Shown here: positions 1-64,000 of the stretch, piece by piece
How positions within the stretch are numbered: the stretch's first letter is position 1
How the letters are laid out: every line of letters starts with the position of its first letter
Assembly: GCF_023016285.1 (NCBI RefSeq)
Contig: NZ_CP095413.1
Span: 1,178,001 to 1,242,000 of the forward strand
Direction: 5' to 3'
From: Muricauda sp. SCSIO 64092
GTDB taxonomy: Bacteria; Bacteroidota; Bacteroidia; Flavobacteriales; Flavobacteriaceae
DNA: 64,000 nucleotides
Notes under the pieces: model-generated
Told to the model about the DNA's origin: nothing
Databases searched by the model: none
The model's input: only the letters and a program-made list of their open reading frames with translations
Translations under genes and position numbers: made by a program

Positions 1-272
1 ATAAAACGGTAAAAACGGTCCATGAAGGCAGGAAATATCTGGAAAGTTCCTTCACTTCGTTAGGAATTCCCTTTTGGCCCACCCAGGCCAACTTTTTTAT
101 CGTGGACCCTCCCCTTCCGGAGATGGAATTCACCAATAGCTTAATGGAACATGGGATTATGGTCCGCCCCGTATCACAATTTGGAGCACCGGGAAAAGTA
201 CGGATTACCATTGGAGACCAAGAAGCCAATGCCGCATTGGTCGATAGCTTACAAAAACTAAAAGCCCACTGA
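1..272 (+). CDS. hisC: Histidinol-phosphate aminotransferase-like protein, C-terminal part
   Basis: The gene is cut by the left edge; 89 codons remain, read from base 3 to a TGA at 270-272. The piece holds the small C-terminal domain of a fold-type I PLP aminotransferase: a PTQANFFIV strand, then GIMVRPVSQFGAPGKVRITIG, a pattern typical of HisC (a late small-domain Arg that binds substrate phosphate, then an IG-x-EEN-like stretch, here IGDQEAN). HisC converts imidazole-acetol phosphate and glutamate to histidinol phosphate and 2-oxoglutarate. Other class I/II aminotransferases share this tail, so the exact substrate is an inference. The stop codon sits inside the terminator hairpin. Confidence 0.7.
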   Translation, partial: KTVKTVHEGRKYLESSFTSLGIPFWPTQANFFIVDPPLPEMEFTNSLMEHGIMVRPVSQFGAPGKVRITIGDQEANAALVDSLQKLKAH

Positions 273-288
273 ATAGCAGTGGGCTTTT
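260..288. terminator. Bidirectional rho-independent terminator
   Basis: A perfect 11-bp stem (AAAAGCCCACT with AGTGGGCTTTT) encloses a 7-base loop. It lies between converging genes. Rightward it ends the hisC-like gene. Leftward the stem is followed by a T-rich stretch, so it can also end the lipoprotein gene at 310. Confidence 0.85.
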
Positions 289-309
289 GGATTACTCCTT
301 CAGTACGTT

Positions 310-807
310 TTATTCCCTTGTAAACACCACTTCGGCGCCCGCATAGTTATTGGCGTCAATATCCTCTCCCGCGATGATCAAGGTATTTCCTTCCAATACA
401 GTGGTTAGGGTTTCCGTAGTTCCGCTACCATTATTAACAGTGAGTTGATTTCCTTCCAAAGTCCAGGTGCCTGTTTCACTTTCACTTTCTGTTGGACATG
501 AAACATCCAATCCCATGGGCCCAGCATTAAATTCAATAAAATTCAGTCTATCCGTGCTGGAAACCGTTCCGTCCGCATTAAACGTAAAACTGACCAATAC
601 ACAATTTTCCTGTACAAGTTGGTCAACCAACTCATCGGCCAAATTTAACGTCAAATCGTTGGGATCCTCACTAAATCGGACATCGGTCATGTTCCACGTA
701 CCTACCAGGGCGCTCGTTTCCAATTCATCGTTGTTGCCCTCGTTATCCGTTGAACATGCAAAAAAGGTCATTGTAGCAATAGCTATTAAAATCCAATTCT
801 TTTTCAT
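310..807 (-). CDS. Lipocalin-like domain lipoprotein
   Basis: The reading frame is open to 933, but the ATG at 805-807 gives a clean lipoprotein signal (MKKNWILIAIATMTFFAC, Cys18), so I take the 165-residue form. The mature part has the pattern LVGTWNMTDVRF, SFTFNADGTVSS, ETGTWTLEGNQLTV and LEGNTLII. These alternating strands with a GTW start are typical of the small lipocalin-like lipoproteins (Lipocalin_4/5-type) common in Bacteroidota. Ligand and role are unknown. A pair of cysteines (CVLVSF and SCPTES) could form a disulfide. The gene faces the hisC-like gene and shares its terminator. Confidence 0.75.
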   Translation of the reverse strand: MKKNWILIAIATMTFFACSTDNEGNNDELETSALVGTWNMTDVRFSEDPNDLTLNLADELVDQLVQENCVLVSFTFNADGTVSSTDRLNFIEFNAGPMGLDVSCPTESESETGTWTLEGNQLTVNNGSGTTETLTTVLEGNTLIIAGEDIDANNYAGAEVVFTRE

Positions 808-1019
808 CGTTTTAGTTATTTGGTAGTGAATCAAGAACGATAAAAAAGGGGTTATAGTGTAAAACCCATAAAATGAATGCACTACCTCCGGTAGCGCCAT
901 CGAGGTATCAGTATTAAGATCGCCGTGCTCCAAGCCCCAAGAACAGGAGTTGCCCTATCTTGACCCTTGGTCCCTATGTTGTTTAACTTTCTATAAGCCC
1001 CCCGAGGCAAGGCTTCCGG

Positions 1020-1067
1020 GACAAAACAAATCGATATGTGGCCTTTATTAAAGCGTAAGAAGAATTC
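1020..1067 (-). pseudogene. Remnant of a DUF5916 gene 3' end
   Basis: Just past the TonB-receptor stop, leftward reading gives LIKATYRFVL, matching the last residues of the DUF5916 protein (LLKATYRFVF, then stop). At base level 1023-1045 and 4967-4989 agree at 22 of 23 positions. A further stretch (1055-1067 and 4992-5005) matches with a one-base gap. The remnant has lost its stop and has no upstream gene body. It is a direct repeat of the neighbouring gene's 3' end flanking the DUF4249/receptor pair. Confidence 0.6.
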
Positions 1068-1075
1068 TCAAGTGG

Positions 1076-3496
1076 TCATTGAAACGTGAAGTTATACGTC
1101 AATGCAAATAATGGGCTGTTGAGCAGTGCAATTTCATAGGAACCTAGAGGGCTTGACCCAAAAATGTCTGCATTTTCAATTCCGGTACGTTGATCAAAAA
1201 AAGCGTTGATAGGATTGCGCCTGCCATAGACATTATAAATGGTAAACGTCCAATCCCCCACCCAGCGTTTGTTTGCTTTTTTGGAATACCTGACCTTCCA
1301 TGAAAAATCCAATCGATGGTAAAGGGGGAGCCTTGCATTATTGCGTTCCAGAAAAAGAGGCACATCTATATTTTCAAACTCAACTACCCCATTGGGGATG
1401 GTAAATGGCCTACCCGATTGTCCCGTAAAGTTTAGGCTCCATGTATTAAAAGCATCCCCTTCAAAATTGATGGTAGCATTCAAGACATGGGGCCTATCAA
1501 AATCTGAATTGAACCATTGGTTGTTGTTGATTCTATTTGCAGGAATTTGATCATTGGTACGCAATGCACTTCTGGACCAAGTATAATTCAGCCAACCATT
1601 GACTTTCCCGTTTGGTTTTCTAAAGCTCAGTTCTACCCCATAGTTCCTTCCCTCTCCCTGCACCACTGAATTTTGTAAAAATTCTTCCAGAAAAAAGTCT
1701 GCCCCCGGCCTAAAGGTTAAATTGTTTTGTGTCCTTCTATAGTATGCTTCAAGACCCATCTCAATTTTGCTCTTTTCCGACAAATGATAAAACCCAATAC
1801 TGTACGAATTCCCTCTTTGCGGTTTAATATTTTCATCCGCAGTTTTCCATCTGGAAGTAGGTAAGGGTGTGGTTGCATTGAACACGTTCTGCAAATATTG
1901 ATTTAGTCGTGCATAACTCAGTTTAACCGTGCTTTGGTCATTAATATTCAATACAGCACCCAATCTGGGTTCCAAATCGTGATAAGAGGTTGCGACTTCC
2001 CCTTTTTCAAAGAAACGTGTATCCTCAATATCTGCACCCAAATCGTTGAAAACAGGCTGCTCAAAAGGACCAACAAGCAGGTAGGAATTATGGCGAAGCC
2101 CCAAAGAAAGAGACAAAAACGTATTGGCGGACCAATTGGTATTTAAAAATGTGGACAATACATAACTTGTCTCCCTGTTTAAATTGACCGACCTTATACT
2201 GGTGGACTGTCCAGGGTTAAGATTTCCTGGATCAATATCGTATCGATTCCCTTGAAAACCCAAATAATAGTCAAACCTATCGTTTACTTCCTTTGAAAAC
2301 TCCGAAGACAGACTTAAATATCTGATTCTTGAATCATACAATATTTCGTTTGAACTATCTATTTCTGGGAAAATAATCTTGGGAAGGTAATCACTCGAAA
2401 CCAATGCGGTCTTCAACATGCTTGTATCATCAAACGTATGCAGCCATTTTAAAGTCCCGTTCAGTGTCCTGAAATCGAATTGGTTATTTTCTGCACTGAT
2501 ATTTTCAACCTGCGAAATGAAATCCAGCTGATAAAAATCCTTTGAGTAAAATCCCGTAAATGCAATTTGATCTTTGGGACCTGCCAAATACAAAAGCTTA
2601 AGGGTGGCATCGTAAAACCGGGCTTTGGTATTGTCCAAGCGTTCAGAAAACAGGGGGAGTAAAAAATCGGTAAAGCCCGCTCTACCTCCAATCGCCATAC
2701 TAAGTTTGTCCTTTATCAATGGGGTTTGCAATGAAAATCTACTGGAGACCAGACCAATTCCCCCGTTCAATTTTAACTTATCCACATAGGGGTTCTGCGT
2801 CTTCACATCCAACACAGAGGTAATCCTTCCCCCATATCTCGCTGGAATGTTTGCGCGATATAAATCCACGGAAGACAGCATATCTGGTGTAAAAACAGAA
2901 AAAAGCCCAAATAAATGGGTAGGATTAAAAACAGGGGCCTCGTCATATAACACAAGATTTTGATCCAGGGACCCACCTCTAACGGACAATCCATTACTGA
3001 TATCGCCCGCATTGTTTACTCCTGCCAAAAGGGTCATTCCCCTTAAAATATCAAACTCGCCTGCCGCTGTTGGTATTTTTTTAAGTGTTTGGGGTTCCAA
3101 CCTCAAAACGCCCATTTCTGGGGACAGTAAATGGTCATTTGCCTTTTTTGCCCTTACGATGACCTCGGATAATTTTTCCTCTTCAACGATCATACGGACC
3201 AAAACAGATGTATTTCGGTTCAGCACAATATTCTGTATGTTATTTGTATACCCGATAAAAGAAACCGTCACCTTATATGCTCCTTCCGGCAGTTTAATGG
3301 AAAATTGCCCGTTGACATCCGAAATTCCTCCACATGAACAGGGCTCAATAAAAATATCGGCATCATTCATTTGAAAACCCGTGGCATCATTTATCACTTT
3401 AACCGTCAATTCATGTTCTTGGGGCTCGGTTTGGCCCAACCCCATAAAACAAGACAGGCAAAGCAGTAATCCAGTGATGTGATGAACAGGTTTCAT
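1076..3496 (-). CDS. TonB-dependent receptor with carboxypeptidase-like N-terminal domain
   Basis: An 806-residue outer-membrane receptor. A signal peptide (MKPVHHITGLLLCLSCFMGLGQ) leads to a CarboxypepD_reg-like domain (about 28-110, with GGISDVNGQFSIKLPEGAYKVTVS). A plug follows (about 120-230, with SVRGGSLDQNLVLYDEAPVFNP), then a 22-strand-type barrel ending in NSPLFALTYNFTFQ with a C-terminal aromatic-rich strand. It would import a large or scarce substrate using TonB energy. The DUF4249 gene lies 5 bases upstream, the usual partner of this receptor subclass. The substrate cannot be read from sequence; these pairs are distinct from SusC/SusD. The ATG at 3494-3496 is well placed for the signal peptide. 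Confidence 0.9.
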   Translation of the reverse strand: MKPVHHITGLLLCLSCFMGLGQTEPQEHELTVKVINDATGFQMNDADIFIEPCSCGGISDVNGQFSIKLPEGAYKVTVSFIGYTNNIQNIVLNRNTSVLVRMIVEEEKLSEVIVRAKKANDHLLSPEMGVLRLEPQTLKKIPTAAGEFDILRGMTLLAGVNNAGDISNGLSVRGGSLDQNLVLYDEAPVFNPTHLFGLFSVFTPDMLSSVDLYRANIPARYGGRITSVLDVKTQNPYVDKLKLNGGIGLVSSRFSLQTPLIKDKLSMAIGGRAGFTDFLLPLFSERLDNTKARFYDATLKLLYLAGPKDQIAFTGFYSKDFYQLDFISQVENISAENNQFDFRTLNGTLKWLHTFDDTSMLKTALVSSDYLPKIIFPEIDSSNEILYDSRIRYLSLSSEFSKEVNDRFDYYLGFQGNRYDIDPGNLNPGQSTSIRSVNLNRETSYVLSTFLNTNWSANTFLSLSLGLRHNSYLLVGPFEQPVFNDLGADIEDTRFFEKGEVATSYHDLEPRLGAVLNINDQSTVKLSYARLNQYLQNVFNATTPLPTSRWKTADENIKPQRGNSYSIGFYHLSEKSKIEMGLEAYYRRTQNNLTFRPGADFFLEEFLQNSVVQGEGRNYGVELSFRKPNGKVNGWLNYTWSRSALRTNDQIPANRINNNQWFNSDFDRPHVLNATINFEGDAFNTWSLNFTGQSGRPFTIPNGVVEFENIDVPLFLERNNARLPLYHRLDFSWKVRYSKKANKRWVGDWTFTIYNVYGRRNPINAFFDQRTGIENADIFGSSPLGSYEIALLNSPLFALTYNFTFQ

Positions 3497-3501
3497 TACG
3501 C

Positions 3502-4662
3502 TTAATTATTGATCCATCCGGTTGGGCGGACTCCCGTCCGATTTGGTAATTCCTCACATGGAGCCGTATTCCTTGTAGGCAGGGGAACCTCCCCAAATTC
3601 TTCATTCTGTACCATAATCCTTTCTTCAATTTGGGACTCGCTTATTGTAGTGCGGTCAATGAACAGGTAACGGGAAACTACCGAAGTAGCCGTAAACCTA
3701 CCGATCACAAATTCGTTCTCATCATGTACTGCAAACATATTCCCAATCAAAGCAGCGGGTGGTGGAGCGTTGAACCCCCCATTATTATCAACAATATCCT
3801 TAAATACTTGATAATACCTATACGCACTTTCGGATAGCGCATATTGTTGCAATTGCACCAGAATATCCTCCTTTGTGTACAGTAACACGTTCCCAACCGG
3901 CAATTGCTCAATCAGGGAGCCATTTGAAAACTCATCGGCAAATGTTTCAACACTTTCATTAAATCTAATGCGCCAACAGGGGGTTTCACATCGGTAGGTA
4001 TAAAAGGATTTTCGTATCTCACTTTCACTAAGGGAATTATTTTGACAGGCCCCATTTCTAAATATGCCGTCAAAACAACGTTGACAAAAAGAAAGGTTTT
4101 CAAATGAAGTAAACCGCCAGAAATAATAATTATTATCTTCTTCCGGATCTTCAAAACTCACATGAAGGGTGTGCCCTGGAACAAAGCTTTCCGAAGCCTC
4201 CCGAAACACCAACTCGGGATCATACCTGGCCTCTATATCCAAAATCGGAACCGAATCCCTTATTTCCTCCGGCAAAGACTGATATTGCCTACCATCCGGT
4301 AAAGTGACCGTTAACTCAAAAGTGTCGCCAACAGCGGCGGTAAAATCCTCGGGGAGCAAATACCTGCCATTATCCTCAAACAATTCAGTTACCGCATTGG
4401 TATCCGTATTCCTTACGGAAACCGTGGCACTGCGGATAAATGCGTTGCCCCTCATGCTATTTTGCGAAACTCGTACAATTGAAGTCTTTGGGTCATTTGA
4501 AATAAGTCCTTCAACAAAAATAACACCGCTCTTAAAATCAAATTCGGGTTCAACGGGATCTACACATCCCAAGGAAAGTAAGAACCCCAAACAGAGCACC
4601 TGAGCATATTTTTTCTTCCGTGATTTGGTCACCTTTAATTCTATTGGTTTCGATTTGGCCAA
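3502..4662 (-). CDS. DUF4249 domain-containing lipoprotein
   Basis: A 386-residue predicted outer-membrane lipoprotein: basic n-region, hydrophobic QVLCLGFLLSLGC core with the lipid Cys at about 33, then a DUF4249 body (FKSGVIFVEGLISNDPKTSIVRVS, SVRNTDTNAVTELFEDNGRY, a Cys-rich middle with CQRCF and CRETP-like segments). DUF4249 genes sit beside TonB receptors of the type found here, so it is probably a surface-exposed partner of that receptor. The start is a TTG: no ATG or GTG exists downstream of the in-frame TAG, and GGAGGT lies 6 bases before the TTG, a strong Shine-Dalgarno for this phylum. Confidence 0.85.
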   Translation of the reverse strand: MAKSKPIELKVTKSRKKKYAQVLCLGFLLSLGCVDPVEPEFDFKSGVIFVEGLISNDPKTSIVRVSQNSMRGNAFIRSATVSVRNTDTNAVTELFEDNGRYLLPEDFTAAVGDTFELTVTLPDGRQYQSLPEEIRDSVPILDIEARYDPELVFREASESFVPGHTLHVSFEDPEEDNNYYFWRFTSFENLSFCQRCFDGIFRNGACQNNSLSESEIRKSFYTYRCETPCWRIRFNESVETFADEFSNGSLIEQLPVGNVLLYTKEDILVQLQQYALSESAYRYYQVFKDIVDNNGGFNAPPPAALIGNMFAVHDENEFVIGRFTATSVVSRYLFIDRTTISESQIEERIMVQNEEFGEVPLPTRNTAPCEELPNRTGVRPTGWINN

Positions 4663-4962
4663 CAGTGCACCTCCAATCGTACTTTCCCAATAAAAGAAAA
4701 ATACCTATAATAAAGGTACTTTTATATAGAAAAATAGATTTCCGTGCATCCCAAATAGGACTGTGAATAAGACCATTTTACTCCTCCACCTCCCTAACCC
4801 CAATAAAATGGCGTGTATCCACAAGTGCTTTATCCATGCCATATTCATCAGCATATGGTTAAAAAGAGAAAATGAATACAAATACCAAAACCTTGCTTTT
4901 CATTTGCACGTTCTTTGGAGGTTATTCAAAATACACAAAAAAACGACAGGAACAGCACTCCT
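4663..4962. other. Intergenic stretch of 300 bases
   Basis: AT-rich sequence between the stop of the DUF5916 gene and the TTG start of the DUF4249 gene. It should hold the leftward promoter of the DUF4249/receptor pair, but I see no full TTTG-N19-TAnnTTTG match. No small gene, RNA or strong hairpin is apparent. Confidence 0.5.
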
Positions 4963-7644
4963 TTAAAAAACAAATCGATACGTGGCCTTGAGCAAGAAGA
5001 TATTCTGTGCGGTCTGCCCAAAAACATTATCCTCCAAATTGGCAAACAACCCATTGGAAGGGTCACCGGATTGGGAAATGTCCTGGGACCACACAAGAAA
5101 GATTTCAGAGCCGGGAATATACTCCCAACGAATGACCAGATTGGAACGAAACTGCACAAAGGCAAAATCAGGATCATCAAAGCTAAAATCCGTTTGCCCA
5201 TCCAAATTTTCATCAACGGCATAGGTTTCCTCCGAGAAAGAGATCTGATTGGAATCATACTGCAAAAAACGATTGTTAAATTCCCTGGCAGTGGCATCCG
5301 TAACATGTTTGAAATTGGAATACCTACCCCGGGAGATAAAAGGCTGTCCCCAATACTGTACGGTTAGGTTGGGATTGATATTATAATTGAGTCGAACGGA
5401 CATGCTCAAGGTACGCTGTTCTATTTCCCCGTTCAAATACCGCACCCCATTATCCGTATCAATATTGTCAATGTACTGAAGCTTATCATTATTGATACTA
5501 TATTCCGGAAAAACCGAGATACGCAGCGCATCCATAGGTTGATAGCGAAAGCCAAATTCTATGCTGTAACGTTGTATGGAGTTATCCAGGGCTTTTCTGC
5601 CATTATGAAATATGTTAAAGCGAAGCTTTTTCCGTCCATCGGTCCCTATTCCATTCCAAAAACTGACCTCTGGGGAACGTCTTAGCCTTGGTCCTCCCCG
5701 CAGGGCAAAATTGGAATATTGGATCGGGGCATAATTGATACCCAAATTTGAGAACCAATTGTTGGCCCAATTTTGCCAGCTATTGGTATTAAAGCGAAGC
5801 TCATTGTGGTTACCCCCAAAATCCCAAACGCTCCAATGGTTATAGTTGATACCTACACGCCTAAAGGTACTATCCGGTTTAAGGGTTCGATAACCCACCC
5901 AGGTATAATGCCGTATATCGTCCGATTGTCGTTGAAAACCAATATCATTAAGCTCCAATTCAGGGGAGCGCCATGTTCCCCCTGTTTCAAACATAAGGTG
6001 CCCGTCACCTGCTTTGCCCAATTGAAGGTTACCGCCCGTTCCGGTCAACGAAGTTCGATCTTCATCCACGTTTACATGATCGGCATCAACCCGTTGGAAC
6101 AAATGGGTAATGGATTCCTGCGTATTCTGAATGGCTTCGGCATTGCCCCTAACATGGCTCCAATTAACATTCCCGCCAACATACCAATCCCGGTTGTTCC
6201 ATTGGTGCTTAAAATCAAATCCACCGGTGTAGGCCTGTCGATGTAAAAAATCGATATTTTGACCTAGGGCGTCCCTATTTACCGCAGTGAAAATCCCTCC
6301 TATGTAGGAATTCCTATCATTAAAATCCTTTTGCAGCCGTCCTACAAAATAGTTGGTCAATGGCTCAACGACCTCCCTTCTTCGTTCACCATTGGTATCA
6401 ATGGTCGCATACTTTTTTGCGGTAACGCTTTCCAATACGCCTATCGCCCATCCATCTTTGGTCTTACCACTGAATTTTGCCGCTCCAATAATTTGGGTAT
6501 TGTCCGGAATGTCCACAAACTCCCCATCTTCCGTATCCGGGGACCCCTGGGGGTTTCTTCCAATTCGTCTACTGTAGAACACATTGTCAAACCCAAAGGT
6601 GTTTCCCGCCTCTGACCGGGATAGATTAAAGTTGAATATGTTATTGTTCTCCACAAAGAACGGTCGTTGCTCCCGGAAGAAAATCTGGAAACCATCCAAT
6701 GCGATAGCCGAGGGATCCGCTTCAACCTGACCAAAATCCGGATTGACCGTTAGATCTAGGGTCAAATCATTGGTAATCCCAATCTTGGCATCCAGGCCAA
6801 AATTCAGATCGGTCTCCTCGCCCGTACGGAATGGATTGTCCTCTTCCGCTTCATAGGTCTCACCACTCGCCACGGTATACGGCTGAATTTCCAATTGGTG
6901 CTGTGGCTCTATATCCTTAAGACCGTGCAGTTCCCCAAATTCGCTTACCCATCCTGGGGCATCCAGTGGTATGCGCTGCCATAGGGAACGTTCCTCCTCC
7001 CTAAAAAACCGTCTTGTGGATTGCAATCCCCAAACCTGATCCTGTTCCTTTCCAAACTTGATTTGACTGAAAGGAATCTTTAATTCAGCTGTCCAGCCCT
7101 CCTCATCCACATTGGTACGGGTATACCAGATGGGGTTCCAACTATCATCCCAATTATTGCCGTTTTCGGAAACCAATTCGTCTCCCTTTACCCCTGCAGC
7201 AGTAACGGTAAAGGAAAATGCCGTCCTTTTATCATGATAACTATCGATATTGAACTCTACCCAATCGCCATCAAAACCGTCCCTTCGGGACATTCTCCGA
7301 ACAATGTTCTCCGGCTCGGCATCCAAGCACCGTACTCCTATATAAAGGTATTTGCTATCATAAACAATTTTGAATTTGGTCTGGAAGCTTGGGGGTGTAT
7401 TCTCATCGGGTTGGTTTTCAATATAATCCCCTGCCCATTCCACCATATCCCAAATGGGATCGTTAAGTAATCCATCTATTGCAGGAGGTGTTTTTTCACC
7501 TATGCCCTGGGTAACGTAAATCTTTTTGGCAATTACTTCGGGTTCCCCTGTCTTGCCCTTTTCGGTATCCGCTTGGGCCATGTCCTGGGAAAATGAACTC
7601 CATAGAAACAATAGGGCAAGAATGGTAAGGGTTGGTTTACACAC
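4963..7644 (-). CDS. DUF5916 protein with CBM9-like domain
   Basis: The product is about 893 residues. After a signal peptide (CKPTLTILALLFLWSSFSQ) comes a carbohydrate-binding family 9-like beta-sandwich (PPAIDGLLNDPIWD, DSKYLYIGVRCLD, DGFDGDWVEFNIDSYHDKRTAFSF, GWTAELKIPFSQI). A long DUF5916 region follows, predicted to form an outer-membrane barrel (repeated aromatic strands, final KATYRFVF). The frame is open up to a TTG at 7812, but that start gives about 56 residues before the signal peptide and overlaps the rplM promoter, so the GTG at 7642-7644 is preferred. Function is unknown. The fold suggests binding or passage of a glycan or similar ligand at the cell surface. Confidence 0.8.
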   Translation of the reverse strand: MCKPTLTILALLFLWSSFSQDMAQADTEKGKTGEPEVIAKKIYVTQGIGEKTPPAIDGLLNDPIWDMVEWAGDYIENQPDENTPPSFQTKFKIVYDSKYLYIGVRCLDAEPENIVRRMSRRDGFDGDWVEFNIDSYHDKRTAFSFTVTAAGVKGDELVSENGNNWDDSWNPIWYTRTNVDEEGWTAELKIPFSQIKFGKEQDQVWGLQSTRRFFREEERSLWQRIPLDAPGWVSEFGELHGLKDIEPQHQLEIQPYTVASGETYEAEEDNPFRTGEETDLNFGLDAKIGITNDLTLDLTVNPDFGQVEADPSAIALDGFQIFFREQRPFFVENNNIFNFNLSRSEAGNTFGFDNVFYSRRIGRNPQGSPDTEDGEFVDIPDNTQIIGAAKFSGKTKDGWAIGVLESVTAKKYATIDTNGERRREVVEPLTNYFVGRLQKDFNDRNSYIGGIFTAVNRDALGQNIDFLHRQAYTGGFDFKHQWNNRDWYVGGNVNWSHVRGNAEAIQNTQESITHLFQRVDADHVNVDEDRTSLTGTGGNLQLGKAGDGHLMFETGGTWRSPELELNDIGFQRQSDDIRHYTWVGYRTLKPDSTFRRVGINYNHWSVWDFGGNHNELRFNTNSWQNWANNWFSNLGINYAPIQYSNFALRGGPRLRRSPEVSFWNGIGTDGRKKLRFNIFHNGRKALDNSIQRYSIEFGFRYQPMDALRISVFPEYSINNDKLQYIDNIDTDNGVRYLNGEIEQRTLSMSVRLNYNINPNLTVQYWGQPFISRGRYSNFKHVTDATAREFNNRFLQYDSNQISFSEETYAVDENLDGQTDFSFDDPDFAFVQFRSNLVIRWEYIPGSEIFLVWSQDISQSGDPSNGLFANLEDNVFGQTAQNIFLLKATYRFVF
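4967..5005 (-). repeat. Intact copy of the duplicated DUF5916 3' end
   Basis: These last codons of the DUF5916 gene recur at 1023-1067, on the far side of the DUF4249/receptor pair. The core match is 22 of 23 bases. The two copies are in direct orientation and 3.9 kb apart. Confidence 0.6.
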
Positions 7645-7800
7645 GGCCGTTCGTTTTTTGATTGATGTGTAGTAAAGACTCGGCGATTTCTTAATAGTTA
7701 CACTTTCAATTTTCTTTTTGGTTTTTTTAACATAAAGAGGAGGGTTTTTTGTAGGCCAAAATGATGAAGTTGAAATTGGAAAAATATTCCATCCTATGCA

Positions 7801-7831
7801 TTTGTAATTCAATCTAATAATTGTACATTTG
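7801..7831 (+). promoter_or_regulatory. Promoter of rplM-rpsI
   Basis: TTTG (7801-7804), a spacer of exactly 19 bases, then TACATTTG (7824-7831) fit the Bacteroidota consensus TTTG-N19-TAnnTTTG perfectly. The ATG of rplM is 47 bases downstream. Confidence 0.85.
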
Positions 7832-7878
7832 CAGCCCGTTTAACGAAAACGGATTGATTTTTAACACGTTTCACAGAA

Positions 7879-8334
7879 ATGGACACATTAAGTTATAAAA
7901 CAATTTCTGCCAATAAAGCCACCGTTAACAAGGAATGGCTTTTGGTCGATGCCGAAGGACAAACATTGGGGAGGTTGGCTTCCAAGGTTGCCAAAATCCT
8001 ACGAGGGAAATACAAAACCAACTTTACCCCCCATGTTGATTGTGGTGATAATGTAATTGTTATCAATGCCGAAAAAGTTCAATTGAGCGGGAATAAGTGG
8101 GAAGACAAAACCTATTTGAGGTATACTGGTTATCCAGGTGGACAGCGCTCCACAACAGCAAGTGAATTGTTGAACAAACATCCTGAGCGATTGGTAGAAA
8201 AATCAGTCAAGGGAATGCTTCCAAAAAACAAATTGGGTGCAGATTTGTTCCGCAACCTAAAAGTGTACGCGGGAGCTGAGCATAACCATGAAGCACAAAA
8301 ACCCAAGGCCATTAATTTAAACGACTACAGATAA
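7879..8334 (+). CDS. rplM: 50S ribosomal protein L13 (uL13)
   Basis: 151 residues, normal length. Hallmarks: [26 protein letters not shown] near the N-terminus, then [17 protein letters not shown] and the [15 protein letters not shown] block. L13 is an early-assembly protein of the large subunit. Its stop overlaps the rpsI start by one base (TAATG), so the two are translationally coupled. A consensus promoter lies just upstream. Confidence 0.99.
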
Positions 8335-8720
8335 TGGAGGTAGTTCACAAAATAGGACGAAGAAAAACTGCAGTAGCAAGAGTATATGTCTCCGAAGGTA
8401 ACGGTGATATTACCGTAAACAACAAAAAACTGGAGGATTATTTTACCACTGCTCCCCTACAGTATAAGGTGAAACAACCATTTTCCCTAACGGAAACCGA
8501 TGGCAATTATGATGTTAAGGTGAATGTTTACGGTGGCGGTATCACTGGTCAGGCCGAAGCAGTGCGTTTGGCCCTTTCCAGGGTAATGTGCGAAATCAAT
8601 GAGGAGAACAGGAATATCCTAAAACCGGAAGGCCTCTTGACACGTGACCCAAGAATGGTGGAGCGTAAAAAATTCGGTCAGAAAAAAGCGAGAAAGAAAT
8701 TCCAATTCTCCAAACGTTAA
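8334..8720 (+). CDS. rpsI: 30S ribosomal protein S9 (uS9)
   Basis: 128 residues. It shows the S9 start (KIGRRKTAVARVYVSEG), the GGGITGQAEAVRLALSRVM core and the basic C-terminal tail ending KKARKKFQFSKR, which reaches the P-site tRNA. It overlaps rplM by one base in the standard rplM-rpsI pair and is followed by a short UUCG-loop terminator. Confidence 0.99.
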   Translation: MEVVHKIGRRKTAVARVYVSEGNGDITVNNKKLEDYFTTAPLQYKVKQPFSLTETDGNYDVKVNVYGGGITGQAEAVRLALSRVMCEINEENRNILKPEGLLTRDPRMVERKKFGQKKARKKFQFSKR

Positions 8721-8727
8721 ATTTTAT

Positions 8728-8748
8728 GCACGGTTCGCCGTGCTTTTT
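8728..8748 (+). terminator. Terminator after rpsI
   Basis: A perfect 6-bp stem GCACGG/CCGTGC is closed by a TTCG tetraloop and followed by TTTTT. It separates rplM-rpsI from rpsB-tsf. Confidence 0.85.
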
Positions 8749-8838
8749 ATATCACGCTTGATGTATTTCAGGCAAGGTTCATTGAAAACCCGACCCTAAG
8801 TGTCGGCATTAAATTTTAAAACAAAAAGTTGTCGTTGT

Positions 8839-8866
8839 TCCAAAAAGGAAAATCGACCTTTTGGAA
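8839..8866 (+). other. Hairpin in the rpsB leader
   Basis: TCCAAAAAGG and CCTTTTGGA flank an 8-base loop about 90 bases before the rpsB start, in a 209-base leader after the rpsI terminator. It is not followed by a T run, so it is not a terminator. It could be part of an autoregulatory leader, but I recognise no known S2 leader motif. Confidence 0.35.
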
Positions 8867-8957
8867 ATTAGTTTAGCATCTAAATGGCAAGGGCAATTCC
8901 CTAAAAGATGACCACCTTGACATTGCTATCTCAACGGAACGTAAACTAAGTAACAAA

Positions 8958-10019
8958 ATGGCAAACAACACAGAAGTTAAAAACTTATTGGAAGCAGGTG
9001 TCCACTTTGGCCACCTAACGCGCAAATGGAATCCCAACATGGCGCCCTATATCTACATGGAGCGTAATGGAATCCACGTTATCAATCTTTACAAGACCGC
9101 CGCAAAATTGGAAGAAGCCAAGGAAGCAATGAAAAAAATTGCTGCCTCTGGCCGTAAAATCCTTTTTGTGGCCACTAAAAAACAAGCCAAGGACATCGTG
9201 GCGGACAAAGTGTCCAAAGTAAACATGCCCTACATTACGGAACGATGGCCCGGAGGGATGTTGACCAACTTCGTCACCATTAGAAAGGCAGTAAAAAAGA
9301 TGACTTCCATTGATCGAATGAAGAAAGATGGAACATTCAACACCCTTTCCAAAAAAGAGCGATTGCAAGTAGACCGTCTTAGGGGGAAATTGGAAAAAAA
9401 CCTAGGTTCCATCGCAGATATGACCAGATTGCCTGGTGCTATCTTTATCGTGGATACCATGAGGGAACATATTGCGGTAAAGGAGGCCCAAAAATTGAAC
9501 ATTCCAATTTTTGCCATGGTCGATACCAACTGCGATCCAAGACAAATTGATTTTGTAATCCCATCCAATGATGATGCTGGAAAATCCATAGAAATCATCA
9601 TGTCCGAAGTAACGAGTGCCGTTGCCGAAGGTCTAGCGGAACGAAAAGCGGACAAACAAGCCGAAAAGGAAGCCGCTCCTGAACAGCCAAAAGCGGAAGC
9701 AGCCCCTAAAGAAGAAAAAGCGGCTGCCCCAAAAGCGGTGAAAAAAGCAGCAAAACCGGATGATTTGACCAAAATTGAAGGTGTAGGTCCAAAAACAGCA
9801 GAAGCTTTGGTGGCCGCCGGTATTGCTACCTTTGCAGATTTGGCAAAAACGGCAGCGGATAAGGTAAAAACCATTTTGACCGAATCCAGTCCAAGATTGG
9901 CCCATTTGGATCCAAGTTCCTGGGGCAAACAAGCCAAAATGGCCGCTGATGGAAAATGGGACGAATTACAGGAATGGCAGGACAGTGTCAAAGGCGGAAT
10001 TGAAGATTCTGAAGAGTAA
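8958..10019 (+). CDS. rpsB: 30S ribosomal protein S2 (uS2) with C-terminal helix-hairpin-helix extension
   Basis: 353 residues, about 100 longer than classical S2. Residues 1-230 are a normal S2 (LLEAGVHFGHLTRKWNP, RWPGGMLTNF, PGAIFIVDT, NIPIFAMVDTNCDP). A low-complexity Ala/Lys/Glu linker follows (about 232-266). From about 267 there is a helix-hairpin-helix domain (DDLTKIEGVGPKTAEALVAAG) and a tail with DPSSWGKQAKMAADGKWDEL. The extension is in frame with no sign of a sequence error. I recall the same domain on L21 in some Flavobacteria, suggesting a mobile nucleic-acid-binding add-on. tsf follows 71 bases downstream. Confidence 0.97.
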   Translation: MANNTEVKNLLEAGVHFGHLTRKWNPNMAPYIYMERNGIHVINLYKTAAKLEEAKEAMKKIAASGRKILFVATKKQAKDIVADKVSKVNMPYITERWPGGMLTNFVTIRKAVKKMTSIDRMKKDGTFNTLSKKERLQVDRLRGKLEKNLGSIADMTRLPGAIFIVDTMREHIAVKEAQKLNIPIFAMVDTNCDPRQIDFVIPSNDDAGKSIEIIMSEVTSAVAEGLAERKADKQAEKEAAPEQPKAEAAPKEEKAAAPKAVKKAAKPDDLTKIEGVGPKTAEALVAAGIATFADLAKTAADKVKTILTESSPRLAHLDPSSWGKQAKMAADGKWDELQEWQDSVKGGIEDSEE

Positions 10020-10090
10020 TTTAACATTGAGCTAAAACTAAGCACACCTACCGTGCTTTACTTTACATAACTTTTAAAAGACGTAACAAA

Positions 10091-10915
10091 ATGGCAAATA
10101 TCACAGCCGCAGACGTAAACAAGTTGCGAAAAATGACCGGTGCAGGAATGATGGATTGCAAAAAAGCATTGGTTGAAGCAGAAGGGGATTTTGAAAAAGC
10201 AATTGAAATTCTAAGAAAAAAAGGACAGAAGGTTGCTGCCAAAAGGGCTGACAGGGATTCTTCGGAAGGTGCTGCAATCGCCAAAGTAAATGGCGACAAC
10301 ACCTCTGGGGTGATCATTTCCCTGAACTGTGAAACGGATTTCGTTGCCAAAAACGACTCTTTCGTTGGTTTGGCCAATGAATTGGCCGATTTGGCCCTGG
10401 GTTTTGATTCCAAAGATGATTTCCTTGCCGCTTCATATAACGGAATGAGTGTTTCCGAAAAATTGACCGAACAAACCGGTGTTATCGGGGAAAAAATAGA
10501 AATAGGGAGTTTTGAAAAATTAAATGCCCCTTTTGTCGGTTCTTACATTCACGCCGGTAATAAGATTGCCACTTTGGTGGGCCTTTCCGCAAATGTTAAT
10601 GGTGCCGATGTAGCTGCCAAGGATGTGGCTATGCAAGCTGCTGCCATGAACCCTGTCGCGTTGAATGAAGAAGGTGTAGATCAATCCATTATCGATAAGG
10701 AAATCGAGATTGCCAAAGACCAACTGCGTCAGGAAGGAAAGCCAGAGGCCATGTTGGACAATATTGCCAAAGGAAAACTAAAACGTTTCTTTAAAGACAA
10801 TACCTTGGTGAACCAAACCTTCATTAAGGATAGCAAGCAAAGTGTTGCACAATATGTAAAATCCGTGGATTCCACTTTGGAAGTAACCGGTTTTTCGCGG
10901 GTTGCCCTGGGATAA
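10091..10915 (+). CDS. tsf: Elongation factor Ts
   Basis: 274 residues. It has the UBA-like N-terminus (ITAADVNKLRKMTGAGMMDCKKALVEAEGD), the GVIISLNCETDFVAKND segment and the EGKPEAMLDNIAKGKLKRFFKDNTLVNQTFIKD block that contacts EF-Tu. EF-Ts recycles EF-Tu-GDP to EF-Tu-GTP. It is the standard partner of rpsB and is ended by a strong terminator. Confidence 0.99.
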   Translation: MANITAADVNKLRKMTGAGMMDCKKALVEAEGDFEKAIEILRKKGQKVAAKRADRDSSEGAAIAKVNGDNTSGVIISLNCETDFVAKNDSFVGLANELADLALGFDSKDDFLAASYNGMSVSEKLTEQTGVIGEKIEIGSFEKLNAPFVGSYIHAGNKIATLVGLSANVNGADVAAKDVAMQAAAMNPVALNEEGVDQSIIDKEIEIAKDQLRQEGKPEAMLDNIAKGKLKRFFKDNTLVNQTFIKDSKQSVAQYVKSVDSTLEVTGFSRVALG

Positions 10916-10934
10916 AGGGAATTCCCAAAAAAAT

Positions 10935-10969
10935 AAAAAAAGGCCCCAACGTACGTTGGGGCCTTTTTT
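10935..10969. terminator. Bidirectional terminator between tsf and the DUF4097 operon
   Basis: AAAAAAGGCCCCAAC and GTTGGGGCCTTTTTT pair perfectly around GTAC. The stem has A and T tracts on both sides, so it works for tsf rightward and for the leftward DUF4097 operon. Confidence 0.95.
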
Positions 10970-10987
10970 GTGGTCTGGATGCGGCAT

Positions 10988-11815
10988 TTACCTTGACTTT
11001 ATCATGATATCCCCATTAAAGGTTTTAAATAACATCTCCGGACCACCACCATTAATGGTTCCCTTCACCCATTGCTCCAACTTTACCCGATATTTTCCGG
11101 ACGAGTTGCTCTTATCTACCTGGGGTTCGTTTTTGGATACTGCCATATCAAAGTCGGTATATACATCCCCCATATCCGATTTTGCTTTTACGTTGGCTTT
11201 AAGGGATTTGGGAAAAAGCACTTCCACATCCCCATTGAAACTGCTAAAAGCCATGTCTTTTCCGCTTGAAATGCTGTTAAACGTCACCTTTAACTCTCCA
11301 TTGGTGGTATTGGCCAAGACGGAGCCACTTACGGATTCCAAGGTGATATGCCCGTTGATATTACTGATTTCCATTTCGCCATTCACGCCCTCAACAGTGA
11401 TATCCCCATCGTTGATGGTTTTTAGTTTTAAGGAAAAATCAGTCGGTACCTTTATGTACAGATCCGTTTTTTTGTTCCAGAGTTCATTTTGAATCCGTAC
11501 TACATTATCATCTTCCTCGGCACCAATATTTAAGCTGGATGTCGAGATTTTACGCATCCCCTCCTTACTTTCGGACTTTCTATCCCCACATCCATCACAA
11601 TGTCCATGGCCTTCGCTTACGGTCGCTTTCACTATTACTTCTTTGCCATCATAAGCCTCCACCTGTATGGAACCCGTTATTTGGTTTACGATCAATTTTC
11701 CTGGACTGTTTGGATTGCTCAAGGGAACCGAAAACAAATCAATCTCCTTTTCTTGTGCGGCCAGGAACCCAAAGCTCAAGAAACATGCTATTAGTGCTAT
11801 ACTATACTTTTTCAT
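10988..11815 (-). CDS. DUF4097 family beta-helix-like protein (second of pair)
   Basis: 275 residues from the ATG at 11813-11815, which begins a signal peptide (MKKYSIALIACFLSFGFLAAQ) and leaves 4 bases after the preceding gene. The mature protein has the repetitive strand pattern of DUF4097 (GSIQVEAYDGKEVIVKATVSE, NDGDITVEGVNGEMEISNINGHI, ASFNGDVEVLFPKSL), forming a solenoid of short beta-turns rich in GDI/NGE. A HGHCDGCGDRK segment near residue 75 is a possible metal-binding loop. It is probably periplasmic or surface-exposed. It is last in the operon with an ECF sigma/anti-sigma pair, so it is a likely target or part of an envelope response. Confidence 0.8.
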   Translation of the reverse strand: MKKYSIALIACFLSFGFLAAQEKEIDLFSVPLSNPNSPGKLIVNQITGSIQVEAYDGKEVIVKATVSEGHGHCDGCGDRKSESKEGMRKISTSSLNIGAEEDDNVVRIQNELWNKKTDLYIKVPTDFSLKLKTINDGDITVEGVNGEMEISNINGHITLESVSGSVLANTTNGELKVTFNSISSGKDMAFSSFNGDVEVLFPKSLKANVKAKSDMGDVYTDFDMAVSKNEPQVDKSNSSGKYRVKLEQWVKGTINGGGPEMLFKTFNGDIMIKSR

Positions 11816-11819
11816 AATC

Positions 11820-12683
11820 TTAGATTTTTTTGATAAATACATTTCCATTCAAGGTTTCGAACTCCAATTGAAGCCCCCCGTTTCCAATTTGAACTATTGG
11901 GGTGGATTCATATTTGAATTTTCCTTCACGTTTTTTACTGGTTTCCTTCTTGGTTCTCACATACTGTCTTTCAACGTCAAAATCAGTAAACAACTCCCCA
12001 TTCATGCTCTTAAAGGATACATCGGCGCTCAAAGCGGTCTGATACGTAATGGTAATGTCCCCGTTCAATGAATAGTACCGTGAGGCTTCATTTGGATTAC
12101 TGGCATAGGAAACGTTTACCGCTCCGTTGATACAATGAAGATTGGTTTTCCCTTCCACGTTTTTAAGGTCTATCCCCCCATTTATATTGTTCACCTTAAT
12201 AAAGTTTCCACTGGTATTGGCCACATAAATATCACCGTCATTTACCGTACTTATATTTAAATTGATGCCCCTGGGAACTTTTACCTTAAAGCTCAGCTTA
12301 TGTTTATAATCGGGTTCCTCATAATTATTGCACCAATCAAACCGAAGTCCTTTCTCATTATAGTTAATGTATGGGGCATCTGGATGGACAACCAATCTGT
12401 TTTCTTGCTCCACTACTTTTAGGCTCAACTCTTTTTTACCGAGTTCCAAATCCTCTTGGTTGCGTGCCGTGATCTCTTTATCCACAGAGATTTGAATTGT
12501 TTTTCCAGAGTAACCCTCTACGGTTATTGGCCCAAAAATATTTTTTAGTACCAACGTATTTTCCCTATTCTGATGGGCAAAAGAAAGTTCCTTTTCAATG
12601 GTTTCCTTAAAAACCTTGTCTTGGGACCTGCCCAAAACCGGTACTAAAAATAGTACCACCAACATTACTGCTAATTGTTTCAT
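11820..12683 (-). CDS. DUF4097 family beta-helix-like protein (first of pair)
   Basis: 287 residues: signal peptide MKQLAVMLVVLFLVPVLGRS, then DUF4097-type strands (NIFGPITVEGYSGKTIQISV, STVNDGDIYVANTSGNFIKVNNING, YSLNGDITITYQ, FETLNGNVFIKK). It is a paralogue of the next gene in the operon, from an old tandem duplication. It lies 56 bases after the anti-sigma gene. The biochemical role of such proteins is not established; putative adhesin is the usual label. Confidence 0.8.
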   Translation of the reverse strand: MKQLAVMLVVLFLVPVLGRSQDKVFKETIEKELSFAHQNRENTLVLKNIFGPITVEGYSGKTIQISVDKEITARNQEDLELGKKELSLKVVEQENRLVVHPDAPYINYNEKGLRFDWCNNYEEPDYKHKLSFKVKVPRGINLNISTVNDGDIYVANTSGNFIKVNNINGGIDLKNVEGKTNLHCINGAVNVSYASNPNEASRYYSLNGDITITYQTALSADVSFKSMNGELFTDFDVERQYVRTKKETSKKREGKFKYESTPIVQIGNGGLQLEFETLNGNVFIKKI

Positions 12684-12739
12684 GATTTAAAAATTTGATT
12701 GTTCGTAATTTGATTTTGCCCCTAAAGGCTGATGAATAC

Positions 12740-13537
12740 TTAAATAATCGATTTTATGGTTTTCTCAATCTTTTTCTTCACTGTGGTATCCAACTCTGGT
12801 TTTTCCAACAGTTGTTTAAAAGGTTCAATGGATTCTTTTTCTTCCAGGGCGAGCATTAGATTGGCCAGGGTGACCTGGATTATTGGGGACTCCTGATAGG
12901 GTATGGACTGTATCAATCCTTGCCTGACCTTTGGATTGTCCACATAATTGGTAAGGGATTCTATTGCCGCCAATCTTACATTCACGTTCGGATCTTTATT
13001 CAAGGTTCGCAAAAGGGCGTTGATGACCTGATCGTCCACCTTCCCTATTTTATTGGCTTCACTTACGCCTTCCAATCGCCTGTTCGCAGAGCTTTGCTCC
13101 AATAGGGTAAGCACTAATTTTCCACGTACTTCTTCGGTTTCGGAATCGGCTACCGTCGTCGTGGGAGCATCCGAAACATCCTCTTTTACATTCAAAAAAT
13201 ATCCTCCTACCAATACCAAAAACAATAGTCCATAAGCCAATTGGGGTTTCATAAACCAACCCAGGAGCGTATCCAGGTAATCCTTCAAAACGGGCTTTTT
13301 CCCTCTTTGATTTTTCATTTCATTGCTGAGCACGGCAAAGAAGGTGTGGTCCATTTCCTGTGAGGGTTCCGGTACCTTTACCTCATCCATAACTTCCCAA
13401 ACAACCCTTAATTGGTCCAATTGTTCGCTGTATTTAACATCACTTTTCAAAAGTTCCTCAAATTCACTTTTCCGATCTTCGGAAAGTGTTCCCCTTAAAT
13501 AATCAAGGGCCAAAATTTCAAATTCCTCTCCTTTCAT
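12740..13537 (-). CDS. Membrane anti-sigma factor with periplasmic HEAT repeats
   Basis: 265 residues. The N-terminal cytoplasmic region (1-97; LDYLRGTLSEDRKSEFEELLKSD) resembles the ZAS-like sigma-binding part of ECF anti-sigmas but lacks the zinc His-Cys set. A single membrane helix follows (about 99-116, QLAYGLLFLVLVGGYF). The C-terminal half has HEAT-like helices (DPNVNVRLAAIESLTNY, SPIIQVTLANLMLALEE), placing them in the periplasm. It starts 4 bases after the ECF sigma gene, which fits tight co-expression of sigma and inhibitor. The HEAT domain probably senses an envelope protein or signal (inference). Confidence 0.8.
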   Translation of the reverse strand: MKGEEFEILALDYLRGTLSEDRKSEFEELLKSDVKYSEQLDQLRVVWEVMDEVKVPEPSQEMDHTFFAVLSNEMKNQRGKKPVLKDYLDTLLGWFMKPQLAYGLLFLVLVGGYFLNVKEDVSDAPTTTVADSETEEVRGKLVLTLLEQSSANRRLEGVSEANKIGKVDDQVINALLRTLNKDPNVNVRLAAIESLTNYVDNPKVRQGLIQSIPYQESPIIQVTLANLMLALEEKESIEPFKQLLEKPELDTTVKKKIEKTIKSII

Positions 13538-13541
13538 TGGA

Positions 13542-14090
13542 TTATGTTATTTGCATGCTGTGAACAATTTGTTTTAGGTCCTTTAGTGCCCTATGGGCTT
13601 TGACTTTTGCAGCCCCTTCCGAGCAACCTAAAACCTTTCCTATTTCACTGAATTTCATTTCCTTGAACTTGCTTAATACCAAAACCTCGCGTTTATCCGA
13701 ATCCAACTGCATCATCGCCCTTTGAATTATGAAGACATTGTCCTTTCTTTCCATTTTGACCTCTGCGGTCTCATCATCCCCCATCCGGTATTCCACTTGT
13801 GACAGCTCCGTATATTTTTGACCGTTCTTTTTGTAATGGTCATACCTCACATTTCTGGCCATACTGAACATCCAGGACAAAAAGGACCCATCGCCACTGT
13901 AGGTATGTCTGTACTTTAACATCCTCACAAAAACGTTTTGCACCAAATCTTCACTTAACCCGGAATTATGGTCCAGGTTGTAGAAAAAACCGAACAGCCG
14001 TTTTTTGTGTCGCTCATAAAGTAATCCCAGCTTGTCCAAATCACCGGATTTTACTTTTAGCATTAAGGCGTTGTCAGTTAGTTGCTGCAT
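13542..14090 (-). CDS. ECF RNA polymerase sigma factor
   Basis: 182 residues with sigma-70 region 2 (LGLLYERHKKRLFGFFYNL, GLSEDLVQNVFVRMLKYR, FLSWMFSMARNVRYDHYKK) and region 4 (LDSDKREVLVLSKFKEMKFSEIGKVLGCSEGAAKVKAHRALKDLK) and no region 3, as in ECF sigmas. It heads a four-gene operon with its presumed membrane anti-sigma and two DUF4097 proteins. Just upstream the leftward strand has TTTGTAACC about 40-45 bases before the start, a plausible autoregulated -35 element of the TGTAAC kind, but this is weak. Confidence 0.93.
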   Translation of the reverse strand: MQQLTDNALMLKVKSGDLDKLGLLYERHKKRLFGFFYNLDHNSGLSEDLVQNVFVRMLKYRHTYSGDGSFLSWMFSMARNVRYDHYKKNGQKYTELSQVEYRMGDDETAEVKMERKDNVFIIQRAMMQLDSDKREVLVLSKFKEMKFSEIGKVLGCSEGAAKVKAHRALKDLKQIVHSMQIT

Positions 14091-14214
14091 TTGGTTTTTG
14101 TGTTCAAAGGGAATACTGACTTAAAAATAAAAGGTTACAAAAAGTATCCATTTTTATTCAAAAAAGTCGCCATTGGCCAATGAAATCAGGGAGTAAGGCC
14201 AAAAGAATTTTGAT

Positions 14215-14222
14215 TATTTTTG
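14215..14222 (+). promoter_or_regulatory. -7 element of pyrH
   Basis: TATTTTTG matches TAnnTTTG and lies 22 bases before the pyrH ATG. No clear TTTG is found 19-21 bases upstream. Confidence 0.55.
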
Positions 14223-14244
14223 TCGGGATTTCAAAACACCTTAG

Positions 14245-14949
14245 ATGGAATACAAAAGAATTCTCCTAAAACTGAGCGGTGAAGCTTTGATGGGCGAACA
14301 ACAATATGGTATTGATCCCAAAAGGATACAGGAATATGCGGAAGACATTAAAACGGTAGTGGATAAAGGTGTTGAAATGGCCATAGTCATTGGCGGGGGC
14401 AATATTTTTAGGGGTTTAAAAGGTGTTGGACAAGGAATGGATCGGGTTCAAGGTGATCATATGGGTATGCTGGCGACGGTCATCAATGCACTCGCCCTGC
14501 AAAGTGGTTTGGAAGGCATTGGTGTTGAAACCAGGGTACAATCTGCGATAAAAATAAATGAAGTGGCCGAGCCTTTTATCCGTAGAAGGGCGATTAGGCA
14601 TTTGGAGAAGGGAAGGGTGGTTATCTTTGGCGGAGGAACGGGAAATCCTTATTTTACCACAGATTCGGCAGCGGTTTTGCGGGCCATCGAAATCAAAGCA
14701 GATGTCATTTTAAAGGGAACCCGAGTGGATGGTATTTATTCAGCGGATCCCGAAAAGGACAAAACGGCAACCAAATTTGATTCTTTATCCTTTCAAGAAG
14801 TACTGAGCAAAGGACTAAAAGTGATGGATACCACGGCCTTTACCCTAAGTCAGGAAAACGAACTGCCCATTTTGGTATTTGACATGAACACCAGGGGCAA
14901 TCTTATGAAGATCGTTTCCGGGGAAAATATTGGAACCGTTGTGAATTAA
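14245..14949 (+). CDS. pyrH: UMP kinase
   Basis: 234 residues of the amino-acid-kinase family. It shows [14 protein letters not shown] at the N-terminus, [26 protein letters not shown] and [21 protein letters not shown]. It phosphorylates UMP to UDP in pyrimidine synthesis. It is followed by frr in the conserved pyrH-frr arrangement. Confidence 0.99.
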
Positions 14950-14987
14950 CGGCACAAAGACTATTTTCAAAACGAAAATTCGTTTCT

Positions 14988-15542
14988 ATGAATGAAGAAG
15001 TACAGTTTATATTGGATGCGACCAAGGAAAGTATGGATGGGTCCATTGCCCATCTGGAAAAAGCCTTGATAAAGATTAGGGCGGGTAAGGCAAGCCCTGC
15101 TATGTTATCCACTGTAATGGTGGAATACTACGGCTCCCAATCCCCATTATCGCAAGTAGCAAATATCAATACCCCCGATGCGCGAACCATCTCCGTACAG
15201 CCATGGGAAAAGTCCATGATCCCAGAAATAGAAAAAGCGATCATGAACTCCAACTTGGGTTTCAATCCCATGAACAACGGGGAAAGTGTCATCATCAATG
15301 TACCCCCGTTGACCGAAGAGCGGAGAAGGGACTTGGTAAAGCAAGCCAAATCTGAGGCGGAAGACGCCAGGGTAAGTATCCGTAATGCACGCCAAGATGC
15401 AAACAAGGATCTTAAAAAATTGGATATCTCTGAAGATTTATTGGGAAATGCCGAGATTGATGTACAGGAACTGACGGACAAGTACATTAAAAAAGTGGAG
15501 GATATCCTTGATGTAAAGGAGGCGGAGATTATGAAAGTTTAG
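14988..15542 (+). CDS. frr: Ribosome recycling factor
   Basis: 184 residues, usual length. Typical segments: SIAHLEKALIKIRAGKASPAML, ISVQPWEKSMIPEIEKAI, NPMNNGESVIINVPPLTEERRRDLVKQAK, and a helical C-terminus (ELTDKYIKKVEDILDVKE). With EF-G it splits post-termination ribosomes. It lies 38 bases after pyrH. Confidence 0.99.
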   Translation: MNEEVQFILDATKESMDGSIAHLEKALIKIRAGKASPAMLSTVMVEYYGSQSPLSQVANINTPDARTISVQPWEKSMIPEIEKAIMNSNLGFNPMNNGESVIINVPPLTEERRRDLVKQAKSEAEDARVSIRNARQDANKDLKKLDISEDLLGNAEIDVQELTDKYIKKVEDILDVKEAEIMKV

Positions 15543-15585
15543 TTATTGTTTTGGTATTCCTTTAGGCTTAGACTTCTTCATTTTC

Positions 15586-15593
15586 TACCTTTG
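15586..15593 (+). promoter_or_regulatory. -7 element of the RND transporter gene
   Basis: TACCTTTG matches TAnnTTTG, 17 bases before the ATG. There is no good -33 match. Confidence 0.5.
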
Positions 15594-15610
15594 CAGCCAA
15601 TTTCCAGTAC

Positions 15611-18007
15611 ATGTTAAAAGAGTTTTTGCAAGGGTTTTGGTCCGGTACCGCGCGACTTATTCTTAGGAATAGGATTATCATTCTACTTATCATTACTGGA
15701 ATTACCGTATTTATGGGATTGCAATGGAAACATATGCGATTTTCCAATACCGAGGCCAATGTGCTACCTGATGACCACCCCGAGACTTTACAGTATGAAG
15801 AGTTTGTTTCCATTTTTGGACAGGAAGACAATGCCATAGTCCTGGCCGTACAGGACAGTTCTTTGTTCCTTCCCGGGAACTTTAATCGTTGGAATCGTTT
15901 GAGCAAACAGTTTCAGGCCAATCCAGAAGTCGATTTGGTCATCTCTACGGACAATCTACAGGAACTTATCAAAGACAATGAAAAACAAGAGTTTGTACTC
16001 AAGGATCTAATTCAGAAGGAACCTTCTTCCGAAGCGGAAGTTTCGGCCATCAAAACGAAACTATTTCAAGAATTGCCGTTTTATGAAAGCTTTATTTTCA
16101 ACAAGAAAAGCGGAACCATACGAACGATCATTTATTTGGACAAGGATATTTTAAATACCTCCGTTCGAAATGAATTCATTCTCAGCGATCTTGAAAACCT
16201 GGTCGAAAACTTTGAAAATGAGACCAATTTGGACGTTAGGGTATCTGGAATGCCCTATATAAAAACTTGGAACTCAAAGATTATAATCGATGAGATAGGA
16301 AACTTCATTATAGCCGCACTCGCCGTTACCTCATTAATTTTCTTTTTCTTCTTTAGAAGTTTTAGGGCCACCTTTATTTCCATATGTGTGGTTATCATTG
16401 GGGTTATGTGGACTTTTGGAATATTGGGTCTTTTCAAGTATGAAATTACCATCCTCACCGCTTTGATTCCTCCCCTAATCATTGTTATTGGAATCCCCAA
16501 CTGCATTTTCTTGATCAATAAATACCAACAAGAAGTAAAAAAACACGGAAATCAAGCCCTTTCCCTTCAACGGGTCATTACCAAAATTGGGAACGCCACG
16601 TTAATGACCAACGTAACCACCGCCTTGGGTTTTGCAACCTTCATTATCCTGGATAGTGATTTGCTCAAAGAATTTGGAATTGTCGCCTCCCTAAGTATTT
16701 TATGCATTTTTATCCTTTCCCTCGGCATTATACCCATTGTGTATAGTTTTATGTCCATTCCCAAGTACAAGCACCTAAAACATTTGAACAAAAAGTGGAT
16801 GGATACTTTTGTAAACTGGATGGAACGGGTAGTTCGCAATCACCGCATTGCAGTGTATTTCACGGCCGTTACCGTTCTGGTTTTAAGCATTATCGGAATT
16901 TATCAAATACAAATAACGGGAAGCAGGATAGAAGATTTGCCCAAAAATGCCAAGTTCTTCCAGGATATTCGATTTTTTGAAAAAGAGTTCGATGGTATTA
17001 TGCCAGTTGAAGTGGTTGTCGATTCCAAAAAAAAGAACGGCATTGCCAAATTGGCCACTTTACGACGTATGGAATCCCTCTCCCAAGAGATTGATGAAAT
17101 TCCGGAGCTTTCCAAAACCCTGTCCGTTGTTAACCTTGTAAAGTATTCCAAACAGGCTTTTTATAACGGGATTCCAAAGTATTACCAATTGCCGACGACC
17201 CAGGAAAACAACTTTATTATGGACGTGGCCAGAAAATCCTCCGAGAATGGGAACCTTTTGGAGAGTTTTGTGGACAGTACGGGCCAAATTGCACGAATGA
17301 CTACCTTTATGAAGGATGTAAAGACCCCGCGAATGGAAGAAATTGAGAGGGATCTGTTGAAATCCATTTCAAAGATTTTTCCCGCGGAGCGCTATAATGT
17401 TTACATGACCGGCAAAGCGCTATTATTCCTTAAAGGCACCAAATACCTTATTAAAAATTTATTATTGTCATTGGCATTGGCCGTAGGCCTTATTTCAATT
17501 TTTATGGCGTACCTGTTCCGGTCTTTTCGCATGATATTGATCTCCCTCGTTCCCAACCTCTTACCCCTGGTCATTACCGCGGGCCTAATGGGGTTTTTGG
17601 GGATACCGATAAAGCCTTCCACGATTTTAATCTTTAGCATTGCCTTTGGAATATCGGTAGACGATACCATCCATTTTCTGGCAAAATATCGACAGGAATT
17701 GACGGCCAATAAATGGTACATTAAAAAATCCGTCTACAATGCCCTACGGGAAACCGGGGTAAGTATGTTCTATACGTCAATAGTGCTTTTCTTTGGCTTT
17801 TCCGTTTTTATCATTTCCAGTTTTGGGGGAACACAGGCCATGGGAGGATTGGTCTCTGCCACTTTACTGTTTGCCATGTTGTCCAACTTGATTTTGCTCC
17901 CTTCCCTATTGCTATCCCTGGAGCGAAATATTGCCAACAAAAAGACCTTTAAAAAACCACATATCGATGTACTCCCTTCCCAGGATAATGAAGGGGGGAC
18001 AAACTAG
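15611..18007 (+). CDS. RND/MMPL family exporter
   Basis: 798 residues with two matching halves, each a membrane helix, a periplasmic domain and a five-helix bundle. Helices include IIILLIITGITVFMGL at the start, FIIAALAVTSLIFFFFFRSF and TFGILGLFKYEITILTALIPPLIIVIGIPNC in half one, and the same pattern in half two (SLALAVGLISIFMAYLFRSF, LLPLVITAGLMGFLGIPIKPST, FGISVDDTIHFLAKYRQE). The GISVDDTIH motif is the MMPL/Patched-like proton-relay helix. These proteins export lipids or hydrophobic compounds; the substrate is unknown. There is no neighbouring adaptor or outer-membrane factor gene. Confidence 0.9.
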   Translation: MLKEFLQGFWSGTARLILRNRIIILLIITGITVFMGLQWKHMRFSNTEANVLPDDHPETLQYEEFVSIFGQEDNAIVLAVQDSSLFLPGNFNRWNRLSKQFQANPEVDLVISTDNLQELIKDNEKQEFVLKDLIQKEPSSEAEVSAIKTKLFQELPFYESFIFNKKSGTIRTIIYLDKDILNTSVRNEFILSDLENLVENFENETNLDVRVSGMPYIKTWNSKIIIDEIGNFIIAALAVTSLIFFFFFRSFRATFISICVVIIGVMWTFGILGLFKYEITILTALIPPLIIVIGIPNCIFLINKYQQEVKKHGNQALSLQRVITKIGNATLMTNVTTALGFATFIILDSDLLKEFGIVASLSILCIFILSLGIIPIVYSFMSIPKYKHLKHLNKKWMDTFVNWMERVVRNHRIAVYFTAVTVLVLSIIGIYQIQITGSRIEDLPKNAKFFQDIRFFEKEFDGIMPVEVVVDSKKKNGIAKLATLRRMESLSQEIDEIPELSKTLSVVNLVKYSKQAFYNGIPKYYQLPTTQENNFIMDVARKSSENGNLLESFVDSTGQIARMTTFMKDVKTPRMEEIERDLLKSISKIFPAERYNVYMTGKALLFLKGTKYLIKNLLLSLALAVGLISIFMAYLFRSFRMILISLVPNLLPLVITAGLMGFLGIPIKPSTILIFSIAFGISVDDTIHFLAKYRQELTANKWYIKKSVYNALRETGVSMFYTSIVLFFGFSVFIISSFGGTQAMGGLVSATLLFAMLSNLILLPSLLLSLERNIANKKTFKKPHIDVLPSQDNEGGTN

Positions 18008-18048
18008 TTTTTCTTGCAGAAATACCTATTCTACTTGGGCTAAAGAAT

Positions 18049-18056
18049 TATCTTTG
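18049..18056 (+). promoter_or_regulatory. -7 element of asnS
   Basis: TATCTTTG matches TAnnTTTG and lies 20 bases before the asnS ATG. The -33 element is not clear. Confidence 0.5.
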
Positions 18057-18076
18057 GGGCTTAATTTTGGTTACCT

Positions 18077-19513
18077 ATGATGAATTCGTTTTCCATTAAA
18101 CGGTTATTGGGGGAAGAAGCAAAGTCCCAAGAAGTTATTGTTGAAGGATGGGTGAAAACATTTAGGAGCAATCGATTTATTGCTTTAAATGACGGTTCCA
18201 CCATAAAAAACATACAGTGTGTGGTGGACTATGGGAATTTCGAGGAAGAAGTGATACGTTCCATTTCCACCGGAGCTGCCATAAAGGTCAAGGGGAACTT
18301 GGTGGAAAGCCAGGGACGGGGACAGGATGTGGAAATTCAGGTCACAGATCTCTTTATTCATGGAAAGGCAGATGCCGAAACCTACCCGATCCAACCCAAA
18401 AAGCACTCACTGGAATTTCTACGGGAAAAGGCACACCTTAGGGTACGCACCAATACATTTTCCGCAGTAATGCGGGTAAGGTCCGCTTTGTCATTTGCCA
18501 TCCACAATTACTTTCAACAAAACGGATTTTATTATATGCACGCTCCAATTATTACGGGTTCCGATGCCGAAGGTGCCGGTGAAATGTTTCGGGTGACCAC
18601 CCTGGATGCCAAAAATCCACCGCTGACCGAGGATGGGGAAGTAAACTATAAGGAGGATTTTTTTGGCAAGGAAACCAACTTGACCGTATCCGGACAATTG
18701 GAAGCAGAGGCCTATGCCATGGGATTGGGAAAGGTGTATACCTTTGGCCCAACCTTTAGGGCCGAAAATTCCAATACTTCCCGTCACTTGGCAGAGTTTT
18801 GGATGATTGAACCGGAAATGGCCTTTTACGATTTGGATGCCAACATGGATTTGGCCGAAGATTTTATCAAAGGCGTACTAAAATACGTTCTTGAGCATTG
18901 TGAAGATGATCTGAAGTTCTTGGAAAAAAGACTATTGGATGAGGAAAAGACCAAGCCCCAGGCAGAACGCAGTGAAATGGCCCTTTTGGAAAAATTGCGT
19001 TTTGTGGTCGATAACAACTTTAAACGGGTAACCTATACGGAAGCCATTGACATTCTAAGAAATTCAAAACCCAATAAGAAGAAAAAGTTTGAATACCCGA
19101 TTGATGAATGGGGAGCCGATCTGCAAAGTGAGCACGAACGCTTTTTGGTTGAGAAGCACTTTAAATGTCCTGTTATCCTGTTCGATTATCCCGCTACCAT
19201 AAAGGCTTTTTATATGCGCTTGAACGAAGATGGAAAAACGGTAAGGGCCATGGACGTCCTGTTTCCGGGGATTGGGGAAATTGTTGGTGGCTCGCAACGG
19301 GAAGAACGCTTGGAGGTCCTTCAGCAAAAAATGGCTGATTTGGACATCCCCGAAGAAGAACTGTGGTGGTATTTGGATTTAAGAAAATTTGGTACCGCCG
19401 TGCACAGTGGGTTTGGACTTGGTTTTGAACGATTGGTTCAGTTTGCAACGGGTATGGGAAATATCCGAGATGTCATTCCATTTCCACGTACACCCCAAAA
19501 TGCGGAATTTTAA
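18077..19513 (+). CDS. asnS: Asparagine--tRNA ligase
   Basis: 478 residues, class IIb synthetase. An N-terminal OB-fold anticodon-binding domain ([20 protein letters not shown]) leads to the catalytic domain with motif 2 ([24 protein letters not shown]) and motif 3 ([26 protein letters not shown]). The AENSNTSRH form points to AsnRS rather than AspRS. Its presence means direct charging of tRNA-Asn. Confidence 0.98.
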
Positions 19514-19557
19514 ATTCATTTCTTTATTTTTAGAAGAAAGGAAACCATCACTGTATA

Positions 19558-21015
19558 ATGCTAAAACAACACTTACAGTTTAAACTTTCCCAAAAGCTAT
19601 CTCCACAGCAAATTCAGTTAATGAAGTTGATCCAACTGCCCACGCAGGCATTTGAGCAACGATTAAAACAGGAACTGGAGGAGAATCCCGCATTGGAAAG
19701 TGGAAAGGCGGATGCAGATAGATTGGAAGACACCTATGAGGATACCTATGATGACCATCAGGACAGTGAAACCATAGCCACGGATGACATCAACATAGAT
19801 GAATACCTAAGTGATGATGAAATACCGGACTACCGTACCCAAGTAAGTAATTACAGCACGGATGACGATGAGAAAAGCATACCCTATGCGGCTGGAATAT
19901 CCTTCAATCAATATTTGATCAACCAATTAAGCACGGTTTCCCTGAATGATGAGGAATGGGCCATTGCCGAATTTCTGGTGGGCAGTGTTGACGAAAGCGG
20001 CTACATCCGAAGGCCTATCACCGATATTATGGACGACCTGGCCTTTACCCAAAACATTTATACGGACGAAAAGACCATTGAAAGTGTTTTAAAAATTGTA
20101 CAGGAGTTGGACCCTCCCGGTGTAGCAGCCCGTTCATTGGACGAATGTTTGGCCATACAGATACGCAGAAAGGAACCAAGTCCTTCCATAGCGTTGGCCC
20201 TGGCAATCATAGAAAAGTCCTTTGAACAATTTACCAAAAAGCATTATAGCAAGCTACAGACCAAACACGACATTACGGAGGAAGAATTAAAGGAGGCCAT
20301 AGCGGAGATTGAAAAGCTAAATCCAAAGCCTGGGGGCTCTTTTTCGGGAAATAATAGATTTGTGGAACATGTTGTCCCCGATTTTTCCATAAGAATAGTT
20401 GATGGTACGTTGGAGTTGACCCTAAACGGACGAAATGCCCCAGAACTTCATGTGTCCAAGGAATACACCAATATGCTCAAAGGCTATAAAAGCGCAAAGG
20501 ATAAAAGTAAATCCCAAAAGGACACCGTACTTTTTATCAAACAAAAATTGGATGCAGCAAAATGGTTCATAGATGCCATAAAACAGCGTCAACAAACACT
20601 TTTTGTTACCATGAACGCCATAATGCACTACCAAAAAGAGTATTTTTTGAGCGGTGATGAGCGGAAGCTGAAACCCATGATCCTCAAGGATATTGCCGAT
20701 CAGATCGATATGGACGTTTCCACGGTCTCTAGAGTGGCGAACAGTAAATATGTGGATACTCCTTACGGTACCAAGCTTATTAAGGAATTCTTCTCGGAAT
20801 CCATGAAAAATGAACAAGGAGAAGACGTCTCCACCAAGGAGATCAAAAAGATTTTGGAAACGGTCATTAAAGAAGAGAATAAGAAAAAACCGCTGACCGA
20901 CGATAAACTGGCAAAAATCTTAAAGGAAAGGGGGTATCCCATCGCAAGAAGGACGGTTGCCAAATATCGGGAACAGTTGGGCCTTCCAGTTGCCCGTCTC
21001 CGTAAACAAATCTAA
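19558..21015 (+). CDS. rpoN: RNA polymerase sigma-54 factor
   Basis: 485 residues. Region I is Gln/Leu-rich (LQFKLSQKLSPQQIQLMKLIQLPT), followed by an acidic region II (EDTYEDTYDDHQD), the core-binding domain and the C-terminal DNA-binding part with the RpoN box ARRTVAKYRE near residue 465. Sigma-54 needs AAA+ activators; none is in this window. It is preceded by asnS and overlaps the next gene by one base (TAATG). Confidence 0.98.
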   Translation: MLKQHLQFKLSQKLSPQQIQLMKLIQLPTQAFEQRLKQELEENPALESGKADADRLEDTYEDTYDDHQDSETIATDDINIDEYLSDDEIPDYRTQVSNYSTDDDEKSIPYAAGISFNQYLINQLSTVSLNDEEWAIAEFLVGSVDESGYIRRPITDIMDDLAFTQNIYTDEKTIESVLKIVQELDPPGVAARSLDECLAIQIRRKEPSPSIALALAIIEKSFEQFTKKHYSKLQTKHDITEEELKEAIAEIEKLNPKPGGSFSGNNRFVEHVVPDFSIRIVDGTLELTLNGRNAPELHVSKEYTNMLKGYKSAKDKSKSQKDTVLFIKQKLDAAKWFIDAIKQRQQTLFVTMNAIMHYQKEYFLSGDERKLKPMILKDIADQIDMDVSTVSRVANSKYVDTPYGTKLIKEFFSESMKNEQGEDVSTKEIKKILETVIKEENKKKPLTDDKLAKILKERGYPIARRTVAKYREQLGLPVARLRKQI

Positions 21016-21620
21016 TGCGCTATTTGTTAAAAGGAGTTTCGTACATTTTTCACCCCCTATTCATCCCTATGGGAGGGACCATATCGTACTTCCTGATCAC
21101 GCCCAAGTTTAGTTCCCTTCAACTACAAAGCGGTAATGTTTTGCCCATTTTTATTTTAACGGTGATCATCCCCATCATCCTCTTCTTAATATTGAGAAAC
21201 CTTGGACTTATCTCCTCAATATTTGCCCCAAAACTCGAGGAACGCAAATATCCGCTTTACCTCAGCATGATCATTCATTTTATGATCTTGTACAAAGTAA
21301 TTCCCTTGAACTACATCAACGAACTCTATTACTTCTTTGTTGGTCTGCTCATTGCCTCATTTACGACGCTTCTTTTGTTGTTTGCCAGAATAAAGGCAAG
21401 TGTCCATTTACTCGGAATGGGCAGTATTTTGGTCTATTTGGTGGGGTTGAGTATTCATTTTGAAATCAACATCACTTTTGCGATTGCAATTTTCACTTTT
21501 ATGACGGGACTTGTGGCAACATCCCGACTATTCATGAAGGCCCACTCCAAAATAGAGCTTGTCATAGGTTTTCTCGTAGGATGTTGTTCCCAGCTTTTTG
21601 TTTTCAAGTACTGGTTATAA
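21015..21620 (+). CDS. Conserved membrane protein of unknown function
   Basis: 201 residues with about six hydrophobic helices (ILTVIIPIILFLILRNLG, LYLSMIIHFMILYKVI, YYFFVGLLIASFTTLLLLFA, LLGMGSILVYLVGLSIHF, FAIAIFTFMTGLVATSRLFM, LVIGFLVGCCSQLFVF). It is translationally coupled to rpoN. The layout recalls the PAP2-like integral membrane proteins of Bacteroidota, but I see no phosphatase motif, so no function is assigned. Confidence 0.7.
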   Translation: MRYLLKGVSYIFHPLFIPMGGTISYFLITPKFSSLQLQSGNVLPIFILTVIIPIILFLILRNLGLISSIFAPKLEERKYPLYLSMIIHFMILYKVIPLNYINELYYFFVGLLIASFTTLLLLFARIKASVHLLGMGSILVYLVGLSIHFEINITFAIAIFTFMTGLVATSRLFMKAHSKIELVIGFLVGCCSQLFVFKYWL

Positions 21621-22307
21621 AACGTAAAAGATAATTCCTATTCGGATGGGGCTAATGTCCAAGGGTGTGTTATTGAAAACAGCATTTTCATCCAAAAAAT
21701 CACTTAAGGCCCAATACAGGTGCAAGTTCCAGGTATTGTACCCAAAACTAAGGGTTAAGCCATATTGCCATTGCTCAATATTGGGATTGGAAAATGTTTC
21801 GCTTCCGGCATCTGAAACCTGTTTTGACCTTCTTGAAAAAAGATATTCCGTTTTGATTCCAGCGTAAACGCGCCAAAATTTGTAGGTTATGGGGTTAGAG
21901 GTCCGCCATCTGATCTCAAACGGAAATTCCACACCATGGGTCTCAAATTTACTCCTGTTCACACCATCCCCGTCTACCAGTAGATCATATGTTATTCCAT
22001 TGTTGGTCTCATTGACCAGAATATTGGTATAGTAGGAATTGGTACCGTAACCCAGGCCTATCCCCAAACCAAAGTTCCTTTTCTTATTTAAAGGAATGTC
22101 CTTAATCATCCCCAATTGCAGGTTATAGGAAAGGTTCCTTTGGATAACAGTTTCCGGTTTGTTCAACAAAAAATTGTATCCAAGGCCAATATAAAATTGA
22201 TCTTCCAGGTATTTGTCATCAAAAGCTTCTTGGGTTTCGACTTCTTGGGAACATATCTTCTGCACAAGGCAAAAAAAAGTTAACGCAATAAAAAGGAATC
22301 TTGGCAT
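21615..22307 (-). CDS. Outer-membrane beta-barrel protein
   Basis: 230 residues: signal peptide MPRFLFIALTFFCLVQKICS, then alternating strands typical of small PorT-like barrels (QFYIGLGYNFLLN, NFGLGIGLGYGTNSYYTN, EFPFEIRWRTS, WRVYAGIKTEYLFSRRSK, YGLTLSFGYNTWNLHLYWAL) with a final IRIGIIFYVL strand. It lies 50 bases after the last ExbD gene and may be part of that operon. Its 3' end overlaps the convergent rpoN-linked gene by 6 bases. Confidence 0.75.
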   Translation of the reverse strand: MPRFLFIALTFFCLVQKICSQEVETQEAFDDKYLEDQFYIGLGYNFLLNKPETVIQRNLSYNLQLGMIKDIPLNKKRNFGLGIGLGYGTNSYYTNILVNETNNGITYDLLVDGDGVNRSKFETHGVEFPFEIRWRTSNPITYKFWRVYAGIKTEYLFSRRSKQVSDAGSETFSNPNIEQWQYGLTLSFGYNTWNLHLYWALSDFLDENAVFNNTPLDISPIRIGIIFYVL

Positions 22308-22357
22308 AAAGCAAAATAAAGAAAACTATGGATCATTTGGCCAATGGAAAGGGCTCC

Positions 22358-22846
22358 TTATTTCAATTCCATATTTTTAAACACATTTCCTTCAACCGTT
22401 GTATAGTTGATTTTAAGAAGATTTACTTTTTGGAGCTCCTTCTTAAGATCGGTTATGACGCCCATTTTTACCTTATTATCGGCCTTTATGGAAACCATTG
22501 CCGACCTCTGGAGGTGTTCTGGCATCGCTCCCAATGCTTTCAGCGAATAATAGTCTACTTCATTTATGGCAACCAATCTATCTTCAATTTGTATTTTGAT
22601 GGGAACGTTATCGACCTCATTGGAATTGGATGGAACAGGGCCTACAAAAATCTCAATGATACGGTCCGTTCTATCCAGTTTATCCACTTCATTGGCCATC
22701 GGCAATTGGTTTTCCACCAAAAGATTTTGATTCTTAATGGTGGTTACCGTCATAAAAAAGAACAAAAGTATAAACACGATATCCGGTAATGATGCCGTGG
22801 AAATAGCTGGTAACCTGGTAGGGTTGTTTCTCTTAATTGGTGACAT
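22358..22846 (-). CDS. exbD: ExbD/TolR-type biopolymer transport protein (second pair, second member)
   Basis: 162 residues. Single N-terminal membrane helix with the family acid residue (SLPDIVFILLFFFMTVTTI, Asp near 27), then a periplasmic domain (ENQLPMANEVDKLDRTDRIIEIFVG). It is close to the 160-residue protein at 23626-24108 (shared STASLPDIVF start and KLRTD-like region), so this is a duplicated ExbD pair. It acts with an ExbB/TolQ ring as the proton-driven stator energising TonB or a similar transducer. Confidence 0.9.
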   Translation of the reverse strand: MSPIKRNNPTRLPAISTASLPDIVFILLFFFMTVTTIKNQNLLVENQLPMANEVDKLDRTDRIIEIFVGPVPSNSNEVDNVPIKIQIEDRLVAINEVDYYSLKALGAMPEHLQRSAMVSIKADNKVKMGVITDLKKELQKVNLLKINYTTVEGNVFKNMELK

Positions 22847-22857
22847 GGTATCGAATT

Positions 22858-23472
22858 TTATTGATGTATTACTTCTGGTTCAATTATTTTTTGAGGGAAC
22901 ATGGTCCTTATGCCCTCAATTTTCCCTTTTATGGCCATTTTCTCCGTAGGGCCAATATCCTCGCCATAGTTTTGTACAAGGGTTTCGTATGCTATTCCAT
23001 ACAGCCTTGAACTTTCCCGGTTTCTAAGAAGGTTATAGGCCCCTATTATTTCATTCTGTACCGAAACATAATAGGCATAGTCACTCTCCCTACTTGTTGT
23101 TATGGAAATAATGGCCTGGTCCGGATGTTCTGAAAGATGGGCAAGCCGTTCCCCTTTACAGTAGCCACAAAAGTCTTTATCATCCGTTTGTAGCCCCCCA
23201 TTATCAATAAAGGAAACCACTTTAGTACGTAATTCTTCCAATGGTAGGATATCCCCTTCCACCATTAACTGGTTTTTGGCATTTATACCGATCTCCAGTA
23301 GATTTCTTGCTTTTATTTCTACATATGGGTCCGTGCTTTCCCTTGGTAGGATACGATTCAACCCAACATCGGTTTCAATTGAGGCGGTCACCAAAAAGAA
23401 GATCAACAATAAAAATGCGATGTCCGCCATGGAACCCGCATTAACTTCGGGGGCTTGTTTTAGTTTTGACAT
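22858..23472 (-). CDS. exbD: ExbD/TolR-type biopolymer transport protein (second pair, first member)
   Basis: 204 residues. The start APEVNAGSMADIAFLLLIFFLVTASIETD has the conserved Asp of the proton path in the membrane helix. The periplasmic part is longer than in classical ExbD and carries a CGYCKG motif (near residue 100) followed by YAYYVSVQNEIIGAYNLLRNRES. The corresponding CxxCKG motif is present in its paralogue at 24123-24731. It lies 11 bases before the next ExbD gene. Confidence 0.9.
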   Translation of the reverse strand: MSKLKQAPEVNAGSMADIAFLLLIFFLVTASIETDVGLNRILPRESTDPYVEIKARNLLEIGINAKNQLMVEGDILPLEELRTKVVSFIDNGGLQTDDKDFCGYCKGERLAHLSEHPDQAIISITTSRESDYAYYVSVQNEIIGAYNLLRNRESSRLYGIAYETLVQNYGEDIGPTEKMAIKGKIEGIRTMFPQKIIEPEVIHQ

Positions 23473-23573
23473 GGTACCGTAATTTTAATGGCCAAGGAAT
23501 TCTGTTCCCTTTGCCGAATAATCACAATAACCATTCCAAAAAAATTGTTAAATCCCTGTTCGTCCCTGAAAAC

Positions 23574-23600
23574 AAAAAACGCCCCGAAAGGGACGTTTTT
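23574..23600 (-). terminator. Terminator after the first ExbD pair
   Basis: Read leftward: AAAAACGTCCC, loop TTTC, GGGGCGTTTTTT, with one G-U pair. It lies just after the 160-residue ExbD gene, so the first ExbD pair can be uncoupled from the second. Confidence 0.8.
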
Positions 23601-23625
23601 AAGTACATTTTAGATAGGGTCTACC

Positions 23626-24108
23626 TTATTGGAGATTATTAAAAGCATCTCCCTCATAGGTGGTGTAATTGACCTTTAACGCATTTACCTGTCTCAACTT
23701 TTGTTTGATATCCGAGATAAGGCCCATATTGGCATCCTTATCCACTTTTAATGCAGTGGTCAACACATTTTGTAGTTCTTGCGGCTTTTTAGCACGCTCC
23801 GCCAGAATGTACGTCCCTACTTCATTAACATCAGCAAACTTATCGTTCAACTGTATTTTAGGCTCCGTACCATAAACACTTTGATATTCCCTGGTGGGCT
23901 TACCTACATAAATATAAATAACGCGATCTTTCTTCTCCAACTTTTTAACTTCACTGGCATTGGGCAATGTGTTTTGCACCAACAGCGAGCTATCCTTCAT
24001 CGTCGTTACGGTCATAAAGAAAAACAGCAACATAAAGACAATATCTGGGAGGGAAGCCGTAGAAACCGCAGGTAAATCCCCGTCCTTTTTCTTTGCAAAT
24101 TTAGCCAT
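23626..24108 (-). CDS. exbD: ExbD/TolR-type biopolymer transport protein (first pair, second member)
   Basis: 160 residues with one membrane helix (SLPDIVFMLLFFFMTVTTMKD) holding the family Asp, then a periplasmic region (ASEVKKLEKKDRVIYIYVGKP, QLNDKFADVNEVGTYILAE). It lies 14 bases after the 202-residue ExbD. It is a stator subunit that would work with the ExbB-like protein encoded upstream. Confidence 0.92.
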   Translation of the reverse strand: MAKFAKKKDGDLPAVSTASLPDIVFMLLFFFMTVTTMKDSSLLVQNTLPNASEVKKLEKKDRVIYIYVGKPTREYQSVYGTEPKIQLNDKFADVNEVGTYILAERAKKPQELQNVLTTALKVDKDANMGLISDIKQKLRQVNALKVNYTTYEGDAFNNLQ

Positions 24109-24122
24109 CTACTTTGGTTTTA

Positions 24123-24731
24123 TTAATTAACGGAGGTCTCTGCTTCGGATAATTTCTGTGGAAACAATTCTTGAATCCGCTTCACTTTGGGCTTTAGGTC
24201 GTCCCTTTCCGCCGAGGGTGTTTCCGGGTTCAGATATTTTGCTTCCATTTCAGTAAAATCACGACCATAAAGTCTTTGGGCCTCCCTATTCCTTAAATCG
24301 TTGTAGGCACCTACCAACTCATTCTGCACCGTGATATAGGTGGAATACTTGGTTTCCCTATCATTCTTTAAGGAAATAATTGCCTTTTCCGGATTATCCG
24401 AAGAAGAAGCATCCTTTCTACCTTTACAGTAATTACAACTACCATCCCCACCGTTATCCAAGAAGGCAATAGCTTCTTTTCTTAGATTTTTGATGTCCAA
24501 GATTTCCTCTTCTACCAGTAATTGACCATTTCTATTGATGTTTACAGTGAATATATTCTTCTGCTTAATAACTACATCAACATCTTCCGGCGGTTCCGCT
24601 GGAGGTAACATTCTATCCAATCCTGCATCCGTTTCAATGGTGGTGGTCACCAAGAAAAAGATAAGCAGAAGAAAGGCGATATCCGCCATGGAACCTGCAT
24701 TGACCTCTGGTGCTCCTTTTCTTCTAGGCAT
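24123..24731 (-). CDS. exbD: ExbD/TolR-type biopolymer transport protein (first pair, first member)
   Basis: 202 residues. APEVNAGSMADIAFLLLIFFLVTTTIETD gives the membrane helix and proton-path Asp. The long periplasmic part has CNYCKG (near 100) and the TYITVQNELVGAYNDLRNREAQRLYG block shared with the 204-residue paralogue. It lies 12 bases after the small membrane protein gene in the ExbB operon. Confidence 0.92.
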   Translation of the reverse strand: MPRRKGAPEVNAGSMADIAFLLLIFFLVTTTIETDAGLDRMLPPAEPPEDVDVVIKQKNIFTVNINRNGQLLVEEEILDIKNLRKEAIAFLDNGGDGSCNYCKGRKDASSSDNPEKAIISLKNDRETKYSTYITVQNELVGAYNDLRNREAQRLYGRDFTEMEAKYLNPETPSAERDDLKPKVKRIQELFPQKLSEAETSVN

Positions 24732-24743
24732 GTTTTTAAATTT

Positions 24744-25190
24744 TTAACGTCCAATTAATTTCTTGATCCCTGGCCATATCATCAAAGCAACAGCTATTAG
24801 GACCATTCCAAAGAACACGTTAAGCATCATACCGATGTTCTTTACAGTTCCAGTAGTGGGTTCAATATCCCTACCCGCAAAAGTTTGCACTACTGCTTCA
24901 GCTTCTTCACTGTTTGACAAGGCATAGCCAATTATGAAAAGTACTACCAAGCCTCCAAGGGAGAAAAGTGCTTTCTTCAATCCGCCTTTTGTTGTCAACA
25001 TCTTCCTTAATCCAAAGAACAAAGCTGAAACTGCAGCAATAACCAATAGCAGCCACATAATCCCGAACATCACACTAATTCCTGTGCTATTGATAGCCTC
25101 TGGATCAGCTGCATCCGGCATCATGAAAAAACACATAATGGCCGCAATAATGCCTATTACAATTAATATTATTTTTAAAATCCTATGCAT
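24744..25190 (-). CDS. Small membrane protein in the ExbB-ExbD operon
   Basis: 148 residues with four hydrophobic helices (ILKIILIVIGIIAAIMCFF, ISVMFGIMWLLLVIAAVSALFFGL, ALFSLGGLVVLFIIGYAL, IGMMLNVFFGMVLIAVALMIW). There is no known motif. Its position between ExbB and the ExbD genes, 25 bases after the former, suggests it belongs to the same proton-channel complex (inference). Confidence 0.75.
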   Translation of the reverse strand: MHRILKIILIVIGIIAAIMCFFMMPDAADPEAINSTGISVMFGIMWLLLVIAAVSALFFGLRKMLTTKGGLKKALFSLGGLVVLFIIGYALSNSEEAEAVVQTFAGRDIEPTTGTVKNIGMMLNVFFGMVLIAVALMIWPGIKKLIGR

Positions 25191-25215
25191 TTTCCGATAG
25201 TTTATCCGTTACTAC

Positions 25216-25944
25216 TTATTTCTTGTGGGCAGCCAACATATCAATCAAAGAGATTGAAGAGTCTTCCATGTCATTAACGATACTATCGATTTTAGCGATG
25301 ATATAGTTGTAGAAAATTTGAAGGATAATCGCAGTAATCAAACCAAAAACCGTAGTCAATAACGCCACCTGGATATCACCGGCGATCAAAGAGGCACTTA
25401 AGTTACCTACAGCTGCAATTTTCTGGAAGGCCGCAATCATACCGATTACCGTACCCATGAACCCAAGCATGGGTGCAATTGCGATAAATAGGGATAACCA
25501 AGAAACATTTTTCTCCAATTGTCCCATTTGTACCCCACCATAAGCTACAACCGCTTTTTCTGCAGACTCCAATCCTTCATCAACACGGTCAAGACCTTGG
25601 TAGAAAATAGAGGCAACGGGGCCCTTGGTATTTCGGCATACTTCTTTGGCTGCTTCAACGCCACCGGAAGCCAATGCATCTTCCACTTGTTGTTTTAGTT
25701 TAGCGGAATTTGTGCTGGCAAGGTTCAAATAAATGATACGCTCAATGGCCACGGCCAAACCTAAAATTAAACATAACAATACGATACCCATAAAAACTGG
25801 CCCACCTTGAATGAACTGCTCTTTCAATACCTGGGTAAATCCTTTGCTTGCCTCAGCCCCTTCTTGCAGCATGGCCGCAGAGGAAGTTGTGGTACCAACA
25901 ATAAACATTCCGGCAGTAGCCAGAGTAAGGGATATTTTTTTCAT
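25216..25944 (-). CDS. exbB: MotA/TolQ/ExbB proton channel family protein
   Basis: 242 residues from the ATG at 25942-25944; a TTG lies three codons earlier. It starts with an N-terminal hydrophobic segment (ISLTLATAGMFIVGTTTSS), then three helices: GGPVFMGIVLLCLILGLAVAIERII, WLSLFIAIAPMLGFMGTVIGMIAAF and LLTTVFGLITAIILQIFYNYII. The GFMGTVIGMIAAFQ stretch is the family signature. It heads the leftward operon with four ExbD genes. No tonB is adjacent; a TonB gene lies about 22 kb away in this window. Confidence 0.95.
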   Translation of the reverse strand: MKKISLTLATAGMFIVGTTTSSAAMLQEGAEASKGFTQVLKEQFIQGGPVFMGIVLLCLILGLAVAIERIIYLNLASTNSAKLKQQVEDALASGGVEAAKEVCRNTKGPVASIFYQGLDRVDEGLESAEKAVVAYGGVQMGQLEKNVSWLSLFIAIAPMLGFMGTVIGMIAAFQKIAAVGNLSASLIAGDIQVALLTTVFGLITAIILQIFYNYIIAKIDSIVNDMEDSSISLIDMLAAHKK

Positions 25945-26022
25945 CGTGTTCAAACTTAAATTTTAGTTAGTTAATAATGTTAAAGATATAAAAATTTAGA
26001 AATTAAAAAATTTTAAACTTCG

Positions 26023-26110
26023 CAGAGAGGAAGGGATTCGAACCCTCGATACACTTTTGGTGTATACACACTTTCCAGGCGTGCGCCTTCGACCACTCGG
26101 CCACCTCTCT
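26023..26110 (-). tRNA. tRNA-Ser (GGA)
   Basis: 88 nt read leftward. The acceptor stem AGAGAGG pairs with CCTCTCT, the discriminator base is G, the anticodon loop CTGGAAA carries GGA, there is a long variable arm (a class II tRNA), and the T loop is GTTCGAATC. CCA is not encoded. It stands alone between the ExbB operon and ansA. Confidence 0.97.
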
Positions 26111-26171
26111 ATTTTCAATAGTTAGGCCGACCAATAAACAAAAAAATAATTAGTTAAAGAAATTTGGGGCG

Positions 26172-27206
26172 TTAATTTTGCTGCATTTCCCCCCGTAGCG
26201 GCCTTTCAAAAAACGCCCTGAATTGGCTCGATGGCAGTTGCATTCCCAAGAGGTACATTGCCTTGGCCACGGCAGCTTCCGTTGTAAGATCCTTTCCATT
26301 AATGAGTTGTATCTGTCGTAACCGTTCACTGGTTTGATACTGTCCCATCACCACCGCTCCCCCAACGCATTGGGTTACATTAACGATATGCAAACCATTT
26401 AAAATGGAATCTTCCAGGATTTTGATGAACCATTCATCGGTAAAAGCATTACCCGCACCGTAGGTTTCCAAAATCAACACCTTAAGGTCTTTTGCATTCA
26501 ATACAGCTTCCACAAACTCCCTGGCCATACCGGGGAACAACTTTAGGATACCTACCCTGGAATCCATTTCGGTACGTACGTGTAAGCCCTTCTCCCCTTT
26601 GGTGGACAATAAATAGGGATAATTGATCTTTAGATTAACCCCGGACTCGATCAGCGTTGGATAGTTGAGTGAGCGAAAAGCCTGAAAATGTTCTGCATTG
26701 ATTTTGGTTGTCCTGTTACCGCGGTATAATTTGTATTCAAAATAAAGCCCTACTTCCCTTATCACGGGTTGGCCATTCTCCGTTAAAGAGGCAATCTGTA
26801 TGGCAGTAATTAAGTTCTCTTTGGCATCGGTTCTCAAATCACCTATGGGAAGCTGGGACCCGGTCAGTATAACCGGTTTTGCCAGATTCTCCAACATAAA
26901 ACTTAGGGCCGAAGCCGTAAAGCTCATGGTATCACTTCCATGCAATACCACAAAACCATCAAAATCCGCATAGTTTTCCCCTATAATCCCAACAATATCG
27001 GCCCAGTAGGTTGGATTCATATTGGAGGAATCAATCGGGTTTTTAAAGGAAACCGTGGTAATGTCACAATCCAATTGAAAAAGTTCCGGAATATTCTTTT
27101 GCAGTTCGGTAAAATCAAAGGCGGATAAGGCTCCGGTTTCATAATCCTTTACCATTCCAATAGTCCCCCCTGTGTAAATCAACAGTATATTGGCGCGTTC
27201 CTTCAT
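26172..27206 (-). CDS. ansA: Type I L-asparaginase
   Basis: 344 residues. YTGGTIGMVKD carries the catalytic Thr, VVLHGSDTMSFTASALSFML the second catalytic Thr-Asp, and VILTGSQLPIGDLRTDAKENL completes the asparaginase/glutaminase core. There is no signal peptide, so it is cytoplasmic. It hydrolyses asparagine to aspartate and ammonia. Its start overlaps the tatD stop by 4 bases (ATGA), so the two form an operon. Confidence 0.97.
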   Translation of the reverse strand: MKERANILLIYTGGTIGMVKDYETGALSAFDFTELQKNIPELFQLDCDITTVSFKNPIDSSNMNPTYWADIVGIIGENYADFDGFVVLHGSDTMSFTASALSFMLENLAKPVILTGSQLPIGDLRTDAKENLITAIQIASLTENGQPVIREVGLYFEYKLYRGNRTTKINAEHFQAFRSLNYPTLIESGVNLKINYPYLLSTKGEKGLHVRTEMDSRVGILKLFPGMAREFVEAVLNAKDLKVLILETYGAGNAFTDEWFIKILEDSILNGLHIVNVTQCVGGAVVMGQYQTSERLRQIQLINGKDLTTEAAVAKAMYLLGMQLPSSQFRAFFERPLRGEMQQN

Positions 27207-27970
27207 ATTCCAAATACCTGTTTTGAGTTTTCCGTCGTAATCCGAGCAATTTCCTTCTGCGGTAATCCATAGATTTGGGAAAGTTTGTCCAACACCTTAA
27301 TAAGGTAAGAACTTTCATTGCGCTTCCCCCGGTACGGCATGGGGGCCAAATAAGGAGCGTCTGTCTCCAACACGATATGGTTTAAGTCAATTTGCCCAAG
27401 AAACCGATCTATTTTTCCATTCTTAAAGGTCACTACCCCTCCAATACCCAATTTCATATTATAGGCTATCGCCTTTTGTGCTTGTTCCATGGTCCCCGTA
27501 AAACAATGAAATATCCCATAAAGGTCATCGCCCTTCTCCTGTTCCAGGATTTCAAAAATTTCATCAAAGGATTCCCGGGAGTGGATAACAATGGGGAGCT
27601 TATATTTTTTGGCCAATTTGATCTGCTGCACAAAGGCCATTTGTTGCTGCTTTAGATAGGATTTATCCCAGTAAAGGTCGATCCCTATCTCCCCAACTGC
27701 ATAAAAGCTTCGCTTTTGGAACTCTTTTTCAACAAATTCCAACTCCTCTTCATAATTCTCTTTAACATGGGTAGGGTGTAATCCCATCATCAAAAAAACA
27801 GCTGTTGGATACTGCTGTTCCAAGCTGTACATTCTTTCTGCATACGTTGAATCTATTGCAGGCACAAAAAAACGTTTAACGCCCAGGTCCATTGCACGTT
27901 TCATCATTAAGTCCTGGTCTTCATCAAAAGCCTCACTGTATAAGTGGGTGTGGGTATCGGTCAGAATCAT
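27203..27970 (-). CDS. tatD: TatD family hydrolase
   Basis: 255 residues. A TIM-barrel metal hydrolase with DTHTHLYSE (metal His pair), GEIGIDLYWDKS, LPIVIHSRESFDEI, GIFHCFTGTMEQA and LETDAPYLAP. TatD proteins act as 3'-5' DNA exonucleases in repair. It is the first gene of an operon with ansA. Confidence 0.96.
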   Translation of the reverse strand: MILTDTHTHLYSEAFDEDQDLMMKRAMDLGVKRFFVPAIDSTYAERMYSLEQQYPTAVFLMMGLHPTHVKENYEEELEFVEKEFQKRSFYAVGEIGIDLYWDKSYLKQQQMAFVQQIKLAKKYKLPIVIHSRESFDEIFEILEQEKGDDLYGIFHCFTGTMEQAQKAIAYNMKLGIGGVVTFKNGKIDRFLGQIDLNHIVLETDAPYLAPMPYRGKRNESSYLIKVLDKLSQIYGLPQKEIARITTENSKQVFGI

Positions 27971-27993
27971 GCTGCAAAAATAGGTTTATCTTT

Positions 27994-28186
27994 AGAGCCT
28001 GTTTGGGAATTTGTCAATTGTTTTCTTATGTCCCTTTTTGCACGGCACATTGTTAAAGTTTTAGTCCATAACTATGGCTATGCTTTTCCATCGCACCGGC
28101 TCGCCCATAGCTTTCGCTATGTCGTGCCTCGTTCCGCACAAAAATGGCCTATAACAATTCCAATCATAAACTCCCAAACAGGCTCT
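27994..28186. repeat. MITE-like palindromic element, 193 bp
   Basis: The ends are inverted repeats: AGAGCCTGTTTGGGAATTT at 27994-28012 and its complement, with one mismatch, at 28168-28186. Homology continues inward (an AATTG core, then TTTTTGCACGG and CCGCACAAAAA), so the whole element is an imperfect palindrome with a central hairpin CATAGC-TTTC-GCTATG (28106-28121). It has no coding capacity. I see no convincing target-site duplication. It is either a miniature transposable element or a large dyad repeat of the REP kind. Confidence 0.7.
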
Positions 28187-28201
28187 TAGCAAATTTTCTG
28201 A

Positions 28202-28651
28202 ATGGATTCGCTCAAATCTTTCCTCAATTCAAAAAACTACACTAGGGTCAAACTAAAAATGACGGTGACCAATCATTTTGAACTGGAAGCGACAATAAAT
28301 GGAATTCCCGGACGGTTCATTCTGGATACGGGAGCTTCCAACACTTGTATTGGAATGGATCGGATTGAATTTTTCAACTTAAATTTTGAAGTATCGGATA
28401 TCAAGGCCGCAGGAGCTGGGGCCCTTGAGATGGAAACCTTGATTTCAACCAATAATACCATTGAAATTGGGGCATGGAAAAGGCGTAGGCAAAAAATTGT
28501 ACTATTTGACCTTGTCCATGTTAACCAAGCCCTTACCAATCATGATTCCCGACCTGTTGATGGAATTATAGGGGCCGATCTTTTGAAAAAAGGAAAAGCG
28601 GTAATTGATTACAGTAAAAAAAGGCTTTATCTAAAATTGGGTAACCCCTAA
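28202..28651 (+). CDS. Retropepsin-like aspartic protease
   Basis: 149 residues. The active-site motif [13 protein letters not shown] (Asp42-Thr-Gly-Ala) and the later [24 protein letters not shown] flap/loop segment match single-domain clan AA retropepsin-like proteases, which act as homodimers. There is no signal peptide or membrane anchor. No reverse transcriptase or integrase is nearby, so this is a cellular gene, not a retroelement. The substrate is unknown. It lies 15 bases from the MITE-like element and converges on sucB, overlapping its end by 4 bases. Confidence 0.85.
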
Positions 28652-29868
28652 AGTTCCAAAGCCTTTGTGATATTGTTATCCATTAAGAGTTCACTTGGAT
28701 TTTCCAGGGCCTCCTTTACGGCGACCAAAAATCCAACGGATTCGCGACCATCAATAATTCTATGATCATAAGAAAGGGCCACAAACATTACCGGGGCAAT
28801 CACAATTTGTCCATCCCGAACAATTGGACGTTCCACAATATTGTGCATCCCCAGGATTGCGCTTTGGGGAGGGTTAATAATAGGTGTGGAAAGCATGGAA
28901 CCAAAGACGCCACCATTGGAAATGGTAAAGGTACCTCCGGTCATTTCATCCACAGTGATCTGGCCGTCCCTGGCGCGTATGGCCAAACGTTTTACCTCAG
29001 ATTCCACTCCTCTAAATGTCAAGTTCTCCGCATTGCGGATAACGGGAACCATTAACCCTTTGGGTCCGGAAACGGCAATACTGATGTCACAGAAGTCATA
29101 GGAAATCATTTCCTTACCGTCAATCATGGAATTCACGGCAGGGAATTCCTTTAAGGCCCTTACACATGCCAAGGTGAAGAAGGACATAAAGCCCAAACCT
29201 ACACCATGCTTTTCCTTGAATTCTTCCTTGTATTTTTTACGTAGTTCGAATATGGGGGACATATCAACCTCATTGAACGTGGTTAACATGGCCGTTTCAT
29301 TCTTTGCTGAAACCAATCGTTCGGCAACTTTTCTGCGCAACATGGACAGCTTGGAACGGGATTCCCCCCTACTGCCACCAGTGGGCGTGCCCATGGAAGG
29401 AACGGCTTGTACCGCATCTTCTTTGGTTATACGACCATCCCTGCCCGTACCATTGACCTGAGCGGGGGCTATGCCCTTCTCGTCCAATATTTTTTTGGCT
29501 GCCGGAGAAGGTGTCCCAGTAGCGTATGATTCCTTTTGTTGCACTTCTTGTTTTGGAGCTTCCTCTTTCTTGGGAGGCTCTTCCTTTTCCACGTCTTCTG
29601 CCCCATTGGCAACCGCACCAACCGGTTTTTCCGCGCTGGTATCTATTAAGCACACTATTTCACCCACACCAACGGCATCGCCAACTTCAGCTTTTAGGGT
29701 AATAACCCCACTTTCTTCCGCAGGAAGTTCCAAGGTTGCCTTATCAGAATCCACTTCCGCAATGGCCTGGTCCTTTTCAACGTAATCACCATCTTCCACC
29801 AACCATTCCGCTATCTCTACTTCGGTGATGGATTCTCCCGGCGATGGAACTTTCATTTCTAAAATCAT
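28648..29868 (-). CDS. sucB: Dihydrolipoamide succinyltransferase, E2 of 2-oxoglutarate dehydrogenase
   Basis: 406 residues. An N-terminal lipoyl domain ([42 protein letters not shown], lipoylated Lys in DKA) leads through an acidic/Pro-Ala linker to the E3-binding domain ([15 protein letters not shown]) and the acyltransferase domain ending in the catalytic [15 protein letters not shown]. It transfers succinyl groups to CoA in the TCA cycle. It lies 12 bases after sucA. Confidence 0.98.
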
Positions 29869-29880
29869 GCTGTGCTTTAT

Positions 29881-32679
29881 TTACTTTCTAATAAAATTAT
29901 CTTTTGTTTTATCGAAAACGTATTCAATAACCTCGTTATGACGTCTTTGCGAACGAACTGCACTACCTGCGGCAGGCGCCCCATAGAAACGTCTGGAGGC
30001 CACCCTAAAATTCCTGGCCTCATCCAAATGCATCAACAAATGGCCCCAAGCCCCCATATTCCTGGGTTCCTCCTGGGCCCATACCACTTCTTCCGCCTTA
30101 TTGTATTTTTTGATGGTACTTTGTATCTGCTCAACAGGGAGTGGAAATAGTTGTTCCAATCGAACCAAGGCCACATCCATCCTTTCCTGTTCTTCCCGCC
30201 TGGCCAATAGATCATAATAAAACTTCCCCGTACAAAAAACCAATGATCTCACCGCTGATGGCTTTACCGCAACATCGTCAATGAGTTCCGCAAAGCTTCC
30301 GTTGGCCATCTCTTCTTTTGTGGAAACCACTTTGGGGTGGCGTAGCAAACTTTTGGGTGTAAACACAACCAAGGGTTTTCTAAATTTCGCTTTCATCTGC
30401 CTCCGCAACAAATGGAACAGATTGGCAGGAGTGGTCACATCCGCCACGTACATATTGTCTTTGGCACAGAGCTGCAGGTAACGTTCCATCCTTGCCGAGG
30501 AATGCTCCGCACCCTGACCTTCGTACCCATGGGGCAATAACAACACCAGGCCGTTCTGCAACTTCCATTTGTCTTCTGCCGCCGATAGATATTGGTCAAT
30601 CACAATTTGTGCCCCATTACTGAAATCACCGAACTGGGCTTCCCAAATGGTCAATGTATTTGGGCTGGCCATGGCGTATCCGTAGTCAAATCCCATTACG
30701 GCATATTCAGAAAGGAGGGAATTGTAAATATGGAATGTACCCTTTTGATGTTCGCCCATTTCATTGAGCAATACCACCTCCTCCTCGTGCATTTCAGTTT
30801 TTATGACGGCATGCCTATGGGAAAAGGTTCCACGCTCAATGTCCTGACCTGTCATTCGCACGTCAAAACCTTCTTCAATCAAAGAAGCATAGGCCAATAG
30901 CTCTCCCATGGCCCAATCCAGTCGGTTATCCTCAAAATACATCTTCTTGCGACCTTGGACGAGTCGTTCCAATTTGCGCAAAAACTTCTTATCCTGCGGA
31001 AGCTGGGTTATTTTCCCTGCCACCCCGTCTAATTTTCCTATATCATAAGACGTGTCGATAGTGGAAAGCATGGCCTCCTCCGTAACTCTGGAAAAGCCTT
31101 CCCACTCATCTTGCATAAAAGCCGTAATTCGGGTTTTTTCAATCTTCCTGGAATCCAGCAGATCTTCTTCGAGCTCTTTTTTATATTCCGCTTCCAACTT
31201 CTTTACGTGGTCCTTATCAATGATACCTTCATTGATCAAACGTTCGGCATAAATATCCCTTGGATTGGGGTGTTTGGAAATGGATTTATACAATAGGGGT
31301 TGGGTGAATTTAGGCTCGTCCCCCTCATTGTGCCCATATTTTCGATACCCCAGCAAATCAAGAAAAACATCACGTTTGTACCGCATTCTATACTCCAGGG
31401 CAAAGGTAGCGGCATGAACCACGGCTTCGGCATCATCGGCATTAATATGAAGTACCGGCGAAAGGGTGACTTTACCTACGTCCGTGCAATAGGTGGATGA
31501 ACGGGCATCCAAATAATTGGTCGTAAATCCAATTTGGTTGTTAACAACAATATGAATGGTACCGCCTGTGGTGTACCCATCCAACTTGGCCATCTGTACG
31601 GTTTCATATACCACACCTTGACCTGCGAAAGCTGCATCCCCATGCACCAAGATCGGAAGGACTTCCGAAATATTCCCTTGATGGGAGCTATCCTGTTTTG
31701 CACGTGTTATACCTTCAACTATTGAATTGACCGTTTCCAAATGCGAAGGATTTGGGGCAATGTTCATATTGACCATTTTCCCGGTATCCGTTTCCCGCAT
31801 GGAAGTCCATCCCAAGTGGTATTTTACATCTCCATCAAAAATGGTCTCTTCATAATCCTTGCCATCAAACTCACTAAAGATGTCCTTGGGTGATTTGCCA
31901 AAAATGTTGGTCAATACATTAAGACGCCCACGATGGGCCATCCCCATAACAAATTGTTTTACCCCAGCATTTGCCGCTTTCTCAATAATAACGTCCAAAG
32001 CTGGAATCAGTGATTCCCCGCCCTCCAAGGAAAAGCGTTTCTGACCCACGTATTTTGTATGTAAAAAGCTTTCGAACGAAACTGCTTCGTTCAACTTTCT
32101 CAGAATGTTCTTTTTCTCATCCGATGAAAAACTGGGATGGTTATCGTTAACGTTCAACCAGTTTTGGATCCATTGGATCCGTTCCGGGGTTCGGATGTAC
32201 ATATATTCTACCCCAATGGCATCACAATAGATACGCTTAAGATGGGCCTCTATCTTACGGAGTGAACTTGGACCGATACCAATAATGTTCCCAGCATCAA
32301 AAACCGTGTCCAGATCGCTTTCTTCCAACTCAAAGTTCCCTATGTCCAATGTTGGCGCATATTTCCGGCGTTCCCTAACAGGGTTGGTCTTTGTGAACAA
32401 ATGACCTCTGGAGCGATAGCCATTGATCATGCGGATAACCTTGAACTCCTTTTGAAGGGATTGGGGTACGGCCACTTCTGAACCATTGACCAAGGCCGTT
32501 GTTCCATTGGAGGAAGGCTGTACATCCAGTTCATCCAACTGGCTTTCCAAACCAAAATCAAATCCCTGAAAAAAAGCACGCCAACTGGGTTCAACACTAT
32601 CGGGACTAGTGAGGTACCTATCGTACATTTCTGCAAAAAAAGAAGTGTGGGCAGCGTTTAAGAAGGAATATTTATCCAT
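29881..32679 (-). CDS. sucA: 2-oxoglutarate dehydrogenase E1 component
   Basis: 932 residues, a thiamine-diphosphate enzyme. It has the N-terminal SFLNAAHTSFFAEMYDRYL segment, VMGMAHRGRLNVLTNI, GDAAFAGQGVVYETVQMA, the transketolase-like half with DYGYAMASPNTLTIWEAQFGDF, and LLPHGYEGQGAEHSSAR. It decarboxylates 2-oxoglutarate and passes the succinyl group to SucB. E3 (lpd) is not in this window. A perfect Bacteroidota promoter lies upstream. Confidence 0.98.
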   Translation of the reverse strand: MDKYSFLNAAHTSFFAEMYDRYLTSPDSVEPSWRAFFQGFDFGLESQLDELDVQPSSNGTTALVNGSEVAVPQSLQKEFKVIRMINGYRSRGHLFTKTNPVRERRKYAPTLDIGNFELEESDLDTVFDAGNIIGIGPSSLRKIEAHLKRIYCDAIGVEYMYIRTPERIQWIQNWLNVNDNHPSFSSDEKKNILRKLNEAVSFESFLHTKYVGQKRFSLEGGESLIPALDVIIEKAANAGVKQFVMGMAHRGRLNVLTNIFGKSPKDIFSEFDGKDYEETIFDGDVKYHLGWTSMRETDTGKMVNMNIAPNPSHLETVNSIVEGITRAKQDSSHQGNISEVLPILVHGDAAFAGQGVVYETVQMAKLDGYTTGGTIHIVVNNQIGFTTNYLDARSSTYCTDVGKVTLSPVLHINADDAEAVVHAATFALEYRMRYKRDVFLDLLGYRKYGHNEGDEPKFTQPLLYKSISKHPNPRDIYAERLINEGIIDKDHVKKLEAEYKKELEEDLLDSRKIEKTRITAFMQDEWEGFSRVTEEAMLSTIDTSYDIGKLDGVAGKITQLPQDKKFLRKLERLVQGRKKMYFEDNRLDWAMGELLAYASLIEEGFDVRMTGQDIERGTFSHRHAVIKTEMHEEEVVLLNEMGEHQKGTFHIYNSLLSEYAVMGFDYGYAMASPNTLTIWEAQFGDFSNGAQIVIDQYLSAAEDKWKLQNGLVLLLPHGYEGQGAEHSSARMERYLQLCAKDNMYVADVTTPANLFHLLRRQMKAKFRKPLVVFTPKSLLRHPKVVSTKEEMANGSFAELIDDVAVKPSAVRSLVFCTGKFYYDLLARREEQERMDVALVRLEQLFPLPVEQIQSTIKKYNKAEEVVWAQEEPRNMGAWGHLLMHLDEARNFRVASRRFYGAPAAGSAVRSQRRHNEVIEYVFDKTKDNFIRK

Positions 32680-32701
32680 GAGGATAGTGGATTCGTATTT
32701 T

Positions 32702-32732
32702 CAAAATTACCCCCAAAATTACGACAAACAAA
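32702..32732 (-). promoter_or_regulatory. Promoter of sucA-sucB
   Basis: Read leftward: TTTG (32732-32729), exactly 19 bases, TAATTTTG (32709-32702), 22 bases before the sucA ATG. A second TAATTTTG (32721-32714) overlaps the spacer and could be an alternative -7 element. Confidence 0.8.
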
Positions 32733-32784
32733 TAATTTACCAGTAATTTAGAATATCTTGATTGGCGATAAAATCCAAAAATAA

Positions 32785-33294
32785 ATGTTAAGAAAAATCC
32801 TTGTCCCTTTTATGCTGTTGGTTTTTGTGCAAGGCCATGCACAACGGGCCAACCAAAACCAGTTTTGGGAAAATGTCCGATATGGCGGAAGCCTGGGTCT
32901 GGGTTTTGGGAATAACAGCTTCAACTTTCAGGCTGCACCCAGTGCCATTTACGACGTAAATCCCTATTATTCCACCGGAATGGGCCTACAATTGAACTAT
33001 GCAAAATTTGGGGACAACAAATTCTTTGGATATGGTGCGACATGGATGAATTTTTTCAACCCCATACCCATGATCCAACTTTCGACAGAACTGGAGCAAT
33101 GGCGTGTAAACCTCTCCAATGATTCCCCACTTGTAGGGACACTGGAAGAGAACTACTGGTTAACTTCCTTATTTCTGGGTGCCGGCTACACCCAGGGAAA
33201 TATAACTTTTGGTATACGCTACGACGTTCTTTTTGATGACCAACGGAGTATTTATGCCGATCCTTGGATTCCTTTTGTCCGAGTTTATTTTTAG
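32785..33294 (+). CDS. Outer-membrane beta-barrel protein next to sucA
   Basis: 169 residues: signal peptide MLRKILVPFMLLVFVQGHAQ, then barrel-type strands (RYGGSLGLGFGNNSFNFQ, YYSTGMGLQLNYAKF, LTSLFLGAGYTQGNITFGIRYDVLF) and a C-terminal FVRVYF. I recall such proteins being labelled alpha-ketoglutarate decarboxylase in databases, apparently because they neighbour sucA. Nothing in the sequence supports an enzyme. It is divergent from sucA. Confidence 0.75.
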   Translation: MLRKILVPFMLLVFVQGHAQRANQNQFWENVRYGGSLGLGFGNNSFNFQAAPSAIYDVNPYYSTGMGLQLNYAKFGDNKFFGYGATWMNFFNPIPMIQLSTELEQWRVNLSNDSPLVGTLEENYWLTSLFLGAGYTQGNITFGIRYDVLFDDQRSIYADPWIPFVRVYF

Positions 33295-33455
33295 GGATGC
33301 CATGGTCAATAAACATTACGGGACCTTTTTTGTGACCGTTATAAATCCATTCCCAATTGATTTGATTTTATTCCCAGGGACCACGAATGGTTTTTGGAAC
33401 AACAAAGGCCCCATATCGGTTAGCAATCGGTTGAATTGGTTGTTTGGGAAAAGGC

Positions 33456-33479
33456 ACAAAAAAGGGGACGTTCGTCCCC
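33456..33479 (-). terminator. Terminator after galE
   Basis: Read leftward: GGGGAC, loop, GTCCCC, TTTTTT. It lies 29 bases past the galE stop. Confidence 0.85.
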
Positions 33480-33507
33480 TTCTCAAAAGTCATTGAAGAA
33501 GTTAGGG

Positions 33508-34548
33508 TCAAACCGAGGTTTTTTCGTAATCCCTTATTTTCTTTTCCCAATTCCAAGCCGATCTTACGGCATCATCCAGCGTGGATTTTGCTTCCCAACC
33601 CAAAACTTCGTTGGCTTTTCTGGTATCGGCATAGGCCTGTATAACGTCCCCCGCCCTTCTGGGGGCCACTCTGTAGTTCAATTTTTCTCCTGAAACACGT
33701 TCAAAACTCTGGATGACCTCCAACACGGAACTCCCTGTTCCCGTTCCCAGGTTAAAGACCTCAAAATTCTCTTTGTTTTCCCCTTCAACCAAACGTTGTA
33801 ATGCAGCCACGTGGGCCTTTGCCACATCCACCACGTGGATATAATCCCGTATACAGGTCCCATCCGCGGTTGGATAGTCATCGCCAAAAACTGAAAGCTG
33901 CTCACGCATGCCTACCCCCGTCTGCGTTATAAAAGGAACAAGGTTTTGGGGGACACCGGTTGGCAATTCCCCAATTTCATTGCTTGGATGTGCACCAATT
34001 GGATTAAAATATCGCAGGGCAATGGCCGAAAGTTGCGGATTGACCTTACACACATCCTTTATGATTTCCTCTCCTACTTGTTTGGTATTACCGTAGGGGG
34101 ATTCGGCCGGTTTAACTGGGGCATCTTCGGTGATGGGCATCCGATCCGCTTGCCCATACACCGTACATGAAGAGCTGAAAATGAAGCTAGCGCTCCCTTT
34201 TTTGGTCAGCTCCTGAAGGATATAGACCAATACCCCTAAATTGTTTTCGTAATACAAAAGCGGATTTTCAACACTTTCACCAACGGCCTTGGAGGCCGCA
34301 AAATGGATGACCCCACCAACGTCATCATATTTTGCAAAGAACTCCTGAACTTTTGATTTGTCCCTTAGATCGAAACGTTCAAAATACGGGCTTTGCCCTG
34401 TGATGGCGACAATACCATCTAGGACTTCCTCGGTGGAATTGGAGCAGTTATCAACGATTACCACTTCAAAACCTTCGTTTTGAAGTTCCACTACGGTATG
34501 GGAGCCGATAAAACCCAGTCCTCCCGTTACCAATATTTTTTTGCTCAT
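33508..34548 (-). CDS. galE: UDP-glucose 4-epimerase
   Basis: 346 residues of the extended SDR family. ILVTGGLGFIGSHTVVELQ is the NAD-binding glycine motif. FSSSCTVYG with ESPYGNTKQ supplies the Ser/Tyr-x3-Lys catalytic set, and LRYFNPIGAHPS is the substrate segment. It interconverts UDP-glucose and UDP-galactose for surface glycans. It starts 1 base after the DegT aminotransferase gene ends, so the two form a surface-sugar operon. Confidence 0.96.
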   Translation of the reverse strand: MSKKILVTGGLGFIGSHTVVELQNEGFEVVIVDNCSNSTEEVLDGIVAITGQSPYFERFDLRDKSKVQEFFAKYDDVGGVIHFAASKAVGESVENPLLYYENNLGVLVYILQELTKKGSASFIFSSSCTVYGQADRMPITEDAPVKPAESPYGNTKQVGEEIIKDVCKVNPQLSAIALRYFNPIGAHPSNEIGELPTGVPQNLVPFITQTGVGMREQLSVFGDDYPTADGTCIRDYIHVVDVAKAHVAALQRLVEGENKENFEVFNLGTGTGSSVLEVIQSFERVSGEKLNYRVAPRRAGDVIQAYADTRKANEVLGWEAKSTLDDAVRSAWNWEKKIRDYEKTSV

Positions 34549-34549
34549 G

Positions 34550-35704
34550 CTATGGGTTTACAAAATCAATAATAAGTTTTGTGATGAATTCAATTTGCTC
34601 ATCATCCAGTTCGGTGTGCATCGGCAATGAAATGACTTCATTGACCAACCGGTTTGTGATGGAAAAATCCGCCTCATCATACCTGCTATCCCTATATGCC
34701 TTCTGCCGATGCAAGGGAATGGGATAATACACCCCACATGGAACGCCATTTTCATTGAGATGTTGTACCAATTTGTCCCTTTTTTCGTTCAGAATTCGAA
34801 GGGTATACTGATGAAATACATGACAATCACAGGTATCACAAATTCCGTCACAACCATTTACCGTTTCCGGAACAACAATATTGGGCTGATCGGCAAAGGC
34901 TTTGGAATAGCTACGGGCAGCCTCCCTTCTTTTTCCGTTGTATTCATCCAACCTTGGCAATTTTGCCCTTAGCACTGCAGCTTGTAATGAGTCCAGTCTT
35001 GAGTTTACCCCAACCACATCATGGTGATATCGTTTATACATCCCATGGTTTACGATTCCCCTTAGCGTATGGGCCAAATCATCATCATTGGTGAAAATAG
35101 CACCTCCATCTCCATAACAGCCCAGGTTTTTGGATGGAAAAAAAGAGGTCGCGGCAACATCACCAATGGTCCCTGCCTTCTGTTTATTTCCATTTGCAAA
35201 GGTATGTGTGGCACCAATGGCCTGTGCATTATCCTCAATTACGAAAAGTTCGTGTTTTTCCGCAAGCTCCAAAATCACATCCATATTGGCACACTGGCCA
35301 AAAAGATGGACAGGGACAATTGCCTTGGTTTTTGGGGTAATTGCCTTTTCAATGGCTTTTGGATCGATATTAAAGGTATTTTCCTCAACATCCACCAATA
35401 CCGGGGTCAATCCCAATAGGGCAATAACTTCAACAGTGGCAGCAAACGTAAAATCCGCGGTAATGACCTCATCGCCGGGCTTTAACCCCAAACCCATCAT
35501 ACAAATCTGAAGCGCATCCGTGCCATTTGCACAGGGAATTACATGTTTTACCCCAAGGTATTCCTCCAATTCCTTTTGAAATTCCCTGACTTCCGGACCA
35601 TTAATAAATGCCGCAGATTCCAATACGGATCCAAACGAATGGTTCACTTGCTCTTTTATACCTTCAAATTGACCCTGAAGGTCCACCATTTGTATTTTTT
35701 TCAT
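34550..35704 (-). CDS. DegT/DnrJ/EryC1/StrS family sugar aminotransferase
   Basis: 384 residues, PLP-dependent. It shows VIPCANGTDALQICMMGLGLKPGDEVI, VIEDNAQAIGATH (cofactor Asp and Gln), SFFPSKNLGCYGDGGAIFTND (Schiff-base Lys) and NSRLDSLQAAVLRAKL. A CDGICDTCDCH insert near residue 300 is a Cys-rich addition within the C-terminal domain. The family aminates nucleotide-linked keto-sugars for lipopolysaccharide or capsule. It forms an operon with galE; waaA lies divergently. Confidence 0.93.
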   Translation of the reverse strand: MKKIQMVDLQGQFEGIKEQVNHSFGSVLESAAFINGPEVREFQKELEEYLGVKHVIPCANGTDALQICMMGLGLKPGDEVITADFTFAATVEVIALLGLTPVLVDVEENTFNIDPKAIEKAITPKTKAIVPVHLFGQCANMDVILELAEKHELFVIEDNAQAIGATHTFANGNKQKAGTIGDVAATSFFPSKNLGCYGDGGAIFTNDDDLAHTLRGIVNHGMYKRYHHDVVGVNSRLDSLQAAVLRAKLPRLDEYNGKRREAARSYSKAFADQPNIVVPETVNGCDGICDTCDCHVFHQYTLRILNEKRDKLVQHLNENGVPCGVYYPIPLHRQKAYRDSRYDEADFSITNRLVNEVISLPMHTELDDEQIEFITKLIIDFVNP

Positions 35705-35721
35705 GGATTCATTTTATACTT

Positions 35722-35729
35722 CAAAAGTA
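35722..35729 (-). promoter_or_regulatory. -7 element of the DegT-galE operon
   Basis: Read leftward, TACTTTTG matches TAnnTTTG 17 bases before the ATG at 35704. Confidence 0.55.
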
Positions 35730-35791
35730 AGAAATAACCCAAGTTGAACCTGGTTTTGAGTAAGAAATGTAACTTAGCGCAAAAGCAATTT

Positions 35792-37027
35792 GTGAGGGTA
35801 ATTTATTCTTTTTTGGTTCAGCTCGCATGGTTCCATCTTCGCCTTATCGCCAAATTCAACCAGAAAATCAAACTATTTGTGAATGGTAGAAAGCAGACCT
35901 TTTCAATACTGGAAAATGCTTTGTCTTCGGCTGACCAAACCATTTGGATGCATGTGGCTTCCTTGGGGGAGTATGAACAGGGACTGCCCTTATTGGAAAA
36001 GCTAAAAGCAAAGTACCCTAACCATAAGTTCATCCTCACCTTTTTCTCCCCCTCGGGCTATGAGGTCAAAAAAGGGAAAACCCCAGCAGATGTAGTGGTT
36101 TATTTGCCCATGGATACCCGAAAAAACGCTAAAGGTTTTGTGGACATGGTAAAGCCAAAATTTGCAATTTTCATTAAATACGAGATATGGCCCAACTATC
36201 TTCATGAATTGCGAAAAAGGGGTATTGCCACGCTATTGGTTTCAGGGATTTTTTCAAAAAAACAGGTGTATTTTAAATGGTATGGCGGTTTCATGAGAAA
36301 ATCACTCCACACTTTTTCGCATTTCTTTGTGCAGGAAGATCGCTCCAAGGAACTACTAAAATCCATTGGATTCCAAAACGTGACCGTAAGTGGCGATACC
36401 CGCTTTGATAGGGTCAATGCCATTCTTGAACGGGACAACACCTTGGATTTTATGGAAGGGTTTAAAGGGGACTCCCTGTGTTTTGTAGCTGGAAGCACTT
36501 GGCCCGAAGATGAAAGGATATTGGTGAAATACATCAATAGTTCAACTAAAGGGATAAAGTTTGTTCTGGCACCACATAATATCAAAACGGCCCATATTAA
36601 AAATTTAAAAACATCAATTGACCAAAAGGCCATATGCTATTCCGAATTGACCACCCATACCATTGCCGATGTTGATGTGCTCATTGTTGACACCATTGGA
36701 CTTTTGACCAAAATATATAGCTATGCGGATTTCACCTATGTAGGCGGCGGTTTTGCAACCGGACTACACAACACCCTGGAACCAGCAGTATTTGGCGTTC
36801 CGGTAATCTTTGGCCCAAAGTATCACAATTTCAAGGAGGCCGTGGATTTGGTGAACCTAAAGGGAGGACTTTCCGTTAAGGACCAGAATGAATTTGACAC
36901 CACCATGGAAAGGTTACTCAATGACCCTGACCTTGCCATACGGACCGGTAATGGCAATATCCAATACATCCAGCGAAAAATTGGTGCTACAAATGCAGTT
37001 ATGCAGTATATTGGAAACTTGATTTGA
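35792..37027 (+). CDS. waaA: 3-deoxy-D-manno-octulosonic acid (Kdo) transferase
   Basis: 411 residues from the GTG at 35792, which gives the usual family start (RVIYSFLVQLAWFHLRLIAKFNQKIKLFVNGR). The frame is open back to a TTG at 35744. Glycosyltransferase fold of family GT30: WMHVASLGEYEQGLPLLEKLK, TFFSPSGYEVKKGK, YEIWPNYLHELRKRG, and the C-terminal donor site YVGGGFATGLHNTLEPAVFGVPVIFGPKYHNFKEA. It adds Kdo to lipid A precursor at the inner membrane. It is divergent from the sugar aminotransferase operon. Confidence 0.95.
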   Translation: MRVIYSFLVQLAWFHLRLIAKFNQKIKLFVNGRKQTFSILENALSSADQTIWMHVASLGEYEQGLPLLEKLKAKYPNHKFILTFFSPSGYEVKKGKTPADVVVYLPMDTRKNAKGFVDMVKPKFAIFIKYEIWPNYLHELRKRGIATLLVSGIFSKKQVYFKWYGGFMRKSLHTFSHFFVQEDRSKELLKSIGFQNVTVSGDTRFDRVNAILERDNTLDFMEGFKGDSLCFVAGSTWPEDERILVKYINSSTKGIKFVLAPHNIKTAHIKNLKTSIDQKAICYSELTTHTIADVDVLIVDTIGLLTKIYSYADFTYVGGGFATGLHNTLEPAVFGVPVIFGPKYHNFKEAVDLVNLKGGLSVKDQNEFDTTMERLLNDPDLAIRTGNGNIQYIQRKIGATNAVMQYIGNLI

Positions 37028-37061
37028 TTTTTTAGCAGTTGTAACCAAACCTAAACCAAAA

Positions 37062-38441
37062 ATGGATAAACGTATATTCAGGATTTCAATTACGGCAGCA
37101 CTGGCCGGATTCTTATTTGGATTTGACACCGTGGTCATCAGTGGTGCCAACCAACCCATAAAGGAGCTTTGGGAAACCAATTGGTTCTTGGGCGATTCCA
37201 TTTTCACATTTCACGGCATTTTTATCATGTCCATGGCTTTGTGGGGAACGGTGCTTGGCTCCTTGTTCGGGGGTATTCCAACCGACAAGTTGGGCAGAAA
37301 AAAAACATTGTTTTGGATCGGAATCTTATATTTTGTCTCCGCCCTAGGTTCCGCTGTGGCTACCGAACCCTATAGTTTTTCTTTTTTTAGGTTTATTGGA
37401 GGTGTGGGTGTAGGGGCATCTTCGGTTGCTGCCCCAATTTATATTTCTGAAATATCATCTGCGCAAAACAGGGGAAGGCTTACCGCCTTGTACCAATTCA
37501 ATATTGTATTTGGAATATTGATAGCTTTCATTTCCAACTACCTGATTGGTTCCATTTTCGCTGAAGATGTAGCCTGGCGTTGGATGCTTGGTGTGGAGGG
37601 AATACCAGCCTTAATTTATACCCTGCTGGTCCTAAAAATTCCCCAAAGCCCAAGATGGCTTTTGTTAAAGGACAATCCCGATGCTGTCGTAATCAAATCG
37701 TTGACCTTATTGGGGATAAAGGAAAGTGAAGCCAGTATTCAATTGGCCCAAATAAAGGTTTCCTTGGTTGAATCCATTGAAAAGAAAAAGGAAAAGCTAT
37801 TCTCCGGAAAATACAATAAACCGCTTTTGCTTGCCTTCTTATTGGCCTTCTTCAACCAACTCTCGGGCATTAATTTTGTGCTGTATTATGCTCCGGAGAT
37901 TTTGGAACGGGCCGGACTGGCGACCGGAGAATCCCTTTTCAGTTCCATATCCATAGGGATCGTCAACCTGCTATTTACTTTTGTGGGTATCGCCCTTATT
38001 GATAGACTGGGACGTAAACAACTAATGTACATTGGGTCAATGGGCTATATCATCAGTCTTGCCATGGTGGGATGGTGTTTTTATTCTGGAGCAAGTTCCG
38101 TTTTATTGCTCATTTTTATTTTGGTTTTTATTGCCTCCCACGCTGTAGGACAGGGATCGGTAATCTGGGTGTTCATTTCAGAGATATTCCCGAATAAGGT
38201 CCGGGCCTATGGGCAATCTTGGGGAACAGGGACGCATTGGGTCTTCGCTGCACTGATTACCTTATTGACCCCTACCTTTTTGGACAGCGAAATTGGAATC
38301 TTTAAGGAAAACCCCTGGCCCATTTTTGTATTTTTCGCGGGCATGATGATATTACAGTTACTTTGGGTTGTCTTTATGATGCCGGAAACCAAGGGAATCT
38401 CATTGGAGGATTTGGCCAAAAAACTGAGCCTTTCCAAATAA
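37062..38441 (+). CDS. MFS sugar transporter (sugar porter family)
   Basis: 459 residues, twelve membrane helices. Sugar-porter signatures: AALAGFLFGFDTVVISGA in helix 1, DKLGRKKTLFWIG after helix 2, RFIGGVGVGASSVAAPIYISEISSAQNRGRL, PQSPRWLLLKDNPDAV, and DRLGRKQLMYIGS in half two, then VFISEIFPNKVRAYGQSWG. It is probably a proton-coupled hexose or pentose symporter; the sugar cannot be told. It lies 34 bases after waaA. Confidence 0.93.
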   Translation: MDKRIFRISITAALAGFLFGFDTVVISGANQPIKELWETNWFLGDSIFTFHGIFIMSMALWGTVLGSLFGGIPTDKLGRKKTLFWIGILYFVSALGSAVATEPYSFSFFRFIGGVGVGASSVAAPIYISEISSAQNRGRLTALYQFNIVFGILIAFISNYLIGSIFAEDVAWRWMLGVEGIPALIYTLLVLKIPQSPRWLLLKDNPDAVVIKSLTLLGIKESEASIQLAQIKVSLVESIEKKKEKLFSGKYNKPLLLAFLLAFFNQLSGINFVLYYAPEILERAGLATGESLFSSISIGIVNLLFTFVGIALIDRLGRKQLMYIGSMGYIISLAMVGWCFYSGASSVLLLIFILVFIASHAVGQGSVIWVFISEIFPNKVRAYGQSWGTGTHWVFAALITLLTPTFLDSEIGIFKENPWPIFVFFAGMMILQLLWVVFMMPETKGISLEDLAKKLSLSK

Positions 38442-38561
38442 TTTTCAACACCAAAAAAGCTGCCTTATACGGGACAAAGCCTGGGATTGGTCGAATTAAC
38501 CGTTGTTTTTTGACCCAATTCCTTTAAGAAATCGTTATATTTATTAGAAATAGCATTCTCT

Positions 38562-38711
38562 ATGACACAGAACACTACTATTGGAGCAAGCTTTTTAAAT
38601 CTATTTCTTAGAATAATGGTCTATGCATTGATTGGGATTCTAATCACCATTCCACTTTGTATCATCGGTGATCAACTTGGAATTTTCGATGCATTGGGCA
38701 TTCAATTTTAA
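38562..38711 (+). CDS. Small membrane protein, 49 residues
   Basis: ATG at 38562, TAA at 38709-38711. The peptide begins MTQNTTIGASFLNLFLRIMV and continues with a hydrophobic helix (VYALIGILITIPLCIIGDQLG), so it is a single-helix membrane protein. It fills the 300-base gap between the sugar transporter and pfkA (convergent). The amino-acid composition and start fit a real gene, but there is no strong ribosome-binding site and no recognised family. Confidence 0.5.
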   Translation: MTQNTTIGASFLNLFLRIMVYALIGILITIPLCIIGDQLGIFDALGIQF

Positions 38712-38741
38712 AAAGCATCCCAGAATTAAGATCCGGCAGTT

Positions 38742-40043
38742 TTACATCACAAAAGGCTGTCCCGTACTTTGAAGCACAGCAAACCAAAAATCGCTTTCCA
38801 AATCTATCTTTTTTCGTTTTTTGGTCACTGCTGAAATGGGCAAATAAACAGAATTATTGTTCACCCTACCGACAACGAATTTTGTTTTTCCTGCCATGGC
38901 ACCGTGTACGGCCATATAGGCCAAACCACTGCAAAAAACACTGTCCCCGGAGTTTGCGGCCGCACTGCGAACGATATAGCTTGGGTCAATATATTTTACT
39001 GTAATGGGCAAAATTTCCTTGAAATATTCTATGATCTTATCTTTTAGAAAGACCCCAATATCATCGTGTTTTACATTTCCGGAAGCATCTTTTTTTACAT
39101 CCTCCTTGGCAAACAAATGTTGACCGGCACCCTCTGCCACTACAATGACCGCATGGTGTTTGGATTCCAATCGTCTTTTGAGCGATTCCAAAAAACCGTT
39201 CTCCCCATAAAGGTTGAATTCGGACTCCGGAATCAGGACAAAATTCACAACTGGTTGGGCCAATGCCGCAGAAGCGGCGATAAAACCACTATCCCTTCCC
39301 ATTAACTTTACGATGGAAACCCCGTTATAGGCACCTTTTGCCTCATTATGGGCATCCCGTAAAATTGGGCTGGCAATATCAAAGGAAGTTTCAAATCCAA
39401 ACGATTTATCAATAATGTCAATATCGTTATCAATAGTTTTTGGAATGCCGACTACTGCAATATCCAATCCTCTCCTTTTGATTTCCTCACCAATGGCATC
39501 GGAACCTTTTAAAGTGCCATCACCGCCAATAGTGAAAAGAATATTGATGTTGTTTTGGACCAGTGTGTCCACCATCACCCCAAGATCTTGGGCTCCTCTT
39601 GAAGAGCCTAAAATTGTACCTCCAAACTGGTGTATGTCCTTTACCTTATCCGGGGTAAGTTCCTCCAGATTATGCTTCATTTTTGGATTGAGACCCTCAT
39701 ATCCATAGGGAATACCCAATATTCGCTTTACCCCATAGAAATAATGCAGGGCCATTACCACACCCCTGATTACGTTATTTATCCCCGGACAAAGTCCACC
39801 ACAGGTGACTATGGCCGCTGTTGTCTTCTTTGGGTCAAAATAAATGTTTTGACGGGGGCCGGCTTTTTCCAGGCAATTGGGTTCTTCCCCATTGGCAAGA
39901 CAAGAATTGTAGGTTTCCATGGAGAGATCGTAAACCAGCCTGTCGTTATCATCAACATAGTTGAAGATATTATCCCCCCTGACAGTACTTAACTGTAGGG
40001 GGGATTCAATCGCTGCCTCTCCCAAATTTTCTATTTGGAACAT
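38742..40043 (-). CDS. pfkA: 6-phosphofructokinase, plant-type clade
   Basis: 433 residues. An N-terminal extension precedes the PFK core: IVTCGGLCPGINNVIRGVV, FTIGGDGTLKGSDAI and VGIPKTIDNDIDIIDKSFGFETS, then GRDSGFIAASAALA. GGDGT (not GGDD) points to ATP as phosphate donor, while PKTIDND in place of PGTIDND marks the longer plant-like clade. It phosphorylates fructose-6-phosphate. It lies 14 bases after pckA, so the two appear co-transcribed. Confidence 0.93.
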   Translation of the reverse strand: MFQIENLGEAAIESPLQLSTVRGDNIFNYVDDNDRLVYDLSMETYNSCLANGEEPNCLEKAGPRQNIYFDPKKTTAAIVTCGGLCPGINNVIRGVVMALHYFYGVKRILGIPYGYEGLNPKMKHNLEELTPDKVKDIHQFGGTILGSSRGAQDLGVMVDTLVQNNINILFTIGGDGTLKGSDAIGEEIKRRGLDIAVVGIPKTIDNDIDIIDKSFGFETSFDIASPILRDAHNEAKGAYNGVSIVKLMGRDSGFIAASAALAQPVVNFVLIPESEFNLYGENGFLESLKRRLESKHHAVIVVAEGAGQHLFAKEDVKKDASGNVKHDDIGVFLKDKIIEYFKEILPITVKYIDPSYIVRSAAANSGDSVFCSGLAYMAVHGAMAGKTKFVVGRVNNNSVYLPISAVTKKRKKIDLESDFWFAVLQSTGQPFVM

Positions 40044-40057
40044 ATAGACGTTATTGA

Positions 40058-41686
40058 TTAAATATGATAATTCATTTCATGGTGCGAGTCAATCAGCGGT
40101 CCTCCATTTAAAATTTCCTCTGATGCTTCACTGGCAAATTTATCAAAGTTAATGTGGAAAGAATGCGCTAATTGAATTGCTTTACTAACATAAGCACCTT
40201 TTTGTAACCATGTATTCATTGGATCTAGGATTTCTGTAGGAACACTCGGACAATATTTGGGCATAAACAATCCAAAAATGGGGTGTACCTCATAATCCAC
40301 TTTTTCCAATTCTCCTTCTAAAATGGCAGAAATCATGGCTCTGGTGTATTTCAATTTAATACGTGAACCTACCCCATAGGGACCACCACTCCATCCTGTA
40401 TTGATCAACCAAACATTTACACCGGCCTCGGTCATCTTTTTACTCAACATTTCTGCATAGACTGCCGGATGCAATGGCATAAAAGGCTCGCCAAAGCACG
40501 CAGAGAAAGAAGGTACTGGCTCATTGATTCCCGCTTCTGTTCCCGCAACCTTGGCGGTATAACCCGAAATAAAATGATAAGCCGCCTGTCCGGGGGTAAG
40601 TTTGGATACCGGGGGTAATACGCCAAAAGCATCACAGGTCAAAAAGAAAATGTTCTTTGGATTATCCGCGTAGGACGGCACCTGTAAGTTATCGATATGT
40701 TCAAGGGGATAGCTTACCCTGGTGTTCAATGTAATGGTACTATCAAAATAGTCCACTTCCTTGGTACCTTCCTTGAACATTACATTTTCCAGGAGTGCTC
40801 CAGGGCGGATGGCCCGATAAATGTCCGGTTCCTTTTCCTCGGTGAGGTCAATTACCTTCGCATAACAACCCCCTTCAAAGTTAAAAATGGTATTCTCGGC
40901 TGTCCAACCATGCTCATCATCACCTATGAGTTTTCGATTTGGATCGGCAGATAAAGTGGTTTTACCTGTTCCCGAAAGCCCAAAGTAAATGGCAGTGTCC
41001 CCTTTTTCCCCAACATTGGCGGAGCAGTGCATGGGCAGGACATTCATCTCTACTGGCAAGATGAAGTTCAATGCAGTAAACACCCCTTTCTTCATTTCGC
41101 CAGGGTATTCAGATCCCCCAACGAGCGCTATTTTTCGTGTGTAGTCCAAAATTGAGAAGTTCCCAGCGATAATTCCAAAATCTTTGGGGTTTGGTGCCTC
41201 ATAACCCGGGGCACAGAGTAGCAACCATTCTTCTTCAAAGTCCTTCAACTCCTCCTCCGGGAGACGGATGAACATGTTCTTAACGAAGTAATTGGACCAT
41301 GGGTATTCTGTAACGCTCCTAACGTTCATTCTGTACCTTGGATCCGCACAGACCGCGGCATCACGTACATAAATCTCCTTTCCGGACAGATAATTGACTA
41401 CTTCGTCATAAAGTTTCTCAAAGTTTTCCGGTGAGATGGGTTTGTTGATTCTTCCCCACCAAATCCTGTCTTTGGTATAATCATCCTTTACCAAAAAACG
41501 GTCTTTGGGCGAGCGTCCGGTAAATTTACCCGTATTGATGGCCAAAGTGCCATTTTCCGACTCTACACCCATTCCTTTTTCAACGGTAATCTTTTGAAGG
41601 GTCTCTGGATCTAAGTTCCAATGCGCTGTGGCATTCTTGATCCCGTACTTTTCCAATTCTCTTGTTTTTCTTGTAACGGCATTCAT
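40058..41686 (-). CDS. pckA: Phosphoenolpyruvate carboxykinase (ATP)
   Basis: 542 residues, usual length. It shows NTGKFTGRSPKDRFLV, HCSANVGEKGDTAIYFGLSGTGKTTLSADPNR (kinase-1a P-loop), IGDDEHGW (metal-binding kinase-2), NFEGGCYAKVIDL and a C-terminal RIKLKYTRAMISAIL. It interconverts oxaloacetate + ATP with PEP + CO2 + ADP. It is co-directional with pfkA (14-base gap). Confidence 0.98.
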   Translation of the reverse strand: MNAVTRKTRELEKYGIKNATAHWNLDPETLQKITVEKGMGVESENGTLAINTGKFTGRSPKDRFLVKDDYTKDRIWWGRINKPISPENFEKLYDEVVNYLSGKEIYVRDAAVCADPRYRMNVRSVTEYPWSNYFVKNMFIRLPEEELKDFEEEWLLLCAPGYEAPNPKDFGIIAGNFSILDYTRKIALVGGSEYPGEMKKGVFTALNFILPVEMNVLPMHCSANVGEKGDTAIYFGLSGTGKTTLSADPNRKLIGDDEHGWTAENTIFNFEGGCYAKVIDLTEEKEPDIYRAIRPGALLENVMFKEGTKEVDYFDSTITLNTRVSYPLEHIDNLQVPSYADNPKNIFFLTCDAFGVLPPVSKLTPGQAAYHFISGYTAKVAGTEAGINEPVPSFSACFGEPFMPLHPAVYAEMLSKKMTEAGVNVWLINTGWSGGPYGVGSRIKLKYTRAMISAILEGELEKVDYEVHPIFGLFMPKYCPSVPTEILDPMNTWLQKGAYVSKAIQLAHSFHINFDKFASEASEEILNGGPLIDSHHEMNYHI

Positions 41687-41698
41687 AATGTTATTGAT

Positions 41699-41767
41699 TT
41701 AAAGTTTGCGTCCAAAATTCCAGACCAACGGTACAATCAGCACCGTGGTTAAAAAACCAGTAATAGT
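41699..41767 (-). pseudogene. Remnant of an SLC13-type transporter 3' end
   Basis: Leftward reading gives VATITGFLTTVLIVPLVWNF, then four codons and a TAA at 41701-41699. The SLC13 protein encoded at 43880-45718 ends LLFFITTVLVVPLVWNF. At base level 41714-41734 equals 43883-43903 (21 identical bases) and 41742-41751 equals 43911-43920. The frame is closed by a stop just upstream of the remnant, so no gene is left. It sits between pckA and DUF4914. Confidence 0.7.
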
Positions 41768-41845
41768 GGCCACTTACCTTTATTCAATCCTAAAAACACC
41801 TGCTAAGGGGAATGGGATCGTCACTCCGTCGAAATTTTTTAAAGA

Positions 41846-41882
41846 GCGAGAACCCGCATTACTCCTGGAGATGCGGGTTCGC
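41846..41882 (-). terminator. Hairpin after the DUF4914 gene
   Basis: AACCCGCAT (41851-41859) and ATGCGGGTT (41871-41879) pair, extended by GCG/CGC with a bulge. Leftward it is followed by a modest T-rich run. It lies 50 bases past the DUF4914 stop and probably ends that unit. Confidence 0.6.
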
Positions 41883-41932
41883 CTCTATCTAAAAGGTTTA
41901 AACCACTTTATATTGATTAAATGTTATTCAAT

Positions 41933-43819
41933 TTACGACTTAAATACTTGTTCATAATCCTCCACGGAACCGTTGTCCAAGCAGCATTCGATGATGCGTT
42001 TACCCAGTGGGTCCAAAGTATCATCTTGAAACTGCGCCAACGTTTTAATGAAGAAATCATATAATATATCAGCACCTTTATCGTATGCTTTCTTTCCTAC
42101 TTCTTCCTGATATTCCACTTTCAGGAACCATTTTGGAATTTGCCGCCCTTCTACCTTCATGGAGTTCATTGCATAACCCAACAAACTGCACCTGGAAGCA
42201 CTTAGTCTATGTGGGGAGAAGTTGGCATTCCCCCTACGCGCAAGATACTCACGGCTAATCCATTGTGGCATGAAGCTTGTTTTCCACGCCCCAATATGTT
42301 GGTTCGGTGTAAGGATATACTTCACACCTGGGGTATTCTGTATTTGTTCAAGCAATAGATTGGCCTGTTTCACCTTTTTGCCCGTAGCAAATGGCCAATA
42401 ACTGCCCACACCTTCACTACTAATGCCCTTGGTCTGGATAATACTTGGGTTTGCATGTCCCCTAGGGGCTACCAAGCGCCATAACCAAGCCAGTGCCGGT
42501 GGCAATATATGCATGACTCCAACAATTCCATAATTTGGATTTTTCTTGGTACAGGGTGGTGTTCTTAGGCCAATACTCCTAATATCTACCCTAACCGGTT
42601 TGGAGTATACCCCTGGCACCGATTCGCGTGGTAAAATTACCCTTGGATTTGGGCAGGGTACTCCCGGCTCATCCTCCTTATGGTCCCAAATCAAGGCACG
42701 CCCTCCGGGAACGGCTTCAATATTTAAGAACAATAGGGGGTTATCCGGAAGAGCCGTAATTTTTTCGAGCATCATATCCTTACCGTAGTCATCAATATGG
42801 TCCACACGAACAAACCAGGCATCTTCCGCATCTTCAAGCCATAATTTTTTGGCATCTTTCTGAAGATTGGGGTGGCATAATGCCATATCATCCGTAACGG
42901 GTTGCAGGTCACAGGTTCTGGGAAGTTCAATTGTACGTTCTTCACCGGTCAGAACATTTTTACCCAGTAAGAGGCTACCATCGGGTTGCCTGTGGGGCAA
43001 CTGAAGCATCTCACTTTTTCCACCGCCACTGGCTCCCTCATGCATCATGGTAACCACGTTATCATAGGGTGTGATCACACGTACGGTTGAACAGTGGGCC
43101 GTAACCCAACCTTCATCTTCCCCCTTACCGATCAACATACCGTATACACCCTTCTTGGCACTGGGACCTGGATAAAGATTGTATGAGAACATTTCGTATT
43201 TACCCGGTATCCGGTTGTGTACCACCACTTGTTTCCCTTCAAAATGGGTATGGCGGAAAGGAGGCGCAGCATATATCACAGCTTCGGGGGCAAAATCCTC
43301 CGGTAATTCTTCTGGGTCCAGTATCCCTTGCAACAGGGCCAATCCCAGTCCAAAAAAACCTGTATTGGCCGGAATGACGGCCACGGCATCATATCCCATA
43401 CCCGGTTGGCCTGCATGGAAATAGAACATTCCCAAATCCTGTGTTTTCAACCATTCGAAAGTTTCCGTTCTTAGGGAGTCAAAAGAGGTACCAAACCTTT
43501 TTTCATAGGTAGGTTTATCCGTAGGCAGATCATCGGCTATGACCATACAATTGGGATCGCGACGACGCATGTATACTTCGGTGTAATTGGCCGCGATGCC
43601 ATTTTTGGTACGGGCCACTTCGGCCTCAAGGTAGCTTCGCCCATCAGGCAAATCGAATCGCACTTCATGAAAGTTGCTGTCCTTACCCCCGGCGGCAAGG
43701 TCCACCAATTCCTGAGCATTCCGCGCAACGGTAACACTTGGTGCCTTATCCAACAATTCTTGTAGCTCAGCGATGTTTCCAACAGGGAGCTTTGTTGAGG
43801 TCGTTTCCATATCAATCAT
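41933..43819 (-). CDS. DUF4914 protein with PEPCK-like P-loop
   Basis: 628 residues, full length for DUF4914. The centre has MMHEGASGGGKSEMLQ (near 258-272), which resembles the kinase-1a P-loop of PEP carboxykinase (GLSGTGKTTL). Later segments include LPRTCDLQPVTDDMALCHPN, LFLNIEAVPGGRALIWDHKEDEPG and PNYGIVGVMHILPPALAWLWRLVAP. I know of no assigned function. Its position close to pckA and behind a dicarboxylate-type transporter suggests central C4/C3 metabolism (inference). It is flanked by direct repeats of the transporter's 3' end. A second ATG (43810) is an alternative start. Confidence 0.8.
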   Translation of the reverse strand: MIDMETTSTKLPVGNIAELQELLDKAPSVTVARNAQELVDLAAGGKDSNFHEVRFDLPDGRSYLEAEVARTKNGIAANYTEVYMRRRDPNCMVIADDLPTDKPTYEKRFGTSFDSLRTETFEWLKTQDLGMFYFHAGQPGMGYDAVAVIPANTGFFGLGLALLQGILDPEELPEDFAPEAVIYAAPPFRHTHFEGKQVVVHNRIPGKYEMFSYNLYPGPSAKKGVYGMLIGKGEDEGWVTAHCSTVRVITPYDNVVTMMHEGASGGGKSEMLQLPHRQPDGSLLLGKNVLTGEERTIELPRTCDLQPVTDDMALCHPNLQKDAKKLWLEDAEDAWFVRVDHIDDYGKDMMLEKITALPDNPLLFLNIEAVPGGRALIWDHKEDEPGVPCPNPRVILPRESVPGVYSKPVRVDIRSIGLRTPPCTKKNPNYGIVGVMHILPPALAWLWRLVAPRGHANPSIIQTKGISSEGVGSYWPFATGKKVKQANLLLEQIQNTPGVKYILTPNQHIGAWKTSFMPQWISREYLARRGNANFSPHRLSASRCSLLGYAMNSMKVEGRQIPKWFLKVEYQEEVGKKAYDKGADILYDFFIKTLAQFQDDTLDPLGKRIIECCLDNGSVEDYEQVFKS

Positions 43820-43879
43820 AGTTCTATATTTGGTTAAATGAATTAAATTTTTCTTTCAAAATATTTTTAAAGGCCGTGT

Positions 43880-45718
43880 TCAAAAATTCCAGACCAACGG
43901 TACGACCAACACCGTGGTTATAAAAAAGAGCAACAGTAAAGGCCCGCCGACCCTTACGTAGTCCATAAAAGAATACCCGCCAGCGGATAATACCATGGCG
44001 TTGGTTGTGGTTCCAACAGGGGTCAAAAAAGCTGTTGATGCACTTACCGCCACTGTTATTAAATAGGGTTTGGGAGACACTCCCAAGGAATTCGCCGCAA
44101 TTAGGGCTATAGGGGCCATAAGGACCGCTGTAGCTGAATTGTTTATCGTTTGGCTAAAAGCTGTGGTCAATAGAAAAATACCGGCCAACAATGCCGTGGG
44201 ATGAACGCTTCCCAGCACCTCCACCAATCCTTCCGCGGCCATTTGGGCAACTCCCGTCTTTTGGAGGGCCAAGCCCATGGGAATCATGGCAGCAATCATC
44301 ACCACACTGGTCCAACTGATTCCTTTGTACGCCTTGGTTATCGGCACACAACGGGTCAACATCATGATACCTGCACATATCAAGGCTGCCATTGCACCGG
44401 GGAGCACCTTAAAGACCAAAAGTGCGATCAATAAGATCAAGGTGCCCATAGCGATATAACTTCTAGTGGTCAACTGTGCCACATTCTTTGCCATGGACTC
44501 AGGTCTTCCCGAGATAACCACGTTTTCATACAGGGATTTCAAGGTTTCAATATTTTCCCATGTCCCCCTGATAACGAAAGCATCACCGGCTTCCATTTTA
44601 ATTTTCCCCGTTAAAGGACGATTGTCCCTTGAGGCGGCCAATAGTTGTACCCCCGTTTGTTTTAGGTAATGCCCAAGATTGATTACACGACCTACAAAAA
44701 TTGAGTTTGGCGAGATGAACATCTCTGCCATCCCAACCTCCTGATTGATCAGCTCATTTTTTAAGGTATCCATTTCTACGGGCGTAGGAATTACACCAAG
44801 GGAGAATTTAAGCACCAATTTGTCCACATCCTCTGCCTGGCCCTTAACGGTAATGATATCATGATACCGCATTTCGGTATCCGGATCGGGCAATTCCACA
44901 AATTGGGGAACCTTTTGCTTCAAGGGACTCGGGTGCCTCCTTTTTAGCCTCATAACGGAAACATTGTGTTTTCCTTCAAAATCCCAGTCCTCAATTTTGG
45001 TATTGATAAGGGGGGACATCGAACGAATCCGCAATCGATACAGGTTATCGCCAACACTATAATTTTCAATCCACTTATGCATTTCCACATCAATATCCAC
45101 CGGTTTTTCCTTTGTGGTATTCGAAGGCATCAGGCGATAGCCAACATATCTGAAATAAAGAATGGTGATAAGTAACAAAGGGAGGCCAATCAAGGAGAAC
45201 TCAAAAAAACTAAATCCTTCCAGGTTGTTTTCAATAAGGGTGTTGCTGGCAATGATATTTGGTGGGGTCCCGGTCAAGGTCAATAAACCACCGGTATTGG
45301 AACCAAACGCTACGGGCATCAATAACTTTGAGGGCAAGGTCCCAGCATTCCATGCTGCGGAAACGGTAACAGGAAGCAAAGCTGCCACCGTGCCTGTGTT
45401 ACTCACAAAACCTGAGAGCACGCTTGCCCCTAAAGTCACAATAACCAATAATTTAGGCACACTCTTTTTTGCCCAACTCACAAAGCGCTGTCCGGCAATC
45501 GCCGTCCAACCTGTTCTGGAAAGCCCTTCTCCAATAATAAACAGGGCCGCAATCATAATTACGGTAGCATTGCTAAATCCACTCAACGCCTCCTCGGCGG
45601 TCAAAATACCCGTGAGAAAGAGCGTAATCATTGAAATTAACGCTACAACATCTGGTGGGAACTTTCCCCAAATAAAGAGGAGAATCGTTATGGTAAGAAT
45701 GATTAAAAGTGTAATCAT
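43880..45718 (-). CDS. SLC13/DASS family transporter with two TrkA-C domains
   Basis: 612 residues. N-terminal helices carry SNTGTVAALLPVTVSAAW and NTGGLLTLTGTPPNIIASNTL (substrate/sodium motif 1). Two RCK-C/TrkA-C domains (about 200-395) follow, then C-terminal helices with SQTINNSATAVLMAPIALIAA and AFLTPVGTTTNAMVLSAGGY (motif 2). It probably moves dicarboxylate, sulfate or a similar anion with sodium. It lies 18 bases after a universal stress gene, so the two are co-transcribed. Confidence 0.92.
   Translation of the reverse strand: MITLLIILTITILLFIWGKFPPDVVALISMITLFLTGILTAEEALSGFSNATVIMIAALFIIGEGLSRTGWTAIAGQRFVSWAKKSVPKLLVIVTLGASVLSGFVSNTGTVAALLPVTVSAAWNAGTLPSKLLMPVAFGSNTGGLLTLTGTPPNIIASNTLIENNLEGFSFFEFSLIGLPLLLITILYFRYVGYRLMPSNTTKEKPVDIDVEMHKWIENYSVGDNLYRLRIRSMSPLINTKIEDWDFEGKHNVSVMRLKRRHPSPLKQKVPQFVELPDPDTEMRYHDIITVKGQAEDVDKLVLKFSLGVIPTPVEMDTLKNELINQEVGMAEMFISPNSIFVGRVINLGHYLKQTGVQLLAASRDNRPLTGKIKMEAGDAFVIRGTWENIETLKSLYENVVISGRPESMAKNVAQLTTRSYIAMGTLILLIALLVFKVLPGAMAALICAGIMMLTRCVPITKAYKGISWTSVVMIAAMIPMGLALQKTGVAQMAAEGLVEVLGSVHPTALLAGIFLLTTAFSQTINNSATAVLMAPIALIAANSLGVSPKPYLITVAVSASTAFLTPVGTTTNAMVLSAGGYSFMDYVRVGGPLLLLFFITTVLVVPLVWNF
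43883..43920 (-). repeat. Intact copy of the duplicated SLC13 3' end
   Basis: These last codons recur in direct orientation at 41714-41751, 2.17 kb away across DUF4914. There are two perfect blocks of 21 and 10 bases separated by a diverged 7-base stretch. Confidence 0.7.
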
Positions 45719-45736
45719 TTGGAGTCTTTCATCATA

Positions 45737-46528
45737 TTAATCCAATGTCAATACGGGGACACTGGAATGTAGGGTCAGTAATTTTGTCAAACGACCTTCT
45801 GAAGGTTTTGTCTTTTTCGCATGGTTTCTGGGCAAAATGGCCAAAAGGTCAATGTTTTTCTCTTCGATGTAATCCAATATCCCTTTTTCTATATCTTCAT
45901 TTTTTTCAAAAGTGTGTTCGGCGTAAAAATGTTCCAAATAGTACTCCAAGGTTCTTTCATTGGTCTCAACGATCACCTTTTCTTCATAGATGGACTCCTT
46001 ATAGATGGTTAATACGTGTACTTTGGCATTAAAGGAACGGGCAACATCCAATAGTAATCCCAAAACCTTGGGTTCCTCTATTTCTTCCTTGCCCAATACC
46101 AGGGCAATTGCCTGGGGCTTTTGGATTTGGGTACCAAATGGAACGGATATAACCGGGCAATCGGCGTCCAGCACCAATTGTGACGTATTCGTCAGCGGTT
46201 CCCCCACACTGGAATCGCCCAAAGTGCCCATAATGATCAAATCTGCCTTTTGGGCCCTCCTTGACCTTAAAATGGTCTCTTCCAAATCCCCTTGGGAAAT
46301 CAACAATTCCGGATGCCAATGTGTTCTCTTATTTAAGTTGGATACTTCCCTGGCAAAGTTTTCCATGACTTCTTTGCGCTCCCTATCGCTAACTTCAGTA
46401 GTGCTAACGTATAGTGCCGTAATCTGTATGGGATTATCATACCCCACAAAGCTCAGGGTGTAGTCCAATGCTGCTATAGCCGGTTCCGTAAAATCGAAGG
46501 GAACCATAATTTTTTTAATACTGCTCAT
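45737..46528 (-). CDS. Universal stress protein, two UspA domains
   Basis: 263 residues. The first UspA domain (KIMVPFDFTEPAIAALDYTLSFV, LIIMGTLGDSSVGEPLTNTSQLVL) and the second, more diverged domain (AIALVLGKEEIEEPKVLGLLLDVA, LLAILPRNH) lie in tandem. The ATP-binding G-x2-G-x9-G-S/T motif is imperfect. It lies directly upstream of the SLC13 transporter, which it may regulate (inference). Confidence 0.9.
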   Translation of the reverse strand: MSSIKKIMVPFDFTEPAIAALDYTLSFVGYDNPIQITALYVSTTEVSDRERKEVMENFAREVSNLNKRTHWHPELLISQGDLEETILRSRRAQKADLIIMGTLGDSSVGEPLTNTSQLVLDADCPVISVPFGTQIQKPQAIALVLGKEEIEEPKVLGLLLDVARSFNAKVHVLTIYKESIYEEKVIVETNERTLEYYLEHFYAEHTFEKNEDIEKGILDYIEEKNIDLLAILPRNHAKKTKPSEGRLTKLLTLHSSVPVLTLD

Positions 46529-46544
46529 ACCTATGAAATTTCTA

Positions 46545-46625
46545 TTACTGGATCAATTCCAAAGCCAAAAGTATAATCCATCCCAATCCTAAAACATGAT
46601 GGATATCAGGTTTCCTGTTTTTCAT
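46545..46625 (-). CDS. Possible 26-residue membrane peptide
   Basis: ATG at 46625-46623, TAA at 46547-46545. A basic start (MKNRKPDIHH) precedes one hydrophobic stretch (VLGLGWIILLALELIQ), the composition of a single-helix small membrane protein. It lies just upstream of the universal stress gene on the same strand. An internal -7 element for that gene overlaps it. Such a short frame could occur by chance. Confidence 0.3.
   Translation of the reverse strand: MKNRKPDIHHVLGLGWIILLALELIQ
46566..46573 (-). promoter_or_regulatory. -7 element of the usp-SLC13 operon
   Basis: Read leftward, TACTTTTG matches TAnnTTTG, 37 bases before the usp ATG. Confidence 0.5.
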
Positions 46626-46653
46626 TTCATTTTAAAGTTTTCATAACACCATA

Positions 46654-46665
46654 TGATAGATGTCA
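46654..46665. promoter_or_regulatory. Possible CRP/FNR-type site upstream of the DUF2490 gene
   Basis: ATATGATAGATGTCAT contains TGA-N6-TCA, centred 59.5 bases before the DUF2490 ATG, as in the three stronger sites at 51.4, 53.8 and 57.6 kb. The expected -7 box at 46689-46696 (GAACTTGC) fits poorly, so this is a weak candidate. Confidence 0.35.
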
Positions 46666-46718
46666 TTATTTGCAAAAAATATGCGGGGGAACTTGCGCCC
46701 GTTTTTTAACAACATAGC

Positions 46719-47456
46719 ATGGGAAATTCATCAGTGAAACCCCCAAACAGGCTGCGAAGTCTCTTACTCCAAACCTTTTTCCTTTTAGCGATCGTGGGTA
46801 TCCGCGGTCAAGAAAACACCAAGACCGATATTGGTAGCTGGATGGTGTTCTCCATGGACAACCAACTATCCGAAAAATGGAGTGTACCGGTGGTGGCCAT
46901 TTTATGCTATGAGAATTTGGCCGAACAAACGGAATTTGGGTTTGTCAGGACGGGAGTGACGTATAAAACAAGCCCTACCTTAAAATTAACCCTGGGTACT
47001 GCCTACGTCGACTCACAGCCTTTGTACCATCATGAATTCGAAACCTTGACCACCCAGGTCTGGGTCTATGAGCAAGCCACGATAAAAACGGGAACACTAC
47101 AACATAGGTTGCGGATGGAACATCGGTGGATCGACAAACCCACCGAAAACATCTTTAACACCAGATTACGCTATAGACTTGGTTTTAAACAAAGACTTGG
47201 CACTACCTATTATATTAAATGTACGGACGAACCCTTTTTCAATTTTGATGAACTCTATATTGACCAAAACCGATTTTTTGTGGGTATTGGGAGAAAACTA
47301 GGTAAGGATGTTTCCATGGAGTTCGGGTATTTTAAAACCCATGTGGGCAAAAAAAATTTCGACAGACTAAGGGTAGCCGTGCACTTAAAAACCCTATTCT
47401 TCAAAAGAAATCCGGAGGATCTCACCCAGTCAGATTTTGCTGATTCCTCAAAATAG
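46719..47456 (+). CDS. DUF2490 domain outer-membrane protein
   Basis: 245 residues: a long signal peptide (LLLQTFFLLAIVGIRGQ), then barrel-like strands (DIGSWMVFSMDNQLSEKWSVPVVAILCYENL, FGFVRTGVTYKTSPTLKLTLGTAYVDS, TGTLQHRLRMEHRWID, NTRLRYRLGFKQRLG, FFVGIGRKLGKDVSMEFGYFKTH). This matches DUF2490, a family of predicted outer-membrane proteins of unknown role. Confidence 0.85.
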   Translation: MGNSSVKPPNRLRSLLLQTFFLLAIVGIRGQENTKTDIGSWMVFSMDNQLSEKWSVPVVAILCYENLAEQTEFGFVRTGVTYKTSPTLKLTLGTAYVDSQPLYHHEFETLTTQVWVYEQATIKTGTLQHRLRMEHRWIDKPTENIFNTRLRYRLGFKQRLGTTYYIKCTDEPFFNFDELYIDQNRFFVGIGRKLGKDVSMEFGYFKTHVGKKNFDRLRVAVHLKTLFFKRNPEDLTQSDFADSSK

Positions 47457-47542
47457 GGGCCATAAAATTGGAAACTTGATAAATATCATGTTTTTTCCGG
47501 CATATGAATTCTACTTTTATCAACAAATAAATGTTAAATGTC

Positions 47543-48265
47543 ATGGAAGTCAAGAAAAACCCAAAAGCCGATCTAAATCGAAATAGTGGCCTATATTTTG
47601 TAATTGGGCTGACTATAGTATTGTTTGCCACTTGGCGGATGTTGGAGCACAAAACCTATGTCTCCGATGAAGAATTCGTCAATGTATTGAATGTAATGGA
47701 TGAAATGGATGAAGAAGTGCCCATCACTGAACTCATAAAGACACCTCCACCTCCACCGCCACCAACAACTCCTGATGTGATAGAAGTTGTAGAGGATATT
47801 GAGGAAGTGGAAGAGACCATCATTGAAAGTACCGAGAGTAGCCAGGATACGTTTGTAGAGGAGGTTGTTAGTGTTGATGATGTTGATGTTGGGGAGGAAG
47901 AGGAAGAGATTTTGGTTCCATTTGCGGTTATTGAAAACGTTCCCGTATTTCCAGGCTGTGAAAACCTGGGCAGTGAAGCGGAACGTAAAGCTTGCTTTAA
48001 CCGAAAAATCCAGGAACATATTCAAAAGAATTTTAATTATCCGAAAACTGCCTTGGAAATGGGCATAAGTGGAAGGGTCTTCGTACAGTTCGAAATTGAT
48101 GGAACCGGTAAAGTTTCCGGCATTAGAAAACGTGGACCAGACCGCCTTTTGGAAGAGGAAGCTGTTCGGATCATAGCTTCACTTCCACAGATGAAGCCGG
48201 GAATGCAGCGTGGCCGTCCAGCAAAAGTTGGCTATAGTATCCCTATTAATTTTATGATGCAATAG
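47543..48265 (+). CDS. tonB: Energy transducer TonB
   Basis: 240 residues from the ATG at 47543 (MEVKKNPKADLNRNSGLYFV), the usual Bacteroidota TonB start; an upstream ATG at 47531 adds four residues. A membrane helix (GLYFVIGLTIVLFATW) is followed by TPPPPPPPTTPDVI, an acidic Glu/Asp/Val-rich spacer (about 80-125) and the C-terminal TonB domain (NFNYPKTALEMGISGRVFVQFEIDGTGKVSGI ... PAKVGYSIPINFMMQ). It spans the periplasm and energises TonB-dependent receptors. It is followed by a terminator. Confidence 0.96.
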   Translation: MEVKKNPKADLNRNSGLYFVIGLTIVLFATWRMLEHKTYVSDEEFVNVLNVMDEMDEEVPITELIKTPPPPPPPTTPDVIEVVEDIEEVEETIIESTESSQDTFVEEVVSVDDVDVGEEEEEILVPFAVIENVPVFPGCENLGSEAERKACFNRKIQEHIQKNFNYPKTALEMGISGRVFVQFEIDGTGKVSGIRKRGPDRLLEEEAVRIIASLPQMKPGMQRGRPAKVGYSIPINFMMQ

Positions 48266-48290
48266 CTGGGTTTCCATAACATTCATTTTG

Positions 48291-48324
48291 GCCCCGGAGT
48301 CTTTAAAAGCTTCGGGGCTTTTTT
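48291..48324 (+). terminator. Terminator after tonB
   Basis: GCCCCGGAG and CTTCGGGGC pair (one G-U) around a 10-base loop and are followed by TTTTTT. It overlaps the last bases of the convergent gene by 2 nt. Confidence 0.85.
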
Positions 48325-49516
48325 ATTGCCATGGCGCTTTTTGATAGTCCGTGGCCTTGGAATTGCGTTCCCTGTTTTTTAAGACCAGATGGGTTTTATC
48401 CATCTCCCGGGTCCTGTATCCCAGTAAGTGGAAAAAGGACTTTGCAAAAAATCGGGCAATCCGTTTGTCCACATAAAGCGCATCCTTTTTGGCAGACGCC
48501 CATTTCACCCCTGGCAATAAGGCCAAAAAATCATCAAACCTTAACTTTCTAAGATATTTTGACAACCACAGGAAAAAGTAAGGGATGCTCCTAATAAAGT
48601 AAAAGCCTTCGTAACCCTTATCTTGGTAAAGCGGCATGAACAATTGCCTACTTTTGTCCGTGGTTATTGAAGCGCCTTGGGCCATGGAAATTGTAGTGCC
48701 CTTGGGTACGGTTTGAAAATTGATAAAACCTGGGAGCATTTCAAATTCCTCGCCCTCTTTAATTAGATACTGATAGTAGATTTCAAAGAAACGTTTTGGG
48801 GTCCTGGACTTATTCAGCTTCATCCGCAAGGTCTTGAGCTCTTGCTTGGGCATGGGGCAATACCCGGTGAGCCCCAGGGTATACCAAATAAAGTTTTCCG
48901 CGTTTACGATGGCTTTGATATCGCCATGTTGTCCACTTTCAAAACCAAAGGCCACATAACCCAAATCGTTGATATAACTCAGTAAGGCCCCTGTTAAGTA
49001 CTCTTCAATACCAAGAATACTCGGCAGGGGAAAGTTTCTGGTGAATCTCCGGTTCAACAGGCTATCATTCATGACAATAAAAGGTTCCGTTTCACCGGAA
49101 GTTGTGTGTAAATCAATGAAGTAAAATGGTGGGGAAGCGGTTTCCAAAATCTGATTGATCAAGGTATGCAAAGACAGCATCTCTTTCTCCTCAATACTTC
49201 TGGAAGGCTTTGGCGAGGACAGACTTTCCATTCTATGGGGAAACCATATCCTGTTCAAGTCTTCATCAATAAAACGGGCATCTATGGGCAGTGCCGATAA
49301 ATTACCGGCAATACCAAAAAATTCACCGGAAAAATGGGCCGATCCGTCTTCCATCTCGGAGAAAACATGCTGCAAGGCTTTGACCCCGGCAGGCTCGTTT
49401 CCATGAATGCCCCCAAAAAATACTACCGTTGGGCCTGGAACTTCTCCTTTAATATGGCCAATAATCCTATGCACCTCTTTAGAGGTCCCATTTATTGTTG
49501 TAACAGGTTGGGGCAT
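48323..49516 (-). CDS. Succinylglutamate desuccinylase/aspartoacylase-like zinc hydrolase
   Basis: 397 residues of the M14-like AstE/AspA family. GGIHGNEPAGVKALQHVF gives the first zinc ligands (His-x2-Glu), PIDARFIDEDLNRIWFP the Arg/Asn substrate residues, and YFIDLHTTSGETEPFIVM the third zinc His. A further 150 residues lie beyond the family core (LRKLRFDDFLALLPGVKWASAK). It should cleave an N-acyl amino acid or amide. Its start overlaps the stop of the upstream GCS2-like/CBS gene (TAATG), so the pair is translationally coupled. Confidence 0.88.
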   Translation of the reverse strand: MPQPVTTINGTSKEVHRIIGHIKGEVPGPTVVFFGGIHGNEPAGVKALQHVFSEMEDGSAHFSGEFFGIAGNLSALPIDARFIDEDLNRIWFPHRMESLSSPKPSRSIEEKEMLSLHTLINQILETASPPFYFIDLHTTSGETEPFIVMNDSLLNRRFTRNFPLPSILGIEEYLTGALLSYINDLGYVAFGFESGQHGDIKAIVNAENFIWYTLGLTGYCPMPKQELKTLRMKLNKSRTPKRFFEIYYQYLIKEGEEFEMLPGFINFQTVPKGTTISMAQGASITTDKSRQLFMPLYQDKGYEGFYFIRSIPYFFLWLSKYLRKLRFDDFLALLPGVKWASAKKDALYVDKRIARFFAKSFFHLLGYRTREMDKTHLVLKNRERNSKATDYQKAPWQ

Positions 49517-51363
49517 TAAGAAAAATCTGTTTTACTGAGAATTCCTACCAAAGTATTGTCCAAAACTACCGGAAGACAACCAATTTTATTTGTTTCCATG
49601 GATGCTAAAGCTAGGGAAACTTCTGATTCTGGCGAAATGGTAATGACATCTTTTATCATAACATCCGACACTACGGTACTCTCAAAATTGACTTCTTTTT
49701 CCAAAGATTCCAAATACCCCCAGGTAAGAAGCCCTGCCAATTCCCCGTGATCATTTTCCACCGGGATATGATGGATTCCATTCCATTCCATAATGGCCTT
49801 TGCCATACTCACATAGTCATCCTCATTCAGTTTCAACAGATGGGTGGTCATTAATTCCTTGACCAATCTAGGGGTGCGTTTAACCTTTTCCAGATGAATA
49901 TCTTCCCACTTATGGATGGGAAGGTTATTGGTCTGATTCTCCACCATTTTCTTGGTCAATAGCACGAGTGACTTATCCGTTTTGAACTTTTTCTTCAGTT
50001 TTCTTAGGTTGGCCACCTGCCACTGCTCCCCCGTCCTGCCTTTGGTCCTGGCCTCAATTATGCCCAAAAGACGTTCTACGTCCTCATCATCCACACCACA
50101 TCTATGTAGCCCCTTATAAGCGATGGGCAAAAGTTTGTTCAAAACCAATTTCTTGGCGGTATACGATTCACCGCACCAGGAAAACAAGGTCTCTTTTCCA
50201 GATCTCGCAGCCTTGATAAAATTGGTTTTCGCAGCCTTAAAATCCATTTGGGATGGCATATCATCAAAGGCTTTTGGACGACCCTTCATCAATCCAACCC
50301 AAAAAGCAAAGTTTGCTATCTCGTCCAATACGGAAGGCCCGGAAGGGATATATCTATTTTCGATTCTAAGATGGGGCTTCCCATTGCCAACACCATAGCA
50401 GGCCCTGTTCCACCGATAGACCGTTCCATTGTGCAAACAAAGTGCAGGCAGTTTGGGTATCTCCCCATTGTTCAACTTTTCAAGGGAATTCTGCTCAATG
50501 GGTTTGGTCAATAATATACGGTGTTTGGAAATATCCTGCTTAAATATTTCCGCCACATCGCCTTTTTCCCAATGGTCCCCAAAGCCGACCCTTGGCGTTT
50601 GATTACGAAGGGCCGAGGCCGTTTTTCGGGTATCCAGACTTTGTTGGAACAAGGCTATCCTGGTTTCTTTCCATAACTCCCTGCCCATGAGCAGTGGAGA
50701 GTTGCAGCAGACCGAAAGTACGGGGCCAGCTATGGCCTGGGCCCAGTTATAGCTTTGCACAAAATCGTGCGAAGGTATCTGAAGGTGCAATTGGAAGCTT
50801 GTATTACAGGCCTCAAACATCACGGAATCATGTCTTAGGAACAGTTCATCCACCCCACGGATTTTGAGATTAAAATCGCCTCCCTTATAGGTTTTTAGCA
50901 TTTCATTCAATGCAAAATACCGTGGTATGGGGGTCAAATGATCCAGTCCAACCTCCTTTTTACCAATGGTGGGCAAAATTCCGGCCAGCAATAGTTTTGC
51001 ATTCAATCCCTTCGCCTTTTTAGCTGCCTTTTCAAGTAATCTACGCAATTGGTCCTCAACCAATGAAAAACAATTCCCTTTTAGTTCAAAGGGATCCAGG
51101 TTGATCTCAATATTATAACTTGCTAATTCAGTAGTAAAATGCGCATCATTGATAGCATCCAACAATTCCAGGTTCACCCCAAACGGCCTATAGTCCTCAT
51201 CTATAAGACAGAGCTCCTGTTCTGCTCCAATACGAACGATATCATCTTCAAAAAGCCCTCTTTCCAGTAAAAGCTCAAGTGCCTTAATATCGTCTATTAA
51301 ATGTTGTACAAAGGCCATTCGTTCCACAATGTCCTTCGTATTGTTTTTAATCATTTCTCCCAT
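49516..51363 (-). CDS. GCS2-like carboxylate-amine ligase fused to CBS domains
   Basis: About 615 residues from the ATG at 51363-51361; the frame is open to 51417. The N-terminal two thirds resemble the glutamate-cysteine ligase 2 / YbdK family: IVRIGAEQELCLIDEDYRPFGVN, YNIEINLDPFELKG, FQLHLQIPSHDFVQSYNWAQAI, NGKPHLRIENRYIPSGPSVLDE. The C-terminal part has a CBS pair (MTTHLLKLNEDDYVSMAKAIMEWNGIHHIPV and VVSDVMIKDVITISPESEVSLALASMETNKIGCLPVV), which usually binds adenine nucleotides. It probably ligates an amine to a carboxylate under nucleotide control. It is coupled to the aspartoacylase-like hydrolase, which could reverse or process its product. Confidence 0.82.
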   Translation of the reverse strand: MGEMIKNNTKDIVERMAFVQHLIDDIKALELLLERGLFEDDIVRIGAEQELCLIDEDYRPFGVNLELLDAINDAHFTTELASYNIEINLDPFELKGNCFSLVEDQLRRLLEKAAKKAKGLNAKLLLAGILPTIGKKEVGLDHLTPIPRYFALNEMLKTYKGGDFNLKIRGVDELFLRHDSVMFEACNTSFQLHLQIPSHDFVQSYNWAQAIAGPVLSVCCNSPLLMGRELWKETRIALFQQSLDTRKTASALRNQTPRVGFGDHWEKGDVAEIFKQDISKHRILLTKPIEQNSLEKLNNGEIPKLPALCLHNGTVYRWNRACYGVGNGKPHLRIENRYIPSGPSVLDEIANFAFWVGLMKGRPKAFDDMPSQMDFKAAKTNFIKAARSGKETLFSWCGESYTAKKLVLNKLLPIAYKGLHRCGVDDEDVERLLGIIEARTKGRTGEQWQVANLRKLKKKFKTDKSLVLLTKKMVENQTNNLPIHKWEDIHLEKVKRTPRLVKELMTTHLLKLNEDDYVSMAKAIMEWNGIHHIPVENDHGELAGLLTWGYLESLEKEVNFESTVVSDVMIKDVITISPESEVSLALASMETNKIGCLPVVLDNTLVGILSKTDFS

Positions 51364-51451
51364 AAGGAGCTTCTTTTTAACAAATCTAACGATCCGTAGG
51401 CGTTGAAAACATGACAATTATCAGCCTAGAGGCTTTGAAAATATGCCGAAA

Positions 51452-51494
51452 TGACATTTATCATATTTTCTTTGGTTGAACGCCGATACTTTTG
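51452..51494 (+). promoter_or_regulatory. CRP/FNR-type activated promoter of hemN-usp
   Basis: ATGA-CATTTA-TCAT (TGA at 51452-51454, TCA at 51461-51463; centre 51457.5) lies upstream of TACTTTTG (51487-51494). The centre-to-box distance is 29.5 bp, placing the dyad at about -42 from the probable start site, a class II activator position. No TTTG -33 element is needed or seen. The hemN ATG is at 51513. Confidence 0.75.
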
Positions 51495-51512
51495 GAAGTA
51501 TATTGAACAGGT

Positions 51513-52871
51513 ATGTGCAATTTAACGAGCAAATATAATGTTCCCGGCCCGCGTTATACCAGTTATCCAACTGTCCCGTACTGGGATGGGGATTATTTCT
51601 CCGGTAAAAAATGGAAGGAAAGTGTAAGGCAACGCTTTGACGAGTCTGGGAAAGAAGGCATAAGTGTTTATATCCATCTCCCCTTTTGTGAAAGTATGTG
51701 CACTTTTTGTGGTTGCCATAAAAGGATTACCAAAAAACATGAGGTGGAAGCACCTTATATCAATACACTACTTAAGGAATGGGTACTTTACCGGGATATT
51801 CTTGGGAAAAAACCTTTGATCAAGGAACTGCATCTTGGTGGAGGAACACCCACTTTTTTTTCACCGGAAAACCTGACCCGCCTCATCAATGGTATATTTA
51901 GGTTTGCCGATAGGGCCCCCGACGCCGAACTAAGCTTTGAAGGCCACCCGAACAATACGACCAAAGCACACTTACGGGCCCTCTACGATCTGGGATTTAG
52001 AAGGGTTTGCTTTGGTGTACAGGATTATAACGAAAACGTACAGTTGGCCATAAATCGGATACAACCTTTCGAAAAGGTGAAGTCCGTAACGGAAATGGCA
52101 AGGGAGGTTGGTTATACCTCCGTTGGGCACGATTTGGTCTATGGATTGCCATTCCAATCCGTGGATGATGTGAAGAACACCATTGAGCATACCAACATAG
52201 TAAGGCCCGATCGTATCGCCTTTTATAGCTATGCCCATGTTCCCTGGCGAAAGGGAAACGGACAACGCGGATACCTGGATAGTGACCTTCCCAATACGGA
52301 GGATAAAAAACTGCAGTATGAAATTGGGAAACAGTGGTTGTTGGCCAAAGGCTACAAGGAAATTGGAATGGATCATTTTGCGGTGGAATCGGATGACCTT
52401 TACCTAGCCATTAAGAAAGGGACCCTACACCGGAACTTTATGGGATACACCCCTTCCAAAACCCAGTTAATGATTGGACTTGGGGCAAGCAGCATAAGCG
52501 ACAGTTGGCATGCTTTTGCCCAAAATGTGAAGAGTATTGAAGAATACCAACATTTAATTGCTCACGATATTGTTCCTGTGTATCGCGGACATATTTTGAA
52601 TGATGAGGACAAATTGATCCGCAAACACATTTTAAATTTAATGTGCCACTTTAACACCTCTTGGGAAGTTGAACAGACCCAACATTTGGACTTTGGCCAC
52701 ATTATGGACAACTTGCGCGAATTGGAGACGGATGGATTGGTCCGTATGGGTTCCAATAGCATTGAAGTTACTGAAAAAGGAAGACCATTCATTAGAAATA
52801 TAAGTATGGCATTTGATCTAAAATTACACCGAAAGCAGCCGGAAACCCGCCTGTTTTCCATGACTGTCTAA
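51513..52871 (+). CDS. hemN: Oxygen-independent coproporphyrinogen III oxidase (radical SAM)
   Basis: 452 residues, HemN proper. It shows KYNVPGPRYTSYPTVPYWD, the cluster motif CESMCTFCGCHK (Cys59, Cys63, Cys66, plus Cys68), ELHLGGGTPTFFSPENLTRLI, SFEGHPNNTT and FGVQDYNENVQLAINRIQPF. It decarboxylates coproporphyrinogen III without oxygen, allowing haem synthesis under anoxia. It is preceded by a CRP/FNR-type promoter. A usp gene follows at 37 bases. Confidence 0.98.
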   Translation: MCNLTSKYNVPGPRYTSYPTVPYWDGDYFSGKKWKESVRQRFDESGKEGISVYIHLPFCESMCTFCGCHKRITKKHEVEAPYINTLLKEWVLYRDILGKKPLIKELHLGGGTPTFFSPENLTRLINGIFRFADRAPDAELSFEGHPNNTTKAHLRALYDLGFRRVCFGVQDYNENVQLAINRIQPFEKVKSVTEMAREVGYTSVGHDLVYGLPFQSVDDVKNTIEHTNIVRPDRIAFYSYAHVPWRKGNGQRGYLDSDLPNTEDKKLQYEIGKQWLLAKGYKEIGMDHFAVESDDLYLAIKKGTLHRNFMGYTPSKTQLMIGLGASSISDSWHAFAQNVKSIEEYQHLIAHDIVPVYRGHILNDEDKLIRKHILNLMCHFNTSWEVEQTQHLDFGHIMDNLRELETDGLVRMGSNSIEVTEKGRPFIRNISMAFDLKLHRKQPETRLFSMTV

Positions 52872-52908
52872 TCCACCTGTCCATTGATAGGTCCTAAATC
52901 TTATAAAA

Positions 52909-53730
52909 ATGAAAAGTATAATTGTACCCATAGATTTTTCGGAACAATCCGAAGTTGCCCTAAAAGTAGCGGCCAACTTGGCCAAAAAAATTGATTCGGA
53001 ACTGTTTGTGCTCCATATGCTGGAACTTTCCCCTGCCATTATGAGCAGTGGCGAGTATTTGCCCCAAGAGCATATTGTCCACCTAATGAAGCTTACGGAA
53101 AAACGTTTTTCGGAATTTCTGGCCAAAGACTATTTAAAGGGCGTAAACGTTACTCCTATCATTAAGCATTATAAGGTACTTAGCGAAATCAATAGTGTGG
53201 CCGAAAAGCACGAAATTGATTTGATCGTGATGGGATCGCACGGCACGGATGGCCTTCAGGAACTATTTATTGGCTCCAATACGGAACGCGTGGTGCGCAG
53301 CTCCGAAATCCCGGTTTTGGTAGTTAAGGGAGAAGTGGAAAACTTCAAGGCCGAACGTTTTATTTTCGCAAGTGATTTTAAGGAAGAAAGCGTACCAGCA
53401 GTGAAAAAGGCCGTTGAATTTGCCAAATTACTGGGTGCAGAACTTAAACTGGTATACATCAATACACCCGCAGATGCCTTTCTAAGTACGGAAGATGCCT
53501 ACAGTCGTATTTCCAAATTTTTGAATATCGCCATGTTGGGATTGGAAGTCGATATCTATAACGATTATAGCGTTGAAAAAGGTGTCCTGAATTATGCAGA
53601 ATCCAATGCTGCCGATTTAATTGGAATACCAACGCATGGAAGGCAGGGACTTTCCCACTTTTTTATGGGAAGTATTGGAGAGGATATTGCCAACCACAGT
53701 AAAATACCTGTGGTTACCTTTAAACTATAA
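52909..53730 (+). CDS. Universal stress protein, two UspA domains
   Basis: 273 residues. The first domain is KSIIVPIDFSEQSEVALKVAANLAKKID with LIVMGSHGTDGLQELFIGSNTERVVRSSEIPVLVV, where GSHG-x9-GSNTE is the ATP-binding type. The second is RFIFASDFKEESVPAVKKAVEFAKLLG with LIGIPTHGRQGLSHFFMGSIGEDIANHSKIPVVTF. It lies 37 bases after hemN, so it shares the anaerobic promoter. A strong terminator follows. Confidence 0.94.
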   Translation: MKSIIVPIDFSEQSEVALKVAANLAKKIDSELFVLHMLELSPAIMSSGEYLPQEHIVHLMKLTEKRFSEFLAKDYLKGVNVTPIIKHYKVLSEINSVAEKHEIDLIVMGSHGTDGLQELFIGSNTERVVRSSEIPVLVVKGEVENFKAERFIFASDFKEESVPAVKKAVEFAKLLGAELKLVYINTPADAFLSTEDAYSRISKFLNIAMLGLEVDIYNDYSVEKGVLNYAESNAADLIGIPTHGRQGLSHFFMGSIGEDIANHSKIPVVTFKL

Positions 53731-53755
53731 CTAACTAAACTGAGTATTTTTAGGA

Positions 53756-53784
53756 CCCTTGCTGTCATGACAGCAAGGGTTTTT
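53756..53784 (+). terminator. Terminator after hemN-usp
   Basis: A perfect 12-bp palindrome CCCTTGCTGTCA/TGACAGCAAGGG is followed by TTTTT. Confidence 0.9.
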
Positions 53785-53810
53785 AAAAAAGGATATTTTT
53801 ATCTTTTATA

Positions 53811-53853
53811 TGATAAAAGTCAGTTTTTCCCTTCCGTATACCCCCTACTTTTG
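53811..53853 (+). promoter_or_regulatory. CRP/FNR-type activated promoter of the copper-receptor unit
   Basis: ATGA-TAAAAG-TCAG (TGA 53811-53813, TCA 53820-53822; centre 53816.5) and TACTTTTG (53846-53853) are 29.5 bp apart, the same as at hemN and nos. The box ends 16 bases before the ATG at 53870. Confidence 0.7.
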
Positions 53854-53869
53854 AAGCGTGAAACAGCTT

Positions 53870-54232
53870 ATGGCCATACCGCTCATTTTTATCATGATGG
53901 TAAAACCGTTATGGCCCATAGCAGAATACATTATCAATTACGATTATATCGTCACCAACCTCTGTGAAAACAAAAACAGGCCCCAACTGGAATGTGATGG
54001 CAAATGCTATTTATCCAAAATGTTGGCCGAAGAATCCAGAAACAATCACAAGAATCCATTTGGTGAACTGCAAATGCTGGAAATCCCATTGCTATTGCCA
54101 ATTGGTATCACTTCTAATTTTATTGATTTTGAAATAAGGGCCCATCATAAGAACAATCCGATTGGATTTTCGCAAAACTTGCGTGCCCTTCTTCTTGTGT
54201 TCAAGATAATTCACCCCCCTGAGCTGTCCTAA
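53870..54232 (+). CDS. Small protein with CDGKC motif next to a copper receptor
   Basis: 120 residues from the ATG at 53870. A GTG at 53858 is also in frame but lies only 4 bases from the -7 box. A hydrophobic N-terminus (AIPLIFIMMVKPLWPIAEYIIN) acts as signal or anchor. NLCENKNRPQLECDGKCYLSKML then gives three cysteines including a C-x3-C pair, a plausible Cu(I) site. The C-terminal half has no recognisable domain. It is first in a unit with the OprC/NosA-like receptor (79-base gap). I recall similar CNGKC-type proteins beside copper receptors in Bacteroidota, but the function is not assigned. Confidence 0.7.
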   Translation: MAIPLIFIMMVKPLWPIAEYIINYDYIVTNLCENKNRPQLECDGKCYLSKMLAEESRNNHKNPFGELQMLEIPLLLPIGITSNFIDFEIRAHHKNNPIGFSQNLRALLLVFKIIHPPELS

Positions 54233-54311
54233 AAACCGAAACCCGGTACCAGTCCCTTAGGCGACATAAAGCCTAAACTACTCGGAACAGTCGAATTATC
54301 AAATAACAATA

Positions 54312-56576
54312 ATGAATTTTATACAATCAGTTTGCAAAGGGCTGTTGGTTGCCCTTATTTACCACATGGGGTTTTTATCCATGGCCCAAGAAACCAAGAC
54401 CATAAAATTGTTGGACAAGGACAATGCCATGCCCATTGTAGGCGCAACCTTTGAATACGGCCAACAAAACGGAACAACGGATGAAAACGGAAATTTTCAG
54501 TTCGCATATAATGAAGGAGGAACTTTGTACTTATCACACATCAACTATGGAAAATGGGCATTGAATAATGATGCCGTTTTGAAAATGATTCGTGAAAAGG
54601 TGCTTTACCAACAAAGTATTACGGTAAATCTATATCCGGTAACGGTAATTGCCCTAAGGCCCAATGAAAAACCTGCGGACAAGGTAAAATTGGACTACCA
54701 GGAACAATTGGCCCACGACGGTGCGTCCGTATTGAATCAAAACCCTGCATTAAATAGCATTCGCAAGGGGGGCAACTATGGCTTTGATCCCGTTTTTAGG
54801 GGTTTTAAGTATGATCAATTAAATATAGTACTCAATGGGGCCCAGGGCGCAACGGCGGCCTGTCCAAACCGCATGGATCCCCCTACCAGTCAAATGGCAC
54901 CAAACATGTTAGATCGCATAGAAGTACTCAAAGGTCCCCACGCCCTTAGGTTTGGGACAGGATTTGGGGCTACCATAAATTTTATTCCCACCAAGCTACG
55001 TTTCACGGAAGAAGATGCGCTCTATGGCCGCGTATCCAGCGGATATGAGGGCAATGGTACAGTTCTTAGAAATGAGGGGAAATTGGGTTTTAGTGGGGAA
55101 AATCACGATATCGCTTTATTTGGTTCATGGTCCCAGGGCAACGATTATACTTCCGGTAACGGTCAGGTCGTAGCAGCGGATTTTAACCGTGGTAGTTTTG
55201 GCACCAATTTAGGATTCAACATTTCCGATGACCATCAATTACGGTTATCGGCAATCTATAATATAGCCAGGGACGCCGATTTTCCAGCTCTGCCCATGGA
55301 CCTGAGGACTGACGACACCTGGCTGTTCAATGCCAAGCATGATGTTACTTTTGAAAACAGGAGCTTGAGTTCCTGGAACACCACGGTTTTTGCCTCATTT
55401 GTCGATCATTTAATGGACAATCTCCTTAAACCTCTTGATCCCAGAATGCTGAATGCCGAAACCAACGCCACAACTTATAATTATGGAGGCAGGACCGAAG
55501 GTATCTGGGATTTTGAAAAATCGAACCTTTTTGCAGGGGCCGATTTCAGGCGTGAAGGTGCCGAAGGTACAAGGGTTCGCGAATTCTTGATGGGTCCTAA
55601 TGCCGGACGTACCTTTGAAGATAATGCTTGGCAAGATGGCTTTATTACAAAAAGTAGTGTTTTTGCCGAATACCATTTTAAACCAAAAAACATCCAATTC
55701 GTTTTCTCCACAAGATTGGAAGTGAATAGCGCAAACACCAATGATCCTGCCGATGAATTTGCCCAGGTCAATGGAGATGCGCAGATAACCCAATTTAATC
55801 CAAGTTTTAGCCTGGGGGCCACAACAACTATTGGGAAGGATTTGGTTATGGGACTTTGGTTGGGACGTGCGCAACGCAGTGCAGGCCTCACGGAACGCTT
55901 CATTAATTATTTTCCGGTAGGCCAAGATCCCTTCGAACTATTGGGCAATCCCCAACTTGATCCGGAAGTCAATAATCAGTTGGATCTTTCCTTTCAATGG
56001 ACGGGTACCCATAGCAATCTGGGAGTAGACCTATTTGCCGGGTATTTACAGGACTTCATATCTTCTTTTATCGATTCCGAGCTGTCACCAAGATTACCCA
56101 ATAGCCCCGGTGTCAGGAAATTTGTGAATATTGAGGATGCATTTAAGACCGGGATAGAAATTAATTGGAAACAACAATTGTTGGTCGGCCTTCAACACCA
56201 GGTGGGTATGGCCTATACCTATGCCCAGGATTTGGAACGTGATGAGCCATTGCCGGAAATTGCCCCTTTGGATTTTAGATATGTCTTGATCGGAGACTAT
56301 TTTGATGGTAAACTAAAACCTGAACTTACTTTTAGACATGTCCTGCGACAGTCGCGGATATCCACAGAGTTTGGAGAAACGGAAACCCCTTCCTTTTCTT
56401 TACTGAATGTGCAATTGGCGTATCAATTGACAAAGGCGACTCGACTCACCGCGGGTGTGAACAATATTTTTGACGATAACTATTATGAACATTTAAATCG
56501 CTCGGTAAGGGGAAACAATATTCCCATTTTTGCTCCCGGACGTAACGCCTTTGCGTCCTTAAATTTTGTTTTTTAG
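54312..56576 (+). CDS. TonB-dependent copper receptor, OprC/NosA type
   Basis: 754 residues: signal peptide (LLVALIYHMGFLSMAQ), carboxypeptidase-like domain (VGATFEYGQQNGTTDENGNFQF), plug and barrel. The plug has ACPNRMDPPTSQMAPNMLDRIEVLKGPHALRFG. Cys184-x3-Met188 here and His366-x-Met368 (VDHLMDN) in the barrel correspond to the CxxxM-HxM copper site known for Pseudomonas OprC and its relative NosA. NosA supplies copper for nitrous-oxide reductase, which fits the nos operon 1.1 kb downstream. It ends with a 17-bp-stem terminator. Confidence 0.88.
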   Translation: MNFIQSVCKGLLVALIYHMGFLSMAQETKTIKLLDKDNAMPIVGATFEYGQQNGTTDENGNFQFAYNEGGTLYLSHINYGKWALNNDAVLKMIREKVLYQQSITVNLYPVTVIALRPNEKPADKVKLDYQEQLAHDGASVLNQNPALNSIRKGGNYGFDPVFRGFKYDQLNIVLNGAQGATAACPNRMDPPTSQMAPNMLDRIEVLKGPHALRFGTGFGATINFIPTKLRFTEEDALYGRVSSGYEGNGTVLRNEGKLGFSGENHDIALFGSWSQGNDYTSGNGQVVAADFNRGSFGTNLGFNISDDHQLRLSAIYNIARDADFPALPMDLRTDDTWLFNAKHDVTFENRSLSSWNTTVFASFVDHLMDNLLKPLDPRMLNAETNATTYNYGGRTEGIWDFEKSNLFAGADFRREGAEGTRVREFLMGPNAGRTFEDNAWQDGFITKSSVFAEYHFKPKNIQFVFSTRLEVNSANTNDPADEFAQVNGDAQITQFNPSFSLGATTTIGKDLVMGLWLGRAQRSAGLTERFINYFPVGQDPFELLGNPQLDPEVNNQLDLSFQWTGTHSNLGVDLFAGYLQDFISSFIDSELSPRLPNSPGVRKFVNIEDAFKTGIEINWKQQLLVGLQHQVGMAYTYAQDLERDEPLPEIAPLDFRYVLIGDYFDGKLKPELTFRHVLRQSRISTEFGETETPSFSLLNVQLAYQLTKATRLTAGVNNIFDDNYYEHLNRSVRGNNIPIFAPGRNAFASLNFVF

Positions 56577-56600
56577 CAAAGGCACCTGCCTTACACACTA

Positions 56601-56650
56601 AACCAGATCTTTTGAAAAAGTACTTCTTATTTCAAAAGATCTGGTTTTTG
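56601..56650 (+). terminator. Terminator after the copper receptor
   Basis: AACCAGATCTTTTGAAA (56601-56617) and TTTCAAAAGATCTGGTT (56630-56646) form a perfect 17-bp stem followed by a T run. Confidence 0.92.
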
Positions 56651-56732
56651 TGCGATCACCAATGGCCACTAACAATGTTTTGGGCAATTGACGCAAGCGC
56701 ATTTAGTGACACCCTTCATAACTAAACCCATC

Positions 56733-56924
56733 CTAAGGGTACTGGGAGCAGGTCAGAGTAGCTTGACCATCAACTTCTTCGATAGTTGGCCCATCGTCTT
56801 CTTTTTTGGAATCCAAACAAGCGAACATCGGAAAAATGGAACAAACTACAACTAGAAAATGTAGGAGGTTAGGTTTCCGAAGAAACCCCTTTGGATTTGA
56901 AGTCCAGAGTTCCCAACAAAACAA
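56733..56924 (-). CDS. Doubtful small lipoprotein
   Basis: A 63-codon frame whose middle reads like a lipoprotein signal (LLHFLVVVCSIFPMFAC followed by LDSKKEDDGPTIEEVDG). It has only a TTG start and an unusually long n-region. It may be a decayed or very short lipoprotein gene. No family is recognised. Confidence 0.3.
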   Translation of the reverse strand: MFCWELWTSNPKGFLRKPNLLHFLVVVCSIFPMFACLDSKKEDDGPTIEEVDGQATLTCSQYP

Positions 56925-56950
56925 TGAAATTCCCTGTAAACCGATAAGTC

Positions 56951-57060
56951 GTCATTCCTGCATCACCCTGAACGTTTCGCGCGGGAGGTGAGTCGAAGGG
57001 AAGGCAGAAATCCATTTGCTCAGGAAATACCGTGGATTCCGCATCAAGTTCGGAATGACA
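56951..57060. repeat. Dispersed-type inverted repeat
   Basis: GTCATTCC (56951-56958) and GGAATGAC (57052-57059) bound the element, with inner pairing of AATCCA and TGGATT. The text (GTCATTCCTGC, GAAGGCAG-like, GATTCCGCATCAAGT, CGGAATGACA) resembles a common bacterial intergenic repeat class. Confidence 0.6.
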
Positions 57061-57163
57061 GCATCGTTTGAAAAAAGTGTGTGGAAACTGAAGTAAACCA
57101 TATTCCCGAAGCCCATAATATAGGTGATGTTTTAAAGTTGGGAATAGTAAGGTTGTCTTAATA

Positions 57164-57595
57164 CTATAATGGTAATACGCATTTTCCTTTGCCTATCTCG
57201 GTGACCATTTGGGAAATTGTGGTTTCCTCCAAATTCTTGATGAAGATGTTCTTAATATCCCCAATCAAATGATGAAGGGGACATGGATTCTCTTCATCGC
57301 ATTCGGCTATACTCAACATACAGGACCGTAGGCGTTGTTCCCCATCAATTACGTCAACAATTTTGATCAATTGGGTTTCCATATTTTCTTCGGTCAAATA
57401 AAAACCACCATATGGCCCTTTGACCGAAGAAACAATCCCATGTCTTCCCAATTCCTGAAGCAACTTGGCCGTGTACGCCGTAGGGGCATTAATTGGTTTT
57501 GCAACATCCTTTGCAAGAATTTTTTTGGATTCGCTGGCATTGACCGCTAGGTATAAAACCCCTTTTAGGGCATATTTGGAAGAATTCGAGAGCAT
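57164..57595 (-). CDS. Rrf2 family regulator with NsrR-like cysteines
   Basis: 143 residues. The N-terminal winged helix (SNSSKYALKGVLYLAVNA, APTAYTAKLLQELGRHGIVSSVKGPYGGFYL) is followed by cysteines at 92, 99 and 105 (C-x6-C-x5-C), nearly the NsrR spacing that holds an Fe-S cluster sensitive to nitric oxide. It is divergent from the nos operon, and the CRP/FNR-type site lies between them. It is a likely sensor of NO or Fe-S status controlling nos or NO-detoxification genes (inference). Confidence 0.88.
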   Translation of the reverse strand: MLSNSSKYALKGVLYLAVNASESKKILAKDVAKPINAPTAYTAKLLQELGRHGIVSSVKGPYGGFYLTEENMETQLIKIVDVIDGEQRLRSCMLSIAECDEENPCPLHHLIGDIKNIFIKNLEETTISQMVTEIGKGKCVLPL

Positions 57596-57606
57596 AATAC
57601 TTTTTC

Positions 57607-57614
57607 CAAATGTA
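57607..57614 (-). promoter_or_regulatory. -7 element of the Rrf2 gene
   Basis: Read leftward, TACATTTG is a perfect TAnnTTTG 11 bases before the ATG. The CRP/FNR dyad centre is 35.5 bp upstream of it, so that site could affect both directions. Confidence 0.6.
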
Positions 57615-57640
57615 AAGATTAAAAGACATTTTTATCCTTT

Positions 57641-57686
57641 ATATGACATAAATCATATTTTTCATAAATAACCACCATTATTTTTG
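57641..57686 (+). promoter_or_regulatory. CRP/FNR-type activated promoter of the nos operon
   Basis: A perfect palindrome ATATGA-CATAAA-TCATAT (57641-57658, centre 57649.5) precedes TATTTTTG (57679-57686) by 29.5 bp from its centre, identical to the hemN and copper-receptor promoters. The first gene starts at 57710. Confidence 0.8.
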
Positions 57687-57709
57687 GGCAATTCTTAAAA
57701 ATCCCGCCC

Positions 57710-58216
57710 ATGAAAATCAATATTTCAATTTTAGCTTGCTTGTTTGCTTTAATCCTTGTTGGATGTGGAGGTAAAACGGAAAAAAAAGAAGAAGGTTTTA
57801 GTGTAAATAGGAAAAAATCTCCCGAAAAAGTAGAACAAAGTACTCCTGAAACCAACGATGTTCCTGCCTCCCAACGCATAACCCTGGACAACAAAGGGGT
57901 TGGGCAGATCAAGGACATTACCTTGGACCCGGAAATAGACCAGGCCATGGCAAATGCGGGCGGTGAACTCTTCAAGACCAATTGTACGGCCTGCCATAGA
58001 ACGGACAAGCGTTTTATTGGTCCAAAAATGCAGGGCATTTTGGAACGCAGGAGTCCTGAATGGGTAATGAACATGATCCTGGATCCCCAGCTCATGGTTG
58101 AGGAGGACCGTTGTGCCAAGGATTTGTTGGTGGAATTCAACGGCGCCGCCATGTCCAACCAAAACCTTACCGTGGAACAAACCCGTTCCCTCCTGGAATT
58201 TTTTAGAACACTCTAA
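57710..58216 (+). CDS. Lipoprotein c-type cytochrome of the nos operon
   Basis: 168 residues. A lipoprotein signal (NISILACLFALILVGC, Cys19) and a charged linker (20-75) lead to a single-haem domain with CTACH at 92-96 and a Met ligand candidate near 147 (NGAAMSNQNLT). It is first gene of the operon, 12 bases before the fasciclin gene. A membrane-tethered monohaem cytochrome here is the likely electron donor to NosZ, since clade II systems use cytochromes c in place of NosR. Confidence 0.9.
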   Translation: MKINISILACLFALILVGCGGKTEKKEEGFSVNRKKSPEKVEQSTPETNDVPASQRITLDNKGVGQIKDITLDPEIDQAMANAGGELFKTNCTACHRTDKRFIGPKMQGILERRSPEWVMNMILDPQLMVEEDRCAKDLLVEFNGAAMSNQNLTVEQTRSLLEFFRTL

Positions 58217-58228
58217 ATTTTTTATCAT

Positions 58229-58816
58229 ATGAAAGCAACGACCCGACTTAAATTTTTGGTTTATCCGCTGCTACTGCTTTTTTTGGCAGTGGGTTGTAAT
58301 TCCGCAAACAAGACCGATAAATCCTCCAATTCAACGGAGGGTGTGGGTATAGAAACCAAAAAGGAACAGGGGCAGGCATTTATAGAGAACGATGAATCGA
58401 CTCCCAATGTCCTGCAAATTGCCATTGGTTCACAGGACCACACTACTTTGGTGGCTGCCGTGCAAGCTGCCGATCTGGAGAATGCCCTTGTTAATGCCGG
58501 ACCCTTAATGGTGTTTGCACCAACCAATGATGCCTTTGCCGCCCTGCCCGAAGGGACGGTGGAAAACCTCCTAAAACCCGAAAACAAGGATGCACTGGCC
58601 AACATTTTAAAGCATCATGTAACCCCGGGCAACTATTCAAAGGAATTTTTGAAAAAATTCAAAAAGCTTGGGCAAGCCAATGGCCAGGATGCACTAATTG
58701 AGGTTAAAGGTGAAGACGTTTATGTGGGTGGGGCCAAAATTCTTGGCAGTGTTAGTGGCGGAAATGGAATTGTACACGTAGTGGATAAGGTTATCCTACC
58801 ACCTTCCGAAGAGTAA
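58229..58816 (+). CDS. Fasciclin-domain lipoprotein
   Basis: 195 residues: lipoprotein signal (FLVYPLLLLFLAVGC), Ser/Thr linker, and one FAS1 domain (DHTTLVAAVQAADLENALVNAGPLMVFAPTNDAFAALPEGTVENLL, LANILKHHVTPGNY, GNGIVHVVDKVILPP). FAS1 domains mediate adhesion or protein contact. Its place between the cytochrome and nosZ implies a scaffold or assembly role for NosZ (inference). Confidence 0.9.
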   Translation: MKATTRLKFLVYPLLLLFLAVGCNSANKTDKSSNSTEGVGIETKKEQGQAFIENDESTPNVLQIAIGSQDHTTLVAAVQAADLENALVNAGPLMVFAPTNDAFAALPEGTVENLLKPENKDALANILKHHVTPGNYSKEFLKKFKKLGQANGQDALIEVKGEDVYVGGAKILGSVSGGNGIVHVVDKVILPPSEE

Positions 58817-58847
58817 ATAGCTAAATACCAATAAATACAATAAGACA

Positions 58848-60809
58848 ATGAAAAAAATCTATTATGTTATTGGCGGTCTTTTGGGTGCAACCCTACTTTA
58901 TATGGGCTGTAATCAGGCCGCTGGTCCAAATACCAGTGGTGCCCTGGCATCATCCGCCGCCGAAAAGGTGTATGTTGCACCGGGTGAACAAGATGAGTTC
59001 TATGCCTTCCTTTCAGGGGGATATAGCGGAAACTTGACGGTTTATGGACTTCCCTCTGGACGTATGTTCAAGGAAATTCCAGTGTTCTCCCAGTTCCCAA
59101 CTTCGGGATATGGATATTCTGAAGAGACCAAACCCATGTTGAATACCTCTTTTGGGTTTGTACCTTGGGACGATTTGCACCACCCCGATATTTCCCAAAC
59201 CAACGGGGAGTTGGATGGTCGATGGGTTTTTGTAAACGGTAACAATACCCCACGTATCGCCCGTATAAGTTTGGAAACTTTTGAAACCGAGGAAATTATT
59301 GAAATACCCAATAGTGGTGGTAACCATAGTTCGGCATTTATTACCGAAAATACAGAGTATGTTATCGCAGGAACGCGCTTCGCCGTACCTGTTCCACAAC
59401 GGGATATGCCCATTAATGAGTACAAGGGAAACTTTAAAGGTGCGCTTAGTTTTATAAGTGTAGATCCGGAAACCGGCCGCCTGGATTTGAAATTTCAGGT
59501 ATTAATGCCAGGTTTCAATTACGACCTTTCCCACCCCGGCCGTGGAAAATCACATGGATGGCACTTCTTTAGCACCTACAATACCGAGGAGGCAAATACC
59601 TTAATGGAAGTTAACTCCTCCCAAAATGACAAGGATTTTATAGCTGCCATTAACTGGAAAAAGATTGAAGAATATGTGAATAACGGTGGCGGGGAGAAAA
59701 TGGCTACCAACTATGCACATAATATCTATAGCCATGAAACCCATACGGGAACTTCAACAATGAAAAAAGAGGTCGTTACCGTTGACCCCACCAAAGTTCC
59801 GGATGCAGTGTTTTTCTTACCCACTCCAAAATCCCCCCACGGGTGCGATGTTGATCCTTCCGGTGAATACATTATTGGTTCCGGTAAGCTTTCGGCCGAT
59901 TTAACCGTTCATTCCTTTACCAAAATGCTTGCTGCCATTGAAGGCAAAAAATTTGATGGTGAAGCGTATGGCATTCCCATTTTGAGTTTTGATGATGTCA
60001 TGGCCGGTATTGTAAAAAGTGGAGGTTTAGGCCCATTACACACCGAATTTGATGCGCGGGGAAATGCCTACACCACGTTCTTCATTTCTTCCGAAGTGGT
60101 GAAATGGAGATTGGAAACTTGGGATGTAGTGGATAGAAAACCAACATTTTATTCAGTGGGCCATTTAATGATTCCCGGTGGAAACTCACGTAAACCATTT
60201 GGTAAATATGTGGTGGCCATGAACAAAATCACCAAAGATCGTTATCTGCCCACAGGTCCGGAAATGGAGCACTCCGCACAGATTTATGACATATCGGGCG
60301 AAAAAATGGAGTTGATCTATGATTTCCCAACACATGGGGAGCCACACTATGCAGCAGGATGTCCGGCAGAATTATTGGCATCCAAATCCAAGAAAATCTA
60401 TCGCCTGGACGAAAACAAACACCCTTATGCGGTCACCAATCCTTCAGAGGCCAGGGTAGAGCGTAATGGTAACGAGGTACACGTGTATATGAGTACCATC
60501 CGCAGCCACTTTACCCCGGATAATATAGAAGGCATTAAAGTTGGCGATAAGGTGTATTTCCATATTACGAACCATGAGCAGGACTTTGATGTTCCCCATG
60601 GATTCTCAATTATTGGACAGAATACTTCCGAGCTATTGATTATGCCCGGACAGACCAAAACTTCGGTTTGGGAACCCAAACAAGTTGGTGTGTGGCCATT
60701 TTATTGCACGGATTTTTGTTCGGCCCTTCACCAGGAAATGCAAGGTTACGTAAGGGTTTCCCCGGCCAATTCCAATATTGATCTTTCATGGTCACTGGGT
60801 GGTGAATAA
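58848..60809 (+). CDS. nosZ: Nitrous-oxide reductase, clade II (Sec-dependent)
   Basis: 653 residues. The N-terminus (MKKIYYVIGGLLGATLLYMG, then Cys21) is a Sec signal without twin Arg and with a relaxed lipobox, so the enzyme may be lipid-anchored. A seven-bladed propeller with CuZ-type His segments (DDLHHPDISQTNGELDGRW, GGNHSSAFI, LSHPGRGKSHGWHFFS, PHGCDVDPSGEY, HGEPHYAAG) leads to the cupredoxin domain with the CuA set WPFYCTDFCSALHQEMQG. It reduces N2O to N2. Confidence 0.98.
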   Translation: MKKIYYVIGGLLGATLLYMGCNQAAGPNTSGALASSAAEKVYVAPGEQDEFYAFLSGGYSGNLTVYGLPSGRMFKEIPVFSQFPTSGYGYSEETKPMLNTSFGFVPWDDLHHPDISQTNGELDGRWVFVNGNNTPRIARISLETFETEEIIEIPNSGGNHSSAFITENTEYVIAGTRFAVPVPQRDMPINEYKGNFKGALSFISVDPETGRLDLKFQVLMPGFNYDLSHPGRGKSHGWHFFSTYNTEEANTLMEVNSSQNDKDFIAAINWKKIEEYVNNGGGEKMATNYAHNIYSHETHTGTSTMKKEVVTVDPTKVPDAVFFLPTPKSPHGCDVDPSGEYIIGSGKLSADLTVHSFTKMLAAIEGKKFDGEAYGIPILSFDDVMAGIVKSGGLGPLHTEFDARGNAYTTFFISSEVVKWRLETWDVVDRKPTFYSVGHLMIPGGNSRKPFGKYVVAMNKITKDRYLPTGPEMEHSAQIYDISGEKMELIYDFPTHGEPHYAAGCPAELLASKSKKIYRLDENKHPYAVTNPSEARVERNGNEVHVYMSTIRSHFTPDNIEGIKVGDKVYFHITNHEQDFDVPHGFSIIGQNTSELLIMPGQTKTSVWEPKQVGVWPFYCTDFCSALHQEMQGYVRVSPANSNIDLSWSLGGE

Positions 60810-60833
60810 CACAACAACTAACCAATAAAGAAG

Positions 60834-60868
60834 AAGCGGGTCTGGTGCCATTGGCCCGGCCCGCTTTT
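60834..60868 (+). terminator. Hairpin between nosZ and nosB, probable attenuator
   Basis: AGCGGG (60835-60840) pairs with CCCGCT (60860-60865) followed by TTT. Stem and T run are short, so it probably ends only part of the transcripts, leaving nosZ more abundant than the accessory genes. Confidence 0.5.
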
Positions 60869-60880
60869 AAATTCAAAAGA

Positions 60881-61525
60881 ATGAAAAAAGCAAGTGTGTT
60901 GATGATGATAGGTTCAGCTTTGTTGCTGGGTCTCTTTGTTTTTCCCTTGTGGAACATTGAGCTTGGAGCACCACAATACCCTGAACCTTTAGGTCTAAAT
61001 ATCCATATTGATGGATTACAGGGTCAAAGTGAGTTTGATATCCAAAACATAGATGGGCTTAACCACTATATCGGCATGAAAACGCTTCCAAAGCCGGAAG
61101 ATATGTGGGAATTCACCGTGTTTCCCATTGTCATTGGCGGAATGGCAGCAATAGGTATTCTAATTGGTCTTCTGGGATTCGTGGATAAACTTGGTCCTTC
61201 CTGGTTTTTTGGCTGGTTTGTGGTCATGACCATTTTAGGTATCTTGGGTATGTATGATTTTAATGCTTGGATGGTGGATTATGGGACAAACCTAGACCCC
61301 AATGCAATCATGAAACTTCAAAATCCGGATGGTACCCCAATGAGTTACAAACCTCCCCTGTTGGGTCATAAAAAAATGCTGAATTTTGATGCCTATTCCT
61401 ATCCCAGGTTAGGAGCGTATTTAATGTTTATAGGTATGTGCCTGACCCTCTTTGCGGGATATATTGGGGGTAAAACCAGTACTAAAACAACAAAATCACT
61501 GACCAAAAAAATGGCCACTACATGA
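60881..61525 (+). CDS. NosB-like integral membrane protein
   Basis: 214 residues from the ATG at 60881. About four helices (ASVLMMIGSALLLGLFVFPLWNI, FPIVIGGMAAIGILIGLLGF, WFFGWFVVMTILGILGM, AYLMFIGMCLTLFAGYIGG) with a periplasmic loop between the first two. Position right after nosZ and size fit NosB of clade II nos clusters, whose exact job is not settled. It overlaps nosL by 4 bases (ATGA). Confidence 0.75.
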   Translation: MKKASVLMMIGSALLLGLFVFPLWNIELGAPQYPEPLGLNIHIDGLQGQSEFDIQNIDGLNHYIGMKTLPKPEDMWEFTVFPIVIGGMAAIGILIGLLGFVDKLGPSWFFGWFVVMTILGILGMYDFNAWMVDYGTNLDPNAIMKLQNPDGTPMSYKPPLLGHKKMLNFDAYSYPRLGAYLMFIGMCLTLFAGYIGGKTSTKTTKSLTKKMATT

Positions 61526-61950
61526 AAAAAGGGATCGTCTATTTTCTGTTGCTCTTTGTCCTGGGGTGCTCCATTGGCCCAAAGCCCATTATTTACGGGG
61601 AAACGTCCTGTCATTTTTGTAGCATGACCATTGTGGATAAGCAACATGCCTCCCAACTGGTCACCAAAAAGGGAAAGGTGTTCAACTTTGATGCCATCGA
61701 GTGTATGTTAAACCACCTTAACGAGGTTGAAGCACAGAAAATGGGCCTTCTTTTGACCAATACCTATCATGACCCAGAGGATTTAATGGATGCCACCAAG
61801 GCAACGTTTTTGATCAGTGAAGGCATTCCGAGTCCCATGGGGGAATATTTAACGGCTTTCAAGACCTTGGAGGAAGCCCAAAAGGCACAGAAGGAACATG
61901 AGGGGGAAATCTTTACTTGGGAAGAACTCAGGGCCAGGTTTAGAAAGTAA
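61522..61950 (+). CDS. nosL: NosL copper chaperone lipoprotein
   Basis: 142 residues: lipoprotein signal (MKKGIVYFLLLFVLGC, Cys16), then the NosL copper motif CHFCSM (Cys30, Cys33, Met35), QLVTKKGKVFNFDAIECML and the C-terminal IPSPMGEYLTAFKTLEEAQKA. NosL delivers Cu(I) to NosZ maturation through NosDFY. Confidence 0.95.
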   Translation: MKKGIVYFLLLFVLGCSIGPKPIIYGETSCHFCSMTIVDKQHASQLVTKKGKVFNFDAIECMLNHLNEVEAQKMGLLLTNTYHDPEDLMDATKATFLISEGIPSPMGEYLTAFKTLEEAQKAQKEHEGEIFTWEELRARFRK

Positions 61951-61968
61951 CCTTTTAAAAATACATCC

Positions 61969-62268
61969 ATGTATACCATCAATGTAAATAATACCATTGC
62001 CAATCAGTCCTTTGAAGGTGTACAGGTCAAGCAACTGGTAAAAAGTAGTCGTTTTGAAGTGTTGAGCATCAGTATTGCCAAAAATGCCGTTTTCCCCACA
62101 CATAAATCCCATGAAGATGCCCATTTGATTGTTATGGAAGGTAAAATCACCTTTTATATCGAGGGAAATCCCATAAACCTGATGGAACAACAAGAATTTA
62201 GTTTTCCCAAGAACATACCGCATTGGGTAGAAGCTTTGGAAGACTCCAAATTCCTTATTATTCGTTAA
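61969..62268 (+). CDS. Cupin-domain protein in the nos operon
   Basis: 99 residues forming a single cupin: PTHKSHEDAHLIVMEGKITFYIEGNPINLM (metal-type His-x3-His segment; Glu) and FPKNIPHWVEALEDSKFLII. There is no signal peptide, so it is cytoplasmic. It lies between nosL and nosD and overlaps nosD by one base. It is not part of the usual nos gene set; it may sense or buffer a metal or small ligand (inference). Confidence 0.88.
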   Translation: MYTINVNNTIANQSFEGVQVKQLVKSSRFEVLSISIAKNAVFPTHKSHEDAHLIVMEGKITFYIEGNPINLMEQQEFSFPKNIPHWVEALEDSKFLIIR

Positions 62269-63506
62269 TGAGAAAATCCCTTTACTTGGCGTTTGGGTTT
62301 TTCCTATTATTTACTTGGGGCGTTGCGGCCAAGACCGTAGAAGTATGTGAATCCTGCCCGGTAAAATCCATTAAAGGGGCCATAGCCCTGGCCAAGGATT
62401 ATGATACCGTTCTAGTTAAAAAAGGAACCTATTACGAGTTTGATATCCTTATTGACAAACCTTTGACCTTAAAAGGGGAGGGCTATCCCATAGTGGATGG
62501 CCAAAAAAAGGGGGAGATCATAAAGATTATTTCGGACAATGTAACCGTGGACGGCCTATTTATCATTAATGTTGGGGTGAGCTACACGACTGATTTTGCC
62601 GCCATACGGGTAACCAAAAGTGAACATTTCACCATTCAGAATGTGGTATTGGAAAAGTTGTTCTTCGGAATCTATTTGGAAAAATCCTCAAATGGCAAAG
62701 TGTACCACAATAAGATTATTGGAGATGCCAAAGATGAATACAACTCGGGCAATGGCATTCAACTGTGGTATTCGCATTATGTGGATGTAAGCCATAACCA
62801 TGTACAAGGTACCCGTGATGGTATCTATCTGGAGTTTTCAGATAATATTACCATTACAAAGAACACCAGTACCAAAAACCTTCGTTACGGCCTACATTTC
62901 ATGTTTTCGGACAATGACGTGTATTCCCAGAACACCTTTGAGGAAAACGGTGCGGGCGTAGCCGTCATGTTTTCAAGGAACATAAGTATGCAAAACAACA
63001 CTTTTAGAAAAAATTGGGGGCCTGCCGCATATGGAATGCTGTTAAAGGAGATCAATGATGCAGACATTCAAAACAATACATTTGAGGAAAACACCGTAGC
63101 CATCAGTATTGAGGGATCGAACAGAATTACCTATAAAGACAATGATTTCATAAAAAACGGTTGGGCCATTCGAGTTATTGGGGCGTGCTATACCAATATA
63201 TTTACGGGCAATAACTTTATGAACAATTCTTTTGACGTTTCCTATAACAGCAAATTGAACGACAATGAATTTCGATCCAATTATTGGAGTGATTATACGG
63301 GATACGATTTGGATAGGGATGGCACAGGGGATGTTCCCTATCGTCCGGTAAAACTGTTTTCTTATATTGCCAATAAAACCCCAGAGACCATTGTCCTGCT
63401 AAGGAGTCTATTTATGGACATTATTGATTTTTCGGAAAAAGTGTCCCCGGTATTCACTCCGGATAATTTAGAGGACGCCCAACCTTTGATGAAAAAACGC
63501 CAATGA
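62268..63506 (+). CDS. nosD: NosD, periplasmic copper-processing beta-helix protein
   Basis: 412 residues from the ATG at 62268 (signal MRKSLYLAFGFFLLFTWGVA). The frame extends upstream but the signal fixes the start. Right-handed parallel beta-helix with many short N-rich repeats (VEKLFFGIYLEKSSNGKVYHN, GIYLEFSDNITITKNTS, GAGVAVMFSRNISMQNNTF, NTVAISIEGSN) and a terminal NYWSDYTGYDLDRDGTGDVPYRP, the NosD hallmark. It works with the NosFY transporter in CuZ assembly. It overlaps nosF by 4 bases. Confidence 0.97.
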   Translation: MRKSLYLAFGFFLLFTWGVAAKTVEVCESCPVKSIKGAIALAKDYDTVLVKKGTYYEFDILIDKPLTLKGEGYPIVDGQKKGEIIKIISDNVTVDGLFIINVGVSYTTDFAAIRVTKSEHFTIQNVVLEKLFFGIYLEKSSNGKVYHNKIIGDAKDEYNSGNGIQLWYSHYVDVSHNHVQGTRDGIYLEFSDNITITKNTSTKNLRYGLHFMFSDNDVYSQNTFEENGAGVAVMFSRNISMQNNTFRKNWGPAAYGMLLKEINDADIQNNTFEENTVAISIEGSNRITYKDNDFIKNGWAIRVIGACYTNIFTGNNFMNNSFDVSYNSKLNDNEFRSNYWSDYTGYDLDRDGTGDVPYRPVKLFSYIANKTPETIVLLRSLFMDIIDFSEKVSPVFTPDNLEDAQPLMKKRQ

Positions 63507-64000
63507 TACAGATTACCGATTTGCACAAAAAGTTTGGTAAAAATGAGGTGTTAAAAGGGCTTGACCTTACCATTGAACCTGGAAGGATATATGCTATTTT
63601 AGGACCCAACGGCTCGGGAAAAACCACTTTGATCAAAAGTATTTTGGGTATGGTACTTCCAGACAAGGGCAAAATAGAAGTTCTTGGCAAACCCATAGAA
63701 AAAGGATGGAAATACCGAAAACAAATAGACTACCTCCCACAAATTGCAAATTTCCCAGGAAACTTGAAGGTGAGGGAACTCATAAAAATGATCAAGGACC
63801 TTAGGAACGATGAAGGAAATGAGGAACTGTTGATTACAACGTTTTCCCTGCAACCCCATTTGGACAAAAAGCTGTCCAACTTATCCGGTGGTACCAAACA
63901 GAAGGTAAATCTGGTCCTTGCCTTTATGTTCAATAGCCAATTACTTATTTTGGACGAACCCAATACCGGATTGGATCCCAATGCCCTCATTAAACTAAAG
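63503..64000 (+). CDS. nosF: NosF, ABC transporter ATP-binding protein (cut by window end)
   Basis: The first 166 codons remain. Walker A is LGPNGSGKTT, the signature is LSGGTKQKVNLVLAF, Walker B is LLILDEPNTGLDP. It powers NosY and acts on NosD in copper-cluster assembly. The start overlaps the nosD stop (ATGA). nosY should follow outside the window. Confidence 0.95.
   Translation, partial: MIQITDLHKKFGKNEVLKGLDLTIEPGRIYAILGPNGSGKTTLIKSILGMVLPDKGKIEVLGKPIEKGWKYRKQIDYLPQIANFPGNLKVRELIKMIKDLRNDEGNEELLITTFSLQPHLDKKLSNLSGGTKQKVNLVLAFMFNSQLLILDEPNTGLDPNALIKLK

Follow-up and report, generated by a model that had tools for sequence, protein, structure and literature searches.

A dyad set 23 bp upstream of the flavobacterial promoter box precedes hemN, nos and stress protein genes and is a probable class II site for FNR-like regulation

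The 64-kb window, by which we mean the whole stretch of DNA analysed, contains five exact copies of one arrangement, TGA-N6-TCA followed after 23 bp by TAnnTTTG (Table 1). The initial annotation had described three such promoters, upstream of hemN-usp, of the unit of CDGKC protein and TonB receptor, and of the nos operon. All three exist, with the dyads, dyad centres and perfect boxes at the positions it gave and the same centre-to-box-start distance of 29.5 bp in the sites found, but two exact copies on the minus strand had been overlooked. The nos genes are treated as one operon because of their order and shared strand, and the Rrf2-family regulator encoded divergently from them is possibly a second input to nos. 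The CDGKC protein (53858-54229) gave no Pfam or NCBIfam match. Copper uptake by the TonB-dependent receptor, also part of the initial annotation, is uncertain: the best NCBIfam match is indeed a copper receptor model, but it scored 224 bits against a cut-off of 472.

Table 1. Genes and predicted operator-promoters at the locus, by position in the window
Feature	Position	Strand	Remarks
Universal stress protein gene	45737-46528	-	Pfam Usp
Operator-promoter	46566-46608	-	Exact match; before universal stress protein gene 45737-46528
Operator-promoter	47477-47519	+	One box mismatch (TTTA); before tonB gene
tonB gene	47531-48265	+	Pfam TonB_C
Gene with CBS domains	49516-51363	-	Also very weak glutamate-cysteine ligase match
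Operator-promoter of divergent gene 49516-51363	51381-51423	-	Exact match
Operator-promoter of hemN-usp	51452-51494	+	Exact match; dyad 51452-51463, centre 51457.5, box 51487-51494
hemN, oxygen-independent coproporphyrinogen III oxidase	51513-52871	+	TIGR00538, 409 bits, cut-off 325
Universal stress protein, two Usp stretches	52909-53730	+	Pfam Usp
Operator-promoter of CDGKC-protein/TonB-receptor unit	53811-53853	+	Exact match; dyad 53811-53822, centre 53816.5, box 53846-53853
Small CDGKC protein	53870-54232	+	ATG 53870 likelier start than GTG 53858 (4 nt past box)
TonB-dependent receptor	54312-56576	+	Best NCBIfam match a copper receptor model, below cut-off
Rrf2-family regulator gene, divergent from nos	57164-57595	-	TIGR00738, 89.7 bits, cut-off 73.3
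Operator-promoter of nos operon	57644-57686	+	Exact match; dyad 57644-57655, centre 57649.5, box 57679-57686
nos operon	57710-64000	+	Runs on beyond window end
nos operon, cytochrome c protein	from 57710	+	Cytochrom_C
nos operon, fasciclin-domain protein	from 58229	+	Fasciclin
NosZ	58848-60809	+	TIGR04246, 932 bits
NosD	from 62223	+	TIGR04247, 446 bits

By itself the dyad showed only a mild excess in the window (20 copies of ATGA-N6-TCA versus 11.1 expected, with as many in 3 of 100 shuffles); the signal resides in the spacing. The window gave 5 matches at spacing 23, whereas all 36 other spacings between 8 and 44 together gave 2. A scan of the whole genome, which the initial annotation had proposed, returned 20 exact matches versus 1 for a reversed-pattern control, and 60 versus 12 when one mismatch was permitted. 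When the gap was allowed to vary between 8 and 38, 19 of the 59 matches listed fell at spacing 23 (one further 23-bp site being hidden by a nearer box) and 40 were spread over the 30 others, none of which exceeded 4 by hand count. In 120 Flavobacteriaceae genomes, 1070 matches were found versus 110 for the control. The mild excess of the dyad by itself would suit coincidence, or an artefact of base composition in AT-rich intergenic DNA. However, the lock on one spacing in window and genome, the reversed-pattern controls, those of the 120 genomes included, and the orthologous promoters described below rule out a chance origin, and the spacing was not equally common elsewhere; we regard an artefact as practically excluded.

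The arrangement preceded hemN in 61 of 82 genomes (own genome included), 21 of the 82 promoters being without a perfect site and 12 of the 52 in the subset compared being without any dyad. For nosZ it was present in 33 of 38 loci examined, again with our own, a count that covers 38 of 56 nosZ genomes; the first 30 loci gave two misses, one of which (L191) begins near a contig end. In other orders of the same class there were 129 matches versus 22 control in 28 genomes, and the motif was weak beyond the class (149 versus 43 control in 149 genomes). The regulon is predicted to comprise, among others, pflB, OmpW, nrfH, cbb3 oxidase and stress proteins, in part through sites with one mismatch; in our own genome the nrfH, cbb3 and ATPase sites belong to the one-mismatch class, for which the control rate is 12 per 60. 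Biotin synthase, tonB and universal stress protein genes also follow sites. The respiratory and anaerobic character claimed for the gene set thus held, with sites before nrfH, pflB, hemN, nos and cbb3 oxidase, whereas the regulon can no longer be called compact because of the 20 exact sites and the excess at one mismatch.

By published start sites of Flavobacterium psychrophilum (PMC9723704), TAnnTTTG lies at -12 to -5. The dyad centre therefore falls at -41.5, as in class II activation and close to the -42 of the initial annotation, the reference being start sites of Flavobacterium rather than of this organism. The -7 box is identical to that of the flavobacterial sigma-A promoter (PMC9723704), whereas the sites here mostly lack the -33 TTG and have the dyad, often with a T-tract, upstream instead. 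Of 20 own sites, 2 had TTG at N17-20, and of 27 hemN sites of relatives none did, which agrees with the missing -33 element reported initially. More precisely, the dyad sits slightly upstream of where the -33 element would be, a place often taken by the T-tract. The placement supports a class II architecture of the CRP/FNR type, and the activator is most likely an FNR-like regulator.

A candidate for that regulator, FNR-B, is encoded about 16 kb beyond the window end (G000:C1:1258094-1258786), adjoining cbb3 oxidase genes. It has a cNMP-binding domain (PF00027, 69 bits) and an HTH_Crp domain (PF13545, 58.8 bits). The NCBI Fnr model was the best of 13 matching models at 119.6 bits, below its cut-off of 228; the FixK model matched far below cut-off, and no DNR or NnrR models were among the NCBIfam matches. 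The cysteine ligands of canonical FNR are C20, C23, C29 and C122. In FNR-B, C6, C9 and C108 align with C20, C23 and C122, N15 stands in the place of C29, and another cysteine, C55, lies elsewhere, leaving the four-cysteine set of FNR incomplete. Cys 6, 9, 55 and 108 were invariant in all 81 rows of the alignment (80 loci plus the query), and 18 of 20 additional copies, with identity as low as about 45%, retained them. The CX2C pair, together with C55 and C108, is the probable ligand set of an oxygen-labile Fe-S cluster, and oxygen would be the signal. Instead of TTGAT-N4-ATCAA with an E..SR helix, as in FNR, we found ATGAY-N4-RTCAT with E193..I196-R197, in which E and R are kept (81 of 81 rows) and S is replaced by I. 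Among 19 PF00027 (cNMP-domain) proteins, the helix TESxIR was found only in FNR-B and a second protein, RR-CRP. Positions R180 and E181 are described as specificity positions in PMC1274295. The FNR-B loci, 78 in number, contained 63 sites at spacing 23, with no other spacing from 8 to 38 above 7; CcoNO was present in 66 of them and a heavy-metal ATPase in 75, and in 35 FNR-B itself was preceded by a perfect site at no more than 380 nt. The tandem neighbour of FNR-B, CRP-A (L055:16292-17032), is unlikely as a reader because its helix, PEYVIN, is without the contacting Arg and a copy above 45% identity occurs in only 11 of 80 FNR-B loci. Three short CRP proteins (L041, L049 and L051), with helices PE(T/S)xSR, keep E and R as FNR-B and RR-CRP do.

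RR-CRP is a response regulator encoded beside a PAS histidine kinase in a stress-protein island; its domains (PF00072, PF00027 and PF13545) are a receiver, with a phospho-acceptor, and a CRP output. D9, D10, D52 and K104, as well as the helix E and R, were invariant in 31 of 31 rows, the own protein being counted twice in this alignment. A kinase match (tblastn E 1e-15) was present in 29 of 29 RR-CRP loci, which held 40 sites at spacing 23 and no other spacing above 4. The median number of motif matches was 1 in genomes with neither regulator (n=22, many of them small), 9 with RR-CRP only (n=27), 7 with FNR-B only (n=44) and 14 with both (n=27). Where RR-CRP was present, added FNR-B raised the matches per Mb weakly (P 0.08); since the sampled genomes are related, P values overstate independence. 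Some FNR-B genomes had few sites (3 in G012, 3 in G026, 2 in G085 and 1 in G100), and loss of the helix E and R was rejected as the cause, both residues being kept. One genome with neither regulator, the 82% complete G048, nevertheless had 10 sites. Because FNR-B and RR-CRP each associate with the motif across genomes, the single regulator of the initial annotation is doubtful; going by co-occurrence and the common helix residues, both proteins probably read the motif.

We further compared the sites attributed to the two regulators. In our own genome, TTTT was present in 9 of 10 cluster-1 sites versus 0 of 10 cluster-2 sites; the clusters were picked after the positions were seen, only these two separate sharply, and two sites share one dyad in each, so that the 10 + 10 sites are 9 + 9 dyads. 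The window sites have the T-tract of the FNR cluster and do not show the inner motif, richer in GC, of the RR-CRP island. FNR-B-only and RR-CRP-only genomes were then compared, each class being represented by three genomes and by its first 30 loci, out of 45 and 46 sites; an FNR-B-only locus without a site was omitted. The two classes differed in inner GC (P 0.012) but not in T count after the dyad (P 0.36), and TTTT was found in 9 of 29 versus 3 of 30. At hemN, read on the gene strand, the TTTT tract was present in 2 of 14 sites of RR-CRP-only genomes versus 32 of 47 with FNR-B. At nos, the FNR-type T-tract persists even where RR-CRP occurs alone (7 of 10 sites versus 12 of 18). These comparisons thus did not divide the two motifs cleanly by regulator.

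Together, these results lead us to propose with fair confidence that the sites are FNR-like class II sites, read in the window mainly by FNR-B. A CRP-superfamily dimer would bind ATGAY-N4-RTCAT centred at -41.5, as placed by published flavobacterial start sites, and would replace the -33 element of flavobacterial sigma-A promoters at the TAnnTTTG box. With FNR-B as the most likely main reader, loss of oxygen would switch on cbb3 oxidase, haem synthesis, nos, nrfH, pflB and stress proteins. RR-CRP, with the same helix class and a PAS-kinase partner, would read an overlapping motif class and act mainly in its own universal-stress-protein island. The roles could also be reversed, RR-CRP driven by its PAS kinase being the main reader everywhere, the window included, and FNR-B secondary. 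The sites retained in RR-CRP-only genomes (median 9), the perfect site at 14 of their 21 hemN promoters, the 10 nos sites that they contribute among the best 30 loci, the kinase match at every RR-CRP locus and the shared helix residues all point this way. However, the 44 FNR-B-only genomes keep a median of 7 sites and a perfect site at 25 of 33 hemN promoters, the hemN tract is rare in RR-CRP-only genomes, and the window sites show the FNR-B-cluster tract, which leaves the reversal unlikely.

Another possibility is that the signal is not oxygen, and that a CRP-type regulator sensing a metabolite, NO or redox controls a stress or nutrient regulon resembling that of FNR. Genes for universal stress proteins, biotin synthase and tonB, which are not usually counted among the classic targets of FNR, follow sites; the incomplete FNR cysteine set would fit as well. 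We consider this improbable, given the four invariant cysteines and their persistence in distant copies, the respiratory genes that follow sites, and the finding that F. psychrophilum, a relative, raises its cbb3 oxidase and haem enzymes when oxygen is limiting (PMC9723704). Less probable still is main control of nos by the neighbouring Rrf2-family protein (NsrR-like, sensing NO or Fe-S) with the dyad as a general promoter element. The gene for this protein diverges from nos here, and 15 of 30 loci, ours among them, have a similar gene close to nosZ, in many cases truncated at the edge of the locus. However, the 23-bp dyad also precedes hemN and further genes beside which no Rrf2 gene was seen, and nos itself has the dyad in 33 of the 38 loci examined.

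With FNR-B and RR-CRP as the preferred readers, the motif gives a family-wide prediction of base pairs, start sites, two regulators and co-regulated genes. More tentatively, as a proposal somewhat more apt to fail than to hold, one operator class at -41.5 (by published flavobacterial start sites) may be a port for two inputs, an FNR with rearranged ligands (C29 lost, C55 gained) and the kinase-controlled RR-CRP, so that oxygen sensing and a phosphorelay would converge and couple clade II N2O reduction, cbb3 respiration, haem synthesis and a DosR-like stress island family-wide. This suggests an altered oxygen-sensor ligand set and a CRP-output response regulator at the same operator class. Flavobacteria with clade II nosZ are regarded as N2O sinks, and we found no transcriptional switch described for their nos genes in full-text searches of the open-licence PMC literature, screened by title and opening lines of the abstract; flavobacterial N2O consumption would thereby gain a testable on-switch.

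In class II promoters of the E. coli type, FNR is centred at -41.5, and the TGA half sites, the -41.5 centre (on published flavobacterial start sites) and the anaerobic respiratory targets are alike here. FNR-B shares with E. coli FNR a CX2C pair and a C122-equivalent cysteine, but it is without a C29 equivalent, has the invariant C55 and carries the helix TESAIR instead of VETISR; the half site is ATGA rather than TTGA and the sigma box is TAnnTTTG. As with DNR, NnrR and FixK2 of Proteobacteria, a CRP/FNR protein is predicted to activate nos. Unlike in those systems, nos here is Sec-dependent, which we take to be clade II, and cbb3 oxidase, pflB and universal stress proteins belong to the gene set. 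The mycobacterial DosR dormancy regulon comprises a sensor kinase, a NarL/LuxR-type response regulator and a universal stress protein cluster. The RR-CRP island likewise joins a sensor kinase and a response regulator to a universal stress protein cluster, but its output is CRP-type, not LuxR/NarL-type, and its kinase has PAS domains, so at most it may work like the DosR regulon by analogy. Finally, HcpR2 of Bacteroides (PMC1274295) belongs to the CRP/FNR family in the same phylum, but according to that source its motif is GTAACnnnnGTTAC and its regulon is mostly hcp alone.

The initial annotation described three promoters of one architecture, upstream of hemN-usp, the CDGKC-protein/copper-receptor unit and nos. 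Each of its three dyads (TGA-N6-TCA) and three TAnnTTTG boxes was found in place; the architecture was real, but these were three of six copies in the window. Five window matches had the 23 bp spacing, versus two in total over 36 other spacings tested. The genome-wide scan that it called for, over 5,689,803 bases in one contig (with the window at C1:1178001-1242000), returned 20 exact copies versus one for the reversed-pattern control, and 60 versus 12 with one mismatch allowed. When the gap was left free (8-38), 19 of the matches listed lay at 23 and 40 over 30 other spacings, one further spacing-23 site being hidden by a nearer box. Two of the 20 exact sites (L011 and L018), over genes with no target seen, are probably chance.

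Sites, genes and proteins, with positions in the window or in the genome (G), contig (C) or extracted locus (L) named
Feature	Position	Strand	Remark
Fixed pattern, extra copy	window 51423-51381	minus	upstream of gene with CBS domains
Fixed pattern, extra copy	window 46608-46566	minus	upstream of universal stress protein gene
Pattern with box ending TTTA	window, starts 47477		upstream of tonB gene
Rrf2-family gene	window 57164-57595		divergent from nos
Cluster 1, ten sites	C1:1,224,566-1,258,848		one mismatch allowed
Cluster 2, ten sites	C1:2,542,078-2,559,572		one mismatch allowed
FNR-B	L055:17094-17786		helix TESxIR
RR-CRP	L056:4396-5445		helix TESxIR
CRP-A	L055:16292-17032		tandem paralogue of FNR-B, behind exact site
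Two-sided dyad	G000:C1:1257268-1257341		own genome; flanked by heavy-metal ATPase and CRP-A; one of two boxes mismatched
Two-sided dyad	G017:C2:256994-257067		
Two-sided dyad	G083:C9:37510-37583		
Two-sided dyad	G069:C14:150276-150349		

The window architecture belongs to a family-wide system. Across 120 Flavobacteriaceae genomes, every one labelled with a separate genus, the pattern gave 1070 matches versus 110 for the control. It preceded hemN in 28/30 best loci and 33/52 others (61/82, own genome included; one site ~270 nt upstream of the gene), and nosZ, carried by 56 genomes, in 28/30 and 5/8 further loci. Upstream of these two genes, 95 dyads had a perfect box 5-45 bp on, 94 of them at 23 and the other at 24 (hemN, G033). 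A one-mismatch box at 23 followed six more hemN and two more nos dyads among the further, non-best loci. No dyad was found in the 361-base stretch of 12 of the 52 further hemN promoters, including that of G023. A phylum-wide sample gave 214 matches versus 15 for the control in 19 family members, four of which were shared with the 120, and 22 versus 2 in two genomes from elsewhere in the order. Another 28 from the rest of the class gave 129 versus 22, and 149 from outside the class gave 149 versus 43. Rrf2 genes similar to that beside nos occurred near nosZ in 15/30 loci, own included.

For FNR and CRP of E. coli, -41.5 is the class II position. In the Flavobacterium psychrophilum transcript map (PMC9723704), the TAnnTTTG box spans -12 to -5, so that a dyad centred 29.5 bp before the box lies at -41.5; on this placement the class II assignment of the initial annotation was right. 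Its absent -33 element was also borne out, with TTG at that place in just 2/20 own and 0/27 hemN sites. For the CDGKC protein, ATG 53870 is the likelier start, since GTG 53858 lies too near the promoter box.

One CRP/FNR regulator had been proposed for these promoters. Among the 19 PF00027 proteins of the genome, the helix TESxIR occurred only in FNR-B, an FNR-like protein, and RR-CRP, a response regulator that joins a receiver domain to a CRP output. Both keep Glu at CRP position 181 and Arg at 185, and position 180 is not Arg; by the CRP-family specificity positions, 180 included, of PMC1274295, these residues would fit TGA without the G of TGTGA. Median sites per genome were 1 with neither regulator (n=22), 9 with RR-CRP only (n=27), 7 with FNR-B only (n=44) and 14 with both (n=27). 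By Mann-Whitney on matches per Mb, relatedness among genomes uncorrected, the RR-CRP effect had P 1.5e-7 where FNR-B was absent and 4e-4 where it was present, and the FNR-B effect P 7e-7 and 0.08 where RR-CRP was absent and present, respectively. Perfect hemN sites occurred in 22/27 (both regulators), 25/33 (FNR-B only), 14/21 (RR-CRP only) and 0/1 (neither), the last being G023, the only hemN genome that had neither. Instead of one regulator, the co-occurrence counts and shared helix point to FNR-B and RR-CRP as two probable readers of the operator class.

Besides window genes and a stress protein, cluster 1 takes in the cbb3 oxidase genes, the FNR pair and a heavy-metal ATPase. Cluster 2 lies around RR-CRP, a PAS histidine kinase and a set of nine genes for universal stress proteins, an island (L348, L361) that also holds a metallo-beta-lactamase/rhodanese protein. 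TTTT stood two bases past TCA at 9/10 cluster 1 and 0/10 cluster 2 sites, and G or C filled 2/40 and 17/40 inner positions; by these features the exact sites in the window belong with cluster 1. Across genomes this split was less marked: TTTT occurred at 32/47 hemN sites with FNR-B and 2/14 with RR-CRP only (P 0.0005, uncorrected), and at nos in 12/18 and 7/10, respectively.

The predicted regulon includes, behind exact sites, pyruvate formate-lyase, biotin synthase and OmpW, along with a ribosomal S30AE protein of hibernation-factor type and a protein of biotin carboxyl carrier type. Behind one-mismatch sites stand NrfH and pyruvate phosphate dikinase, as well as cbb3 oxidase CcoNO at a distance of 214 nt from its site. 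A perfect site <=380 nt upstream of FNR-B in 35/78 relatives' loci suggests autoregulation in some relatives. At the two-sided dyads, boxes lie 23 bp off on opposite sides, so a single dimer could drive two divergent genes. CRP-A lacks the DNA-contacting arginine and might serve as a modulator or form a heterodimer; of 80 FNR-B loci, 11 had a copy with more than 45% identity.

Cys 6, 9, 55 and 108 were all kept in 81/81 alignment rows of FNR-B orthologues and in 18/20 more distant copies; the exceptions, G020 and G043, had an N-terminus that was absent or poorly aligned. The ligands of FNR are C20, C23, C29 and C122; C6, C9 and C108 align with C20, C23 and C122, N15 falls at C29, and C55 is proposed as the replacement ligand. 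Oxygen as the signal would fit the response of a relative, F. psychrophilum, in which cbb3 oxidase and haem synthesis enzymes rise under oxygen limitation (PMC9723704); the main text of that paper names no CRP/FNR regulator, and "crp" is absent there.

In gene content the cluster 2 island resembles the DosR system. The system is classed as a variant, because FNR-B differs from FNR in defining features: ligand set, site, and a score below the Fnr model cut-off. In its working, the architecture resembles FNR class II control.
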